A stretch of 64,000 nt of DNA from Aedes albopictus. Taxonomy: Eukaryota > Arthropoda > Insecta > Diptera > Culicidae. The position numbers were made by a program, and so were the translations under genes. A model generated the notes under the pieces. It saw only the letters and a program-made list of their open reading frames with translations. It was not told the DNA's origin and ran no database searches. Location: the NCBI RefSeq assembly GCF_035046485.1, contig NC_085137.1, forward strand, positions 2,519,977 through 2,583,976, in the 5' to 3' direction. Positions 1 through 64,000 of this stretch are shown piece after piece. How positions within the stretch are numbered: the stretch's first letter is position 1; each line of letters starts with the position of its first letter.

Positions 1-728
1 GCCGGCGAAACTTTGATACAACTTGGGGTCTAAACCCCAAGTATATCAAATGGATTTACACAACTGTTGTTCGGCCAATATTGGCCTATGGATGTTTTGT
101 GTGGGGGTGAGAACGATACATCAAAGTTAGCCCATCTCTAAAGGATGTGCTCAATGGCGATGTCTGGAGCGTTCTCTTCAACTCCTACGGCAGCGCTCGA
201 AATTCTCTTTGACGTTGCTCCACTACACATTCATCTCAAACAAGAAGCACTTTCTTGCACTTACCGTCTACGGGTACTCGGTCACACACACCTCGTTGTT
301 TCCACTTTTGGTGAATTTATTGGGACAACATTGTCTTTGCTCCAAGTGATCTTACAATTGCTTGTAATTTCCCATATAGGTCATTTTCTACTAAATTCCT
401 TTCCCGGGAAGAGTGGACATCTGGATATCTGTAAAGAAGTATTTCAGGCGGCATCGTATGTTACACTGATGGCTCCCTTCTCGAAGGTCGAGCAGGTGCT
501 GGTGTTTATTCTCGTGAGCTAAGGCTGTATCAGTCTTACTCACTCGGTAGACACTGCACCGTTTTTCAGGCCGAAATCTTTGCTCTTTTGGCGCGGCTTT
601 CTGAGCTGGCGACCAGCGGTCCGCCGCAGTCATCTTACAAATCTGTCAAAGCAGAATTGCAGCATCCTGGTCAAAGCATTGACTGGCCACTGCCGACTCA
701 GCTATCACATGGCGAATATTCAGCAAGC
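1..728 (+). pseudogene. 3' part of ORF2 of a LOA-like non-LTR retrotransposon (RT thumb, RNase H), cut by window edge
   Basis: Broken frames on the plus strand match the same family seen on the minus strand at 4930-8159, including the shared string SSTPTAALE-LFDVAPLHIH. Around 460-600 a different frame reads YTDGSLLEGRAGAGVYS and then FQAEIFALLARLSELA, an RNase H signature with Asp in TDGS and Glu in QAEI. A conserved LTGHCRLSYHM segment follows at about 690-712. RNase H at the ORF2 C-terminus is known for the I and LOA/R1-related groups. The copy has stops and frameshifts (for example an early stop in the first 40 bases) and is not functional. It continues beyond the window start, and its final zinc-binding tail resumes at 840 after a SINE insertion. 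Confidence 0.8.
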
Positions 729-830
729 ACTCGCAAAATGTGAGTTCTTTCTTCGGAAGGGAAGTAAAGCGTGGGTCCCGAGATGAACTAGCCTAGGGCT
801 AAAAATCTCGTTAATACAGATAAAAAAAAA
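729..830 (+). mobile_element. 5'-truncated SINE copy inserted in the non-LTR ORF2
   Basis: This 102-bp piece is nearly identical to the 3' half of the full SINE at 3046-3231 (shared block with GGAAGGGAAGTAAAGCGTGG and ATCTCGTTAATACAGATAAA, then an A-run). It is bounded by a 9-bp direct repeat TCAGCAAGC at 720-728 and 831-839, the expected target duplication of LINE-driven retroposition. Removing the SINE and one repeat restores an open frame of the host retrotransposon. Confidence 0.85.
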
Positions 831-918
831 TCAGCAAGCTGATTCATTTGCATGTGATAGCTGTGAATCTGATTATGAAACTTCGTATCATTTGCGGTGG
901 CACAAATGTCCCAAATAG
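831..918 (+). pseudogene. C-terminal zinc-knuckle tail of the same non-LTR ORF2
   Basis: From 841 the frame reads DSFACDSCESDYETSYHL and ends RWHKCPK then TAG at 916-918. The C-x2-C...H...C pattern (Cys in CDSC, His in YHL, Cys in KCP) matches the C-terminal nucleic-acid-binding motif of LOA/Jockey-like ORF2 proteins. It is in frame with the LTGHCRL segment upstream once the SINE at 729-830 is removed, so the SINE split an ORF2 tail that was otherwise still readable. Confidence 0.8.
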
Positions 919-1452
919 AGGATAACGTGCCTTAGGAGCCGGTCTGCTGATAGCACCCCTTCGAAAACATTGTATTTGGTAAAAGCCCATATCTTTACCA
1001 ATTTGCGTCCGATTTCGAAAGTCTAGATCACATTCAAGGGAAAATACGTCAAAGAAACACTAAACATAACTTGCCTGAATTTTTGCCAAAAAAAAAAATG
1101 TAAAATATGTATAAACTTAGACCAAATTTAAATTAACATTTACAGTAAAACTTAAGGTAGTGTCGCTGGCTGGTTCGATACAGTAGCGAGTTAAGGAGAT
1201 ATTCTTGTTAACCGTAACACAGCGCAATATACATGATTGTCGCTTATTTTTTAAAATGTGAACACGCGAGAAAGGCACCATCACCGCTAGAAGGATTAAT
1301 TAGGGTTTTTCTTCCACATGATCTCATTGGTTCCAGTGATTTTAATCACTCAAACCGAGGTCAACCGAGTTAGATAAGTAGTGTTAAATGATACAAACAC
1401 CTGCCAAGAGAATTCATGATTAAATTGATAAAATTGACGCATCCAATGCAAA
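919..1452. other. AT-rich stretch without a recognised gene
   Basis: No convincing coding or RNA signal is seen. The first bases are presumably the 3'UTR of the non-LTR copy ending at 918. Confidence 0.5.
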
Positions 1453-1708
1453 TCTATATATATAAAAATGCAGTGGCATACGTGGGACCGCGCATAACTT
1501 GCGAACGGGTGGTCCGATTTGGGTCGTCTAAGTTTTGTTCTGTTAGTTTTCACCCAAGGAAGGTTTATGAAGCCTAAAACATGGGAAAATTGAGAGTTTT
1601 TGAAAATCGGGTTTTCATACATTTTGAACGGGGACTTGGGCGCTTGGCTAGGGACTCGAAACGTCAAAAAACGCAGTAGGCAAGACAAAGTTTGCCGGGT
1701 ACAGCTAG
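1453..1708 (+). mobile_element. Helitron-like non-autonomous element
   Basis: The 256-bp segment starts TCTATATATATAAAAATG and ends in CTAG. A short hairpin (GGCAA, seven-base loop, TTGCC) lies about ten bases before the CTAG. The flanks are A on the left and T on the right, with no target duplication. TC start, 3' hairpin, CTRR end and A/T insertion are the known hallmarks of Helitrons. It has no coding capacity. Confidence 0.65.
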
Positions 1709-1798
1709 TTTAAAGTAAATGCAGTTATTTGAATTTAAGAGTGCTCTCTCACTCACATGTTATACCCATTAAAAAAAGAAAAAGTAATCCGTACATAC

Positions 1799-2713
1799 CG
1801 TTAGCTTTTGATACTTTATCTTCATGCTTTCGATTTCCATCATGAGTAAATTTTTCGGCTTCTTGGGTGAATTGCCCAGCGGATAACAGTTGACCTTGTT
1901 CTCTTCGTTGTCCTGCGGTTTGTACTTCGGGTGACCGCACAGCATCGGAGTAAGGATGATGATCTCGTAGTTGCACGTCGACGTTTCCTTCAGAGAGTAC
2001 ACCTCGTTTTTGCCATGAAGATAGCACACGTAGAGCACTTTCGTAACTCGAGGTTCGCCGTTCAAGTCGCAAACCGTGCCGGAGTCCATCTCCAGTTCCA
2101 GATACGGCAAATTTAGCCCATCAATTTTTTTGTACTTCATTTTTTCTCCTTCCGCTTCCGATTTCTCATATTGAGCCTTGAGGTTGGCCGTTTTCTGCTT
2201 GTCCCATTTGCCGAGATAGTATTCTTGCAATTTGCTCGTTTTTTCGTGACGTTCTTCATGGTACTGCTTGATGTAATTACCATGGCATACCTCGTAGGTC
2301 CAGTAGCTTTCGATCCTATACGAACAGGAATGGGTGAACAGAGGAACCAGCAGGTCAATCGGACTTGGACCACTGTATTGGATTTCTCCGTCCAGCTCCT
2401 TGGGGGCAATGGAAGGAATGATGCATTTATATTTCTCCTTGTTCGATGTCGATACAACAATCTCTTCATCCTCCAAAGCGTTGGTCTGAAATGTTAAAAG
2501 AATATTAATTTATTATCATTTTTTTCTAAGGATTGTAACATCAATGACGAAACCTACCAGCAGATCATCTTTACCGTGCCAGGCTATTGTATGAAGGACG
2601 GTGTCGTCGAAGCCTTTCGGGTCATGAGCTCTAGCTGTGTCGCCCAGCAATGCGAGCAAAGTTATCACTAGAATTTTGTTGTTAAGCTTAAATTCCACTA
2701 GTGAGAACACCAT
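1799..2713 (-). CDS. ERLEC1: Endoplasmic reticulum lectin 1 (ERLEC1/XTP3-B, OS-9 family), first two coding exons
   Basis: Exon 1 (2713-2558) starts with a hydrophobic signal peptide (residues about 13-29, KILVITLLALLGDTARA) and ends at a GT donor. A 72-bp intron (2557-2486) leads to exon 2 (2485-1799), which ends at ACG/GTATGT. Together they give 281 codons in frame (phase 0 at the first junction). Exon 2 holds a mannose-6-phosphate receptor homology (PRKCSH) domain: YWTYEVCHGNYIKQYHEE, GTVCDL, YVCYLH, then ETSTCNYEIIILTPMLCGHPKY with the paired cysteines and Gln, Arg, Glu and Tyr positions used for glycan binding. Family role: luminal ER lectin that recognises trimmed N-glycans on misfolded glycoproteins and passes them to the Hrd1 ERAD complex. 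ERLEC1 normally has a second such domain; it must lie left of this window. OS-9 itself is a less likely alternative. Confidence 0.85.
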
Positions 2714-3657
2714 CTTCCTGCTTTTTCATAGACCTAAATAATTAACTTTTGAAATGACTGACTTTTTCTCTTCTGGATCTGGATTAAAAGAAATACGTGT
2801 TTTGTTGTGCACTTCAACACGATGACAAACTAATGGAGTGCGTTCACAGATGAAGGGGAAAATTACTACACGCCCATTGCAAATGCGTGTAAGTGGGCTA
2901 AGTAACCATTTATGCATTGGTATATCAAACAGCCGAAAAATGGGTAGCTTTTGAACATTTTGATGAGAACCATGAAAACAGCTGCTTATGCAGCATCGTG
3001 ATATAAAGAATTTCACATTGCTCATTTGTGATTTAATTAAGGCTCGTGGAACGGATCTGGTGTGATGGTTAGAACACTTGACTATCACGCCGAGGACCTG
3101 GGATCGAATCCCACTCCCGACAAAACTCACAAAATGTGGGGTTTTCCTTCGGAAGGGAAGTAAAGCGTGGGTCCCGAGATGAACTAGCCTAGGGCTGAAA
3201 ATCTCGTTAATACAGATAAACAAAAAAAAAAAATTAAGGCTCAAGAAATCACAATTCAATCATGTAACAGCTCTTGAAAAGCAGTATTTCCGCTCAAAAT
3301 CACAATGCTGTGTTTGAAAATGATTTAACTGATTTGCTGTTTTTGAGTAGTTCCTGTACTTCATCTCAAGACTTGAATCAAGGAACCTAAAAATGGGTAG
3401 ATTTACAGCTTCGTGTATACGTGACAGTTGGTGCGCAATGTTTACAGTCGGCTTCGCGAGATTTTTATTTCGGTGAATCGAAATCAGGCAGGACTGCAAA
3501 AATTTGCAAATTTTATCATGCGTAGATAGTAGTTTAATTTGAAATATGGGCCTCCTCCTGTTTTGAGAAAATAATGTAGCGCAGCATCGTATATATAAGT
3601 GATGACCAAGGTTTTAGATAAGTATCAAGTAAATAGCTATCAATTAGAAGAGCAGCA
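2714..3657. promoter_or_regulatory. Divergent intergenic region between ERLEC1 and beta4GalT7
   Basis: About 0.94 kb separates the start codons of two head-to-head genes, so both promoters must lie here unless upstream 5'UTR exons exist. A full-length SINE occupies 3046-3231, leaving about 330 bp on the ERLEC1 side and 425 bp on the beta4GalT7 side. No clear TATA box can be assigned. Confidence 0.5.
3046..3231 (+). mobile_element. Full-length tRNA-derived SINE
   Basis: The head carries RNA polymerase III promoter boxes: an A-box-like TGGTGTGATGGTTAGAAC and a B-box-like GGATCGAATCCCAC. The tail ends in an A-rich run. Perfect 11-bp target duplications AATTAAGGCTC flank it (3035-3045 and 3232-3242). 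The 3' half is the same as the truncated copy at 729-830. The Pol III head lies between two divergent host promoters. Confidence 0.9.
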
Positions 3658-4721
3658 ATGAACATACACAATTCGATGTATGTGCGCTTCATAGGCATTA
3701 TCGTGTTGGCTGCTGTAGGAGTCATATTCCTGATCTCAAGTCTTCCCATTTCCGGTAAGTTATTGCACATTGATAAGGCCCACGTTACGAAACGTAAATT
3801 TCTACTACTTGTAGATACATGTAAATGCGAGAATCCAGTCGAACGGGATATACAACATGAACAGTTCCATCGCAGCTTCAAGGAGCTATCCCCATCGGAT
3901 AAACACAAACTAGCGATTCTGGTTCCGTTCCGGGACAGGTTCGATGAGCTCTTGCGATTTGCACCACACATATCAAGGTTTTTGAATCGTCAACGTGTAC
4001 CGTTTCACATTTTTGTACTGAATCAGAACGATCGCTATCGCTTCAATCGAGCATCGCTGATCAACGCCGGGTTTCTTTTGGTGAAGGATCAATACGATTA
4101 CATTGCTATGCACGACGTCGACTTACTTCCGTTGAACGATAATCTCAAGTACGAGTACCCTAAAAATGGACCACTGCACATCTCCGGTCCAGAATTTCAC
4201 CCGAAATATCACTACGCCACGTTCATAGGAGGAATCTTGCTTCTAAAAATCGAACACTATCAATTGCTCAATGGAATGTCCAACAAGTACTGGGGATGGG
4301 GTCTGGAGGACGACGAATTCTACGTGCGCATTAAAGAGGCAGGCCTGGAGGTGCACCGACCGAGGAACATTACAAGTGGACCGGATGATACGTTCTTGTA
4401 AGTAAATCTTCCGATGCTAAATAGCCGCCGACAACTGATTCTTGTTCTTTTTCCTTCAGGCATATTCATGACCGTTTGCACCGCAGGAGGGACACGGCCA
4501 AATGTTTTAATCAAAGGGAAGTGACACGACGAAGAGATCGTGAAACGGGACTCAATACCCTTCGGTACAGTCTAGATAGTCGACGGGAGCTGACGATTGA
4601 CGATGTGCCCGTGACCGTATTGAACTTAAACCTAGAGTGTGATAAATCTCAAACTCCCTGGTGCGAATGTGATAGCAAAGGGGATGCAAAATCTCGACTC
4701 GAAACGAAATCAAAATCTTGA
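3658..4721 (+). CDS. B4GALT7: Beta-1,4-galactosyltransferase 7 (xylosylprotein 4-beta-galactosyltransferase)
   Basis: Exon 1 is 3658-4397 and exon 2 is 4460-4721, split by a 62-bp GT-AG intron (TTCTT/GTAAGT ... CCTTCAG/G). The product has 333 residues. Residues about 9-30 form a single membrane anchor after a short cytosolic N-terminus, as in type II Golgi enzymes. The catalytic domain shows LVPFRDR (89-95), [10 protein letters not shown] with the metal-binding DVD (151-160), the hallmark WGWGLEDDE (212-220), and a C-terminal HIHD metal-binding segment directly after the intron. Family role: it transfers the first galactose onto xylose of the glycosaminoglycan linker in the Golgi and so is needed for heparan and chondroitin sulfate proteoglycans. 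Length and motifs fit a complete, functional gene. The ATG at 3658 is preceded by GCAGCA and gives the anchor its expected position. Confidence 0.93.
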
Positions 4722-4911
4722 ATTTGATCGTCCGTAATGGAGTACTTTCAGTTATCGCATTTGTGTTCCTCGAAATCTGGTTTGCTAAAATTTCATTTAC
4801 TCTTCGTTGTTCCTCAGGGGTTGCGAATTACCTACGTTCGGAATATGATAAAGGCCGTGAAGAAGGTCATCATACTGATATACTCATTGATGTCATGCAC
4901 CTGTTATTTTC

Positions 4912-4917
4912 AATAAA
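4912..4917 (+). terminator. Polyadenylation signal AATAAA of beta4GalT7
   Basis: AATAAA lies 191 bp after the TGA stop at 4719-4721, before the start of the retrotransposon remnant at about 4930. Confidence 0.6.
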
Positions 4918-4929
4918 TCCAATTAAGTT

Positions 4930-7900
4930 TTGAACCGGTTGTCTATCAACAAGTGTGAACTGCCCTGATGGATATGAAAACCCGTCCTTCGAACGATGTC
5001 CACTCTTCCCGGGAAGGGAATTTCGTAGAAAATGTCCCATATGGGAAATTACAAGCAATTGTAAGATCACTTGGAGCAAAGATAATTTTGTCCCAATTCA
5101 CCAAAAGTGGAAACAACGAGGTGTGTGTTGATGTGCGGTTCACAGGAGTTTCCTCTAGTAGACCGAGTACCCGTAGACGGTAAGTGCAAGAAAGGGCTTC
5201 TTGTTTGAGATGAATGTGTAGTGGAGCAACGTCAAAGAGAACTTCGAGCGCTGCCGTGGGAGTTGAAGAGAACGTTCCAGACATCGCCATTAAGCACATC
5301 CTTTGCAGATGACCCAACTTTGATTGGATCGTTCTTATTGCACACTTTTGCCACCACACAAGACATCCATAGGCCAATATTGGCCGAACAACAGTTGTGT
5401 CGATCCATTTGATATACTTGGGTTTTAGACTCCATTGCAGGCATTGCCCGAAGGCCATACAAGCTTTCTTGATTCTGAACTCAACATGAGGTGTCCAGGA
5501 AAGCTTGGAATCAAGAATGACTCCAACGTACTTTACCTGTTCAGTCACATTGATTTCAGAATCAAAGAGACGTAAAGTTCGGTTTCGCTTTTCCGTGAAA
5601 AGAACAATAGATGTTTTACTCGGATTAACCGAAAGGCCATATTGGCGACACCAACCCTCAACTACCTGAAGGGCACTTTGCATCAGGTTGAAAAGGGTGC
5701 TGATACACATACCAACTAACAATGCTAGGTAGTCGTCGGCAAAACCATAAGTAGGAGAACCGCTATTATTGAGTTGCCTCAACAGCGTATCTGCTACGAG
5801 ATTCCACAAAAGCGGTGATAAGACTCCCCCTTGGGGGCATACACAAACACTCAATTTCCTAATCCCTGCTAGACGCAATGTCAAGAAGAAATATCGGTTT
5901 TTGGGCATTTGATGAATCCAATTGGAAATCATTGGAGATATACCATGACTCCGTGCAGCTTCCAATGTGGCATCGAAAGGCACATTGTCAAAGGCACCCT
6001 CGATATCTAAGAGAACACCCAAACAAGATTGCTTTTAAGCGAATGCTTTCTCGATATCGTTAACAACCTTGTGTAAAAGAGTCACAGTGGACTTACATCT
6101 GGTAGCCATGTTGGTTCACATGAAGAGGCACGGTGGCCAGATGAACATCACGGATGTGAGGATCCACAATGCGTTCTAAGCATTTCAGAAGAAAAGAGGT
6201 CAAACTGATAGGTCTAAAACTCTTTGCTTCTTCATACGACTCACGACCCACTTTCGGAATAAACTTCACAGTAATATCCCGCCAGGATTTGGGAATACAC
6301 CCTGTAGCAAAACTGCAAACAAATATTTTTTTTCAAAACATGTTTGAAACAATCAAATCCCTTTTGAAGCAAACTAGGATAAATCCCATCTGTTCCAGGA
6401 GATTTGAAAGGAGCAAAGCTATTAAGTGCCCACTCGCCCCGATTCTATAGTTACAATACTCCGAGCCGAAGCCAGGGAATCATAACTACAAGAAAAGCCA
6501 TCAGGTTCATCCGAAGATGTAATATCTACACATCCAGGGAAGTGTGTGCTGAATAAGCATTCCAGAACTTCCTCATCAGAGGAAGTCAGATCGCCATTTG
6601 GCAAACAGAGTTCGTTCACTCGGAAATCCTTAGATTTCGCAAGAATTTTGTTTAACCGACTGACTTCACTCAAGCTGGAAACATTTGTACAAAGGTTTTT
6701 CCAGCCGGATCGTTCAGCAGACCGGAGAGCTTTCCTGTATGCCTTGCGAGCCGATCTGAAAGCCTCCGAACCAGCCGAACGTCGTCTGTTCCAACTCTTT
6801 CTACATTGTTTTCTGATTTTCACCAGATCAAAATTCCACCAAGGGGTTCCTTTTGTGATCTTCACAGACATGCTTCTTCAAAAGCTTCCATGATGAAGGT
6901 CGTTGTAGTATCAACGGCATCATCTAAATCACTTGGAGTATCCATGAAATTTGGCCGCAACCAAATCAGTAAAAAGATCTCGAGGATTTCTGAAACGCAA
7001 TGTTTGCGAAGTAACATTTAAATGTTCAAACAAGATGTAGCGATGGTCAGATAAAGATTCATCATCTGACACATGCCAATTGGTCAGCTCGTGACTAATT
7101 CTACTAGAGCAAAGCGTTATGTCTAACACTTCCTCTCTAGCAGATACCATGAAGGTTGGGCGGTTGCCTATGTTAAGTAATGCAAGATCTTCAGTACTCC
7201 ATCAAACTGGAACCTCTCAAGTTAATGTCTGAGCTGCCCCAGATGATATGGTGAGCATTTGCATCACTGGCAACAATTAGCGGAATGCCTTTTGAAGTGC
7301 AGTATGCGATGACTTGTTTGAAAGCATCCGTAGGGGATGGTTCATCATGTGGTACATACACCGAACAAAAGACGTATAGCACCGACATCTCTGGTGGTTT
7401 GTTCAGAGATGAGTGTAGCAACTATTGCGTTGTTGACAAGCACACAGGCTCGAGGCATGGCACGCGAGTTTGCCATTTCACGTTTACTGAAAGTAGCAAA
7501 CACCGGGTTCACAAGGTTTCCTAGATAGAAAGTCCCCTTACGAAAGTAAGGTCCTTGTACCAAGGCCATTTGGCTGTACCATTTTGCATAAGTCTGCAAA
7601 GATTGATCGTTGCTGTTCTTTTATGCTGAAGATTGATCTGAGCTATCCTAACCGTAGCCACTACCCAAACTAGGTAAGAATAAACTCTTCGCAATAACAG
7701 CACAACAAAGAACAACAGCAATAAAACCAGATCGGTATCGATTGGAAAACGCCAAAGGCGAGGATACACAGAATACACTGTGCGAAACCATGTAGGTTAA
7801 TCAATTAACAACATCTTCATAATCCCGCCCTTATTTAGCCTCAAGTGAGACTAAAGAAGGGCAGCTGATTGTCTCGGAGAAACACAAGGTCTACTGCACC

Positions 7901-8159
7901 ATTGCTCCGGTTAGCGCAGTAAGGGTAATATACTGTGGAGGGCGCCCTGGCACACACTAGCGCCACGAACGACTCCAGGGAACAACATTATGAATAAGTG
8001 GGCGTGAGATGCTAAAGCTTCCGTGTACGTACTTGCATGTACACGCCCCCAATGATGTTTTAATGTTTCTGTGAATCGTTGGGGGCGTTTCAACCATGTC
8101 GCCTGCGACAGGGTGGGAGCTGTCTGTCTTGTTATTAGCCGTCTTCGGTTTTAGGCAGG
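4930..8159 (-). pseudogene. LOA-like non-LTR retrotransposon, decayed, RNase H part missing
   Basis: Read on the minus strand from about 8110 down: a possible ORF1 remnant (8271-7957), an endonuclease start with RIAQINLQHKR (about 7670), the APE-type motifs SDANAHHIIWGS (about 7280) and SDHRYILFEH (about 7050), a linker region (6871-6422), then reverse transcriptase 6022-4946. The RT part reads GVLLDIEGAFDNV (motif A), PQGGVLSPLLWNLVAD, and FADDYLALLVG (catalytic FADD), followed by a thumb that matches the plus-strand copy at the window start. Several frameshifts split it into separate frames. The 3' end lacks RNase H and the zinc knuckle, and stops abruptly near 4930, close behind beta4GalT7. 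The Ty3-type element at 8160-14369 was inserted into its 5' region. Confidence 0.82.
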
Positions 8160-8309
8160 TGTGGTGATCTATATTATGAATGATACCATGTGGTATATGT
8201 GTTGAACTAGTGTGGGTGGCTGCACTAGCGAACGAACGATCCAACCACGAATAGCCGGCACCACTCGTCATTCTATCGTGCAGGCCTGACTAGATCGGAC
8301 GACATCACA
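8160..8309 (+). repeat. 5' LTR (150 bp)
   Basis: Starts TGTGGTGATC and ends CATCACA, with TG...CA ends. It is identical to 14220-14369. No obvious TATA box or AATAAA is visible, so the promoter may be an initiator type. Confidence 0.93.
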
Positions 8310-8311
8310 CG

Positions 8312-8325
8312 TGGCGACGAGATAA
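8312..8325 (+). promoter_or_regulatory. tRNA primer binding site
   Basis: Two bases after the LTR the sequence is TGGCGACGAGATAA. It starts with TGG, the complement of a tRNA CCA end. The second LTR element in this window has TGGCGACGAGG at the same 2-base offset, so the two probably use the same tRNA. The tRNA species was not identified. Confidence 0.7.
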
Positions 8326-9871
8326 ATTGGAGAAACGCGTTGAATTCTTTTCAAAGTAAATTAAGTGGTCAAGTTTGTATTAACAGCAGGTAATGAATTG
8401 AAAATTAAATCCGCGATGAGAAATATCATTCAAAATTAGAAAACAAATCGCGCCGTAGTCTGCCATTGATAAATTTGAAGCGTGACGCGAGTGAAAGGGT
8501 GCTCTACAAATGAAAAATGTGCAACCCACGCCGATGGGGGTAGAAAAGAATTTTGGATGGTGAACAGTGAAATTATGGGAAGGTTAATGTGATCACAGAA
8601 ATTGGTGGAGGAAACTAGTGATGGATGAAAGAGGAAATATGCCCTGGCAGAAAAGTGCACGGTGATGGGGATGAAAATTTTGAGAATGTGCATACGACGC
8701 GCGGCAGCCATTTTTTCATCATGCTGGGGGGACGCGCCCGCGGATGAAGAAAAAAACGAGCATCGAACGGGGCGAACAGTGATAGTGAAAGAAAACCGAA
8801 TATTCTGGTGTGGGTGATGAATGAAGCGCCGCATAGCATGCGGCGAATGGTGGTGGTGTGAATGGAAGAAATGATGATGGATGGTATGATCATTAGATCA
8901 TTAACGGCCAAGTGGTTTGCATTCAAAGTGTGGGGAAAAAAAGAGGCTGTTATCGTGTGTGGCAAGAACGAGATTTAGTGTTAGTGAGATTATGATGATT
9001 GAAAATCATGTGTGACAGCGCGGCACACGATCGGCTGTCGAGCTGATAAAGGTCATAATCATCGCACCGGATTCCTTGCTTCATGTTGGGGCCCAAATTA
9101 TGGTAATTTGTCTATGATTGGGGGCAGCAAAGGTATGTTATTATATTATATATTCAAAACAGTAAAAGCTAGCACTCTAATGGTTGCAAAGTGCTGTGTA
9201 CATCCAACCATTAATCCTATTTACCAAAGAAAATGGAAAAGAGAACCACCCTGTATTTTCCTATTTGAATCCATCAGTTATGTTCTCGCATGTCCGGAGC
9301 TCAATGATCATTTGAACTTGTATTGGTGGGCTGATCAACTTTCTTTTTATTTTGGTGTGATAGTAACTAATTTTTCTACTGGTGTGATTGGTCATTCATG
9401 CACGTATTATGAGTTTTCGGGTAGTGTGCTAATCTGAGTAATAAATTAGCAGCAGACGACTTATCGAGAATGCCGCTGGCACTGTGATTAAATTCATTGA
9501 GAGTGCGTAATGCACTGTGATTAAATTCACTGAGAGCGTATGATACGCTGTGATTAAATTCACTAATGCCGTTGGCACTGTGATTAAATTCACTGAGAGC
9601 GTTTAAAACGCTGTGATTAAATTCACTGAGAGTGCGCAATGCACTGTGATTAAATTCACTAAGAGCGTGTGATACGCTGTGTTAAATCCACCATAATGAA
9701 AGTGTATATTGTTAGAGTAAGTTGGTTGAAAATGTTTGTAGCAATATTAAATAACCACGTGTCAAGGCAGACTACAGCGCGATTAATATGAAACAATAGC
9801 CAATTTTAGTGCACATGAGATAAAAGTTGAAATGGGAAAGATGATCACACATTTATTTCTAACAGGCAATC
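8326..9871 (+). promoter_or_regulatory. Long untranslated leader with a possible intron
   Basis: The leader holds many short ATG frames before the gag start, which would hinder scanning. A strong donor-like AAAG/GTATGT stands at 9132/9133 and a good acceptor TTTATTTCTAACAG ends at 9865, six bases before the gag ATG. Removing 9133-9865 would delete 733 bases, including the hairpin array at 9471-9678. The splice sites are seen; their use is inference. Confidence 0.45.
9471..9691 (+). repeat. Tandem array of seven short palindromes in the leader
   Basis: A 33-bp unit (one spacing is 30) repeats seven times. Each unit has a short inverted repeat followed by a near-constant GTGATTAAATTCACT spacer. 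The palindromes fall into three classes: TGCC/GGCA (9471 and 9567), AGTGC/GCACT (9502 and 9631) and AGCGT/ACGCT (9535, 9598, 9664). Both arms change together between classes while the spacer stays the same. The spacer also has GTGA/TCAC ends. Because all spacings are multiples of three, the minus strand is open and reads repeated LSEFNHS, probably a by-product. Confidence 0.85.
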
Positions 9872-10708
9872 ATGGCAAACGAAGAAGTGGTTTTTCAAAC
9901 CATGTCCTTCTTCAGCCCAGCGTCGTATAATTTACCTATGTTCAAGTTCTCGCACTTACCCGCAACGGAGGTAAGAACCGCTTGGACATCGTGGATAAGA
10001 TGGTTTGACAACGTTATGTTAGCGACCAACATTTTGGAAAGCCACAGCCGTAAAGCGCAGATGCTTGCTATGGGAGGCATGGAGTTGCAATCTGTCTTCT
10101 ATGGCATTCCGGGGGCTGATATTGACGGATCAGATGGAAGGGACCCCTATATTGTGGCCAAGGAAAAACTGACGGCACATTTTGCTCCAAAACAACACTC
10201 CAGTTTTGAGAGATTTCAATTCTGGACTATGACGCAAGACAATGATGAGCCGATTGAGAAATTTCTTCTCAGGGTTCAGCAAAAGGCGGATAAATGCTCA
10301 TTTGGACAAACTGAGCTTGAATGTCGTCAAACGGCCATCATCGATAAAATAATCCAGAACGCGCCGGACGATCTGCGTCGTAAGTTATTGGAACAAGAAG
10401 TATTGACGTTGGATACTTGTACCAAAATCGTTAATGCGCATCAATCTGTCAGTTACCAAGCCGCCCAAATGAACTCTAAACCAAAGCCAATCGCGGATGT
10501 TCACCGTTTAATTGCGCATACACAAAGGACACCATATTACAAGAACTCAGGGATCCCAGCCTATAAAGAAAAATGCTCTCGATGCGGTCGTTTCCGACAT
10601 CGGACATCTGAAAAATGCCCAGCAGCGGATAAAAAGTGCCACGGTTGCGGAAATACGGGTCATTTCCAATCGATGTGTAAGACACCAGGACGAAATGTAA
10701 GGAACTAA
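9872..10708 (+). CDS. gag: Gag (unspliced product, 278 residues)
   Basis: The ATG at 9872 follows CAATC and opens the longest frame after the leader. The C-terminal 45 residues carry two nucleocapsid zinc knuckles: CSRCGRFRHRTSEKC (C-x2-C-x4-H-x5-C, slightly long) and CHGCGNTGHFQSMC (canonical CCHC). The N-terminal part is a capsid-like helical domain of the Ty3/Gypsy type without recognisable enzymes. Gag forms the particle and packages genomic RNA. The last three codons and the TAA stop (10706-10708) lie inside the proposed intron 10697-10793, so an unspliced RNA ends here and a spliced one reads on into pol. Confidence 0.9.
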   Translation: MANEEVVFQTMSFFSPASYNLPMFKFSHLPATEVRTAWTSWIRWFDNVMLATNILESHSRKAQMLAMGGMELQSVFYGIPGADIDGSDGRDPYIVAKEKLTAHFAPKQHSSFERFQFWTMTQDNDEPIEKFLLRVQQKADKCSFGQTELECRQTAIIDKIIQNAPDDLRRKLLEQEVLTLDTCTKIVNAHQSVSYQAAQMNSKPKPIADVHRLIAHTQRTPYYKNSGIPAYKEKCSRCGRFRHRTSEKCPAADKKCHGCGNTGHFQSMCKTPGRNVRN

Positions 10709-13700
10709 AATAAGTTTTTTTTAATGGTAAAAAAAATATATAAGTGTATAATTGGGGGTTGTTTTTTCCTTTCTTTAATTTGTTAATGTTCAGTCATTGA
10801 AACGAAAACGTTCACCGCAACGATACCAACAAATACCACAGCATAAAAGGTTCAGAAGCGTTAGGAATGTTGAGTTGACCGATGAAAGAGAGGATACGGA
10901 AGAATTTTCAGTCTACAAAATCAACAACGAAAACGATGAGCTACTGAAGTGTCGCGTTGGGGGAGTCACTATTGAAATGTTAATTGATTCAGGATCTGCG
11001 TACAACCTAATAGACGATCAAACGTGGGAATATATGAAGCTGAACAAGGCAGTCTATTTCTCGGAAAGAAGTGACAGGTCTAAGAAGTTCATGGCTTATG
11101 GGCGAATACCGTTGGAGTTGGTAACCGTGTTTGACGCAGTTATCGAAGTACACGATGAGGATGATATCATATCAGCCAGAACAACATTCTACGTGATCCG
11201 AGGCGGGCAACAAGCCTTGTTGGGAAAAATCACGGCTCGTGAACTTGGTCTGTTACGAGTCGGACTACCTAGCTCCTTCAAAGAAAACGTATGCCAAGTC
11301 AAACAAACAGAAGCATTCCCCAAAATCAAAGATTTCCAGCTGGTCCTTCCAATCGATAAAAACGTGACCCCAGTAATTCAGCCATTACGACGCTGTCCGG
11401 TACCTTTGCTGGAGCAAGTGAAAAGAAAGCTGGATGATCTGCTAGCGATGGGTATAATCGAACGAGTGGAAAAACCGTCATCTTGGGTGTCACCATTAGT
11501 GCCCATTCTTAAAGACAATGGTGAACTACGTCTTTGCATAGATATGCGACGCGCCAATCAAGCAATTCAGCGTTTAAATCATCCACTGCCAATCTTTGAG
11601 AACATACTCCCGATGTTCAATGGAGCGAAATTCTTCACTACGTTGGACATCAAGCAAGCATTCCACCAAGTAGAACTGGCGGAAGAAAGTCGTGAAATCA
11701 CGACGTTTGTCACCAATTGGGGCCTTTATCGTTACACCAGATTACTTTTCGGTGTTAACTACGCCCCCGAATTCTTCCAGAACCTCATGGAGAGTATTTT
11801 GTCGGAATGTCCTAACACCGTTGTTTTCATTGACGATATCATGATCTGGGGAGCGACAGAGAAAGAACATGACGAAGCAGTAAGAAAAACATTGGCCGTT
11901 CTGAAGAGTTTTGGAATCATGTTAAACATGCAGAAGTGTAAGTTCAAACAAGAAGAAACAACATTTCTTGGACACAAGTTCTCTGAAAAGGGAGTTCTTC
12001 CGGCTGACTCAAAAGTTCGATCCATCATGCAGTTCAGAGCACCTCAGAGCAAGGAAGAATTGAGAAGTTTTCTGGGACTTGTAACTTACGTTGCAAAATT
12101 TATTCCAAACCTGGCAACTGAAAACCACTCCCTAAGAGAACTACTCAAGGACGCGACACCATTTGAATGGCGATCTACCCATCAACGATCATTCGAAACA
12201 CTGAAACAACACATGAGCAACCTACAAAATTTGGGCTATTTCGATCCTAAGGATGAGACATTGCTTGTTACTGATGCATCTGGCGTTGGGCTTGGGGCGG
12301 TGCTGATACAGGTAAAAAGTGATCAGCCACGTGTAATAAGTTACGCATCAAGAAGTCTCTCTGAAACAGAGAAGCGATACCCACCAATTGAAAAAGAAGC
12401 GTTGGGTATAGTGTGGGCAGTTGAGAGGTTTAAGGATTACCTTCTCGGAATCTCTTTCACTGTTGAAACTGACCACCGCCCACTGGAAGTTCTTTTTACT
12501 ACAAAATCACGCCCAACAGCTCGCATAGAAAGGTGGATGCTGCGCTTGCAGTCGTTCAACTTCGCGGTCGTGTACAGGAAAGGCTCTACAAACATTGCCG
12601 ACCCTCTGTCTCGAATGGCATCACATGTGGAAGACAACTGGCAGGAGGAATCGGAAGTCTACATCCGCCGTTTAGCATCTACTACCTTAGCTATGCTTGT
12701 GGATGATTCGTGGAGCGAAAACTTTGACGATGAAACGGAAATCTCGATCAGGACAATTCAAGAAACAGCTGCTGTCGATATCTCGGAAGTTGTTGGAGCT
12801 ACGGAAAAGGACGAAGAAATGCAAGCTATCAAACTGGCAGTAATGGAAGAGAATTGGACGTCAGAACTCGTGAAACCCTATGCAGCATTTCGACACGAAT
12901 TATCATTCGTCAATGGACTCATAATGCGAGGAACAAAACTTGTGATTCCGTCTGCTTTACGAAGTAGGATGTTAGTACTTGCTCACGAAGGACATCCTGG
13001 CCAGACGATCATGAAGCGTAGGTTGAGAGATCGCTGCTGGTGGCCTAAGATGGACGCCTGTGTATCAAAAACATGTGACAGTTGTGAAGGTTGTCGCTTG
13101 GTACAAATGGCTGATCCGCCGGAGCCAATGCAACGAAGGGCGTTGCCGGACAAGCCTTGGGTAGACATCGCCATAGATTTTCTGGGTCCTTTGCCAACAG
13201 GAGAGTATATATTGGTGGTAATCGATTACTTCAGCAGGTATCTTTCGTTATTCTTACTTATTAATAATATTTTGCCTTTATTGAGAAATCTTGTTTGTTT
13301 ATAGGTATTTATGTTTGGAGATTATGGCTAGTATTACAGCGAAGGAAACCATAAAGCGGCTGATGAAAATATTCAGCATCTGGGGAGTGCCACGTACTTT
13401 GACACTCGATAATGCCAAGCAATTTGTATCCACAGAATTTCAAGAATTCTGTAGCACAAAAGGAATCCATCTGAATCACACTTCTCCTTATTGGCCGCAA
13501 GCTAATGGAGAAGTGGAGAGACAAAATCGGTCACTTCTCAAGCGTTTGAAGATTGCTAATGCTCTCTATGGTGACTGGAAAGTGGAAATGAACCAGTATC
13601 TTGAAATGTACAACAACACTTCACATTCAACAACCGGGAAAGCTCCAAGCGAGCTTTTACAAAATCGAAAGCTGCGCTTCAAGTTCCCGGATCCAGATGA

Positions 13701-14097
13701 CCTAGGTACCGCTGTAACATCAACTGACTATGCAGACCAAGATGCAACTCAAAAACTGAAAGGAAAGATAGGAGAAGACAGGAGAAGGAAAGCTAAATCG
13801 AGTGACATCATCTCAGGAGATATGGTTCTAATGAAGAACCTCCATCCATCAAACAAACTCTCTACCAATTTCCTAGCGGAGAAATTCGTAGTAGAGAATC
13901 GCAATGGGTCAAAGGTTCGGGTTCGATCAACGGATACTGGAAAGAGCTACGACAGGAACGTGGCTCACTTGAAAAAGGTTTCCGCTCAGTCTGAAAATGA
14001 TGAGTCTGACGAAACCCAGGGTCATCAGGCTCAGCCCATCGGGGAACGTCGATATTCTGAGCGTATCCGCAAACCGCGTGTAAGATTTGAGGCTTAG
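9872..14097 (+). CDS. pol: Gag-Pol (protease, RT, RNase H, integrase) read through two introns
   Basis: Coding exons 9872-10696, 10794-13237 and 13305-14097 give 1354 codons including TAG with both junctions in frame (phase 0 and phase 2). Approximate residues: Gag 1-275; aspartic protease DSGSAYNLID near 340; RT with LDIKQAFHQV and catalytic FIDDIM near 620; RNase H VTDASG near 768; integrase zinc domain HEGHPGQ...CDSC near 1005-1040; integrase core with Asp in VDIAIDFLG (about 1067), Asp in LTLDNAKQF (about 1123) and Glu in NGEVERQ (about 1157); basic C-terminus. The pol frame has no ATG near its start, which agrees with expression by splicing from gag. Intron 2 interrupts the integrase core right after VVIDYFS. 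It is mag- or K02A2.6-like by general look, but the lineage was not tested. Confidence 0.85.
10697..10793 (+). other. Proposed intron 1 between gag and pol (97 bp)
   Basis: Donor AAT/GTAAGG and acceptor TTAATGTTCAG/TCA, with a T-rich tract (TTTTTTCCTTTCTTTAATTTG) before the acceptor. Removal joins gag codon 275 to the pol frame in phase 0. If retained, translation meets TAA after three intron codons. The body is more AT-rich than the exons on either side. Confidence 0.8.
13238..13304 (+). other. Proposed intron 2 inside the integrase core (67 bp)
   Basis: Donor AGCAG/GTATCT and acceptor TTTGTTTATAG/GTATTT, with an AT-rich body containing possible branch sites. Splicing completes an AGG codon and restores the continuous integrase core. 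If retained, the frame ends at TAG (13302-13304), whose AG is the splice acceptor itself, giving a Pol without integrase core. The 6-bp AGGTAT occurs at both boundaries (13236-13241 and 13303-13308). Confidence 0.82.
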
Positions 14098-14209
14098 GTA
14101 AGGTATTTGCAGCTGACATTTATGTACCAGTTACTTAAGGTAAGAGATATATACCATAATTAAATAACAATTAAATAACAATCTAATGTCTATGAAATTA
14201 TCTTATAAT

Positions 14210-14219
14210 GGAAAGGGGA
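14210..14219 (+). promoter_or_regulatory. Polypurine tract
   Basis: GGAAAGGGGA abuts the 3' LTR directly, the expected site of plus-strand priming. Confidence 0.85.
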
Positions 14220-14369
14220 TGTGGTGATCTATATTATGAATGATACCATGTGGTATATGTGTTGAACTAGTGTGGGTGGCTGCACTAGCGAACGAACGAT
14301 CCAACCACGAATAGCCGGCACCACTCGTCATTCTATCGTGCAGGCCTGACTAGATCGGACGACATCACA
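14220..14369 (+). repeat. 3' LTR (150 bp)
   Basis: Identical to the 5' LTR at 8160-8309, followed by the target duplication GCAGG at 14370-14374. Confidence 0.93.
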
Positions 14370-14864
14370 GCAGGGATTGATTTCTTTCACAATGAAGGCC
14401 CAGATCGCTTGATATATTTTGCCTATTTATTATGAACATTTGTTCACCTAATGTACATAATCGGATGAAAGTAGGTTGTTGTGATAGTAGTTCTCACTTC
14501 AGGCGTGAAACACTTTTGCGACTGAAACTACATTTTAGTTCAGGTGGTTTTGAAAAAAACTCGAAAATAAGTGATTGAACCAGAATTTTCCCAAATTAAG
14601 CAATCCTCAGAAAATTATTCAACATTTTCTAATTCGTGCTTTTAAATCACTTCTGATCAAACAACAAAATTGGCATGCTCTTTTTCACTTGATGAAACAG
14701 TTAAAACCTGGTATATCTTAAGGTAACGCTTGCGCTAAGTCGGCTTGCTGAATTTGTAAATTGCCGACAAACCATTCAACAGCTGAGATATAGTTATACT
14801 GAAACTCTGCGCTGAAACGTTGTCAAAGGGACGATCGATAAAATCCTTCTACTTATATTTTATG

Positions 14865-15265
14865 CGTAAAGGGCTGTTTGCAGTTCAGAAGGAATTTTTC
14901 GGCCTATCTTGATGCATGGGAAATTCCTTGCCTGAATCGCCCAAGAAACCGTTTTTCTTCCATCGCAGTACACAGTTGCGAAGTAATGACAATTCAAATG
15001 GCCGTCACCGTAGAAAGTTTCTGCCAGGAATCGCTCAAGAAGTTTCTTGAGCGATTCCTTTTGAACTCGAAACTGCGCTTAAAGGGCCGTTTACAATTCT
15101 GAAGGAATTTCTCGGCCTATCTTGATGCACCAAGAAACCATTTTTCTTTTATCGCAGTACGCAGTTGGAAAGAAATGATTACTGAAATGACATTCATCGT
15201 AGTTTCTGCCAGGAATCGGTCAAGAAATTTCTCGAGCGATTCTTTTTGACCGCGAAACTGGGATT
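14865..15265 (+). repeat. Two-copy tandem repeat, period about 212 bp, each with an internal palindrome
   Basis: Copy 1 begins near 14869 (AAAGGGCTGTTTGCAG) and copy 2 near 15081 (AAAGGGCCGTTTACAA); both continue with GGCCTATCTTGATGCA. Each has an inverted repeat built on AGGAATCG-TCAAGAA and its complement TTTCT-GAGCGATTC (near 15029-15060 and 15210-15245). This looks like a duplicated foldback element or minisatellite dimer. Confidence 0.7.
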
Positions 15266-16159
15266 AACGCTTCAACGAATCAATAAAACTCAACATAACA
15301 TCATTTCAGATACGATGCTCGATTGTTATTGTTCATTTAGAAAAAAAACTTGCCGTATTACCTACGGTACTACGAAAAGCTGCGGCAACTGTCAGATTAC
15401 TCGGACTAATGATTTTCACTGAGGTATCATCGATCCATCCAAGCACTGCAGTTAGAAAAAGTTGTTTCACGAAATTTTCCAGACTTTGAATTGACGCTAA
15501 GGTGTAGAATTAGCTCTTGAGTTAGAATAAATGTTAATAAAAATATTGAAAAAAGGACGTGGACGTGAATAACTAAAAAAAGAACATGTTCGTCAAATAC
15601 GCCAAAGTGATCGAGTGCTTTACTCGCTAAAAGTGAATGAAGGTCTAATTAGTTAAATACTAAAGCTAAATCTAAATAATAGTCAAATACTTTAACACTA
15701 GTTAAACAAATAGTATACATAACCATTTAACAGATATAGATTAAATTGAGTTAATATCGAGACGAGATTAAAAGTTTGTCTATGCATGAAACTGCTATTG
15801 CCTTAAAATTTCAATCTATTGACACCGACACCATGCTTTGGTTCATCTATTGTGTTATTATCTGCTGGCTACACCAGGTGCGCATAAGCCGGTTAGACCT
15901 GCACCGCAGAAAGTTTCAGCTTCTTGGGAACGACCTATTGGGAATGAGATAGAACAGGACTATGTTAGAAAACAAATCTGCAATGATCTAACTTGAAGGT
16001 AGGTAGTTGAGAAGCATGCGCAACGTGCAAAAGCATAACCAAATGAACCTATATAACAAAAACAACGACAGTGGAGAAACTTAGTGGACTAAAGATTGTT
16101 CTAGAAATCAATGTTTGAAAGATTAAGAACAGGAACCCTCCATTGAAAGAATGAAAAAT

Positions 16160-16290
16160 TATGGGCACATAAAAATGTTGTATACGTTCCAAAACCTCAT
16201 CTAGCAGTAATTGTTGGCATGCAGATGCTTTCTGCGTTAAAGAATTTTATCATTCAAATAAAACGGAGAAGTTCTATCGACAAATCATGA
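16160..16290 (+). pseudogene. Possible Ty1/copia remnant
   Basis: One plus frame reads NVVYVPKPHLAVIVG and on to MLSALKNF, which resembles the N-V-YVP-L-NL-SV block before the copia integrase. No longer frame or LTR is seen, so it would be an old scrap. Confidence 0.35.
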
Positions 16291-16453
16291 AACGCATCTT
16301 GCAAATGTATGTTTTTTTTGTAGATTTTAAAACTAAATTTCCATTAGATAAACACAGGGCATGCAAACAAAAACTAGTTGATGCTGAAAAAAAAATCGCT
16401 ATCAGTAGTTACCAAAAAGACTGTACGTTATAATTGAATGGCAAAATGCCTGT

Positions 16454-18843
16454 CTAAACTACATATTCGCGATCGCTGATCACTTTTATGCCGTGTTCCG
16501 TGAAGACAAACTTTATCATGTCATCGTAGCTTTTCGAAGGGCTGATGCGACCAGCAGATGAACTTGCTGCTGTGGTTTGACTGCTTGCCTTATTGACTGT
16601 AGCAGGAGTGCTTTGAACTGAACGGGACTTTGCTAGTTCAGCAACCGAGAGTTGTAAATCCTTTGTATTTTTCGGTTCTCTTTGTGTGGCTTTGGCTGTG
16701 CTATTGGGTGAATTTTGTTGCCGTTGCGTATCAAGTGCCGTTGTGCTCGTTTTGGTGCTTGGTTCAGAGTTGTTTGTGCGGTTTTGTGCTGAACTTGTAG
16801 TGTTACCCACCTTGTCGTCTACTATATGCTGAGAGATGGAAACTATTCCCGAGTCTGTTCCACTTGAACTGCTAGAAGTAATGGTAGAGGTTGTTATTTT
16901 AACAGCGCTCCCAGGGTGGGTCAGAAATCCCCTTGTGCCCTTCGATGACGATTTTGATTCGTTTTCGGTGCCGCAACAAAACACTCGATTTAAAGTATTG
17001 CGAGGAAAGTCCGTTTCGTCCATTGATTCCAGCGTGTTCAGAGTATTCAACTCATTTCGACACTCGACGTAGTCGTCATCAATTATGGGAGAAACGGGAG
17101 AAATGCTCATCATTTCCCCACTCGTACTGGCGGGCATAATGTACTTACTGATGAAGGTAATCCACAAACAATGCACAGACATGTGAAACGAATGAGTTTA
17201 TGACATTAGTACTGCGTTTGAAATGGAAATTAGGTCGTCACTGCATGATAAAATGGAAATGTTATGCAAAAATCACACCAAAGTAGAATGTTTAGGAAAT
17301 ATAAAGAAACTTACGTGTTGCTGGTACCGTAGAGAGCATGCTTTTTAATATATTCTATCAAATAATCATCCAGCAAATATTTCACTGACATTCCTCGGTT
17401 AAGAAGGCGACGTACGAGCGTGGAACTGACATCATTCGTTATCCAGTTGGTGACAATTGTAATGTTTCTCTGTTTGTGAAATAAGTAAGTAATGAAACTT
17501 CACTTAGTTAAAGAACTTCAGCTTTTTGAAGAAATTTGCATTTTTTTTTCTGCAAGTTTTAATAGTAGCTCTATGTTTGTGAACACTGACATTTTTTTGG
17601 AAGCTGCTTGTTTTTTTTTTCTAAGAGTTACGCAAGAAGCTCAAGGATTCTACATCATTCCCCAGAAAAATGTGTGTGAAGAAGGATGCATTAATTTCCT
17701 TCTAACCCTTCAGGACGCGCGCTGTTGTAAAAAGTAAAACACTGCCAAAAAACCTCGCTCGTCGTACACAGCGCGAGCGCGGTGCAGTTTTGATTGCTTG
17801 ATGGCGCGCGTCCTGAAAGGTTAACTAGAATTCTGGGAACTGGTGTTCAGGAGAATGTTATAAAATCTTCTATAGTTGTTCTGCTAGAAGTTTTTCAGAA
17901 CTTCAGAACAAAGTGCTGCTCTGGAAGAAACACCAGAATATACTTCCAAAAATTGTGCTGTTGCTTATGCTTTTAGCAAGCTATACACAATATATGCGTT
18001 GTTTAACATCCAAAAATACTTGAGTAATACCTGAAAAGTACCTCCACTAAAACTTCCTCATAAAAATTCGACAGAATTCGCTTCGAGTTTTGTTCCGAAC
18101 GAACACATGAACACTTACCCTATAGCGGCTCAGCAGGTCCGAGTTGAAGATAAACTGTTCGGCATTTGATCCGGCACGGGAAATTACCACAATCCCATGC
18201 TGCCCGACGATGGCTTCGATGTCCTCGTCTTTCCACAGTCCCGGCGTTGCAAAAGACTCGAGCAGGTCTGCGCCGCAAAGCAGCTTCAGCTGAACCTGGC
18301 TGGCGGTCTTTTTCAACCCTTCCGGAATCCACGACGGAATGTGCTGATCGTTTGTGCTATTCGCGTCCTTCAGGAAGGAATTAATGCAGTTCTGTAACAT
18401 AAAGGCTATAAGTCAGCATGATCACCGGTACATTCTGTGAAAACGGCAGTAATGCAAACCTGATGGTATTGGAGTGTGAGTCGTGTCCTCGTCCATTCTT
18501 CTTGCTGTGTCTCCCACTCCGAAAGCCGAATCCAGTCCGAAGATTGCAGCCCAATTTTGATCATATTACACCGGTGTGTGGCAGAAACTAAACCATTCTT
18601 GCCGTATGAATCGTGCACCGGTGAGATTATTCCTCCAACTACACTGGCTGATCCAATCTGTTCAAAATAATCTCGTGCAATTTCTGTTTGGAAAGGATGA
18701 AAAAAAAATCTACAATATTTACGTCTTATCACCGATGATGCATCATTGCACAACTTACCAAACATTCGAAAGTGCATTGGGGTTGGGGGACTGAATGAGC
18801 CGCATGCTATAAGCATGATTTTAGACGGTGATGTCATCCTCAT
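16454..18843 (-). CDS. Nmnat: Nicotinamide mononucleotide adenylyltransferase
   Basis: Five coding exons: 18843-18759, 18683-18460, 18391-18119, 17469-17315, 17147-16454, all with GT-AG borders and compatible phases, totalling 477 codons with stop. The ATG at 18843 is in frame and the first in the exon. Motifs: LIACGSFSPPTPMHFRMF (nucleotide-binding GxFxP..H), GGIISPVHDSYGKNGLVSATHR, SDWIRLSEWETQQEEWTRT, LLCGADLLESF, and NDVSSTLVRRLLNRG (SxTxxR). Family role: joins NMN or nicotinate mononucleotide with ATP to make NAD or its acid form; fly Nmnat also protects axons and acts as a chaperone. The last exon adds about 230 residues rich in Ser, Thr and Asn, probably disordered, then a conserved-looking end SYDDMIKFVFTEHGIKVIS. 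Fly Nmnat makes isoforms that differ at the C-terminus, so other 3' exons may exist. A MITE sits in intron 3. Confidence 0.93.
17703..17823. mobile_element. MITE in Nmnat intron 3
   Basis: 121 bp bounded by 20-bp terminal inverted repeats TAACCCTTCAGGACGCGCGC (left) and TAACCTTTCAGGACGCGCGC (right, complement) with TA at both ends, as for Tc1/mariner-type MITEs. It is markedly richer in CpG than the intron around it. Confidence 0.8.
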
Positions 18844-18849
18844 TTGCGC

Positions 18850-19060
18850 CAAATTTTAGTTTCCCTTGATGCTCACTGAAAAGTAGTATTCCTGAGCACT
18901 TAATATACTGGAATTTACACAATTTCTGCCACAATTTAGAACTTTTTCTGAACCACTAGTCCATTACTCACGAAGTGCAGAAAAATTTTCGCGACATCGA
19001 TAAAAAAAATGTTTTGACAGTCAAACTAACAAGCCGCTGTTTACTGTGCGGTGATTTACA
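18850..19060 (-). promoter_or_regulatory. Probable Nmnat 5'UTR and promoter region
   Basis: The stretch upstream of the start codon is not obviously repetitive. A near match to the insect DRE motif (TTTATCGATGTC on the minus strand) lies at about 18993-19004, a common element of housekeeping promoters. The transcription start was not located. Confidence 0.35.
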
Positions 19061-19195
19061 TTTTCAATGGGCGGCGAACGTGCTCGACGCGGCTGGGCGG
19101 CTGAATAACGCATAACGCGCGCCTAACGCTCACACGCTAACCTGAAATAACATGGCAGTGTTTGCCCAGTGAATCAAAATTTAATCTTGAAGCCA

Positions 19196-19325
19196 ACTTT
19201 TCCGCTATTCACCACATCAAACCAAAAGCGCCACCGTAATATGGATTGTAACACAGTGATGGAAGACGAGTTACGTCAAACGCGCTATCTGTTTAGTTAT
19301 ATTGGCCGTTTTAGTTAAACATGCT
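19196..19325 (+). mobile_element. MITE fragment, CGGCCGTTTTAGTTA family copy 1
   Basis: Shares TTTTCCGCTA-TCACC, AAAGCGCCACCGTA, AGTTACGTCAAAC and GCCGTTTTAGTTA with 27514-27670 (plus) and with 58141-58300 (minus). Internal parts differ by small deletions. Confidence 0.6.
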
Positions 19326-19494
19326 GTTGCACTATGGGTCAACATGGAGAAAAGATGAACAAAAAAGTAAAATTCGTATATATAAGGACAAGGTATTTGG
19401 GGTACATAGCTCAAATTTTCTAGAGCACCGTTTTTTAGAACCGGTGAACGAATATGGATGTAAATGCATCATGCTGATTGTTCAGTGGCTGTCA

Positions 19495-21190
19495 TGATGA
19501 ATTCATGAAGGAACTCCTTCGGAAAAATTCCTGGAGGATTTCCTTCGCAAAATTCCTGGAGGATTTCCTTCGGAAATTCATGGAGGGATTCCGTCGAAAA
19601 TTTTCTGGAGGAATTCCTTTGGAAAATTCCTGGAGGAATTCATGGAGGAATTCATTCGGACATTCATGGAGGAATTCCTTCGGAAATTCCAGGAGGACAT
19701 CCTTCAAAAATTCCAAGAGGAATTCCTTTAAAAATTCCTCGAGGAATTTCTTCGGAAATTCGTAGAGGAATTCCGTCGGAAAATTTCTGGAGGAATTCCT
19801 TCGGAAATTCATGGAGGCATTCCTTCGAAAATTCATGGAGTGCAATTACATCGGAATGGTGGAATTACATCGGAAATTCATGGAGAAATTCCTTTGGAAA
19901 TTTTCAAAGAATTTCTCCAGGAATTTCCGACAAAATTTCTCCTGGAATTTCTGAAGAAATTCTTACTGGAATTTCCAAAAAAAAAAAAATCCTTCAGGGA
20001 TTTCCAAAAGAGTTTCTCCAGGAATTTTCGAAGGAATTTCCAAAGGAATTCCTCCAGGAATTTCCAATGGAATTCCTCCGGGAATTTTTAAAGAAATTCC
20101 TCCAAGAATTTCCTAAGGAATTCCTCCAGGAATTTCCGAAATAATTGCTCCACGAATTGCAGAAGGAATGCATCCAAGAGATTCCGGAGGGATTTCTCCA
20201 GGAATTTCCGAAGAAATTCCCCTAAAAATTTACGAAAGAATTCTTGCAGGAATTTCCAAAGGAATTCCTCCATGAATCTTTAAACGAATTCGTCCAGCAA
20301 TTTCCGAAGGAATTTCTTCCGGAATTTCTGAAGGAATTCCTCCAGGAATTTTGCGAAGGAAATCCTAAAGCATTTTCCGAAAGAATACCTCCAGTAATTT
20401 CCGAAGAAATTATTCCAGCAATTTCCGAAGGAATTCCTCCTGGAATTTCCAAAGGAATTCGTCCAGTAATTTCCGAAGGAATTCCTCCAGGAATCATAAA
20501 AAGCATTCCTCTAAGAAGTTTAGAATGATTGTTTTCCAGGAATGTCCTAAGGAATTCATCCAAGGATTTTCTCAGGAATTTCTCTATAGATTTCTGAAAG
20601 AATTCCTCCAGAAAATTTCGGAGGTATTCATCCTTGGGGAACTCCCCAAGGAATTTCCGAAGGAGTTCCTCCAGAAATTTCCGAAGGAATTCTTGCAGGA
20701 TTTTGCGAAGGGATTCCTTCAAGAATTTTGGAAGGAATTCCTCCAGGAATTTCCAATGGAATTAGTCCAGCAATTTTCCGATGGAATTCCTTCAGGAATT
20801 TTCGAAAGAATTCCTCCAGGAATTTTTTGAAGGAACTCCTAATGGAATTTCCGAAGGAATTCCTCCCGGAATTTTCGAAAGAATTCCTTCAGGATTTTCC
20901 GAAGAATTCGTCCAGCAATTTCCGAAGGAATTCCTCCTGGAATTTCCGAAGGAATTCCTCCAGGAATTTTCAATGACATTCTTCCAGCAACTTCCGAAGG
21001 AATTCCTCCAGAAATTTCCAAAAGCATTCCTCCACGAAGTTTGGAATTATTTTATCCAGGAATTTCGTAAGGAATTCACCTAAGGATTTCCTCACGAATT
21101 TCTCTATGGATTTCTGAAAGAATTCCTCCAGGAATCTCCGAAGGTATTCATCCAAGATTTTCCCAAGGAACTGCCCAAGGAATTTTCGCA
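19495..21190. repeat. Long array of a degenerate 24-bp unit, with an orientation switch
   Basis: The unit is two related 12-mers, GGAATTCCTCCA then GGAATTTCCGAA. From about 19900 to 21190 it runs in this orientation; from 19495 to about 19860 it runs as the complement. Individual units vary by point changes and 1-3 base indels. The consensus has no stop in any of the six frames, which explains the many predicted peptides such as EFLQEFPK, NSSRNFRR, GIPPGISE and RKFLEEFL. These are not believed to be genes. Confidence 0.9.
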
Positions 21191-21522
21191 GGAATGAATT
21201 AACTACATCGGCTGTTTTCCTACTCTCCGCATCGACCAATGTGGCGCTAGCTTCTATGCGCGAAACATCGCTAAAAGTAAATCGCAAAAATATTGTATGG
21301 CGAATAGCATCTAAAGGCAAATTTATCGAAGTGGAATACATTATTCGAAAAAATATTTGGTAGTGGTTGTGCACAATGGTGACTACTATTGAGCCTACCA
21401 AATATTTTTTCGGGAAAAGCTTTGTATTTCAAGTAATTCAAGTTTAGATGCATTTCGCCATACAAAATTAAATTGATTTACTCCTGCTGATCAACTGTGG
21501 CTGCGCGCAAAGCGGGTAGTCC
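21191..21522. mobile_element. Foldback element inserted in the 24-bp array (copy 1)
   Basis: About 330 bp, closely similar to 37138-37470 (shared CGGCTGTTTTCCTACTCTCC, GTGGCGCTAGCTTCTATGCG, CTGCTGATCAACTGTGG). Internal inverted repeats: GTATGGCGAATAGCATCTAAA (about 21295) against the complement of TTTAGATGCATTTCGCCATAC (about 21445), and AATATTTGGTAG against CTACCAAATATT. Array units continue on its far side. Confidence 0.75.
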
Positions 21523-21735
21523 ATTCCTCCAGGAATTTCCGAAGGAATTGCTCCAGGAATTTCTCGAAGAAATTTCTTCAGGAATTTCCGAAGGATTTCC
21601 TTCAGGAATTTCCGATGGAATTCTTCCAGGAATTTGCGAAGGTATTCCTCCAGGAATTTTGGATGGAATTCCTTCAGGAATTTCCAAAGGAATTCCTCCA
21701 GGTATTTCCGAAGGAATACCCTCAGGAATAGATTG
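21523..21735. repeat. Continuation of the 24-bp array
   Basis: The same forward-orientation units (CAGGAATTTCCGAAGGAATT) resume directly after the foldback element. Confidence 0.85.
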
Positions 21736-22058
21736 ATTGCTGTGTACATTTTTATTGATTGCTATCAGTTGGCGCCAGCAGTGAAAATTGCACTTTTATA
21801 GCATCTAGTTTCCAGCGCTGACAGCCCGGCGGCGACACCATCGCTTGTATTCAATGCATCGTCTGTGCTACTCTCGGTTGTCAACTTTCTAAAATTTTCA
21901 CCTCAAGCTCACGGAAACATGGTAGTCAAGAACTGTCAAATCGTATGAAAAAATCGCGAAAAACGTTAATTGTTAGAAAACGGGATAGTTTTGTGAAAAG
22001 TTAGTGAATAGAAATCAAGAATGGTTTGAAAAGGCACAAAAAAGAGCCATCTGTGATA
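21736..22058. other. Unique-looking stretch, no gene seen
   Basis: About 320 bp between the array and the next element. No frame or repeat was recognised. Confidence 0.4.
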
Positions 22059-24003
22059 TCCCAAGTAACAATTCAGAACCACTAATAAGCATGCCAGTTT
22101 AATAAACATTCTACAAAAGCGCCGACAGTTGAACAAGAGCATGCGTTGATCAAAGTGACGAACAAACATTACAAACGGTTAAAGTAGAACTTTTGTTCAT
22201 CATATAGATGTTAATTTAATAACTAGTCGAACAAAAGTTTAAAGAAAGTTGTTTAGAAATTACCGTCAATAGCATAATAATGTTGTAACAATGTTAGAAG
22301 AGAAGCTGCTTCTAACTCATTAGATGTCGTTGTTCCACATATGATTCTCAGTGGAACAAGTAGCTTAAGTATAGTTTAATAATACTTGCTTAGTTATTTT
22401 ATTCAGTTGCTGATTAGTAGTGTAATAGTATCACTTCATAGTCATTGTTCGCCATGCTCACATTTGTAAACATGATCGCTGTTTTTTTGCCTGCACTGGA
22501 TTAAACATCAATCAAGAGTATTGCAGCAGCAAATAATTATATACCTAACACTCTTAAAACATCACAACTTACCTTCAATACTACACTGATTAACGATGGC
22601 TAAACCACTGTTCTTCAAAAACGGCAGCTGGAGTAACCCCTCTAACTACCACCGACAGAAAGTTCCCCAGCGGTTCATTTCTTCACCACAACGCGGACAT
22701 TGTTTTCATTCAGGCTCGAGATCTTTTTAATGCCTGGAGATTTTCACTGAAATCACACTTTTTTACATCCGATACGAAAAATGTGAAAACTATTTAACCA
22801 CAGCTCAATTGACTGGGTGTTCGAAATGGATAAAAAATGATTGAACAGCTGGTAATTTTGCAAAACAACAACGTTAGCTACATACAGCTGCTGTTAAGCT
22901 CCAGTAGCGCTGCTGATGAACAAAGCTTGCTTAAAAGTTTATCAACATGAATAAACGGCGGTAATGATTAATCAAACATTGATCAGCTTCAATGTTCATC
23001 TAGAGACGATTAGTTGAATAATAATACTCAAGCGATGTTTAATCAACGCATGGAAGGAAACGTCGTCTACTTAATATTTAAATATTGTCTATCCGGTTGG
23101 AATCAAGACAGACATTCAATCAAAAATTGCCATTTTCTTGGTCCACAAGTGTCGCAACTGTTTCGCATCTAGTGCGCTGTGTTGCTGACAACAACGGGAA
23201 GGATGCGCAATACTTTTGACATGATTCAGAAACGTCGCGAGTTGGGTCGCGTCGCGACTTGATTGTGCGAAGTCCGGTTTGGTAGCGGCCCGACAATACT
23301 GCCTATTTTTTCTCAAATCCTGTATCCCGGATTGGTGAAGAGCAGATGCAGACGACAGTGAAGCAGTAGGTCCCGAGTTCGAGTCTTGTCATTGTTGAAA
23401 GTTTTTCATAAAAATGTAATTTAAATGCATAGCTGTAAGTAATTTCAAGTTATTTCAAGTTAAATATATGTGAAAAAACGTAAAATGGTAATTTATTGGT
23501 ATTTTTGCCAATTAATTGGTACAGTAATATTGAAGAAACGTTTAAGATACACGTTTTGCAGCATTTATTCTATCAAATCTATAAATAAACATGATATCCA
23601 TGTTTTTATTGTATTGTGATGGAATAATTGTTGTAGAAAGCTTGTTATTATGAACCTAACAGCTAATTCTCAACATAGGTTTCTATGATCTTTATTAGAT
23701 GATTATACAAAAAACCATCATACAACTTGGTTTAATCAACGTTGAAGAAAAGCTTCTAAAATATGTGTAAACAGCTGATGGTTTGAACGTTGAACAACAG
23801 TTGCATAACTAAGGAACATTCATTGAATAAACATACTTTTCTCGATGCTTATATAACGGTCGTTGTTGAACAGATTCTCCATTTCTGGGCTAACAAGAGT
23901 TGAACAACAGTTTCATTTCCACTAAACCAAATATTATTCGACATATGGTTTATTAACAATGCTTTTAGAAACCTTTCTTAAATTAATAATTGTTTCTTGG
24001 GAT
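22059..24003. mobile_element. Large non-coding element with CCCAAGnAACAATT ends
   Basis: The left end CCCAAGTAACAATT (about 22059) faces its complement at the right end (AATTGTTTCTTGGG, 23989-24002). The interior is AT-rich, with repeated short motifs built on GTTGAACAACAGTT and GTTTAATCAACG, and no coding frame. The right 450 bp recur at 25106-25548. A tRNA-like segment with a B-box-like GAGTTCGAGTCTTGTC is seen near 23330-23395. Confidence 0.5.
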
Positions 24004-25105
24004 TTTTAGCTTGGAATGTCGATCTATTTTCGAAGATATTCCTCCAAGAATTTCCGAAGGAATTCCTGCATACATTAAAAAAGAAATGCGAGGATACAGT
24101 AGAATTTTATTTTTGCTAGTCAAAAACAGCTCTGATCATCTAAGTTTTTCGGTTAAGTTAGAATATATTTGCTCAGTCAGGGGGGGGGGGGGGCACGGCC
24201 CCCCCTGCCCCCCCCTGCCCCCCCTGGCTAAGCCCTTGGCTCCATATACTTTTGCTAGAATACCCCGAGAAATTTTTTCATGATATTTCTCATATATTCC
24301 TTCAGAAAACCATAAATTTGGAATACCTTCAGAAATTACTTTTGCTATTCTGTTGGAAAATCTGTCAATGTTTTTATACAAAACTTCTCCAACAAATTCG
24401 TTTGAAACCTTCCATGGTTCCCTCTAGGATATTCTCAGAGATTTCTTCATAAAACCTGTTAGGATTTTTTTTGGATGTGAATATTTTGGATGTGGATATT
24501 CTACAAGAAATTCCTTTAGCAATTTTGCAGGGATTCCTCCAAAAACTCGTCCAAGTATTCATTCGGAAATTGTTCCAGTGGTTCTCCACAAATTCTTACG
24601 GGAATTCCTTCAGAAGTATCTTCACGAACTACTCCAGAAATTCCTGCAATAATTATTACATGAATTTCATTGGAAGTTCTTGTTCAAATTTCTCCTGGAT
24701 TTTCATATGGGCCGAATATTTCAGCAGAATACCTTTAAAAATTCAAGCATAGCTTTATTTAGTAATTCCAGCAAGAAATTTTATAGAGATTGTAATAAAA
24801 ACTCATATATAACTTTCTTCAGGAATCCCTCCTGATTTTTGTCCATGTCCATGGTTTGTCTAATGATTACTGCAAAATTTCTAACCGATCTTCTGGGAAA
24901 TATTTTTATTTAACCTAAGAAAAAAAAACATTGGTAAAGTTGGTAAAACCAAAGGTAAAACTAATTGTCAAAAATTGGTAAAATAGATCGTTTGAGGTTT
25001 TCTGAAAACCTCTGAAAATCAATTAAGTGTTTTTAAAACAATATTATATTGAACATAAAATCCAGGAAAGAAAAATAAAATAAAAAAAGTGCTGTAAGAA
25101 AGATG
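24004..25105. repeat. Decayed 24-bp-array relatives and a poly-G/poly-C block
   Basis: Scattered GGAATTCCT and TTCCGAAGG units (for example 24030-24065, 24600-24660) show descent from the array at 19.5 kb. A 13-base G run and long C runs at 24181-24230 form a G-rich inverted pair. No gene. Confidence 0.6.
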
Positions 25106-25548
25106 ATGCAGCATTTGTTCTAGGAAATCTTTAAATAGACATGATATCCATGTTTTGATTGTATTGTGATGAAATGATTGTTATAGAAAGCTTGTTTTTA
25201 TGAACCTAGCAGCTTATTGGTAAAAATTGTTTTTATGATCTTTATTTGACGATTATACAAAAACCATCATACAACTTGGTTTAATCAACGTTGGAGAAAA
25301 GCTTCTAATATTTGTGTAGCTGATGATTTCGACGTTGAACAGCAGTTGCATAGCCAAGGAACAATCATTGAAAAAACATGCGTTTCTCAATGCTTATGCA
25401 ACGGTCGTTGTTGAACAGATTCTCCATTTCTGGGCTAACAAGATTTGAACAAAAGTTTCAGTTCCAGTAAACCAAATATTATTCGACATATGGTTGATTA
25501 AAAATGGTTTGAGAAACCTTTCTTAAATTAATAATTGTTTATTGGGAG
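25106..25548. mobile_element. Second copy of the right end of the 22059-24003 element
   Basis: Matches 23555-24003 along its length (ATGATATCCATGTTTT, CATACAACTTGGTTTAATCA, GAACAGATTCTCCATTTCTG, end AATTGTTTATTGGGA). It is truncated on the left. Confidence 0.75.
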
Positions 25549-25637
25549 TGCTTTTTAGTTGGGTTTTGCCCCCAACCAGTGAACATTCAGCTTTCGAGAC
25601 AGCCCATCTAATGAGCCGCCAACGAACGAATCGGGAC

Positions 25638-25845
25638 CAATGAGAGTATATTACAGGTGGGGAAGACGATACTTCGTGTGCGTGAGATCCGTGTCTGGTG
25701 CAAAACATGTCACTACTACAAGCAAAGCGAGCTCCCATAAGAACGCGTGTAAAATAGTGACGTCACTATTTGTGTTTACATTTTTCTTTGCTTACTAATA
25801 CATAGCCATCTCTTCTTCTTCCCCACCTGTAATATACTCTCATTG
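25638..25845. mobile_element. MITE with 9-bp target duplication (copy 1)
   Basis: Terminal inverted repeats begin CAATGAGAGTATATTACAGG on both sides. The flanks carry a perfect 9-bp direct repeat AATCGGGAC (25629-25637 and 25846-25854). A CGTGTnAAATAGTGACGTCACTATTTG palindrome lies inside. The second copy at 60550-60756 also has a 9-bp duplication. 9 bp is typical of Mutator-like (MULE) transposition. Confidence 0.88.
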
Positions 25846-25865
25846 AATCGGGACTGTACTGATTT

Positions 25866-26103
25866 ATTGTGGATTTAGCACCAGATTGGTGTTGGAAGTA
25901 ACTTCATTGACTTCCGCGACTAGAAAGTTCATTGAATTCCGCTGCCTTTCCTATGCGTTAAAATAACGTCGGAAGTAGTGCGCTGAATAGTAAATCTGAT
26001 GCTCTATGCAGCGCACTACTTCCGACGTTATTTTAACGCATAGGAAAGGCAGTGGAAGTCAATGAAGTTACTTCCGACCCAATTTAGTGCTTAATCCACA
26101 ATA
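25866..26103. mobile_element. Foldback MITE with a long near-perfect stem
   Basis: Ends ATTGTGGATTTAGCAC against ATTGTGGATTAAGCAC (complement of the right end). The inner arms, from about 25938 to 25990 and 26015 to 26065, form a stem of roughly 50 bp (CTGCCTTTCCTATGCG..., CGTCGGAAGTAGTGCGCTG...) around a loop of about 25 bases. Confidence 0.82.
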
Positions 26104-27015
26104 TGGAATTAAACACATTAAACAGAAAAATACAGATTGGATTTTCATTCTTTACTCCACTCCGGCTTAAGAACAGCAAGCTATTGACTAACTCGGAAGA
26201 ATTGATTTATAAACGTTTCGTGAATTGTTTACTTTTAATTCTTGTTCCTTTTATTTGTTCATATTCTTTACGTTTTTATCCACAGCAGTGAAGAGAATTG
26301 TCAGACAAAAGAGGCACAAAACAAGCAACAAAGAAGGTGCGACGATTAGTCTTTATCCCCACTGGTGACAGATAATGACATGATCTCGAAATTTTTTGTT
26401 GCAGACAAAACGGAAGCTGAATTTGTTGCGTAATTTTCAACTCGTGAATAATCAATTATTACTAACCCAAAGTCGAAACTATTTGATGATAGAGCTTCAC
26501 CAGAGTTGCAGTGTTTACCGACTCGAAGTTTCCGTTCGAAAATCGCAATGCAAGGCTTAAAAATCTCTAAACTCGTGGTGTACGATGTTAATCCCATTAT
26601 TTTCAAGTTGGGACAAACTTATGTCGCATGGGTTGTTTTGTCGCAACAAATACAGGTTGCGACATTGTCATTATTGTTGCGCGATGGTTGAATTTTGATT
26701 CACTGACCACAGTGAAACAAGTAATATATTACTCCTTGGGCTGCAATATGGTGAGTCGAAAAGGAGAGCGTCCAACATAGCTTTGGTCTTCACAAGTTCC
26801 TACCTCATGCTTCCACGGGTCAAGCGATGACAAAGACCGCCAGCTAAGAGTTGTGTGCTCAGCTGGTAGTGCAGCCTGGGCACTGTTGTCCTTCTGACTT
26901 CAGCTAGATTGAGGAGGTACGTCCCGAGCGTCTGTTCACCAAGGAGGTGCGGCTCAAACAGCGCCTGTTCTGGCATCCAGTGGCTGAGTATGAAATGCTC
27001 CTCCACCGGAAGCTA
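26104..27015. other. No intact gene; right part resembles a retrotransposon fragment
   Basis: 26740-27015 is unusually GC-balanced compared with its surroundings, and a stretch at 28129-28190 of the same character resumes after the insertion at 27016-28128, so both may be one broken element. The family was not recognised. Confidence 0.4.
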
Positions 27016-28128
27016 TAGAGTAAGGTGGGGCAAAAGTTCGACCCTGGTTCAAAATTCATTTTTTTAGGAAATCGAAGCAGATAAATATAAATACCGTGTG
27101 GTGATTCTACCATCCATGAGCTAAAATTTTGCTGAACAAAGTTACGACAAATGTCTTTTCAATTTTGGATTACAACACTTTTTGTATGTGTGTGTGTGTC
27201 TAATTCGAACTCTTGCCACAAATTTCATTCGGAAAATTGTGTAAGGATTTGAATCTTTACTTGAGTAAGGTTGCAAACCAATACACGATGATAACATCAA
27301 CGCCACCAAACACCATATTGCCACAGTCAGTGGTGAATTGAAACATTTCAAGTGGTGAATTAAATTAGTATGGGAAATTAACCGATTGCAGCGCCACGCT
27401 ATTGCCACTTGTGTTGCCGATTTCAAATGGTCGTTAAATTCCTTACACAGTTTCATAACTGGACTTGGATGTCTGTTCTCTGTGCTATTTCGACACTTTG
27501 GTAATGGATCATTGAAGCCGTCTTTTCCGCTACTCACCGCATCAAAACAAAAGCGCCACCGTATATGGACGGTCACACAGTGACAGCAGTCAAGTTACGT
27601 CAAACACACAAGGCTACGGTGGCGCTATCTGTTCATTTCATAGCGGCCGTTTTAGTTATTTTAGTGATCCATTGAAGTATCTAAAACCAATTAATATTTG
27701 ATGTTGACACTGGAATACACTTCAAAGTTCGACCCGAATTTTACCCAAATCAGGGTTAAATTCACTTCACCAAAAATTAGCAGTTTTCCGCCAAATTCAG
27801 ATGAAACAACTTTTTTTTCAACTACATGCTAAAGCATCTTCAAAATAAACCTAGTTACGCCCCAAAATAAAATATCGAATTCGATTTCATTATAATTCCA
27901 TTCCATGCGTTAGAAGGACCATCGTATGTTACAATTTTTTGATCAATAACCAACATTTTGTTATAACTTTTCGAAATATTGATCAATTTTCATAATTTTT
28001 GGAGTGAAAGACTCTTTTTCAAATAGGCTTCGAACAACCTTGACACCCGAAAGATGTAATTTGAATCAAGTTCAAAAACCTCAGAAGAAACTCTTGCCCC
28101 ACTCGCACTTTTGACCCACTTTACTCTA
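27016..28128. mobile_element. TIR element TAGAGTAAGGTGGGGCAAAAG
   Basis: Left end TAGAGTAAGGTGGGGCAAAAG and right end (complement) TAGAGTAAAGTGGGTCAAAAG give imperfect terminal inverted repeats with TA ends. There is no transposase frame. It contains the smaller MITE copy at 27514-27670. Confidence 0.65.
27514..27670 (+). mobile_element. MITE, CGGCCGTTTTAGTTA family copy 2
   Basis: Shares CGCTACTCACCGCATCAAA, AAAGCGCCACCGTATA, AAGTTACGTCAAACACAC and GCGGCCGTTTTAGTTA with copies at 19196 and 58141. It is nested in the element at 27016-28128. Confidence 0.65.
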
Positions 28129-28539
28129 CCAGGTAGGTCCTAAGGTGGCAGCCCCACCACGGTGGGTAGGGGAGCTTGCCAACAACCTACTGTTTCCGAA
28201 ACCCAAAAAAACGTTACAGAAACCGAAAACCATCGTTAAAAAATCGTACATAGCATTTTAAGTAAATCCTTAGGGATGATACACAAATTGTGTAACGCAA
28301 AAATCGACATTTTCAACCCTACCCTCCTCCCTATGTCACACGCACATCTTTTGTATGGGAACTCATCTTTTTTTTTTTGTATGGATTGTCACGTTCTGCA
28401 ACCCACTCCTCTCCTCAAAAGTGTGACGCAGTTTGTGCATGACCCCATAGCAAAATCGCTGTTTCTTATTGCAGACTACATCCCAAATTGAACTATCACA
28501 CTTTTTTTTTTGGTACGCCTAAAAAGTGTGATAAAAGTG

Positions 28540-28660
28540 CACATTTGCCTCGGATCATCTCGACGTCTTCGGTGCACTTATTCCTCCATTTACAAGGAAT
28601 AAGTGCACTGAAGACCTAAAATCGATCCGACGTGGCCCTGCTCTGCAATCACACTTTGAA
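28540..28660. repeat. Foldback element
   Basis: GACGTCTTCGGTGCACTTATTCCT (28571-28594) pairs with its complement at 28599-28624 across a short loop. The sequence GATGTCTT-GGCGCACTA in the MITEs at 41637 and 60516 is related. Confidence 0.65.
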
Positions 28661-28807
28661 AACAAACAGTTTTTAGAAAGTTAAACAGTTAGTGGAGTTT
28701 TAGTGTTGATGTTGATTATGGAATGTAGTACTCTCGTAAGGAATATCAAATTTGTTTCAAGAAAACTTCGTTTAAATCATTATAATCTTTTCTGTTATTT
28801 TCGATAC

Positions 28808-29070
28808 TTCTTCTTCTTTCTGGCTCTACGTCCCCACTGGGACTTGGCCTGCCTTGCTTCAACTTAGTGTTCTTTGAGCATTTCCACAGTTATTAATTGA
28901 AGAGCGTCCTTTGCCTGCCATTGCATGAATTTGTATATTGTGAGGCAAGTACAATGATACTTTATGCCCAGGGAGTCGAGAAAATTTTCCCGACCGGAAC
29001 GGGAATCGAACCCGCCGTCTCCGGATGGCGATCCATAGCCTTAACCACTAGGCTAACTGGAGACCCCTTT
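28808..29070 (-). mobile_element. tRNA-derived SINE, Feilai-like, full length
   Basis: Read on the minus strand, the head has an A-box-like TAGCCTAGTGGTTAAGGC and a B box GGGTTCGATTCCCG; the tail ends AGCCAGAAAGAAGAAGAAG. Perfect 13-bp target duplications TTATTTTCGATAC lie at 28795-28807 and 29071-29083. Related fragments occur at 45100-45145 (minus) and 62616-62715 (plus). It is not a functional tRNA gene. Confidence 0.9.
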
Positions 29071-29083
29071 TTATTTTCGATAC

Positions 29084-31062
29084 ATTTGCAGTATTGATGT
29101 TTTATCTACTAATTTATGATCAACATGGCATGCAACAACCAAAAACTCAAAGAAATGCGACCACAATATAGCAAATATTTTATTTCTTCTCACCATGCAT
29201 GCGTCGCACTAATTTTCTGTTCGTTCGCTCTGAGAAGACTGGCTGCTAAAATCTTCAAAAGCTGTTAAATCTGTCACAATTTGATTCTGTTGGGTTGTCC
29301 TTCTCGAACTTAATATTAAATTACTCATATGTGACATACAGCCGAAGCCCGCCCGGTCAAATCGCGACATAAATAACCCGATAATGTGAGAGCTCTGCAA
29401 CGGCAGAGATGGATGTGGCGCGGATCAAGATCCACGACGCGATCGACCATTTTTGATGCGACTAGCTGGGCCATTCCTATACGGAAAGCCGGAACGAGAG
29501 CGTCGAAAGTAAATTTTAATTTTTCATTTTATTCACACGTCAAAACCCGATACGTTGTCGTCGACGGACGAGTGGTACAACTGTGAGAGTTATGGCTGCT
29601 ACACAGCGTAGATCAACAGGTCCTATAAAGCGGAATATGGAGATAATTTGGGAGGAGAATCCTCTTAGTGGGTGGTTTGAGGGGAGGTAGGCTGGTTGGC
29701 TCACGTTGTGTGATAATAGTTGGGTACCAGTAAATTCCTCATATATCTCAAATTTTTATTGTCCGTTCCAATTCCTTTCGCTCTGAGCGACACGGTTCTG
29801 ATTTATTAAATGACTGATTTATTATTGCTCGTTAAAAAAGCAAAAAAGCAGATTAATCCTATGAAACCCAAACGAGATTCACCCAGTTGACGAGATGATT
29901 ATAATGAGGATGATCACGCTATTTTTTTCTCGCTCATCGGCTGTGTTGACAACAAGGAGACGGCAACCTATTTTTTCACTATGGAGTTTGACAGGTTGAA
30001 TTGTGCCTCCTTACGTGGAGCATAAATTTATGCTCCAGCCAAAATATTCACCAACACAGTCGTGAAAATTGAATGTTTACCTTTTTACGAGGGATATCGG
30101 TGCAAAACGCTCACATCACATCAGATCTGATAAAAGTGTTGATCATGAAAAAGCTGCATTATTTGATAATTTTCAATTTGAGAGTGTCGATGTTTAGGTA
30201 AGGTTCCTACAGAGAGTGATAATTGTTTGTGAAAAGTCACACAATGCCTCTTTTTGCAAACTTTCTTCGCCAAAGTACGTTTTTCCTTACTTTCTCCAGC
30301 TGTTGTATTGATTGAATGTTGGTATTAGTGTGCTCTGGTTGCGCAGGATAAGCGGCAACAAAATCAGATCACCATAGCACCCCCGTGGTTGACAACGCAC
30401 AGAGCGCTGCAACACATGCACAAATGACCGAATGTGTTTAAAATGTGTGCGCGCCACACACATTCCATGTGTTCCCGGCCTCATACTCATTTTTGTGCGG
30501 CTCAGTGGAAACGGAACAGTCAAACGTCTCCCGAGCCGCGACCAAACAGTTGGCCACTTGGTAAGATGGAGTTGATTTTCGGGATTTTTTCCAGCAAATA
30601 GCTGGAAAGCAGGTGGGAATGGAAATGTTTTTGTCGCATTTCCATCTGCTTCAGCTGTTCGATCGAAAAAATCTCTGAAAATCATGAAAATGACATGATT
30701 TTTTGAATTGCCCAAAAACAAAAACAAACATGGAATCGGATTCCATATTCCAGCCGTTCCAAAAATGTGTGTTTTCCGCACATGGGAAGGCTTCATGCAC
30801 CCGAACACATGAATGAGTACGACCCATGCAACACATGAAATGTGCGGCATGTAAAGAGGGTCGATTTGAGAGCGACCAACACAGCCGCTGTGTCGGTGTG
30901 AGTTAGCGTGATGATGTTGATGGATCTGTGAGCAAATACTGGGGATGTGCATTGAGTGGGATAGGGTGTGGGATCATTTGAGATCCCACTTTTGGGTACA
31001 GTCAAATTTACACCAACCGGCTTAATTTTCTGTACACGGTGAGGCTCGTACATAACCGTAAA
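29084..31062. other. Two kb without a recognised gene
   Basis: Longest frames look accidental. A perfect 20-bp palindrome (GGAGCATAAATTTATGCTCC) is at 30017-30036. 29390-29500 is GC-richer and could be a repeat fragment of unknown type. Confidence 0.4.
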
Positions 31063-31064
31063 TA

Positions 31065-31191
31065 GGGGAATTCAGGTATTTTGGACAGACCGTTACGCGT
31101 ATATATGTATTTTGGACATTAACAGCAAAATAAAATGGAAGTGGCCAAAATATATACGCATAACGGTCTGTCCAAATTACCTGAATCACCC
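31065..31191. mobile_element. TA-target MITE (GGGGAATTCAGGTA ends)
   Basis: The two halves pair over about 50 bp (GGACAGACCGTTACGCGTAT against its complement near 31150-31172), with TA at 31063-31064 and 31192-31193. Confidence 0.82.
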
Positions 31192-31750
31192 TAGGTCATA
31201 GCTCTAGGAGGGAAGGCCATGTCGATATAGATTTTTTATACTAAAAAATACTTTTCGCCTGAATTGTGCGATTTTTTTTCCGAAATGGACTTTTTGGAGG
31301 GGCCAGCCCCCCTCTGGCCACCCCCTATTTACGCCAATGGGCTCGTAAAATATCCAGCCTTGACAAAAATTGAAGTCAATTGGTATGAAAATAGCTAAGT
31401 TTTAGCGGGAAGTACCCTAAGCAAGACCTCTTGCCCAAAATCTAGGTACCCGACCCTATTTGTGTGTTCTTTTGTTCGACGCAATCATGGTGCTTCTAAC
31501 TGATATTAGAGCTTTGATGTTTTTAATTTGTTTCAGCGTTTTCATTTGTTTCAGCAGAGTTGTTAAACGAAAAACTTACGCGAATTTCTGGAAAACTATT
31601 TCCCATAAGGTCATTTGCCGTAATGTATTATTTTATCGAAAATTAATTATCCAGAATGCATGATTTCGCGAATAACACTTCGTCAAAACATGCATCACTT
31701 GGAATTGCTATGTCTGGGTCGGGTAACATGCCGAGTAGCTTAGCTTTACC

Positions 31751-31915
31751 CATTGGCGGAGCCAGCTTTTTCTTTTTTCTTACTCACTCTCCTAAACATA
31801 CACGAAAAAGAGCGAGATGAAAGAGGAGGCAAGCTGCCCCCTCTTCTATCTTTCTCCTTCTCGTGTATGTTTAGGAGAGTGAGTGAGAAAAATGAAAATG
31901 TTGGCTCCGCCAATG
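31751..31915. mobile_element. hAT-like MITE with 8-bp target duplication
   Basis: Terminal repeats CATTGGCGGAGCCA are inverted at both ends. The flanks carry an 8-bp direct repeat GCTTTACC (31743-31750 and 31916-31923). The arms extend through CTCACTCTCCTAAACATACACGA and its complement. Confidence 0.88.
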
Positions 31916-32444
31916 GCTTTACCTTACAACTGAATGAGATGCCTAGAGTGTTCATAACCTTTCTCAACGTGCGCAATTTAGTGATTCCACCTTAAAAGGG
32001 TTCAATAAAGGTGACGACCCTGTCTTAGCAGTTATGTAGTTGGGAATGGGGAAGAAGTATTAGTGGACAACATGCGCTGTGACCACGACTGATCCAGGTG
32101 GCCTTTTTGACCCACAAAAAAAAGAGAAGCTCCACGATGGGCTGCGAAAAACTCTCTGTGTCGGATAATAGGCCTCGTAGATTAACTTTGGCCATCTTTG
32201 ACCTTTTTTTGACCCAATCTTTGTATATATGCTCAAACGTGTTCCCACCGTGTTTGCTGCTTGCTGCTTACATGATTTTCTCACATATATCCCTTCACAT
32301 TTTGCTCATTTCCTAGTGTCCTTTTAAACTCTGTACATCATTTGTGTTCCCCTAAAAGTTCATGTATTTTGAAACAAACTGTTGGAATCGCGTTAAGTAC
32401 TGTTCCTTTGAATTCCACTAAGAATTTGCATCCTTTGACAGATA

Positions 32445-32653
32445 CACAGAGAAAAATTTCTACTCAGTGGCTGAGTTGGTCTTACTCAGAAATCGAAAAA
32501 TCCTTTGTTTTCTTACTCAGTTTCCGTTAAAAGTGGGACAACCCATTGCCAATGGGTTGTCCCACTTTTAGCCGAAACTGAGTAAGAAAACAAAGGATTT
32601 TTCGATTTCTGAGTAAGGCCAACTCAGTCATTGAGTAGAAATTTTTCTCGGTG
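32445..32653. mobile_element. Nested MITE 1, perfect hairpin type
   Basis: Ends CACAGAGAAAAATTTCTACTCAG and, as complement, CACCGAGAAAAATTTCTACTCA; TA duplicated at 32443-32444 and 32654-32655. The centre is a perfect palindrome (AAGTGGGACAACCCATTG and its complement). Confidence 0.88.
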
Positions 32654-32676
32654 TACGTATTTCGACCTCAACTGTA

Positions 32677-33056
32677 CACGGAACCGCCAAACTACCCAAA
32701 ATTGAGTTCTTTTGACGCAACCCCATAGTTCGGCCCAATAAGCCAAATTTGAGTAAATCGATTAAACTCACACTAGGTAAATTGCCTTCACCTCCAGCAA
32801 AAACATTTACTTAAGAGTAGGTAAATTCAACCCAAGACCCCCCCTCATTCAACCCAAATTTGAGTAAACCTGCATTTACCCAAAATTGGCTTATTGGGCT
32901 CAAGGACCCTCGTTGGGTAGATGCATCTCTGTTTGTTTTTGACAACATCGGTGAGGGAAAGAGGGAAAACAACCTAATTTTGGGTAACTAGTTTATTCGA
33001 TATACTCAGCTTTGAGTAAAATCAACCCAAAAATTAGGTAGTTTGATTTCTCCGTG
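32677..33056. mobile_element. Nested MITE 2
   Basis: Ends CACGGAACCGCCAAACTACC and, as complement, CACGGAGAAATCAAACTACC; TA duplicated at 32675-32676 and 33057-33058. Arms include ACCCAAATTTGAGTAAA-type repeats. Terminal bases resemble those of nested MITE 1, so both could share a transposase family. Confidence 0.85.
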
Positions 33057-33178
33057 TAAGGTCGTCTTCAGTGTCTTGTACTTGACTCGACAAGACACTG
33101 AAGACGACCTTACAGTTGAGGTCGAAATACGTATCTGTCAAAGGATGCAAATTCTTAGTGGAATTCAAAGGAACAGTA

Positions 33179-34129
33179 TGTAACTAATGGCGGTTAGGCC
33201 ACAGCTACCGTTGGCTGAGGAGAGGGTCACAGAAGGTGACCCTTCCCAGCGGCTAACGAGACTGTATTTCCCCTCAATCCCAGGGTCGGCACGCTTATCC
33301 TTTCTATTTCGCGGATTCAGGGAAACACTTGGATTGCCTTTTTCACACTCCTTTATATTTGGTATTTGTGCACTTTCTCTCTTTCCCTAGCTCGCTACCT
33401 TCACTCTACTTCCACCCACTTTCTTAATCTAATCTGACCTTTTTCTTCCTACTTCGGGGCCCCTTTTCTCCTGCTGCCATCAACCACCGATCCTCTCCTT
33501 CCTCGTCCTTCTTCTTCTCGTTCAATGCGACCTTAATCGCCCGATCGAATCGGGGTATCTGCGGCCACTGGAGAACAGCTCTTAGGGTGGTCCTCGGCCT
33601 GGTGTAGCGAATGGCCGGATCATCATCTGCCCAAGCCTTCGCCGGATGTAGCCACGGCGGTTGGTGACCCATTTTGGGGTTAGGGTTCACCACGGTATAA
33701 CTATGGTTTATTGTAAAACCTCGGGGTTCTGTGTCCTTGGAATCCTACACACACACACACACACACACTTGATTCTCATTTTGTCTCAAAGAACAGCGAA
33801 CACTTCCAACTATGCTGTTGGGGATTACTTGGGCAAATGGCCGATCTTATCTTCCCGATCAATCCAGGATCTACTCAAACATGGCCTCCATTCGCTACCA
33901 ATGGCTACCAACATCATGCTTACATGTAGAGTCCTCTGGTGAGTAAAGTTGCAGGGTATTGGTAGATGATATTGTTGGCTGCATCCTTTTCGGGTGACCA
34001 TCAATCACACAGAGTGGAAACAAACAACACAAACACTTTCCTGAATTTTATTTAACAAACTGACGAACACTACTCTAGACCACGACAAACTCTCATAAAC
34101 CTGCTGAGGGGGTGCTACGAACCGTTACA
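33179..34129 (+). repeat. Solo LTR (951 bp)
   Basis: Starts TGTAAC and ends GTTACA, flanked by the 4-bp repeat AGTA (33175-33178 and 34130-34133) inside the host MITE. There is no internal retrotransposon part, so it is what remains after LTR-LTR recombination. A (CA)n run is at 33747-33768. The strand is nominal. Confidence 0.82.
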
Positions 34130-34178
34130 AGTACTTAACGCGATTTTCTTTTTATTTACAGATATTCCCCTAACACAG

Positions 34179-34670
34179 TGGCGTAGCTAGGAATTCGGAG
34201 GCCCGGTGCGGAAGCAAATTGGTAGGCCCCCATGAAAATTACATAATATGTACATATTTTACAATGATAAATCTATACATTTAACTGTCGAATAATCTCA
34301 CTGTTATATTTTGTACAAAACTTTGGAAAAATCTCGCTTTTTGTACTCAGTATTCTAGTGATGCTGGCAGTGATGGCCAACGGAAGGTTAAAAATTATCT
34401 ATCTTATCTTATTTTCTGTTTTCCTTTATGTTTTTTTTCGGCAGCGCGAGATTTTTTTATAAGAATTATGCTGAAAATGTTTTAACAATTTATTTAGAAA
34501 TTGCACCAAATAATCATTTATAAACGCTTTCAAAGATTGCTTTACTTTTTTCTTTAAGAAATTTTTCTTGAAGAATAATTTGTATTCAAGAAACTTTTAA
34601 GTTGTAAATGCAAGGATATCATTCAGTATTCTTCTAAAAGCACTCCTTCAGGAATGATATTATTACAACA
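34179..34670. other. AT-rich stretch without gene
   Basis: Begins with GTGGCGTAGCTAGG and GGCCCGGTGCGG, a motif common at insect DNA-transposon ends, but the partner end was not found. Confidence 0.35.
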
Positions 34671-35330
34671 CAGAGCAAATTATGTGTATATGTGCAAACT
34701 TATGTGTCTCTGACAGATTTTGGGCCGCTGAATCCGAATCCGGGCTCAGATTTGCTCCAACACGTCACAATTTTGAGTTATACCTCAATTTATAGGGCAA
34801 AATATGCGATTTTGGTTTTTTTTTTTTGACTGCAAGCCATTCAGCATGGACATATTTTTTTTAAGCAATCAAAAGGTTAATTGGTCAATTAACATCTAAA
34901 TTAACGACTCATGCAAAATATTTCGTTTTACCCAATCAAATTTGATAGATTTAAGCATTTTATGTAAGTATGAAAACTTGCATGCAACTTTTGGAGGGTG
35001 ACTTGTATGGGAAATATCGTACCTAACATAAATCGCTTAAAACTATCAAATTCGATTTGGTAAAACGAAATATTTAGCATGAGTCGTTAATTTAGATGTT
35101 AATTGACCAATTAACCTTTTGATTGATTAAAAAAATATTTCCATGCTTAATAACTTGCAGTTCAAAAAGCCCAAAATTGCATATTTTGCCCTATAAATTG
35201 AGGTATAGCTCAAAATTGTGACGTGTTGGAGCAAATCTGAGCCCGGATTCGGATTCAACGGCCCAAAATCTGTCAGAGACACATAAGTTTGCTCTTGAGA
35301 CAGACCAAAAGTTAATTTTTGTTACGCTGT
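34671..35330. mobile_element. Large foldback element, about 660 bp (copy 1)
   Basis: Arms of about 300 bp pair along most of their length: CTTATGTGTCTCTGACAG, GAATCCGAATCCGGGCTCAG, ATAGGGCAAAATATGC and CATCTAAATTAACGACTCATGC all recur as complements in the right half. No coding frame. A deleted copy is at 37716-38122. Confidence 0.85.
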
Positions 35331-35339
35331 GTAATTAGC

Positions 35340-37135
35340 CTTATTAGTGAGGCTTTCAGTCCCTTGGCTGGTTCACCATGCAGGAATGTTTTCAAAATAC
35401 TACAGAGTAATTCAAAAGATTCTTACAAAGGCTTCATCGAGTATTTCTCGAAATATTAGTTCAAGAATCTATCAATTATATGCTGAGGATTCATCTAGAA
35501 TATCATTTAAAGAATTCTTTCAAAATTCCAGAAAAAAATACTGCAAAACAATCATCAATGATTCATTTAGAACCAGATGTTCTTCCAAGAAATTACATAG
35601 GGATTCCCTCAGAGGAAGAGAAAGCCCTTCTAGGGTTTCTTTAAACATTCTTCCGTTTCTTTCAGAGAATCCTCTTAATATTCCTTTGGCGATTTTCCAT
35701 AGATTCTTCAAGTATTTCTCAATTCTTGCCTCAAATAACTCTTTTAGATATTTCTCCAATAATTAAACATAGAATTTCCTGAAATATTTATCACTTATCC
35801 TAGTGTCCTTTTAAAGATTTCTTAAGAATTACTTCCTAAGATTACTTCAGAAATCCCACCAAAAATTCCCTTTTCCAAAAATAATCTTCAAGGATTCTTC
35901 AAGAAGTTTCTCTAAGGTTTTACTTAGAGATTCATCATAGGATTTCTCCATTAATTAAACAAATCCAAGGATTCCTACTGAAGAAATTTAATTAATTAAA
36001 TTAAATTAATTAAATTAAATTTTTAGATGGACTTCTGTAGGAGTTCTGTAGGAATTCTTTCGAAAAATCCTTCTGGACTTCCTCTAACGAATTTTTCAAT
36101 ATCCATCAACTCTAGGAGTTTTCTCAAGAGTTGCTTTAGGAATTTTTGCTAGTATTCCTCTGGGCACTTTTCAAAAAAAATCTATTTCTCCAGAATTTAT
36201 GATTGATTCCTCCAGAATTATTACGTTATTTTTTATATAATCCGTGCTCACTTCTAACAAATATACAAAAATAAGAAACAGAACAAAAACGCTTCATTCC
36301 ATTGTTTTGAGTGGGATAAAAATGGCAGCGTAAATGGTTAAATAGTAAAGAAACAGATATTCTATCTTATCAAAACAAATAACTTCTCCAGAAGTCTCTC
36401 CAAGGATTTAGGAAATGTTCTAAGGTTATTCAAAATTCTAAAGGATTTCCTTTAAGGTGAAACATCAAGAAATCCCATTGCACTTTTGCATACAAACTTT
36501 AGAAGCACAAATCTAACGAACGAAGCATCGAACTAAGCCGCACTTGTTAATCGTGGCTTTGCTCACTCGAAAAAAGAGGCAGCTTTTCCAAATCGAACGC
36601 ATTTGTTTACGAATTTTTAAGATTGGTGCTTTTGGAAATGTGAGTAGGGGTCCAAGCCGGCCATTGTGGCAGCCATATTTGGGTTGTCTGAAGTTTCTCC
36701 TTAAGGCAGCCTTTAGAAATTGCTCCCAAAATTCTTTCAGGATTTTTTCCAGAGATTTCTTTAGTAATTCTCTTGCGATTTGCCCGAAGATTCGTTCAAA
36801 TTTTATTCAAGTATTCTCTTAGAGTTTCTTCAATTGATTTCATTAATTCATTCCTAAACTGATTTTTCCAGGTATTTTACAAATAATTTCGTACAAGAAA
36901 TCTTTTGGGGTCTTTTTATGCAAGGATTTCTTCATGTATTTATTTAATTACTACTGCAAGGGTTTTCCGTAGATTTTACACAAATTCCTCCAAGAAATTC
37001 CATAGGAATTCCTCCAGGGGACGCATTGAGTGTTTTTGCTAGATTTTTTTTTAAAAATTCCTCTAATAAGCCTATTCAAGGATTCATAAATTCCTCCAAT
37101 GAATACTTTAGAAACTAAAAAAAAAGTATTCTTTC
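35340..37135. repeat. Decayed 24-bp-array region with an embedded MITE
   Basis: Many degenerate AGGAATTC, TTCTTCAAG and GGATTTCTTCA units, apparently old relatives of the array at 19.5 kb. 36465-36705 is a copy of the MITE at 55258-55516 (ACAAATCTnA-GAA-GAA, CGGCCATTGTGGCAGCCATA, CTTAAG ends). No gene. Confidence 0.6.
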
Positions 37136-37137
37136 AA

Positions 37138-37470
37138 TGAATTAAATGCTTTGGCTGTTTTCCTACTCTCCGCATTGACCAATGTGGCGCTAGCTTCTAT
37201 GCGCGAAAAATCGCTAAAAGTAAATCGCAAAAATATTGTATGACGAATAGCATCTAAAGGCGTATTTCTCGAAGTGAAACACATTATCCGAAACAATATT
37301 TGGTAGCGGTTGTGCACAATGATGACCGGTTTGGTGCCTACCAAATATTTTTTCGGTAAAAGCTTGTCATTTCGAGAAATTCGAGTTTAGATGCTTTTCG
37401 CCACACAAAATAAAATGAATTTACTCCTGCTGATCAACTGTGGGCGCGTGCCAAGCTGGTAGTCCATTCT
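37138..37470. mobile_element. Foldback element, copy 2 of 21191-21522
   Basis: Aligns almost end to end with copy 1 with scattered differences. It is also bordered by GGAATTCCTCC-like units, as copy 1 is. Confidence 0.78.
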
Positions 37471-37715
37471 CACAGAAATTCCTCCTAGAAATTCTATAGA
37501 AAATTCTATAGAAAATTCTCTTGAGATTTTTCTCGGTCGTTCCGTTGTAAATTCGTGGATTTATTTTTAATTTGCAAAGATGTATCTCATAGAACATCAA
37601 AAGTAATAACAGACGGAATTAATAATTATCAGAAGACATTTACAGAGGAATTACCAAAGAAGCTTTTAAAAGTTGCCACTTAAATTTACAAACGAATCAA
37701 CTAATTAATTTTCAA

Positions 37716-38122
37716 AGTACGTGTATGTGTCTCTGACAGGTTTTCGGCCGCTGAATCCGAATCCGGGCTCAGATTTGTTTCAGGACGCCACAACTTTGAG
37801 CTATATCTCAATTTATAGGGCAAAATTAGCGATTTTGAGCTTTTTTGACTGCAAGCCGTTAAGCATGGAAATATTTTTTTTAAGCAATTAAAAGGTGAAA
37901 TGGTCAATTGACATCTAAATTTACGACTCACGCAAAATATTTCGTTTTATCAAATCAAATTTGATAGATTTAAGCATTTTATGTTAATATGTAAACTTGC
38001 ATGCAATTTTTTTAGGGTGGTTTGTATCGTACCTAACATAACCGCGGCCCAAAATCTGTCAGAGATACATTAGTTTGCTCTTGAGACAGACCAAAAGTTA
38101 ATTTTTGTTACGCTGTGCTATT
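37716..38122. mobile_element. Large foldback element, copy 2, internally deleted
   Basis: Left arm as 34700-35000 (TATGTGTCTCTGACAG, CCGAATCCGGGCTCAG). After about 38040 it jumps to the right end (GGCCCAAAATCTGTCAGAGA ... TTGTTACGCTGTG), so most of the right arm is missing. Confidence 0.8.
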
Positions 38123-38369
38123 GAAAGAATCACAATAGTAATTGTCAGGTATATTAGCAAAGGGACTGCTGGTAGAACTTTTAGAGAGATTGCTGAATCC
38201 CGTAATAAATTTCCAAACCCAAAGAATTTCAAAAAGTTCTGTCAAAGATATTTTCAAAAATAATAACCTAATTCAACTTTGAATATTATTGCCGAGAAAT
38301 TCCAAAAGAGTTATGTCGAAATAGTTTTCAAAAACATTTGCAGAGAAAATTCCAAGAATACTCTTATAG

Positions 38370-38869
38370 NNNNNNNNNNNNNNNNNNNNNNNNNNNNNNN
38401 NNNNNNNNNNNNNNNNNNNNNNNNNNNNNNNNNNNNNNNNNNNNNNNNNNNNNNNNNNNNNNNNNNNNNNNNNNNNNNNNNNNNNNNNNNNNNNNNNNNN
38501 NNNNNNNNNNNNNNNNNNNNNNNNNNNNNNNNNNNNNNNNNNNNNNNNNNNNNNNNNNNNNNNNNNNNNNNNNNNNNNNNNNNNNNNNNNNNNNNNNNNN
38601 NNNNNNNNNNNNNNNNNNNNNNNNNNNNNNNNNNNNNNNNNNNNNNNNNNNNNNNNNNNNNNNNNNNNNNNNNNNNNNNNNNNNNNNNNNNNNNNNNNNN
38701 NNNNNNNNNNNNNNNNNNNNNNNNNNNNNNNNNNNNNNNNNNNNNNNNNNNNNNNNNNNNNNNNNNNNNNNNNNNNNNNNNNNNNNNNNNNNNNNNNNNN
38801 NNNNNNNNNNNNNNNNNNNNNNNNNNNNNNNNNNNNNNNNNNNNNNNNNNNNNNNNNNNNNNNNNNNNN
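38370..38869. other. Assembly gap of exactly 500 N
   Basis: All bases are N. Predicted frames across it are meaningless. Exactly 500 suggests a placeholder length, not a measured one. Confidence 0.99.
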
Positions 38870-41636
38870 TAGTTTGAAGAATGGTAAATTTCTATGCGGG
38901 CAGTGATGGTAGTAAAATTTAAAAAAATCATGGTCGCACATTTGAAAGGTGTCGGAAAGGTGTCGAAAGGTGATTTTGGTGTGCGAAATGCGTGTTTCAA
39001 ACAAGGTGTCAGAGTTTCCAACCCCTTGATACTTACCTATAGGATGTGAGAGGATAATGGCACACCTTGATATGGAACCACAAGTTGCCCCAATCAACAA
39101 CTCCAGGCGACTCCACGTTTAAGCTGCTTTAGTTCAAACTTTTTTTTATAGTATGTGTACTCACGATCGGTTTCGAATTATCTACGAAATTTGTGTTTAA
39201 GAAATAAATATTGCGGATACCATAACTTTCGAAATTTATTGTTCAAAATAAATATTGAAAAGAGCTTCTCATACGTGGAGTAAATGGAATCAATAATGCA
39301 TACCCAGGCTTGACAGAAACTCCCTCTCGAAGAAAATGAGGAAGCAATTTCGGCGATTTTCTGAGGAGTGAAAATAAAACTCAGAAATCACAGCGCAAAT
39401 CCTCAACAGCACCGAGCGCGAGTTTGCCGCGCAGCGAGAAGTTCGTCCAACACTCATAATTGCTTGTTGTGATTCTCACGTCCACTCACACTCAAAAAGC
39501 TCTCGCGAGTTCCACTCCCATACAAAGAAAGACTCTCGAGGCGAAAATCGCACTCAAAAACCCGAAATAATCATCGGCTCTTTTTTCGTTCCCCTCTTCC
39601 TCGCTCAGTTCTTATTGCCTCTCTGTTTGGGGTTCGTTCGCTCACTCGCGACGAGGCAAAAACAAAACACCGCTTTAGAGCAACATTAACGGCGGCTACT
39701 ATTCGAGCAACCCGCGCAGCGCTACCATTTTGACTTAATCACCCTTTTCCACACCGGTAGCAACCAAATTAGTCACCTTGATTCGTATCAGGAGGGCTGT
39801 CATATTCCCATATAATTTTTAGCAGCGCAACTGTCCCGCTACTATATTTGGTCACCCACCCATAGCGCTACTATTTTGCGAGCGCATCCAGCAGCGACCG
39901 GTAAAGTTTGCTGCAATGATGGAGGGCTGCCAAACGGGGTATAGAAGCGCACCGTTAAAGGTGCTCTTAGGATGAGTAGGTAATACTAGCGTTCTCACGC
40001 CATAGATATGGGAGTTAGAACATGATGTCCTGGGTGATAATTGGTGGGAAAACACTGCCCTACAAGTTTGCCGAACATCACATTGTAGTAACAAGCTTCT
40101 GAATTGGGTTACAGACAAATGAATTTAAAGATTGCCAGGTGAGTGAAAGCATCCTTGCTACCAACATGTTTTCAAATTTTGTTTTGTACTATCTCATCAC
40201 ACATATTTTAATCAGCGTAGCCCCAAAATAAACAAAATCCTGTGCTTTAGATCAATATTCGTTCCTGATACGCTCTTTATCAAGTGCCCAGGAGCGATAA
40301 CATCATACAAAATGGCATCGAATCTGTCGAAAGCCATCCAGGTTCTATAAGATGCTGAGCATTTCTTACAAAAATAGAAAACCTGGTGAAATATAATTCA
40401 AAAAGGCAAAAGTTCAGCAGATTTTCACCTGATTCATAAATTGTGCCATACCCGTTTTTTCCCCACAATTTATGAATCAGGTGTTATGTTCAATTTTTAT
40501 GTGAAATCGTCATTCCACAACACATTGCCTTCATAAACATGCTGATTCATCATGTTACAGTAGGTTACTGTTCGATTTTTCCTCAAAAAGCTGTACAGAA
40601 ACGTCTAAATTGTCATTTTTTTCTTATCAACAACAGCCATGTGTCTTACAAAAGCGACTAAAAAATGGCAACAATGACAGCATAAAAATCACGCCGACAA
40701 TTTTTGTTGATTTCGGAAACAAAATCGGATTCCGCGCTGTAACAACTGTTGTGACCTTCGATATACACAAGGATTTCGCCTTTGAAAAACCAAAGAATTC
40801 ATATTTCTCGGTAATATTTTTCTTCAGCATTTACAGATACTAATGGCCACATGAACTGTAGACGATTTATGGTATGGATCATACGACCTGAGGTCTGACT
40901 TGTGATATTTGGCAGTTATTTGAAAAGATTGACGATAGATCTTATCAACAGCTGCCAAGCAACACATTCCAGACAGACATCAGAGTGTTTGACTCTTATC
41001 ATAAAATGTGCATATCATTCTGGCGGCCGTTAGTGCTCGTAAATGCTGGAATAAATGTTAGCGGGAAATATAAATTCTATGGATTTTCAAAAGCGAAAAC
41101 TGCTTACAAATAACAACAAATATTATTGTATTTTTATTGTAACAACGGTTAATTTGACGCCATTCAATTAATTGTATTTGTATTGTAAGAACAATGAAAA
41201 ACATTAAGATATATTGTTTTCTTTTGAAAATTGCCCTAAAAATGTCTCATAAAAACACAATACATTCTATTGTTTTTCGCGAAAAAGTGTATGAAAATTT
41301 TCTCAAAATTTTATGGTTAAGATACATAACGACCACCATTTTTTATTGTAAAAGTGCCATTTACCATTCGCCGAATGGTATAGGACAATAGAGGAGATGG
41401 TGAATGTACTGTGCAAATTACAATACGTTTAATTGTGAATGATTTTCGAAAAAATGGTGTTGTAACAATACAATTTATCGTATTTTTATGATATTTTTTA
41501 TCAGGGTATACACATAAGAACAAAAGATTTTACATCAAAAAGATGTAATCGTATATCGGAATGAGTTAAATACATCGGGCGAATTGCATTTATTTTTTGC
41601 TGCGCACCGAAACAAAATAAAATTTATATACCGCAT
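38870..41636. other. Intergenic DNA, no recognised gene
   Basis: 39380-39720 is GC-richer with clustered CTCTCGCGAG-like sequence and could hold a regulatory or 5'UTR piece, but nothing supports a frame. A perfect 20-bp inverted repeat (CACCTGATTCATAAATTGTG) with an 18-base loop is at 40426-40483. Confidence 0.4.
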
Positions 41637-41877
41637 TTAGTTCACTACTGGACTGCGAACTGCGACTTCTATAGTGCGAAAACGTAAATAAAAGTGCGCG
41701 ATTGCATCAAATCAGGTTGATGTCTTTGGCGCACTAATTCTTCAATCTATGGTGAACAAGTGCTCTGAAGACACCGAGTTGATTTGATGCAATCGCGCAC
41801 TTTTATTAGCGTTTTCGCACTCGTGAAAACTAGTGCGATAGTCCAGTGGTGAACTAAATGCGCTATAATAATAATAA
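41637..41877. mobile_element. Foldback MITE (CGCATTTAGTTCAC ends), uninterrupted copy
   Basis: Ends TATACCGCATTTAGTTCAC and, as complement, TATAGCGCATTTAGTTCAC. Inner arms AAAAGTGCGCGATTGCATCA pair with TGATGCAATCGCGCACTTTT. The same family at 60516-60973 carries a second MITE; this copy shows the empty site. Confidence 0.85.
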
Positions 41878-41949
41878 TATATAATATAATTAAATTATAT
41901 TTTGGTTACTTGAAATTTTCACTGTTGAAATTGGGTAAATTTTAAGTTG

Positions 41950-42200
41950 CGTGCACAAAGAAAACATCGCACAAAGTTTTTGCGAGCTTTTTTGCCACCA
42001 CGAGCTCTTGGACGAAATTTGACAGCTCTGTCAGATTTCGCATCGCTCTCTCGCGCTCGCGTGCGTGTGGCATGTGCGATCGATTTTTCGCAGAATCTTG
42101 GTGAATCGAACAACCGCGTTGTGCTTGAACTAAAGTCGTGGTGGAAAGACGTCTGTCCGGCCATTCAGTGTGCTTGTGCCCTCATTAATCGCTTTTGAAG
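41950..42200 (+). promoter_or_regulatory. Probable cytochrome c promoter and non-coding first exon
   Basis: A GC-richer patch in AT-rich surroundings, ending TTTTGAAG/GTAATT at 42200/42201, a plausible splice donor. The transcription start was not located; a GCGATCGATTTTT segment near 42076 resembles DRE-like housekeeping promoter motifs. Confidence 0.5.
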
Positions 42201-42908
42201 GTAATTTATTTTCTGTAACTTTTATGTAATTAGGTAGGTAGTTCGTGCGCGGTGAAAAGCTTTCTCAATTTCGATCGAAGTGAAAAGTGTAAGAACGCGA
42301 GGAAAAAGGCGAATTTTGTTTGGACTTTCCACTCGAGTGGTGGCGTGGTTTTTCTTCTTACCCCGTGGCAAGTGATTATCAAACCATCAGGTAGCCAGTG
42401 ATTTCATTTCGGGATTTGCCCTGTTACGAAACAATAAATCGAGTTGAAATTGTGACTGCGAAGCCAAAGCCGAGGCCAAGGGACGATTCCTATCGCTTTA
42501 AGTGCCCTTTTTCAGTGGAAGTGGATTGCCTCGATTCGACTACCTGCTAGGTTACGTAATGGGAGAGAATCTCTGCTTCTCGATTATTCCCTATATGGAT
42601 TTTGAATCGGGGTCATAATCTTTAAAAATTTTGTTGAACCCATTATCCGTCCGGAATGAGCGTCAGCTGATAGAAAAGCCATAATGCGCTATGCAAATGA
42701 CGTACAAAAATGATAACGATAAAATTACACTTCTTTGAACCGTTGTTACGTCATTGTGACCATGGCAACCTTGAATACTTCTCAGGGTGTGAACTTGCAT
42801 TATCAGTGAAATAGTGATTGAAGAAATTTTCAATGCCTGCTTACATTATGCAACAAGACTGTCGATCACGTGACTGATTTCCGCCTTCTTTGATTTTGTT
42901 TCTTCTAG
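42201..42908 (+). other. Probable 5'UTR intron of cytochrome c
   Basis: Donor GTAATT at 42201 and acceptor TTTCTTCTAG at 42908 (or CAG at 42911), 22-25 bases before the ATG. An intron just before the start codon is common in metazoan cytochrome c genes. A transcript would confirm it. Confidence 0.6.
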
Positions 42909-42932
42909 CAGTTCCAATAATCTTAATTCGAA

Positions 42933-43259
42933 ATGGGTGTTCCAGCTGGAGACGTTGAGAAGGGAAAGAAGCTGTTTGTTCAGCGATGCTCGCAGTGCCA
43001 CACTGTCGAAGCTGGCGGTAAGCACAAGGTCGGACCGAACCTGCACGGAATCTTCGGTCGCAAAACTGGCCAAGCTGCCGGATTCTCCTACACAGATGCC
43101 AACAAGGCTAAGGGAATCACCTGGAGTGAAGACACCCTCTTCGAGTATCTGGAAAATCCGAAGAAGTACATCCCTGGCACGAAGATGATCTTCGCTGGTC
43201 TGAAGAAGCCCAACGAGCGTGCCGATCTCATCGCTTACCTGAAATCGTCGACCGCCTAA
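42933..43259 (+). CDS. Cyt-c: Cytochrome c
   Basis: The intronless 108-residue frame is the normal insect length. It starts [19 protein letters not shown] and holds the haem attachment motif [20 protein letters not shown], and the axial methionine in [14 protein letters not shown]. Family role: soluble electron carrier in the mitochondrial intermembrane space between complex III and complex IV, and in many animals a trigger for the apoptosome. Codon use is strongly GC-ending (AAG, CTG, ATC) compared with neighbouring DNA, as for a highly expressed gene. The start codon is fixed by family length. The upstream GC patch and 5' intron, and the AATAAA downstream, give a complete gene structure. 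Confidence 0.98.
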
Positions 43260-43535
43260 AAACAAACAATGTAGGTCTCTAGCTCTACACAACAAATTAA
43301 GCAACAAACTAAAACAATAGCAACAACACTGCTCTGACTCAAACAACATCAGCTGAAAATCATTGAAGAGATTCACAGGACAAAACAAAAGAGAGTTGAA
43401 GCCCCTCGCCCATAGAAAACCCAATTAGGACAATTTCTTATTATGGAAACATCTAATTTTAATTTTATTTATATATTAGATTAAAAGGTGTACAGCTCAG
43501 TTGTTTCACAAACTGTATTGATCGAGATGCTACAC

Positions 43536-43541
43536 AATAAA
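43536..43541 (+). terminator. Polyadenylation signal AATAAA of cytochrome c
   Basis: Lies 277 bp after the stop codon in an AT-rich 3'UTR. Confidence 0.6.
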
Positions 43542-43994
43542 GCAAAAATGTGGAACACAGTTCAGTGGAGAATCCCCTTCTCCACGAGTAGTATTATCAA
43601 AGCCCAAATATTACGAGTACATTTGTTGATCGATGGAAGAAAGGCAAGGACATACTCTTAAGTAGGTAAACATTAACACTCTTTCAATTCGAATGCTTTG
43701 ATTTTATGACTTTTCCCTCTTCGTCAAAATTCGGGAAGAAGCGTTGTTTGGTCTGCTGCTAGCCATCAGTGATAGAAGTAATTACTATCACACAAACTAT
43801 ACTAAAAGGAAACCGTTCTCTATACGTTTTGAATCGAACGTTCGCAAATTTTACACGTATTGGATGATGATCTTGAAAACGAAAACACGAAACCCGGAAA
43901 TAAATTTCAGATTCAACCAGAAAAGTGCTGTTCAGTTGATCCGAAACTCCGTAGATTTATTATTTCTTCGAATAGTTTAAAGGTCTCAGGTTTA

Positions 43995-44135
43995 AAGTGG
44001 CAAGTTTGTCCTCTTCGTCATGGGGGAAGGTCAGATTGGTCATATATTTCAGCTTGGTTGGGAAAGATTTGACGCCAATTTAGAGTTCAACAGGTTTCGA
44101 AAAACCACCCATGACGAAGAGAACAAAACTGCCGA
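43995..44135. repeat. Small foldback element
   Basis: GGCAAGTTTGTCCTCTTCGTCATGG (about 43999) faces the complement GGCAGTTTTGTTCTCTTCGTCATGG (about 44133-44108). A related CCTCTTCGTCAAAATTCGGG is at 43718. Confidence 0.55.
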
Positions 44136-45225
44136 AAATATGTAAGTTCTCCTATTCCATTACGATGATAAAATAAAAGTTTCGTGGGCTATTGCATCAG
44201 CTAGATTCTATTTAGCACATTAACACATCTACGAAAATGCACATGGCTTCAGTGAAGCTTATTTGCATTAGATGTGCACAAGACGATACTGCCCCTCTTT
44301 GTATTTATGTCTCATGTTATTTCTAATACGAACCATATTTTTGCCACTCACGAGGTCATTAAAAATTAATTTGATATTTTTCCCGTGTCATTTTATAGCT
44401 CAATACGCCATGAAAAGGATAAGCATGAATGATTCTATAACATTCCCCAGAAAACCATTCCCCAGAATACCAATCCCCAGAAAACCATTTCCAGGGTGCC
44501 GACTACCTGGAAAAACCTGGAAAGTCAGGGAATGCCAGGGAATTTGTTTTTGGACCTGGAAAATCAGGGAAAGTCAGGGAATTTTGTTGATGGTCAGGGA
44601 AAATTTTTCAAGATAATCATAAAACGATGTATTCGAGTATGTTATGGAATTTGAAAAACTTGCTAAATTATTTCTTCAAACTGTATCGTCCATGATTCTG
44701 ATTTACGATCAAATCAATGTACCTATTAACTTCATCCTGATTTTTGTAGCATTCAGTTAACGTAATCATGAAGCCTTATTGCATAACAAAATTATAAGTC
44801 CGGTTAATAAGCTAAAAATTAAAAGTACATGACACTATACTCAATGTAATGTTTGGTGAGTTTTTGGTCCATTCTTTGGAGCTGTTTTGAGTGCCTCACT
44901 CCTGCATCTTGATGGGTTTCTGATGAATTTATTGGCGGATAAAGTCTTGTGATGCCCAGAAGTTTGTTGTTCAGATCACTAGTGATTTTTATTATTTTCT
45001 GGAGATATCTTTGTTGAAACTTGAGTAATAATCCCGGGAAATTTTCCCGAGGTGATTGCGTTGTGCTTCGTCTGATTAATTATAGATCTACGCTCCCAGT
45101 AGAGCATGGTCTGCCTCTTCAACTTAGTGTTCTTTAAGCACTTCTAAAGGCAATTAAAACCTTATGCGCTAGAGATCTGGATACACATTTTAAATACATT
45201 TTTACCTTATGGTGATATCTAAACC
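44136..45225. repeat. Gene-free stretch with CATTCCCCAGAA and GTCAGGGAA short repeats
   Basis: 44443-44490 has three CATTCCCCAGAA-like units; 44495-44600 has repeated AACCTGGAAA and GTCAGGGAA. The same motifs recur at 47450-47570 and, as complement, at 50360-50440. 45100-45145 is a minus-strand scrap of the SINE at 28808. Confidence 0.6.
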
Positions 45226-45487
45226 ACAGACAAACAGACGTAACATCTTGAACGATTTTCATGGAAATCCATCGACCAGCTCACACTACCATCACCTGGT
45301 GTAAAAGTTGCACGAATCACTGTGTTGTGCCATATCGTCAACAGATGGCGCTAGTGTGAAACGTCAAACGCATAGGAAAACGATGCGCGCGCCTCTGGTT
45401 GTGAAAGCCACAACTATGAAAATTAAAAATGATCGTTAAAAGCGTGGTCGATGGAACTTTCGCAAGTGTTACGTCTGTTTGTCTGTG
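45226..45487. mobile_element. MITE with ACAGACAAACAGACGT ends and 8-bp target duplication (copy 1)
   Basis: Inverted ends ACAGACAAACAGACGTAACA; perfect 8-bp duplication TCTAAACC at 45218-45225 and 45488-45495. The family also occurs at 62180-62417. 8 bp fits hAT or P-type transposases. Confidence 0.88.
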
Positions 45488-45887
45488 TCTAAACCCTAAA
45501 TAAAATCTAAAATATTTTACCCACATTTTTGAAGTAGTCTTCTTTTGCAAAACACAAATACAATTTCCAATGAATTTTCTAAAACTATTCAGCAAACTTT
45601 CCTTGACAAATTCTTACCAGACTTTTTGCTTGTCTTTCGCAAATTTTCACAAGTTTTATTTTGTATCCAAACGCCATTTAAATGGTCTCCTGGCATAGTC
45701 CTCACAGGATTCAAATGATTTTTTTTCAGATTACTCGTAACATGATTTGGTGACATCGTGAAACAGCATTCTTTAGAGTTTGTTTTTCAAGATTCATAAT
45801 AGTTTTCTACCGTGTTCTCGAACAAACCACTATTTAAATATATGTAAATTTAAAATTTGGGTGGACTTTTGAAGTAGTTCTTGGTAC

Positions 45888-46425
45888 CAGGGACGTGCAA
45901 TTTCGAAAGGAAAACATGACGCACGAAAGCTGTAGCAAATCGTTTCCCATGCGACGGGACTGCTGTGATGCTTCATCTCTCACCCAGCAACACACTCGTT
46001 CGTTGCTGCTACAGAAACAAGTGTGTATGAAACATGGAATGATACACTTGGATTTTCGTTTCATTTATGAGTCATTGAAATACTTCAACATGCTAAAAAC
46101 ACTATTTAAACCACATTTTTAAATAGTGGTGCACGCCAATAGAATGATAATTATGTTTTATGAAGAGGATAACAAATTCGACCACTTAAATCCAATTAAC
46201 CGGCGCCCGTAACCATTGAGAGACTAGCGCGCACCCAGTGAGACACTAATGCTCTGACGGGTGAAGCACAAGCAATGCGACCGGGTGGGAGACTACCGAG
46301 TGCTACGATGAGTGGAAAAGTTTTTTTTAACGACCGAGTCATTAGAAAAATGTATGAAACACTTGAAGTGACTCATTCAAATGTTGCATGAAAGTGTATC
46401 ATTGAAACGAAATTGTACGTCCCTG
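45888..46425. mobile_element. hAT-like non-autonomous element with 8-bp target duplication
   Basis: Ends CAGGGACGTGCAATTTCG and, as complement, CAGGGACGTACAATTTCG; CAGGG is the usual hAT end. Duplication CTTGGTAC at 45880-45887 and 46426-46433. No transposase frame in 538 bp. Confidence 0.9.
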
Positions 46426-46433
46426 CTTGGTAC

Positions 46434-47630
46434 TGCAAAATATCTGTGTTGATAACTCACGAATACATCCGATATTATGAATGATGCGTACCAGATTATA
46501 TGCAGGTTAAATTGTTTGATAAAAATACCTACGTGGGATAAATTGTGAAAAAAAAACTGAGTCTTGCATTCTGCCAGAAATTCTTCATAGATCTAAGTCT
46601 ACAGTAAAGAAACCATCGAGAATTCTGATGAGATTATGGAAAGGATGAAGTGACTAGTTTACCAAACATCCCAATAAAATTACAAGTTAATTAAGACTTG
46701 AGAAGATAAACACAATAAAATAAAAAAGAATATTCCTGAAAAGCTTTCGAAAAGTTTCAGCTATTTCAAGATGATAACTATGTAACGAAGACAGAATTAG
46801 GCCTTGTCGATAAACTACGTAGACTCTTGGGAGGGGGAATTTTACATGGAAAGTTACAAGATTCATGAAGATGTTTTTGACAAATTATGAAAGATTTTAA
46901 AGTGCATTCAGAATACATTTACTGTAATTATTTACATTAAGCATTAGTATCAGAAATAATATTGCAGAACTTTTGGATGAATTTCTTGCTGAAGGATTTT
47001 TAAAGAGTGCTCGACGGATTTTATTTTGAGATTTTTTTCATTATAAACATGCGAAATTTGCGACAAAATTGCAGCCACAAAATCTGAACATCTGAAGTAG
47101 TTCTAACTAATAAAAGAAAATTAGGATGTCACCCTAATAATGTTCTAGGAGTAATGTGTTTCGAATATCCTGATTGTGATTTTGGCGTTATTTAAAAAAA
47201 AGTTAGTTGGTCTTCTTAAAGAACGTTTATCTAAATTAAGAAATTTTTGGTGGACTTGTCAAAAGTTATTTTCAGCACAGCGTATTAGGTAGAACCAGAA
47301 TTCTTGAAGAAATACTGTAAATATGCTTTAAATCTATTGGAAAAAAATCTGGTGCAGTTCACTTGTTTTTTTTTCACTCCTAGAAAAAAGCAGGAAAATT
47401 CAGAAAATTGAATTTCATCTCATGAGCAGACACCCTTAAGCATAGATTTACATGACCTGGAATTTTCAGTGAAAGTGACTGGAAAGTCAGGGAAAGTCAG
47501 GGAATTTGATTTTCAAAATTGAGTCGACACCCTGATTTCCCAGAATGTACCATTCCCCAGAAAAGCTTAATATACTCTGCTAAAAAGTTTAATTCGATAC
47601 ACAAACAGTAAAATTCTAACTTCTTTTCTA
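46434..47630. other. AT-rich DNA, no gene
   Basis: Only weak similarity among short AT-rich motifs. GTCAGGGAA repeats and one CATTCCCCAGAA lie at 47470-47570. Confidence 0.45.
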
Positions 47631-47633
47631 CAT

Positions 47634-49770
47634 AGGCTGTTCTTTCGAATTGCACTTTTCAGAAAATTATGGACATTATTACAACCACCGGTGTTAAATT
47701 GCTGTTATATTTATTATATATATTTTTTTTCAAATTTCTAAACACCTGTGCTTGTGGTGCCGATTGTAACTAGCCTAAACATTGTAACTCGAAAGAACAG
47801 CCTATGTAGAAAAGAAGGGAAAATCTATGTTGAAAAAGTAAGCAGTTGTGATGCCGATAATTTCCTGAAAAGTACAATTCGAAAGAACAGCCTATGCAGC
47901 AAAGAAGGAAAAGTCTATGTTGAAAATGAAAGCAGTTATAATTCCAATAATTGTACCAATTGCCTAAATTCTAAAAAAAGCTTGTTTAAAAAATAGAACA
48001 GTGTTTTCAAATAAACCGTTAAATCGATGTACGATGGCAATTATCAGAGTGTTACGTTTCCTTCTTCGTTAAAAAAAATGTTTGAGTCGTTATAAGAATT
48101 GTTGGCATTACAACTGCTTATATGTTTATCAAAAATTTTCCCTTCTTTTGCATAGGCTGTTCTTTCCAGTTGCACTTTTCAAGAAATTATCGGCATTGCA
48201 ACTGCTTACTTTTTTAACATACCGTCTACCCTCGTTGGTTTGACCTCATCTAATCTGAACACTTTTTAATTTGACCCCCTCTAATTTGCACATCGTTCAA
48301 ACTAAAAATGGTTCAGACGTCATTCTGCTCTTGGAACGGGGTGAAACGGAACGCAGAATCAACACGGTACCGTCTACCCCCGTTGGTTTGAACGACACCT
48401 CATGCAAACCAACGGGGTTCATTTTTTAATTTGAACTTCTAGTAACCCTGTGGACATCGAAAAACACACTAATGGTAACCCTTCTTGGTGTTTTGTGTTG
48501 ATTCTGCGTTCCGTTTCACCCCGTTCCAAGAGCAGAATGACGTCTGAACCATTTTTAGTTTGAACGATGTGCAAATTAGAGGGGGTCAAATTAAAAAGTG
48601 TTCAGATTAGATGAGGTCAAACCAACGAGGGTAGACGGTATTCTCAAATTGTCACAGTAGTCTAAACATTGATGAGAAACCCAATAGATTCTCCCTTCTT
48701 TTTGCATAGGCTGTTCTTTCGAATTGCACTTTTCGGGAAATTATGGGCATTACAGCCTCCACCGGTGTTAAAATTGCTGTTATATTTATTTCATATTTTT
48801 TTTCTAAATTTCTAAACACCTGTGCTTGTGGTGCCGATAATTACCTGAATAGTGTAACTTGAAAGAATAGCCTATGCAGAAAAGAAGGAAAAAACCTAGG
48901 TGCTGCGGATAGAAACGGTTTTATTTCTCAAGCTAGCCAACACACACCAACACACTCCCGGCACACAGCTTGTAAACACGCCCGAGCGTTCAATTTTCTT
49001 GCAAACACCTCTCTCAGCGCAGTTGTCAAACATGCCGTCGCGACGCTGTTCGGAAATGGTAAACATGATCAATCCACCATTATTCCAATTTTGTTGTCGT
49101 GTTCAAAGTTTATTATTTTCCATTCGCGATGGAAATTTGGATGGATAGTTGTTACAAAATTAGCTGAAATGGGCTCAAAACAATGTTTATTCTTCTCCTC
49201 GCTTTCCAACGGATTGATAGCGACAAATGGAGATATCGTGACAACAGTTTTGATTATATCCGCAGCACCTAGATATTATGCGTTGCGCGAAAATTTGTAC
49301 GCGCAAGCGCCCATACATCTCCGCCTGTAAGAAAAATCATTTCGGTGTTTTCGGCGCAGTATTCCTTGGCCAATTCGCGCACTTATTGTAGAAGACACCA
49401 TAACGATTAAACATACCAGCGGAGGTCTATTAGCGATTCTGCACATTTTTCGCTCTCTATTTTCTTGCAACGGGTAATAACAATACTTTTCATTCAAGCA
49501 CACAGGTACAACAAGGTTTAACATAACCTCTATCTTCAATGTTTGGCTCCCAATGTTTGGCTCCCGCTGAGAGAGCATATTGAGTCAGTCCGCGACACTC
49601 AGGAAAAAACTACGTAGAAAATGTAAGAAGTTTTGATGCCGATAGCTTACTGAAAAGTGCAATTCGAAAGAACAGTCTATGCAGAAAAGAAGGAAAAATG
49701 TATGTTGAAAAAGTAAGCAGTTGCGATGCCAATAATTATACCAATAGCCTAAATTGTAAAGGCAAATCCA
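47634..49770. repeat. Cluster of a 30-bp dispersed motif in both orientations
   Basis: CATAGGCTGTTCTTTCGAAT followed by TGCACTTTTC occurs forward at about 47634, 48152 and 48705 and as complement at about 47785, 47876, 48858 and 49660. The pairs 47634/47810 and 48705/48885 enclose similar 120-bp centres with ACCGGTGTTAAA and AACACCTGTGCTTGTGGTGC, so they look like two copies of one 180-bp foldback. 48900-49590 shows no recognised gene. Confidence 0.65.
48220..48640. mobile_element. Foldback element with 150-bp arms
   Basis: TACCGTCTACCCTCGTTGGT at the left is inverted at the right; pairing continues through TTCAAACTAAAAATGGTTCA and GAACGGGGTGAAACGG. A second, smaller inverted pair (ACCGTCTACCCCCGTTGGTT / CAAACCAACGGGG) lies in the loop, so the element may be an inside-out duplicate of its own end. 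Confidence 0.82.
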
Positions 49771-50559
49771 GAGTTGCTCTCTGTCACTATCAATGGTAGG
49801 CAAACCGCCGATTTTGATAGGCTGACCGGCTGACTACGATCCAAGTCAGCGTGTGCTCTGTTGAGTCACCGTCACTTTTCTTTTCCCATCACAACTGGAC
49901 TGATTGCGATGGCGGGTAGATATCACTGATAGGCCATCTTTAAAATTCGTTTAAAAATCAAAATAAATATTTAAAGTGATGAAATTTGAATATGTGATAC
50001 AGAATAACAAGTTTTGTATGTTAGTCATTAAACATTTTGAGTTTTGGCTTAAATCGCCAAAATATCAGTTCAGTTGCTATGATAGTGCTCTGGAGTGCGG
50101 GTCAGTATCAAGCCGTTGCCGGTCACTATCATTTTGATATTGATCGGCCTACAGTGATAGTGACGGTGGTGCAAAATCAGTAGTCAACTGACATGACTGA
50201 TATTTCGCAGCTCTGGGCAAATCATGCTTATTTCCGAAGTTTTTCTTGTCAAATAAGAATTTTTGGCAGGATGTTTCTTCCGGTGATTTTTTACGAATAA
50301 ATATTTGATTTTTAGCTATTAATATAAACCATTCAGAATTAAAGCAATAGTTTTATTTTTTTCTGGGGAATGGAATTCTGAGGAATGGTACATTCTGGGG
50401 AATGGATTTCTGGGGAATGATTTTCTGGGGAATGTTATAGAATCGCATGAATTGCATACATTTTGTTGAAAATGAATGGAGTTATAGTAAATGGTAGGTA
50501 CTTTGAAAAACAACATGGGACTGACATGCAAAGAAAAGCAGGATACAGGCTGTACGACC
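49771..50559. other. No recognised gene
   Basis: Holds two inverted GGTAGG/TCACTATCA-type blocks near 49780-50180 and the complement CATTCCCCAGAA repeats at 50360-50440. Confidence 0.4.
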
Positions 50560-53500
50560 AAAATAACTGTAATTTGTAATTGTAATTTATTATCATAAAC
50601 GTAAGCCTGGCGGTATAACCATTAATCAGGTTAAGGAAATTACTGTTTAGTATTTTACAAACATTTCGAAAAATAATAACTATTACTAAGGAGGTAAGCA
50701 AGATTGACTATCCAGTAAGATGCATCATCGTCGTGCTGAAAGAGCTGACTTAAACGCATTAATAGTTGGTAGCTGCCTGGTTGCCAAGGGAAGTTGGTTC
50801 CAGTTGATTGCTCCTGCAATCATGATACTTTTCCTCTTCGATGTAGTATGGTGAGGGATCACGAAGCTACGAGCACGTTCCTGCCGTCCCTTTATCAAAT
50901 GCTGTTGTAGATAAGGCGGGAAGTTGCTGGCATATCCTTGCCAGATCATGGCCCAAAATAAAGTTTCTCACGGCAGCGGTGGTTTCTCTCCGTCTGAGGC
51001 TATAAACGAAGCGAACTGATGCCTTGAAGCAGCGATTAAGTTGATCACGAAGCGCCGCAGATAGTCCGGGATAGTAGATGACATCACAGTACGTAAAAAA
51101 TGGCAAGATTACGGCTCGAACTAGTTTCAGCTTAGTTTGAACTGACAGAACAGGTGCGAATCTTCGGAGTGTTCGCAACGTTCCGAAAACCTTAGCTGTC
51201 ACATCGTTGATATGTCCATTCCATTTCAGATCCATTCTGATTCCAAGATTCACAACGTTGCCTGCTAGATTGATGCGCTCCCCACAGAAAACGATGCTCG
51301 TTGTTGGATCAACAGCACCTTCCTTGCAGAAAATGATAGCCTGCGTCTTCTTCGGATTGGGGAAAAGAGAGTTCTGCCTGGCCCAATGCTGTATCGTTTC
51401 AAGATCGCTGTTAATGGTCGAGATGAGCTGGTCTACGTCGCGTATCGATCCGGAGATGTAGATCTGCAGATCGTCAGCGTAGAGTTGATATCTGCATCTG
51501 AGTCCAATTGGAAGGCTGTTGATGTAGAGGCTAAAAAGCAAGGCGCTCAAGCAAGAGCCTTGAGGTGTGCCGTCTACTAGTGGTCTTTGGGAAGAGGTCG
51601 AGTTTCCTATGCGTACTGCTTGCGTCCGATGCTCGAGAAACGAATGTATGAGGTCGCATGCATTGTTGGAGAAATGAAACTCCTCTCGAAGCTTCCTTTG
51701 TAGTTTTCGGTGGTTGACACAGTTAAATGCCAACGAGAAGTCGACAAGAACCATAACTGTGCACTGGTCGTTATCGAAGTGGTCGTAGATGTCGTGCGTT
51801 ACCTTTGCCAGGGCGGTCGTTGTGCTATGTCCTTTTCTATAGCCAGACTGGTTCGTTGCAAGAAGAGAATTGCCGTTCCTGTCCACGTGGTCCACAATTT
51901 GGTCGAGAAGAATCTTTTCGAGTACCTTAGATACCGCTGGGAGTACGCTAATTGGCCGAAAATCTTTGGGTTCCGTTGGACTACCTACCTTGGGTATCGG
52001 TGTAATCAGCGCACTTTTCCAAATAGCAGGGAACGTACGTGCTTCGATTATGGCGTTGTATAGATGAACCAGCACCGGCAGCACAAACGGTGCCAGCATT
52101 TTGATAAACGAGATAGGAATACCGTCAGAACCCGCAGCGTTAGTCTGGATCTCCATGATTTTTCGGGATATTTCGTTGGCCGTCGTACGTCGGAAATTGA
52201 AATTGGCTCCTCCACGGTCTGTGGTGGTGCGGTGTTCTGGCTCTTCTTCTTCCTCTCTATCGTTGATCACACGTTGATGTCCCTCACAGAAAAAGCGATT
52301 CATCTCGTTGGGATCGGCTTGGTCAAAGGAAACGTTCTTTTTGGTATTGTTATGCACGCCTTCGCGCCGGAGGTTGCTCCAAAGCTTTTTTGCTGGGAGG
52401 TCATGAGCAAAGTGCCTTTCTCCGTATCGTTTCTTCGCTGTTGAGATCAACGTTGCAGCTATATTACGCTTTCGGATATATTCGTTCCATTGGTTGTCGT
52501 GTCTTCTCCTATTAGGATTTCGAGAGTAGAGTGCATGTGCCAAGTCTCTAACCGAAATTGCTCTCTCAATTTCCGGTGTAATCCACGGTGTCCGGTCATT
52601 CCTAACAATAATAGTCCGTTCGGGGGCATGCGTGTCCATTAAATTCTGTAGTTCAGCTGTAATGAGTTCTACTTTAAGATTGACGTCGTTTGTGTTGAGG
52701 GCATTTCGAAAATCTTTGGTCTGAAAGTCTGCCTGAAGTGCAACTGCATCAATGCTACGGAAGTTCCTCACCGTAATGCGTTTAGGCGGTGTTTTTCGGA
52801 TTTTAACATCAGGAAGGAAAATTATCTCGTGATCGGAAATGCTCGACGATTTCGTTTTCGCTGCTCTTATAGACTCAGGACAGTCAGTAATAAGCAGGGT
52901 ATCGCGCCACTTGGGCGGTGGCTTCTATATTCGTCTATTTTCCACTATAACTCAGTGAATTTTGAACCAATTGACTTGAAATGTTGTACACGGGTAGATA
53001 CTATACCTATCTCACCACATTCCAAAAGTTGTGTCAATCGGTTCAAATTTGACTGAGTTATAGTGGAAAACAGACGAATATAGAAGCCACCGCCCAAGTG
53101 GCGCGATTCCCCAGATCAATGGTGGTTGAACTTCTGTCTGCAATTCTAGTCGGTGGTGTCGGCAAGATGGTTAGGCGGAAAGCGTCATGGATACGGGAAA
53201 GTGCCCTTAGATTTCCAGATGGTAGTGGAGCACTGACATTAATATTAAAGTCCCCGACTATGAATACTCGATCGAACGCAAAGTCCTGCATATCAAAAAG
53301 AAGCTTTTCATACTCACGTGCAAAGTGAGGGTTCGAGACGTTTGGATTGTACACACAATAACGATTCCGATGCTGAGGTCGTTGATTTTAACCTGTACTG
53401 CTAGATATTCAAACCTCTGATCGAGCGGAGCATCCAAATTATGTTCAGATCTGAGTACAGGGATTGCCTTCAAACCTTTCAACACGTAGAGCCCAATTCC

Positions 53501-54352
53501 CCCACAGTCCTTGCTTCCACGGCCACGGATCGACGGTAGGGAATGCTTCACGAAGTTGTACGCCGGCAGGCGCACCGGTCCCACAGGAGAAGATGGTTTC
53601 AGCTTAGTTTCCGTGACAGCGAAGAAATGATATTCCGCCCTATGTAGAAGAAGCTTGATCTCATCGATATGACTTTCAAGGCCTCTAACGTTCAAATGTC
53701 CAAGTCGTAGGTGAGGTATGTTGTTGTTCGGCATGATTGTTGTAGATACTCGTATTACTATTTAGGAGGTTGTTAGCGCGCAGTAATGATCACTGTTGGG
53801 AGGAGACGTCTGCTGACACTGCGTCGAAAAAGACGTCCGCGCCCACACCAGCCTCAGTTAGCTTCAGGAGTTCACTGCAGTCAGTAACTGGAATGTACCG
53901 CTTCTGCCCGGGCAATCGAATAGAGACTCGATCATTTCGGACAAAAACAGACTGGATCGCATCTTTTTGCTTAAGACGCAAGGCCAGATTGCGTACGCGA
54001 AACGTTTGGATAGAAAGCATTTCATTCACAGTGAAACGATATTCCAGTGGCATTGCGGACTTCAGGTTACACAGTTTCGCTTCCTTATGCTTCTCGAAGT
54101 AGCGTTTGAGAACAAGGGATCTTATTTCTCTGCTTTCGAAAGCGACTACAATAGTGGGGGTGAGGTTTCGGTCGGTCCACTTGGATGGTTTTACTGGCAA
54201 CCGGAAGCAGCAAGTGACGTGCGGCATTTTGTCCTTGATGCCGAGGAAGCAGAGGAAATTCTCCACTATGGACCGAACACTTTCGTTGGGATGGTGTGGT
54301 ACTTTATTGATTGCTATTCGACAGCAATTGACACTATTGGAGCAGGTGCCAG
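50560..54352 (-). pseudogene. CR1-like non-LTR retrotransposon with ORF1 and ORF2, disrupted
   Basis: On the minus strand: an ORF1 remnant (54383-53790) with HPNESVRSIVENFLCFLGIKD, YRFTVNEMLSIQTF and VRNDRVSIRLPG, resembling the FP25K-like ORF1 of CR1-group elements; ORF2 from 53734 with the endonuclease start LGHLNVRGLESHIDEI, then RT (52771-50867) with QSGYRKGHSTTTALAKV, motif A VDFSLAFNCVNH, GTPQGSCLSALLFSLYIN and catalytic YADDLQIYISG. The last part (HHTTSKRKSIMIAGAINWNQLP) is in another frame (50949-50725), so a frameshift lies near 50880. A MITE at 52900-53108 splits the endonuclease. The 3' end is an AT-rich short repeat (AATTACAATTACAAATTAC) near 50560. The 5' end is truncated near 54352. 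Confidence 0.88.
52900..53108. mobile_element. MITE inside the CR1-like ORF2
   Basis: Terminal inverted repeats ATCGCGCCACTTGGGCGGTG continue with GGCTTCTATATTCGTCT and TTTTCCACTATAACTCAGT in both arms. It separates TTIDLG of the endonuclease from LLITDCPES, parts that are continuous in the family. Confidence 0.88.
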
Positions 54353-55067
54353 TAAGTTTCGCACCTTTACCATATATTTTCATTTCGAATAGGTACTAGA
54401 ATAGGTTAGCCAGATGCTTTTTCCTAGTAAATATTTGTGTAGGAATAGGAATTTGCTCTCTGTTTTACATATATGTTTTTTTATTAACATGTATTCGAAT
54501 ATCGACTAATAATTGTATTGTACTCTTTCATTACAGAAACGGAGAATTCAAAAATATTCAGCTCAAATCTAGTACTTCAACGATTGTCCTATTACTAATT
54601 CATTATTTTCCTCTTTCTATCAACTGTTGCCTGCTGCAGAACTCATGCAGATATAAATATGGAACAGCTTCGAAAAGACTACCAGACCTCTTCATGCATC
54701 CCGGTATGTGGGAAAAAGACGCATCAATGAACACACGAAACTTGATGGAGAAGTATCATCGATTTATGTAAGTAAACATATCGACACTGATTTTTCATTT
54801 GGGCCTAACTGACATTTTCGAGTTCTCTTCATCGATCCTCTCTTTGTGTTATCACAGAATGTGTATTGAGTTTTCCAAAGATTTTTTGATTGAAATGCGA
54901 AGAAGACGACTACATGTTGCTATTAAAACAAAAAAAATAATGATTTTGTTTGTTTTAATCAAGTTATTAGCAGAAGAGAGAGTCGGTGAAGAGAAATCGA
55001 TCAACTCAGTTAGGCCCTTATGAAAAATCATTGTCGATATATAAAATCCTTTAACTCTAATTCCTAT
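54353..55067. other. Stretch with one possible internal exon
   Basis: Apart from the candidate at 54640-54767 no gene or repeat is recognised. Confidence 0.4.
54640..54767 (+). CDS. Possible internal exon of an unrecognised gene
   Basis: A 128-base open stretch is bounded by a pyrimidine-rich tract ending TGCCTGCTGCAG and by a consensus donor (TTTAT/GTAAGT). One frame is open throughout and includes RLPDLFMHPGMWEKDA and NTRNLMEKYHRF, which look unlike transposon proteins. No start or stop codon and no neighbouring exon were found, so it could belong to a gene spread over long introns, or be chance. No family was recognised. Confidence 0.3.
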
Positions 55068-55070
55068 TTA

Positions 55071-55231
55071 GGGGCTGTCCATAAACCACGTGGTCATGAG
55101 GGGAGGGGGGGGGGTTCGGCCAATGACCATTTTGTATGGACGAATAAAAAAAATTGTATAGACTAATGACCACGCGGGGGGGGGGGTTGAGAAGTCTTAA
55201 AAAAATGATCACGTGGTTTATGGACAGCCCC
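55071..55231. mobile_element. Harbinger-type MITE with TTA target duplication
   Basis: Inverted ends GGGGCTGTCCATAAACCACGTG; TTA at 55068-55070 and 55232-55234. The interior has two G-runs of ten or more bases. Confidence 0.85.
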
Positions 55232-55257
55232 TTAGTGTGAAGGATAAAAGGAGATGC

Positions 55258-55516
55258 AATCTTAAGGACAAACGTCTTAATATCCCGCTTCCACAGTGCA
55301 TCAGAACTTCAGACGCACAAATCTCAAGAAGCAAGAATCAAACAATAGTGCGTTTTGTTATTCTGTTCTTGCTCACTTGTAATAAGCTTAAAATGAGAAG
55401 ATCAGGTGCGCTGCTTTTGTTTACGAAGAGATTTGTGCGCTCGAAATCGTGAGTAGGTGACAAAGTCGGCCATTGTGACGGCCATGTTGGGATCCTAACA
55501 AGCCTGTCCTTAAGCT
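55258..55516. mobile_element. MITE with CTTAAGGACA ends (copy 1)
   Basis: Left CTTAAGGACAAAC, right (complement) CTTAAGGACAGGC. Contains CAGACGCACAAATCTCAAGAA and CGGCCATTGTGACGGCCATG. A diverged copy is at 36465-36705. Confidence 0.7.
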
Positions 55517-56684
55517 CTATGCTATGCCTAAGCCACATGTGGGCGTGTCTATTATCTTGAACAAATTCTCAAGTGGAACTCCTGAAGGGTTTCCAAAAGA
55601 AACTTTGGATTCCAAAAGAATCCTAAAGAAATCCCATCAATTCGGAAAATATCTCTCGAGGATCAATTGGATGATTTCTTGAAAGAACTTATACAGGATT
55701 CTTAGAAGGAATTTCTCAAGGATTCCATGGACATGGAACTTCTGGAGAATTCTCAGGAATAACTCCCCGGAGATTTCTATTCAGAACATCAGGAGGACTC
55801 CCTGAAGAAACTTCTGGAGGATTTGAGGAGAGAATTTGTAACAAAAAAAAGTGCGGAACACTACAAATGCATTGTGCTCACGATGAGTACCACAATTTGG
55901 ACAACTTCTAACAGAACCCTACAAATGCGCATTTTATTTTCCATGGCAGGCTAGATTTCCCAAACTAGATACGAAAAATAAAATGAAACATTACAAATGC
56001 ACAAAACACAAACATGAAAACATTACATAAATTGTGCCCAGTTATCTAAATAGATAACGAAGTCCAATTCCAGGATGACGAGGTTTCATTATTGTTCTGG
56101 GTCCATCAGTCAATCCTGTAATCGTATTTCTTCTGGCGGATTGCCTTTTTGTTCGCAGTGTTGGTTGCTTACATAGCTTGAATTTGGTCTAGGATTTACT
56201 AATCCCAAGGGGCATCCTGTTTTGAGCAACAACACAAGACCGTCTACAATTTGATGTCCGTGATAGGGGACGGTTGCGTGTTTTGTACTAGGTCGCTCCT
56301 GAAATGGTTGAAGCGCTACAAATGCACATTAAATTTAGGGATAGTTTCACAAGCCAGAGTATAGCATACGGTACAAAAAATACGACTAAATGCAAACGTA
56401 ACAAATCCCTGGAAGATTACTAGACTTAACTTCTGGGAGATTCCCAGGAAACGCAGTAAGAAATCGGGGAGAATTATTATTATATTATCTTCATTAACGA
56501 GATGTTCAGGCTGGTTCGTCTAGTAATCATGGGGAAATAACAAAGATGAAAGATAGAAGTCTCTTGTAAAATCTCTTGAAAGTATTCATAATAAAAGTTC
56601 CAGTAGGGGTAGGTGTTTCTATTGCGCATAAATACCAATAAAAAGTCCTGTAGGAATCCTTCAAAGAAATTTTTGGATGGAGGA
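55517..56684. other. Gene-free repeat remnants
   Basis: 55560-55850 has degenerate GGAATTTCTC and GAAACTTCTGGAGGA units related to the 24-bp array. 55850-56400 repeats CTACAAATGCACAT-like strings. Confidence 0.5.
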
Positions 56685-56689
56685 CATTT

Positions 56690-56924
56690 TGTAGGGTTTG
56701 TACTGGCATGCACTTTCTATGTTTACATTGAGTGTGTAGATAGTGCGAAATGAGCAGTTACGAATGAGCGTGTAGAGTGACAGTTGCGAGGGAGTGAAGC
56801 GTCGGCGGACGGCGGACAGCGAACATGTTGGAATGTGGTGAATCCGAACGACCGGAGAGAAGCTTCTGGACTGGAGAGCTGGAGTTTGCCGTTGCGAGAG
56901 TTGCTTCCGGAAGTGGACCCTACA
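56690..56924 (+). repeat. 5' LTR (235 bp)
   Basis: Starts TGTAGGGTTTG and ends GGACCCTACA. It matches 60267-60501 with no difference noticed by eye. The ends TGTAGGGT/ACCCTACA are an 8-bp inverted repeat. Confidence 0.93.
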
Positions 56925-56926
56925 AT

Positions 56927-56940
56927 TGGCGACGAGGATG
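56927..56940 (+). promoter_or_regulatory. tRNA primer binding site
   Basis: TGGCGACGAGGATG follows the LTR after two bases, the same arrangement and first ten bases as in the element at 8160. Confidence 0.72.
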
Positions 56941-57250
56941 GGATGGAAGGCCTCGTATACGGTGAATGTTTTTTGACCCCTTGAACGTGTTTGTTTTGAG
57001 ATGGCTTGCTGGCAGTTTGGTTGGTGTTGTGATGATGGGAGAAACGATGCAACGGTGCAACAATTCGGCAGGTGAAGTTAAAAGAGGAAGTGTAATTATT
57101 TGCACGGAATAGATGACACAGTGTTTTGAAAATGCAGGTGTTGAAGAATAATTTTTGGACAGCTCATTGAGAGAGCGTGCTTGTATGATGTTTCAGTGGA
57201 GAAGTGTGAATGCGCGTGGTACAATCGGTATTTACCTGAACATTTTTTTT

Positions 57251-57534
57251 CAACCGTGGCGGGTTGCCGGTTGAAGAAAGTTTTAACCTTGGCGGGTGCC
57301 GGTTAAAAGAATACATGAGACCGTGGCGGGTGCCGGTCGATGCAAATTTAACTGTTGCGGGTGCCAGTTAAAAAGGACAAAAAGACCGTGGCGGGTGCCG
57401 GTCGAAGGAAATTCAACCGTTGCGGGTGCCGGTTGAAAGGACAATTGAGACCGTGGCGGGTGCCGGTTATAATCAAGGCCGTGGCGGGTTGCCGGTCGAA
57501 AGAAACATTTGATCGTTGCGGGTTACCGATCAAA
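57251..57534 (+). repeat. Array of nine tandem hairpins with covarying stems
   Basis: Hairpins at 57251-57273, 57281-57308, 57319-57338, 57347-57372, 57384-57403, 57412-57437, 57449-57468, 57477-57497 and 57508-57534. The loop core TGGCGGGTGC or TTGCGGGTGC is almost constant. Stems differ but stay paired: TTTTAACC/GGTTAAAA, TTTAACTG/CAGTTAAA, TTCAACCG/CGGTTGAA, TTTGATCG/CGATCAAA for the 8-bp class, and GACCG/CGGTC (two copies with a G-U pair) for the 5-bp class. Long and short stems mostly alternate. No reading frame is shared. Confidence 0.92.
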
Positions 57535-58140
57535 GAGAATGATAAACCTTGAAACTCCCTGCAAGGGTGCTTGGGAGCAAGGTAGTAATTCCATGGCTTG
57601 GGGGAGCCTGGAAAAGGATCCGTAAATTCCTGCAATCAGGTGACATCGAGGTGTTGTGTTGTCATGTCTCAAGGGTGCGTTGAGTACTCAATAGTAGTTG
57701 GTAGCGGTTTTGGCAGTTCCTGTAACCACAATATGGTAACATTTCCATGACTGGGGGCGCATGGAAATAAAGTAATTTGCTTTAGAAGCTCCTTCCTACC
57801 TGAATAGGGTGCTTGGGAATTGAGAAGTGCTTCTATTACATCTTGGAGAAAACCAGGGTATATTAGTGGATCCATGGATTAGGAACAGGGTGATGATTGA
57901 CTGGATGATGGAGAGGCGATGCCTTGCATGTTGTGTTTGAAGGCAGTGTAGTGTTTCCATGGTTTGAGGATGCCTCTAGGAAGATTGATCTGACTTAGAT
58001 ATTCCAAGTTGCGCTTGAGACCTTGAGAGCATTAGAAGTAAATCGTCTTATCGCCTGATAGTTCTTGCGAGAGACGTGCGGGCGTGAGTCATTGTATTCA
58101 ATTACAAGTACTTGTAATGGGTAACACATGTATATAATGG

Positions 58141-58300
58141 ATCACTAAAATAACTAAAACGGCCGCTATGAAGCGAACAGAAAGCGCCACTGTAGCCTTG
58201 TGTGTTTGACGTAGCTCCACTGCTGTCACAATGTTAATGTCTATATACGCTGGCGCCTTTGTTTACATGCGGTGAACACTAGAAAAGTTTGCTTAATTGA
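58141..58300 (-). mobile_element. MITE, CGGCCGTTTTAGTTA family copy 3
   Basis: The complement reads GCGGCCGTTTTAGTTATTTT as at 27640-27660; also AAAGCGCCACTGTAGCC and GTTTGACGTA. Inserted in the LARD-like element. Confidence 0.65.
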
Positions 58301-59611
58301 TCCATTGATTTAAGCTTGGAAGAGGAGAACAGGGTTTTCGTAATTCGATGGATTTAATGCAACAGTTGTTATAATTACACCAAGCGAGCGTGTGATGTTT
58401 GATGGTTTGTGCAAGGAGTGGAAGGGAAAGCGAGACATGTTTTGTTTACTGACCCGGATGCTGGATTCAAGAATGGATTGTTGATTATACCAAGGGTTGC
58501 TGAAACTTGGTTGTTGAAGATTGGCTAGCTATCTGTACGCGGATGGTTGGGATTGGAATGAGAAAATTTGGCTGGACTTTGTGCGTCATTGAATTGCGCA
58601 CTTGAGAAGTTGGCTGAAAAATAAAATATCTAGTGTTGAAAGGAGTTGACGTCTATGATTAATAAATCTTCCACCGTACACCGAAGGGGTCAGCAATATT
58701 ATGAAAAGCCGTGTGTAGTTTGAATAAAGCATAAGTTCGGAGAGTGACACACGTGGCTCCTATCAAACCCAATGAGTATAAGGCACAGACAGAAAACGTG
58801 ACTAAGAAGAAAAAATAGTGACATCAAGGTTTGAGTTCATTGTGGATGGCTAAGATGTGTTGTGCCATGAAAATTAAAATTTTTTAGAGGTAAAGAAATC
58901 CTTAAGGCATATTTTTGTTTGGATTTGTTAAGTGTTGGAACTCACATCGACTCGGAAACCTCTGCACCAATGGAAACAGTCAGCTGGTTGAAGAGTTAAA
59001 ACATTTGGAGTGTTAAAACAGGCATTGTCCTATGTATTTAGGCATTTTGTCTTACTTAAAAAAAGTTTCTCTCATATACATTATTTATATTCATTTATTC
59101 ACTTGCTTGATGCATTGGTACAGTGTGGCTTATATAATTCTATCGAACTTCGACGAATAGAGTGGCTTCTCTAAATAATTTCCTTGCCATGAAAAAGTGT
59201 GTATGTGTAACTATTATTGACAAAGCTATTGACTGTTGTTTATTGATAAAAGTTATAAGAATTGGAAAAGGTTTGAAAAGCCAAGGGGAAGTTATTCGAA
59301 AATAGTTGAGCCACGTCACATCACGTTGATGTTGGGGAGCATGTGGGCCGGCATGCAAAGATGCAAGGAGGTTGATGGTAGCTGCTGAACACTGAGTCTT
59401 GTTTTGTGGATTGTTCTGATAATTTGTGTGACGGGGTTTGATAATTAAGAAGGGGAAGGTTATGGATAGTTGTTTCTGGTTTCGCGGATGTGTTTTCGTG
59501 TTTGACAGATGTTGGATCTCCAGTTAGTCAAATGCAGTGGTGCTTGGGCTGAAGCATACCTCGGGCCAAATTGAGATTTAGCGTCTAAGCCGCGGGCCAC
59601 AGTTTGAGCAA

Positions 59612-59700
59612 CACTGGTCTAATGGATAGGGCTTGCAATTTCCAACCCAGAGAAGCTGAGTTGGATTCCCGTCTCGATCGTAAGGTATTCGAGACTTCCT
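59612..59700 (+). repeat. tRNA-like (SINE-like) segment
   Basis: A-box-like TGGTCTAATGGATAGGGC and B-box-like GAGTTGGATTCCCG at tRNA spacing. It does not fold convincingly as a tRNA and no tail or target duplication was found, so a SINE head is the likelier reading. Confidence 0.4.
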
Positions 59701-60251
59701 AGATGTGATATATCAATGAGTTTTCCACAATGTGCAAATTCGTCCAATAGCAGGTGGGGAAGGTCCTTGATGTTAGATTGCTTATGGAATGTTGCGACTG
59801 GGCTGGCAAAAGTCCAGCGGAGGCGTTGTGGATTGTTGTTTTCAAGTATTGAGTTGCATATAGTGTAAATGGTGGGTGCTGAGTGATAATAAGGCTTGCA
59901 TTTCAGAGCATGGGTTAAATTTGCTGAATTCAAAGGAGTCTGTAGTTTTAGTGATATTGCATCTTGCTTTGCTCTTTAGATTACCGTGCAAATGTTCAAA
60001 CGTTTGAAATATTTGTTCACACGTCAAACACCAAAGGAAGTAGCAAGTAAACAAACCGATTATTCCATGCACCACCCAAAAAGTGTAACCGACGCTGAAA
60101 AATTCTAGCAGCGAAACGAATTAATGTATGCTAAAACTGGTGGGAACATATTGTGGTGGGACAAAAAATTTTTGCAGGGGGTCGAATGCGGTGCAAAAGA
60201 TGCAATATTTAAAGAGAGATTGTTTAGATGTCAGGTTCCTATCATTTTTTT

Positions 60252-60266
60252 AAAGAAAGATGGGGG
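60252..60266 (+). promoter_or_regulatory. Polypurine tract
   Basis: AAAGAAAGATGGGGG abuts the 3' LTR. Confidence 0.75.
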
Positions 60267-60501
60267 TGTAGGGTTTGTACTGGCATGCACTTTCTATGTT
60301 TACATTGAGTGTGTAGATAGTGCGAAATGAGCAGTTACGAATGAGCGTGTAGAGTGACAGTTGCGAGGGAGTGAAGCGTCGGCGGACGGCGGACAGCGAA
60401 CATGTTGGAATGTGGTGAATCCGAACGACCGGAGAGAAGCTTCTGGACTGGAGAGCTGGAGTTTGCCGTTGCGAGAGTTGCTTCCGGAAGTGGACCCTAC
60501 A
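60267..60501 (+). repeat. 3' LTR (235 bp)
   Basis: Same length and sequence as the 5' LTR as far as compared, followed by the target duplication CATTT at 60502-60506. Confidence 0.93.
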
Positions 60502-60515
60502 CATTTCAGTGAAAA

Positions 60516-60973
60516 TATACCGCATTTAGTTCACCACTGGACTGCGAACCAATGAGAGTATAATGGAGGTGTGGAAGAGATGCTTTGTGTGCGTGAGATC
60601 CGTGTTTGGTGCAAAACATGTCACTACTACAAGTAAAGCGAGCTCCCATAAGAACGCGTGTCAAATAGTGACGTCACTATTTGTGTTTACATTTTTCTTT
60701 GCTTACTAATACATAGCCATCTCTTGTTCTTCCTCACCTGTAATATACTCTCATTGACTGCGAACTGCGACTTCATAAGTGCGAAAACGTAAATAAAAGT
60801 GCGCGTTTGCATCAAATCAGGTTGATGTCTTCGGCGCACTATTTCTTCAATCTATGGTGAACAAGTGCTCTGAAGACACCGAGATGATTTGATGCAATCG
60901 CGCACTTTTATTAGCGTTTTCGCACTCGTGAAAACTAGTGCGATAATCCAGTGGTGAACTAAATGCGCTATAT
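60516..60973. mobile_element. Foldback MITE (CGCATTTAGTTCAC ends) interrupted by another MITE
   Basis: Same family as 41637-41877. The host sequence GGACTGCGAAC is broken at 60549 and resumes ACTGCGAACTGCGACTTC at 60757. Confidence 0.88.
60550..60756. mobile_element. MITE with 9-bp target duplication (copy 2)
   Basis: Same family as 25638-25845. Duplication ACTGCGAAC at 60541-60549 and 60757-60765. Confidence 0.9.
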
Positions 60974-61272
60974 CATAAGAAACTCTTTAATGAATCCAAG
61001 AAAGAGCTTTTGATGAAATTCTAGTAAAATTGTTGAAGGAATCCCAGAAATTCGGGAGGAACCCCAAAAAGAACCCCTGGAGAAATATCAGAAAAAAAAA
61101 TTCTGTAGGGATTTCAAAAAGTAGGGTGCCTGTACCAGTTATCGCACCACCTAAGAAAAACTATTTCTACAAAAATAAGAAGAAGACCGACGAATGTCAT
61201 CGATATGTCAAATGATTGATTAGTTTTCATACTTTACGGGAAAATATAAAAATTGAGCGAAAACTACTTTTA
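60974..61272. other. No gene; short remnants
   Basis: 61020-61120 looks like 24-bp-array decay. GGGTGCCTGTACCAGTTATC at 61125 is inverted near 61680 (CATAACTGGTACAC), so 61122-61708 may be one larger TIR element hosting the MITE at 61273. Confidence 0.4.
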
Positions 61273-61543
61273 GTAAATAAAAAGAAAATCGCGTTAAGTA
61301 CTGTTCCTTTGACTTCCACTAAGAATTTGCATCCTTTGACAGTTACGTATTTCGACCTCAACAGTAAGGTCGTCTTCAGTCGAGTCTTCAGTGTCTTGTA
61401 CTTGACTCGACTACAAGACACTGAAGACGACCTTACAGTTGAGGTCGAAATACGTATCTGTCAAAGGATGCAAATTCTTAGTGGAATTCAAAGGAACATT
61501 ACTTAACGCGATTTTCTTTTTATTTACAGATATTCCCCTAACA
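61273..61543. mobile_element. Foldback MITE, intact copy of the host in the 32385-34178 nest
   Basis: Left GTAAATAAAAAGAAAATCGC and right complement pair; arms TACTGTTCCTTTGA, AAGAATTTGCATCCTTTGAC, TACGTATTTCGACCTCAAC; centre CAGTGTCTTGTACTTGACTC. Right end CAGATATTCCCCTAACA is shared with 34162-34178. Confidence 0.88.
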
Positions 61544-61708
61544 AGCCCAGGTTAATCATCATACTTTTAGTATTTATTACGACGTGTGCCAATGATAGGT
61601 AGCCTGTACCAGTTATGGACACATTTGTTAATTTGAGTTCCACTTCGCACTATTTACATGCATTCCTTATGGGATTTGTCATAACTGGTACACATGGCGA
61701 AATAGGGT

Positions 61709-62171
61709 GCAAGCAGGTCGAAAAGTTAAGGGAAATAATTTATACCATTATTTGAGCAAATTGTGAAGTTTGAATGATTGCAATCATCTTTTGTGATCGT
61801 GATCTGTTGTTCACAAAATTTTTCGTGTTGATTTGTATCTTTAAAGGTTGAAAATCAACTATGGCGAATTTGAGGTACTATAGAAACTCCTATATTTAAA
61901 AAGTAAAATCTAGGTGAAGTCATGTGAAGCTTCAAAGCAAGTCTTGGATGAATTTCAACAGGATGTCTAGGTTAAATTCCAAAATGATTTTCTTAGCCCA
62001 CCTTGTGCATTAGGGTCATTCTAGACCCAAACCGTACACTACGTCAGCGAGCTGTTCCCAACATAATGCATAAGGAAGGTCAATAATTTCCAATTCCTGG
62101 TGGAATATTTGAAGGGATCCCCAAAGGAACTCCAGGAGACATTTCAAAAGAGATATCTACGCTCGTATCTA
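61709..62171. other. No gene seen
   Basis: AT-rich DNA with some AGGAACTCCAGGAGA-like array remnants near 62110. Confidence 0.4.
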
Positions 62172-62179
62172 GGTTAATC

Positions 62180-62417
62180 CACAGACAAACAGACGTCTCA
62201 CTCTACTCACTTCTCATCGTTACCCTTATTAACGGTTAGTTCAAATATGTTTTAGTTCGCAAATCGCTCGGTCACGGCGCTCCTGTTTGACGTTTGCTCA
62301 CTACTGCTACCTACTGAGTGATTTGCGTAACACAGCCTGGTTAGCATTGGGCGATTATGTTTTCGTGACGATGATTTTGATCGCAATTTGTTCCAAGTGA
62401 TACGTCTGTTTGTCTGT
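62180..62417. mobile_element. MITE with CACAGACAAACAGACGT ends (copy 2)
   Basis: Same ends as 45226-45487 and again an 8-bp duplication, GGTTAATC, at 62172-62179 and 62418-62425. Confidence 0.88.
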
Positions 62418-62615
62418 GGTTAATCTGAGAAGAAATTTCTGAAGAAATCATAAGGAGCAAAACCCCTTTTTACTAAAAAATGTTAACGAATTGAAAAGAT
62501 AAACAAGTGGCATGGTAAAAGGTAACCTAGAAGAATTCTGGACGAACTTCTTGAAGAATCCAATATTCTGGAGAAGTTACAAAAGATTGCTTAGGAAAAT
62601 TCCTAAAGGTATCTT

Positions 62616-62715
62616 AGACGATCTCCAGTTAACCTAGTGGCCAATCGCCAATCCGGGAACGGCAGGTTCGATTCCCGTTTCGGTCGGGAAAATTTTGTCG
62701 ACTCCCTGGGCTCAC
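62616..62715 (+). mobile_element. SINE fragment (Feilai-like head)
   Basis: CCAGTTAACCTAGTGG, GGTTCGATTCCCGTTTCGGTC and GGGAAAATTTTGTCGACTCC match the complement of 28980-29066. It is truncated after about 100 bp. Confidence 0.75.
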
Positions 62716-62774
62716 CCGGCGGCTGCAAAACAATTTTAGCCAAGGTGCACACCGTGTACAAATCATACGTGCGT

Positions 62775-63025
62775 GGTCTGGCGCGATCTGAGGCTGCGCG
62801 TTTCGAACGCAGCTTGCTGAGAATCTAAGAGCCGATGCACACGGGCGGCGCGTCCACGCAGCGTGCACGCAAGTGCGTCCTGAGTTACACACAATCAAAT
62901 GGGAGGATGCACACGAGAACGCAACGCTACCGCACCGCAACCGCGCCGCACCGTGTGCGCCACGCAATGTCAACGCATGCCCCACAGGAACGCTGCGGCG
63001 ACGCAGCGTGAATTCACGCAGCGTC
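62775..63025. repeat. GC-rich block with CGCAGCGTG repeats
   Basis: ACGCAGCGTG recurs at least four times; CGATGCACACGGG and GGATGCACACGAG are also paired. CpG content is much higher than around it. Possibly a MITE; ends not defined. Confidence 0.45.
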
Positions 63026-63364
63026 AATTAACAGATTTGGAATCTAATATGATGAATCTATCGAGAACAAGAGTCCATTCATTGAAAAAATAGTTGTAAC
63101 GAAGTCGTATAGCAGATTGTTTGAAGGGGTTGATAAATGACAAAAATATCAACAATTTTTATTTTTTGCCCAACAAGTTGTATATAAACTAGATTTCAAT
63201 GAAAATACGTCTAAGATGAACTTTCATTTGTATAAAATTGATTTACGTTTACCTTTTTCTTAACTGGTTGAAGGAATCATAGTAATAAGATAAATTACAC
63301 AATGCCTGCCGCACTATCAAAGTTACCCGCATTATCAAAGATACCCCGTTTTACGGTACATATA

Positions 63365-63472
63365 ATAAAAATAATCGATTACCAGGAATAATCGATTAAT
63401 TATATCCGATTAATCGACATCGGTAATCGCCATGGCAAAACATAATCGATTACCGATTAATCGATTATTTGA
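63365..63472. promoter_or_regulatory. Cluster of TAATCGATTA palindromes
   Basis: Four TAATCGATTA copies (63372, 63389, 63443, about 63459) plus CGATTAATCGA and GGTAATCGCC within 110 bp. Each palindrome holds two facing homeodomain-type TAATC cores and a central ATCGAT. Function is inferred only. Confidence 0.45.
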
Positions 63473-63599
63473 AATTTTGCGACATCACATCGAGATTCCG
63501 CACTTCCTCGTCGCACTTTTAACTGCGCAATGCGCAATATTTTGTTTTGATTTATTTCTGAGTGTTGTTTTGAAACATTTTCCCCATTTTTACCCATAC

Positions 63600-63858
63600 T
63601 TGAGTAAAACCGTGCAACCGTGTACGAGTGACAGCCAGCCGCCGTGCGCGAAGACGACAGTGACGTTTCTCGCGTTTGAAGATGCGTATCCCGTGTGTGT
63701 GTGTTGGTGCGCGGGGGAGAGAGTCGAGTGTTGGTTGTAAAACGGAACGGACACGAACTGAGGTTCGAAGAGCGAAAAATCGATTGATTTTTATCCTTAA
63801 TCCCCCAGCAGGGAAAGCAGACTCGGAAGCAGTGAATCCTTTCTGGCTAGCTATAGAG
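63600..63858 (+). promoter_or_regulatory. Possible promoter and first exon of a gene continuing beyond the window
   Basis: A GC-rich, non-repetitive patch follows AT-rich DNA and ends CTATAGAG/GTAATC at 63858/63859, a donor-like site. It resembles the cytochrome c first exon in composition. No start codon is assigned. Confidence 0.3.
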
Positions 63859-64000
63859 GTAATCACGTTCAAATGTATGCGTGCCTTTTTAGTAGATGTA
63901 GTTGTGAAACTGCGAGGAAAATATTTGCACTCTTGCCCCGGACGTTAGTTTTATCATTATTTACCCGTTTTACCCAATTCGATTGGGTAATATTTGCATA

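What the first reader, a model, noticed from the sequence alone, without database searches (positions are those of the whole stretch)
9872..14097. Gag-Pol of a young Ty3-type element is split by two spliceosomal introns, so splicing would set the Gag to Gag-Pol ratio
Seen: gag stops at 10708 in a segment that starts GTAAGG and ends TTCAG; removing 10697-10793 joins gag and pol in phase 0, and pol has no ATG of its own. A second GT-AG segment (13238-13304) interrupts the integrase core and its removal restores DDE order in frame. Known: most Ty3/Gypsy elements join gag and pol by frameshift or as one frame; copia uses splicing the other way round, to make Gag; foamy viruses make Pol from a spliced RNA. 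Inference: unspliced RNA gives Gag and the genome, spliced RNA gives Gag-Pol, and partial splicing gives Pol without integrase. The LTRs are identical, so the introns survived the last transposition, which requires that unspliced RNA was packaged.
Basis: partly seen in the sequence, partly recalled or inferred. Interest (0 to 1): 0.92.

Follow-up and report, generated by a model that had tools for sequence, protein, structure and literature searches.

The report
Intron-split Gag-Pol in mosquito retrotransposon
A young retrotransposon of a mosquito carries two short introns, one exactly between its gag and pol genes, so its RNA probably has to be spliced to make the enzymes while the unspliced RNA makes the next copy; related families share the first intron, and one relative has a copy that was made from spliced RNA.

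Summary
Both GT-AG segments lie at the stated coordinates, are AT-rich (22-23% GC against about 45%), and leave an intact frame. Intron 1 varies in length (95-102 nt) while aligned exons hold few indels and have low dN/dS. Four copies have identical LTRs and private target duplications, so unspliced RNA was copied repeatedly. Intron 1 recurs in related families, in protein tails and in DNA. In one sister family a young insertion with identical LTRs lacks exactly the 65-nt intron: it came from spliced RNA. Some families carry further introns elsewhere in pol. Best reading: unspliced RNA gives Gag and the genome, spliced RNA gives Gag-Pol. That splicing sets their ratio is inference; no RNA was seen. 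Plant Ogre elements already have a gag-pol intron, so this is a new variant in an animal, not a new principle.

The parts
8155..8159 (.). target-site duplication GCAGG, 5' side
   Evidence: read; same 5 bp at 14370-14374
8160..8309 (+). 5' LTR, 150 bp, TGT...ACA
   Evidence: identical to 14220-14369
8312..8329 (+). primer-binding-site-like stretch beginning TGGCGACGAG, 2 nt after the LTR
   Evidence: sequence; the tRNA was not identified
9436..9693 (+). tandem array of 30/33-nt units in the 5' leader
9872..10696 (+). gag exon (275 codons, phase 0 at its end); two zinc knuckles by eye. Unspliced reading adds VRN and stops at 10708
   Evidence: (Pfam gag match below its cut-off); pooled dN/dS 0.04 against the other copies
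10697..10793 (+). intron 1, 97 nt, GTAAGG...TTCAG, holds the gag stop
   Evidence: in 9 of 9 genome copies, window included
10794..13237 (+). pol exon: protease, RT, RNase H, integrase zinc finger and first catalytic Asp (13176-13178, by eye)
   Evidence: Pfam; pooled dN/dS 0.07
13238..13304 (+). intron 2, 67 nt, GTATCT...TATAG, phase 2, inside the integrase core (between S-R and Y)
   Evidence: in 9 of 9 genome copies, window included; many relatives run through the site without it
13305..14097 (+). pol last exon: rest of integrase (second catalytic Asp 13408-13410, Glu 13516-13518, by eye) and C-terminus
   Evidence: Pfam rve 32.5 bits against a cut-off of 32.6; pooled dN/dS 0.35
14210..14219 (+). 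polypurine tract GGAAAGGGGA
   Evidence: sequence next to the 3' LTR
14220..14369 (+). 3' LTR
14370..14374 (.). target-site duplication GCAGG, 3' side

Best explanation
A young Ty3/gypsy LTR retrotransposon of Aedes albopictus whose gag-pol gene holds two spliceosomal introns. Shown by DNA: both segments have GT-AG ends and intron composition; they are inherited through transposition; intron 1 also evolves like an intron, recurs in related mosquito elements, and has been removed exactly in one retrotransposed copy of a sister family. Inferred: the full-length unspliced RNA is the genome and the mRNA for Gag (stop three codons into intron 1); removal of intron 1 puts pol in frame and gives Gag-Pol; removal of intron 2 is needed for a complete integrase. 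The unspliced RNA must leave the nucleus and be packaged in preference to the spliced one: of 37 loci of this and sister families (about 50% gag identity or more) read at the border, 34 hold intron 1, one (L055) lacks exactly it, and two belong to a family fused in frame.
For: Boundaries, composition and frames. 9 of 9 copies with intron 1 and 9 of 9 with intron 2, window included. Intron 1: 32 gap openings in 811 aligned nt, against 1 in 6256 (gag) and 0 in 10667 (pol exon), best aligned stretch of each of 8 copies, pooled and not independent. dN/dS 0.04 gag, 0.07 pol exon, 0.35 last exon, no in-frame stop counted. Identical LTRs and private 5-bp duplications in the window copy, L009, L011 and L015. 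Of 49 gag-only relatives with a zinc knuckle (window's own left out), 47 have V[RSGKN] 3-17 residues after it, as a phase-0 GTRAGN or GTNGGN donor would read, against 9 of 32 fused relatives. Intron 1 read in DNA at 21 loci of other families among L031-L052 and at L056, L057, L058, L064. L055 against L057: 99.4-99.5% identical on both sides of a break that is the 65-nt intron; L055 has LTRs identical over 160 bp. Logan proteins P0125 and P0221 are joined at the predicted site while their nearest gag-only relatives stop there; they may be spliced RNA or intron-less copies.
Against: No RNA evidence for this family: the search that could have returned a spliced Gag-Pol listed no match to the pol start above 76%, and no intron-less copy of this family was found, so splicing of the window's own introns is inferred from sequence and from the sister family. 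Intron 2's donor GTATCT is weaker than GTAAGT (recalled consensus), and intron 2 has no sister copy that shows its removal. The last exon is under weaker constraint (21 non-synonymous, 17 synonymous, pooled). Several copies are damaged: L010, L012, L014 and L015 lack or have interrupted parts of pol, L012 has gaps in gag and L013 in the last exon. The Ae. albopictus gene model P0124 joins gag to pol at the expected acceptor but from an upstream donor.
Confidence: 0.84

Rival explanations
1. The introns are real but do not set a Gag to Gag-Pol ratio: splicing of translated RNA is nearly complete, and the unspliced RNA is a separate pool kept for packaging. The introns then mark mRNA apart from genome, as BARE does by RNA class.
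For: Introns kept in 9 of 9 copies at each site, so the packaged RNA is nearly always unspliced; [quoted passage not shown]
Against: The gag stop within intron 1 makes unspliced RNA a natural Gag mRNA, and in gag-only relatives the frame ends soon after the donor (median 10 residues from V, 46 of 48 within 40).
Confidence: 0.25
2. The two segments are damage: the element is defective and copied in trans by others.
For: Both segments break the reading frame; no spliced RNA was seen; several copies of the family are damaged.
Against: The same segments sit in all copies found, and intron 1 in other families too, with splice sites kept and the interior of intron 1 free to change, and coding constraint on both sides.
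Confidence: 0.05
3. Pol is reached by frameshifting, stop read-through or re-initiation instead of splicing.
For: Frameshifting is a common strategy (PMC3735527 passage).
Against: gag and pol frames do not overlap, stops lie in every frame between them, and the first pol-frame ATG is 10977, at the protease active site; L055 shows exact removal in a sister family.
Confidence: 0.03
4. Intron 2 and the other pol introns are old and were lost in most families, rather than gained family by family.
For: L055 shows that loss through spliced RNA happens; the Logan protein P0154, a distant fused relative, ends exactly at the S-R of the intron 2 site.
Against: Each pol intron position was seen in one family or subclade among the 11 loci L065-L075, some of them broken, and 112 listed relatives run through the intron 2 site (90 of 120 rows listed of 363 hits, and 22 of 57; some may be gene models or RNA contigs).
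Confidence: 0.35

Closest known systems
Ogre / GmOgre, plant Ty3/gypsy elements
   Same: An intron splits gag-pol of a Ty3/gypsy element and the transcript is partly spliced (figure legend of PMC3305785; reference titles by Neumann 2003 and Steinbauerova 2008 seen; PMC3735527 passage 'Ogre splices between ORFs'; the Ogre paper itself is not held).
   Different: Plant elements. Here the host is an animal, the LTRs are 150 bp, the intron lies between gag and pol, its retention closes Gag three codons on, and a second intron cuts the integrase.
copia and BARE1 (Ty1/copia)
   Same: Splicing separates Gag from Gag-Pol (PMC3735527 passages).
   Different: There the spliced RNA makes Gag and the unspliced RNA makes Gag-Pol; here it would be the reverse.
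Foamy viruses
   Same: Pol depends on a spliced RNA (recalled).
   Different: Foamy Pol is made without Gag (recalled); here the gag frame continues into pol.
Cer1 of C. elegans (Ty3/gypsy)
   Same: An animal LTR element that must export unspliced RNA although it is also spliced (start of the abstract of PMC10309623 in the listings).
   Different: Its spliced RNA encodes a nuclear protein needed for that export (PMC12786077 passage), not Gag-Pol.
Mag-lineage elements of Culex
   Same: Short LTRs, 5-bp duplications in most rows, some with tandem repeats in the 5' leader (PMC3286476 passages).
   Different: None of the passages shown (12 of 19 places for intron, splic, frameshift, Mag, Osvaldo) describes an intron inside an element.
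Penelope and other retroelements with introns
   Same: Retroelements that carry introns (recalled).
   Different: Another class, with another mode of copying (recalled).

Membership tests
Ty3/gypsy LTR retrotransposon | PR-RT-RNase H-integrase order | tested here: met
   Pfam on separate pieces: Asp_protease_2 (19.2 bits, below its cut-off of 24.3), RVT_1, RT_RNaseH, Integrase_H2C2, rve (32.5 bits against 32.6)
Ty3/gypsy LTR retrotransposon | LTRs, polypurine tract, target duplication | tested here: met
Mag lineage | Place on an RT tree with Mag | not tested
   no named Mag reference was in the set; the label rests on LTR length, leader repeats and recall
Mag lineage | Primer tRNA Ser, Leu or Arg (Culex elements) | not tested
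   primer site read, tRNA not matched
Ogre | Intron inside gag-pol, frame restored by removal | tested here: met
   by frame arithmetic
Ogre | Partly spliced transcripts | not testable with these tools
   no RNA reads
Ogre | Plant host; long LTRs (recalled) | tested here: not met
   mosquito genome, LTR 150 bp
copia/BARE type splicing | Spliced RNA encodes Gag alone | tested here: not met
   without intron 1 the gag frame would open into pol
Spliceosomal intron | GT-AG ends, AT-rich, kept across copies with a free interior | tested here: met
   the free interior is shown for intron 1 only (intron 2: 4 mismatches, no gap in 201 nt)
Spliceosomal intron | Removed from RNA | tested here: inconclusive
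   shown by copy L055 for intron 1 of a sister family; not seen for the window's own introns

The most novel reading that the evidence does not exclude
A clade of mosquito Ty3/gypsy elements has made splicing the switch between genome and enzyme mRNA and, with unspliced RNA packaged almost always, has gone on to gain spliceosomal introns repeatedly at AG|GT sites of pol. Five positions were read here. An element that is copied through RNA is an unexpected place to accumulate introns, and could be a natural system for watching intron gain.
Probability: 0.45. Interest if true: 0.85.

Novelty: new variant of a known kind. Interest (0 to 1): 0.68.

Why it matters
Introns should vanish from anything that copies itself through RNA. 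Here they are kept in every copy found of a young family, and a copy of a sister family shows both that such an intron is spliced and that spliced RNA can be copied. It makes the question of how an LTR element sorts genome from message testable in a mosquito that has cell lines and RNA data (recalled), and offers a young system for intron gain and loss.

Tried and rejected
Frameshift, read-through and re-initiation were rejected on frame geometry. Damage was rejected on copy comparison, although several copies are damaged elsewhere. I looked for sequence kinship between the introns: 15 introns against each other gave no match below E 0.07, so a common mobile source is not supported; the genome search for the source of intron 2 did not complete. 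Scans of viral contigs and genome contigs found no relatives. ORF starts at conserved methionines in relatives were not used as intron evidence, since contig ends and gene callers give the same pattern. A test of intron loss in the L066 family did not complete. The best low-GC segments by likelihood overlap the introns but do not give their exact ends.
Full report
What is there. The element spans 8160-14369. Its 150-bp LTRs are identical and lie between two copies of GCAGG. The host is taken to be Aedes albopictus: the window's contig C2 (518,725,454 bases) and contig C1 (338,177,654) have the lengths given for contigs of proteins named Aedes albopictus (P0027, P0047); this is inference from equal lengths. 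Pfam on four separate pieces finds a weak gag match, a weak protease match, RT, RNase H, the integrase zinc finger and, at its cut-off, the integrase core. The catalytic residues of integrase lie on both sides of segment 2 (read by eye).

The two segments. They are 97 and 67 nt, begin GT and end AG, and have half the GC content of the flanks. No exon window of the same size is as poor in GC. Gag ends in phase 0 at 10696 and pol continues at 10794; intron 2 is in phase 2. Gag and pol frames do not overlap and stops lie in every frame between them, which excludes frameshifting as the link. The pol frame has no ATG before 10977.

Copies in the genome. The query 10600-10900 matched 9 places (window included), each over its whole length, 94-100% identical. 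The query 13100-13450 matched 9 places (window included) at 95-100%, each over its whole length, and 8 more at 72-76% that cover only 88-119 nt of the upstream exon; four of these 8 end at 13237, the last base before intron 2. The two sets of nine overlap but are not the same loci. No copy of this family lacking either intron was found; the tool scores only its best candidates. In the nine copies intron 1 is 95-102 nt long with the same first ten and last ten bases; intron 2 was cut out in four copies, window included, and is 67 nt in each. Pooled over the best aligned stretch of each copy, intron 1 has 32 gap openings in 811 aligned nt, gag 1 in 6256, the pol exon 0 in 10667, the last exon 1 in 2950, intron 2 none in 201. 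Larger breaks are outside these counts: L010, L012, L014 and L015 lack or have interrupted parts of pol, and L004 is a 1618-base contig. Pooled dN/dS against the window is 0.04 (gag), 0.07 (pol exon) and 0.35 (last exon, 21 non-synonymous and 17 synonymous changes); these copies share changes, so the counts are not independent. L012 has 14 gap columns in gag and L013 8 in the last exon. Of eight copies whose ends were read (window and L009-L015), four show both LTRs; in all four the two LTRs of a copy are identical over the 148-150 bp aligned, and their flanks share a private 5-bp repeat: GCAGG, CTACA, GTCAT and CTTAG. L015 has lost the part with intron 2. Separate insertions thus carried intron 1 through recent transposition, three of them with intron 2.

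Relatives by protein. One search (gag piece) gave 58 proteins. I count 56 as gag-only; 6 without a recognised zinc knuckle are left out. Of the other 50, 48 have V followed by R, S, G, K or N within 3-17 residues of the last knuckle (47 of 49 without the window's own); the misses are P0196 (V-I) and P0224. V-R or V-S, what GTRAGN reads in phase 0, is found in 34 of 50, V-G alone in 13. Of 35 fused gag-pol relatives 32 have a knuckle, and 9 of these have the motif (2 of 32 with V-R or V-S). Fisher p is 5e-11, the window's own included and shared descent ignored; shuffled tails give a mean of 23 and at most 35 of 50 in 2000 rounds. On a gag tree of 87 of 91 rows all 53 gag-only rows lie on one side of a branch with 72 rows (support 94/87, just under the tool's star), together with 19 fused rows; the 15 rows on the other side are all fused. 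The root is a midpoint and several outer rows are long branches. The two kinds came from searches with different length limits, so their numbers cannot be compared. Inside, a five-row group is fused throughout; L053 and L054, which read as its member P0139 at the border, are fused in the DNA: intron 1 was lost there, or arose twice. A more distant family, L063 (41% gag identity), has a GT-AG segment at the same place, so the intron may be older.

Fused relatives near gag-only ones. P0125 (87% to P0185) and P0221 (83% to P0219) join gag to pol where the gag-only relative runs into V-R or V-G. They are Logan contigs of unknown kind: spliced RNA or intron-less DNA. Gene models of other mosquitoes (P0226 and others) do the same, but models can be built by removing introns.

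Relatives by DNA. One search gave 141 gag matches; I read the border at L031-L064. In 21 loci of other families among L031-L052 (the 22nd, L041, is the window's family) the gag end is followed by GTAAGT, GTAAGA or GTAGGT and pol begins after AG, read by eye. L056, L057, L058 and L064 have it too. L059-L062 (40-42% gag identity) run from gag into pol in frame with no such segment.

A copy made from spliced RNA. L055, L056 and L057 are the three copies of one sister family found among the scored candidates. L056 and L057 hold the 65-nt intron GTAAGT...ATCAG. L055 lacks exactly this stretch (one base at the join could belong to either side) and is 99.4-99.5% identical to L057 on both sides, with one other gap opening in 3418 aligned nt. 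L055 has two LTRs identical over 160 aligned bp and a likely ACTCT duplication, in which case the LTR is 159 bp. About 1.1 kb of its pol was not fetched. It still holds the start of the family's second intron, at F-K|V, so its template was partly spliced. This shows that intron 1 is spliced at the predicted sites in this sister family and that spliced RNA is at times copied.

More introns in pol. GT-AG segments that interrupt pol were read in DNA at five positions: S-R|Y (window family), D-T-G|K (L065), L-E|V (L066), S-R|F (L072) and F-K|V (L071, L073, L075 and, by its acceptor, L067). The six cut out are 57-95 nt with 22-30% GC. In these six the upstream exon ends in AG in all and the downstream exon begins GT in five; of the nine intron 1 cases cut out there none has AG before or GT after. 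This suggests placement at AG|GT sites, as in intron gain by duplication or insertion, but exon flanks of introns favour AG|G anyway (recalled), and loss in other families is not excluded. No sequence kinship between introns was found.

How it most likely works. Unspliced RNA: Gag, and the genome. Spliced at intron 1: Gag-Pol. Spliced at both: Gag-Pol with whole integrase. Each of these steps is inference from frames; the splicing of intron 1 is shown for the sister family only.

What is known. The gag-pol intron of Ogre in plants is the nearest precedent (only passages, a figure legend and reference titles seen; the Ogre paper itself is not held). copia and BARE1 use splicing in the opposite sense. 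The searches (no paper) listed no paper that I recognised, from titles and abstract starts, as describing a gag-pol intron in an animal LTR retrotransposon; the listings are cut, and the library lacks most subscription papers and transposon databases, so this is weak evidence of novelty.

Noticed in passing
window 50867-54395, minus strand: Large non-LTR reverse transcriptase ORF (RVT_1) with further upstream ORFs; by recall a LINE.
   Followed up: partly
window 4946-6034, minus strand: Another reverse transcriptase ORF (RVT_1), by recall of LINE type.
   Followed up: partly
window 3637-4401, plus strand: Exon of a host galactosyltransferase gene (Glyco_transf_7N and 7C).
   Followed up: partly
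window 18406-18855, minus strand: Exon with a cytidylyltransferase-like match, by recall like nicotinamide mononucleotide adenylyltransferase.
   Followed up: partly
window 9436-9693: Tandem 30/33-nt units in the 5' leader of the element; leader repeats are reported for three Culex Mag elements.
   Followed up: partly
L042, intron 1: Intron 1 of this copy holds an inserted stretch of about 170 nt with inverted ends (MITE-like) that L043 and L044 lack: introns of these elements tolerate insertions.
   Followed up: no
P0154 and P0064 (Logan, both with longest contig 4600): A distant fused relative whose frame ends exactly at the S-R of the intron 2 site, with a second frame further downstream; it may share intron 2, if both come from one contig.
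   Followed up: partly
P0004, P0123, P0126, P0136 (Logan): Relatives whose frame ends or carries an in-frame insert at D-T-G|K near the integrase C-terminus, the place where L065 has an intron in DNA.
   Followed up: partly
L063: A family with 41% gag identity has a GT-AG segment at the gag-pol border, so intron 1 may be older than the clade.
   Followed up: no
window about 38370-38870: Run of about 500 N.
   Followed up: no
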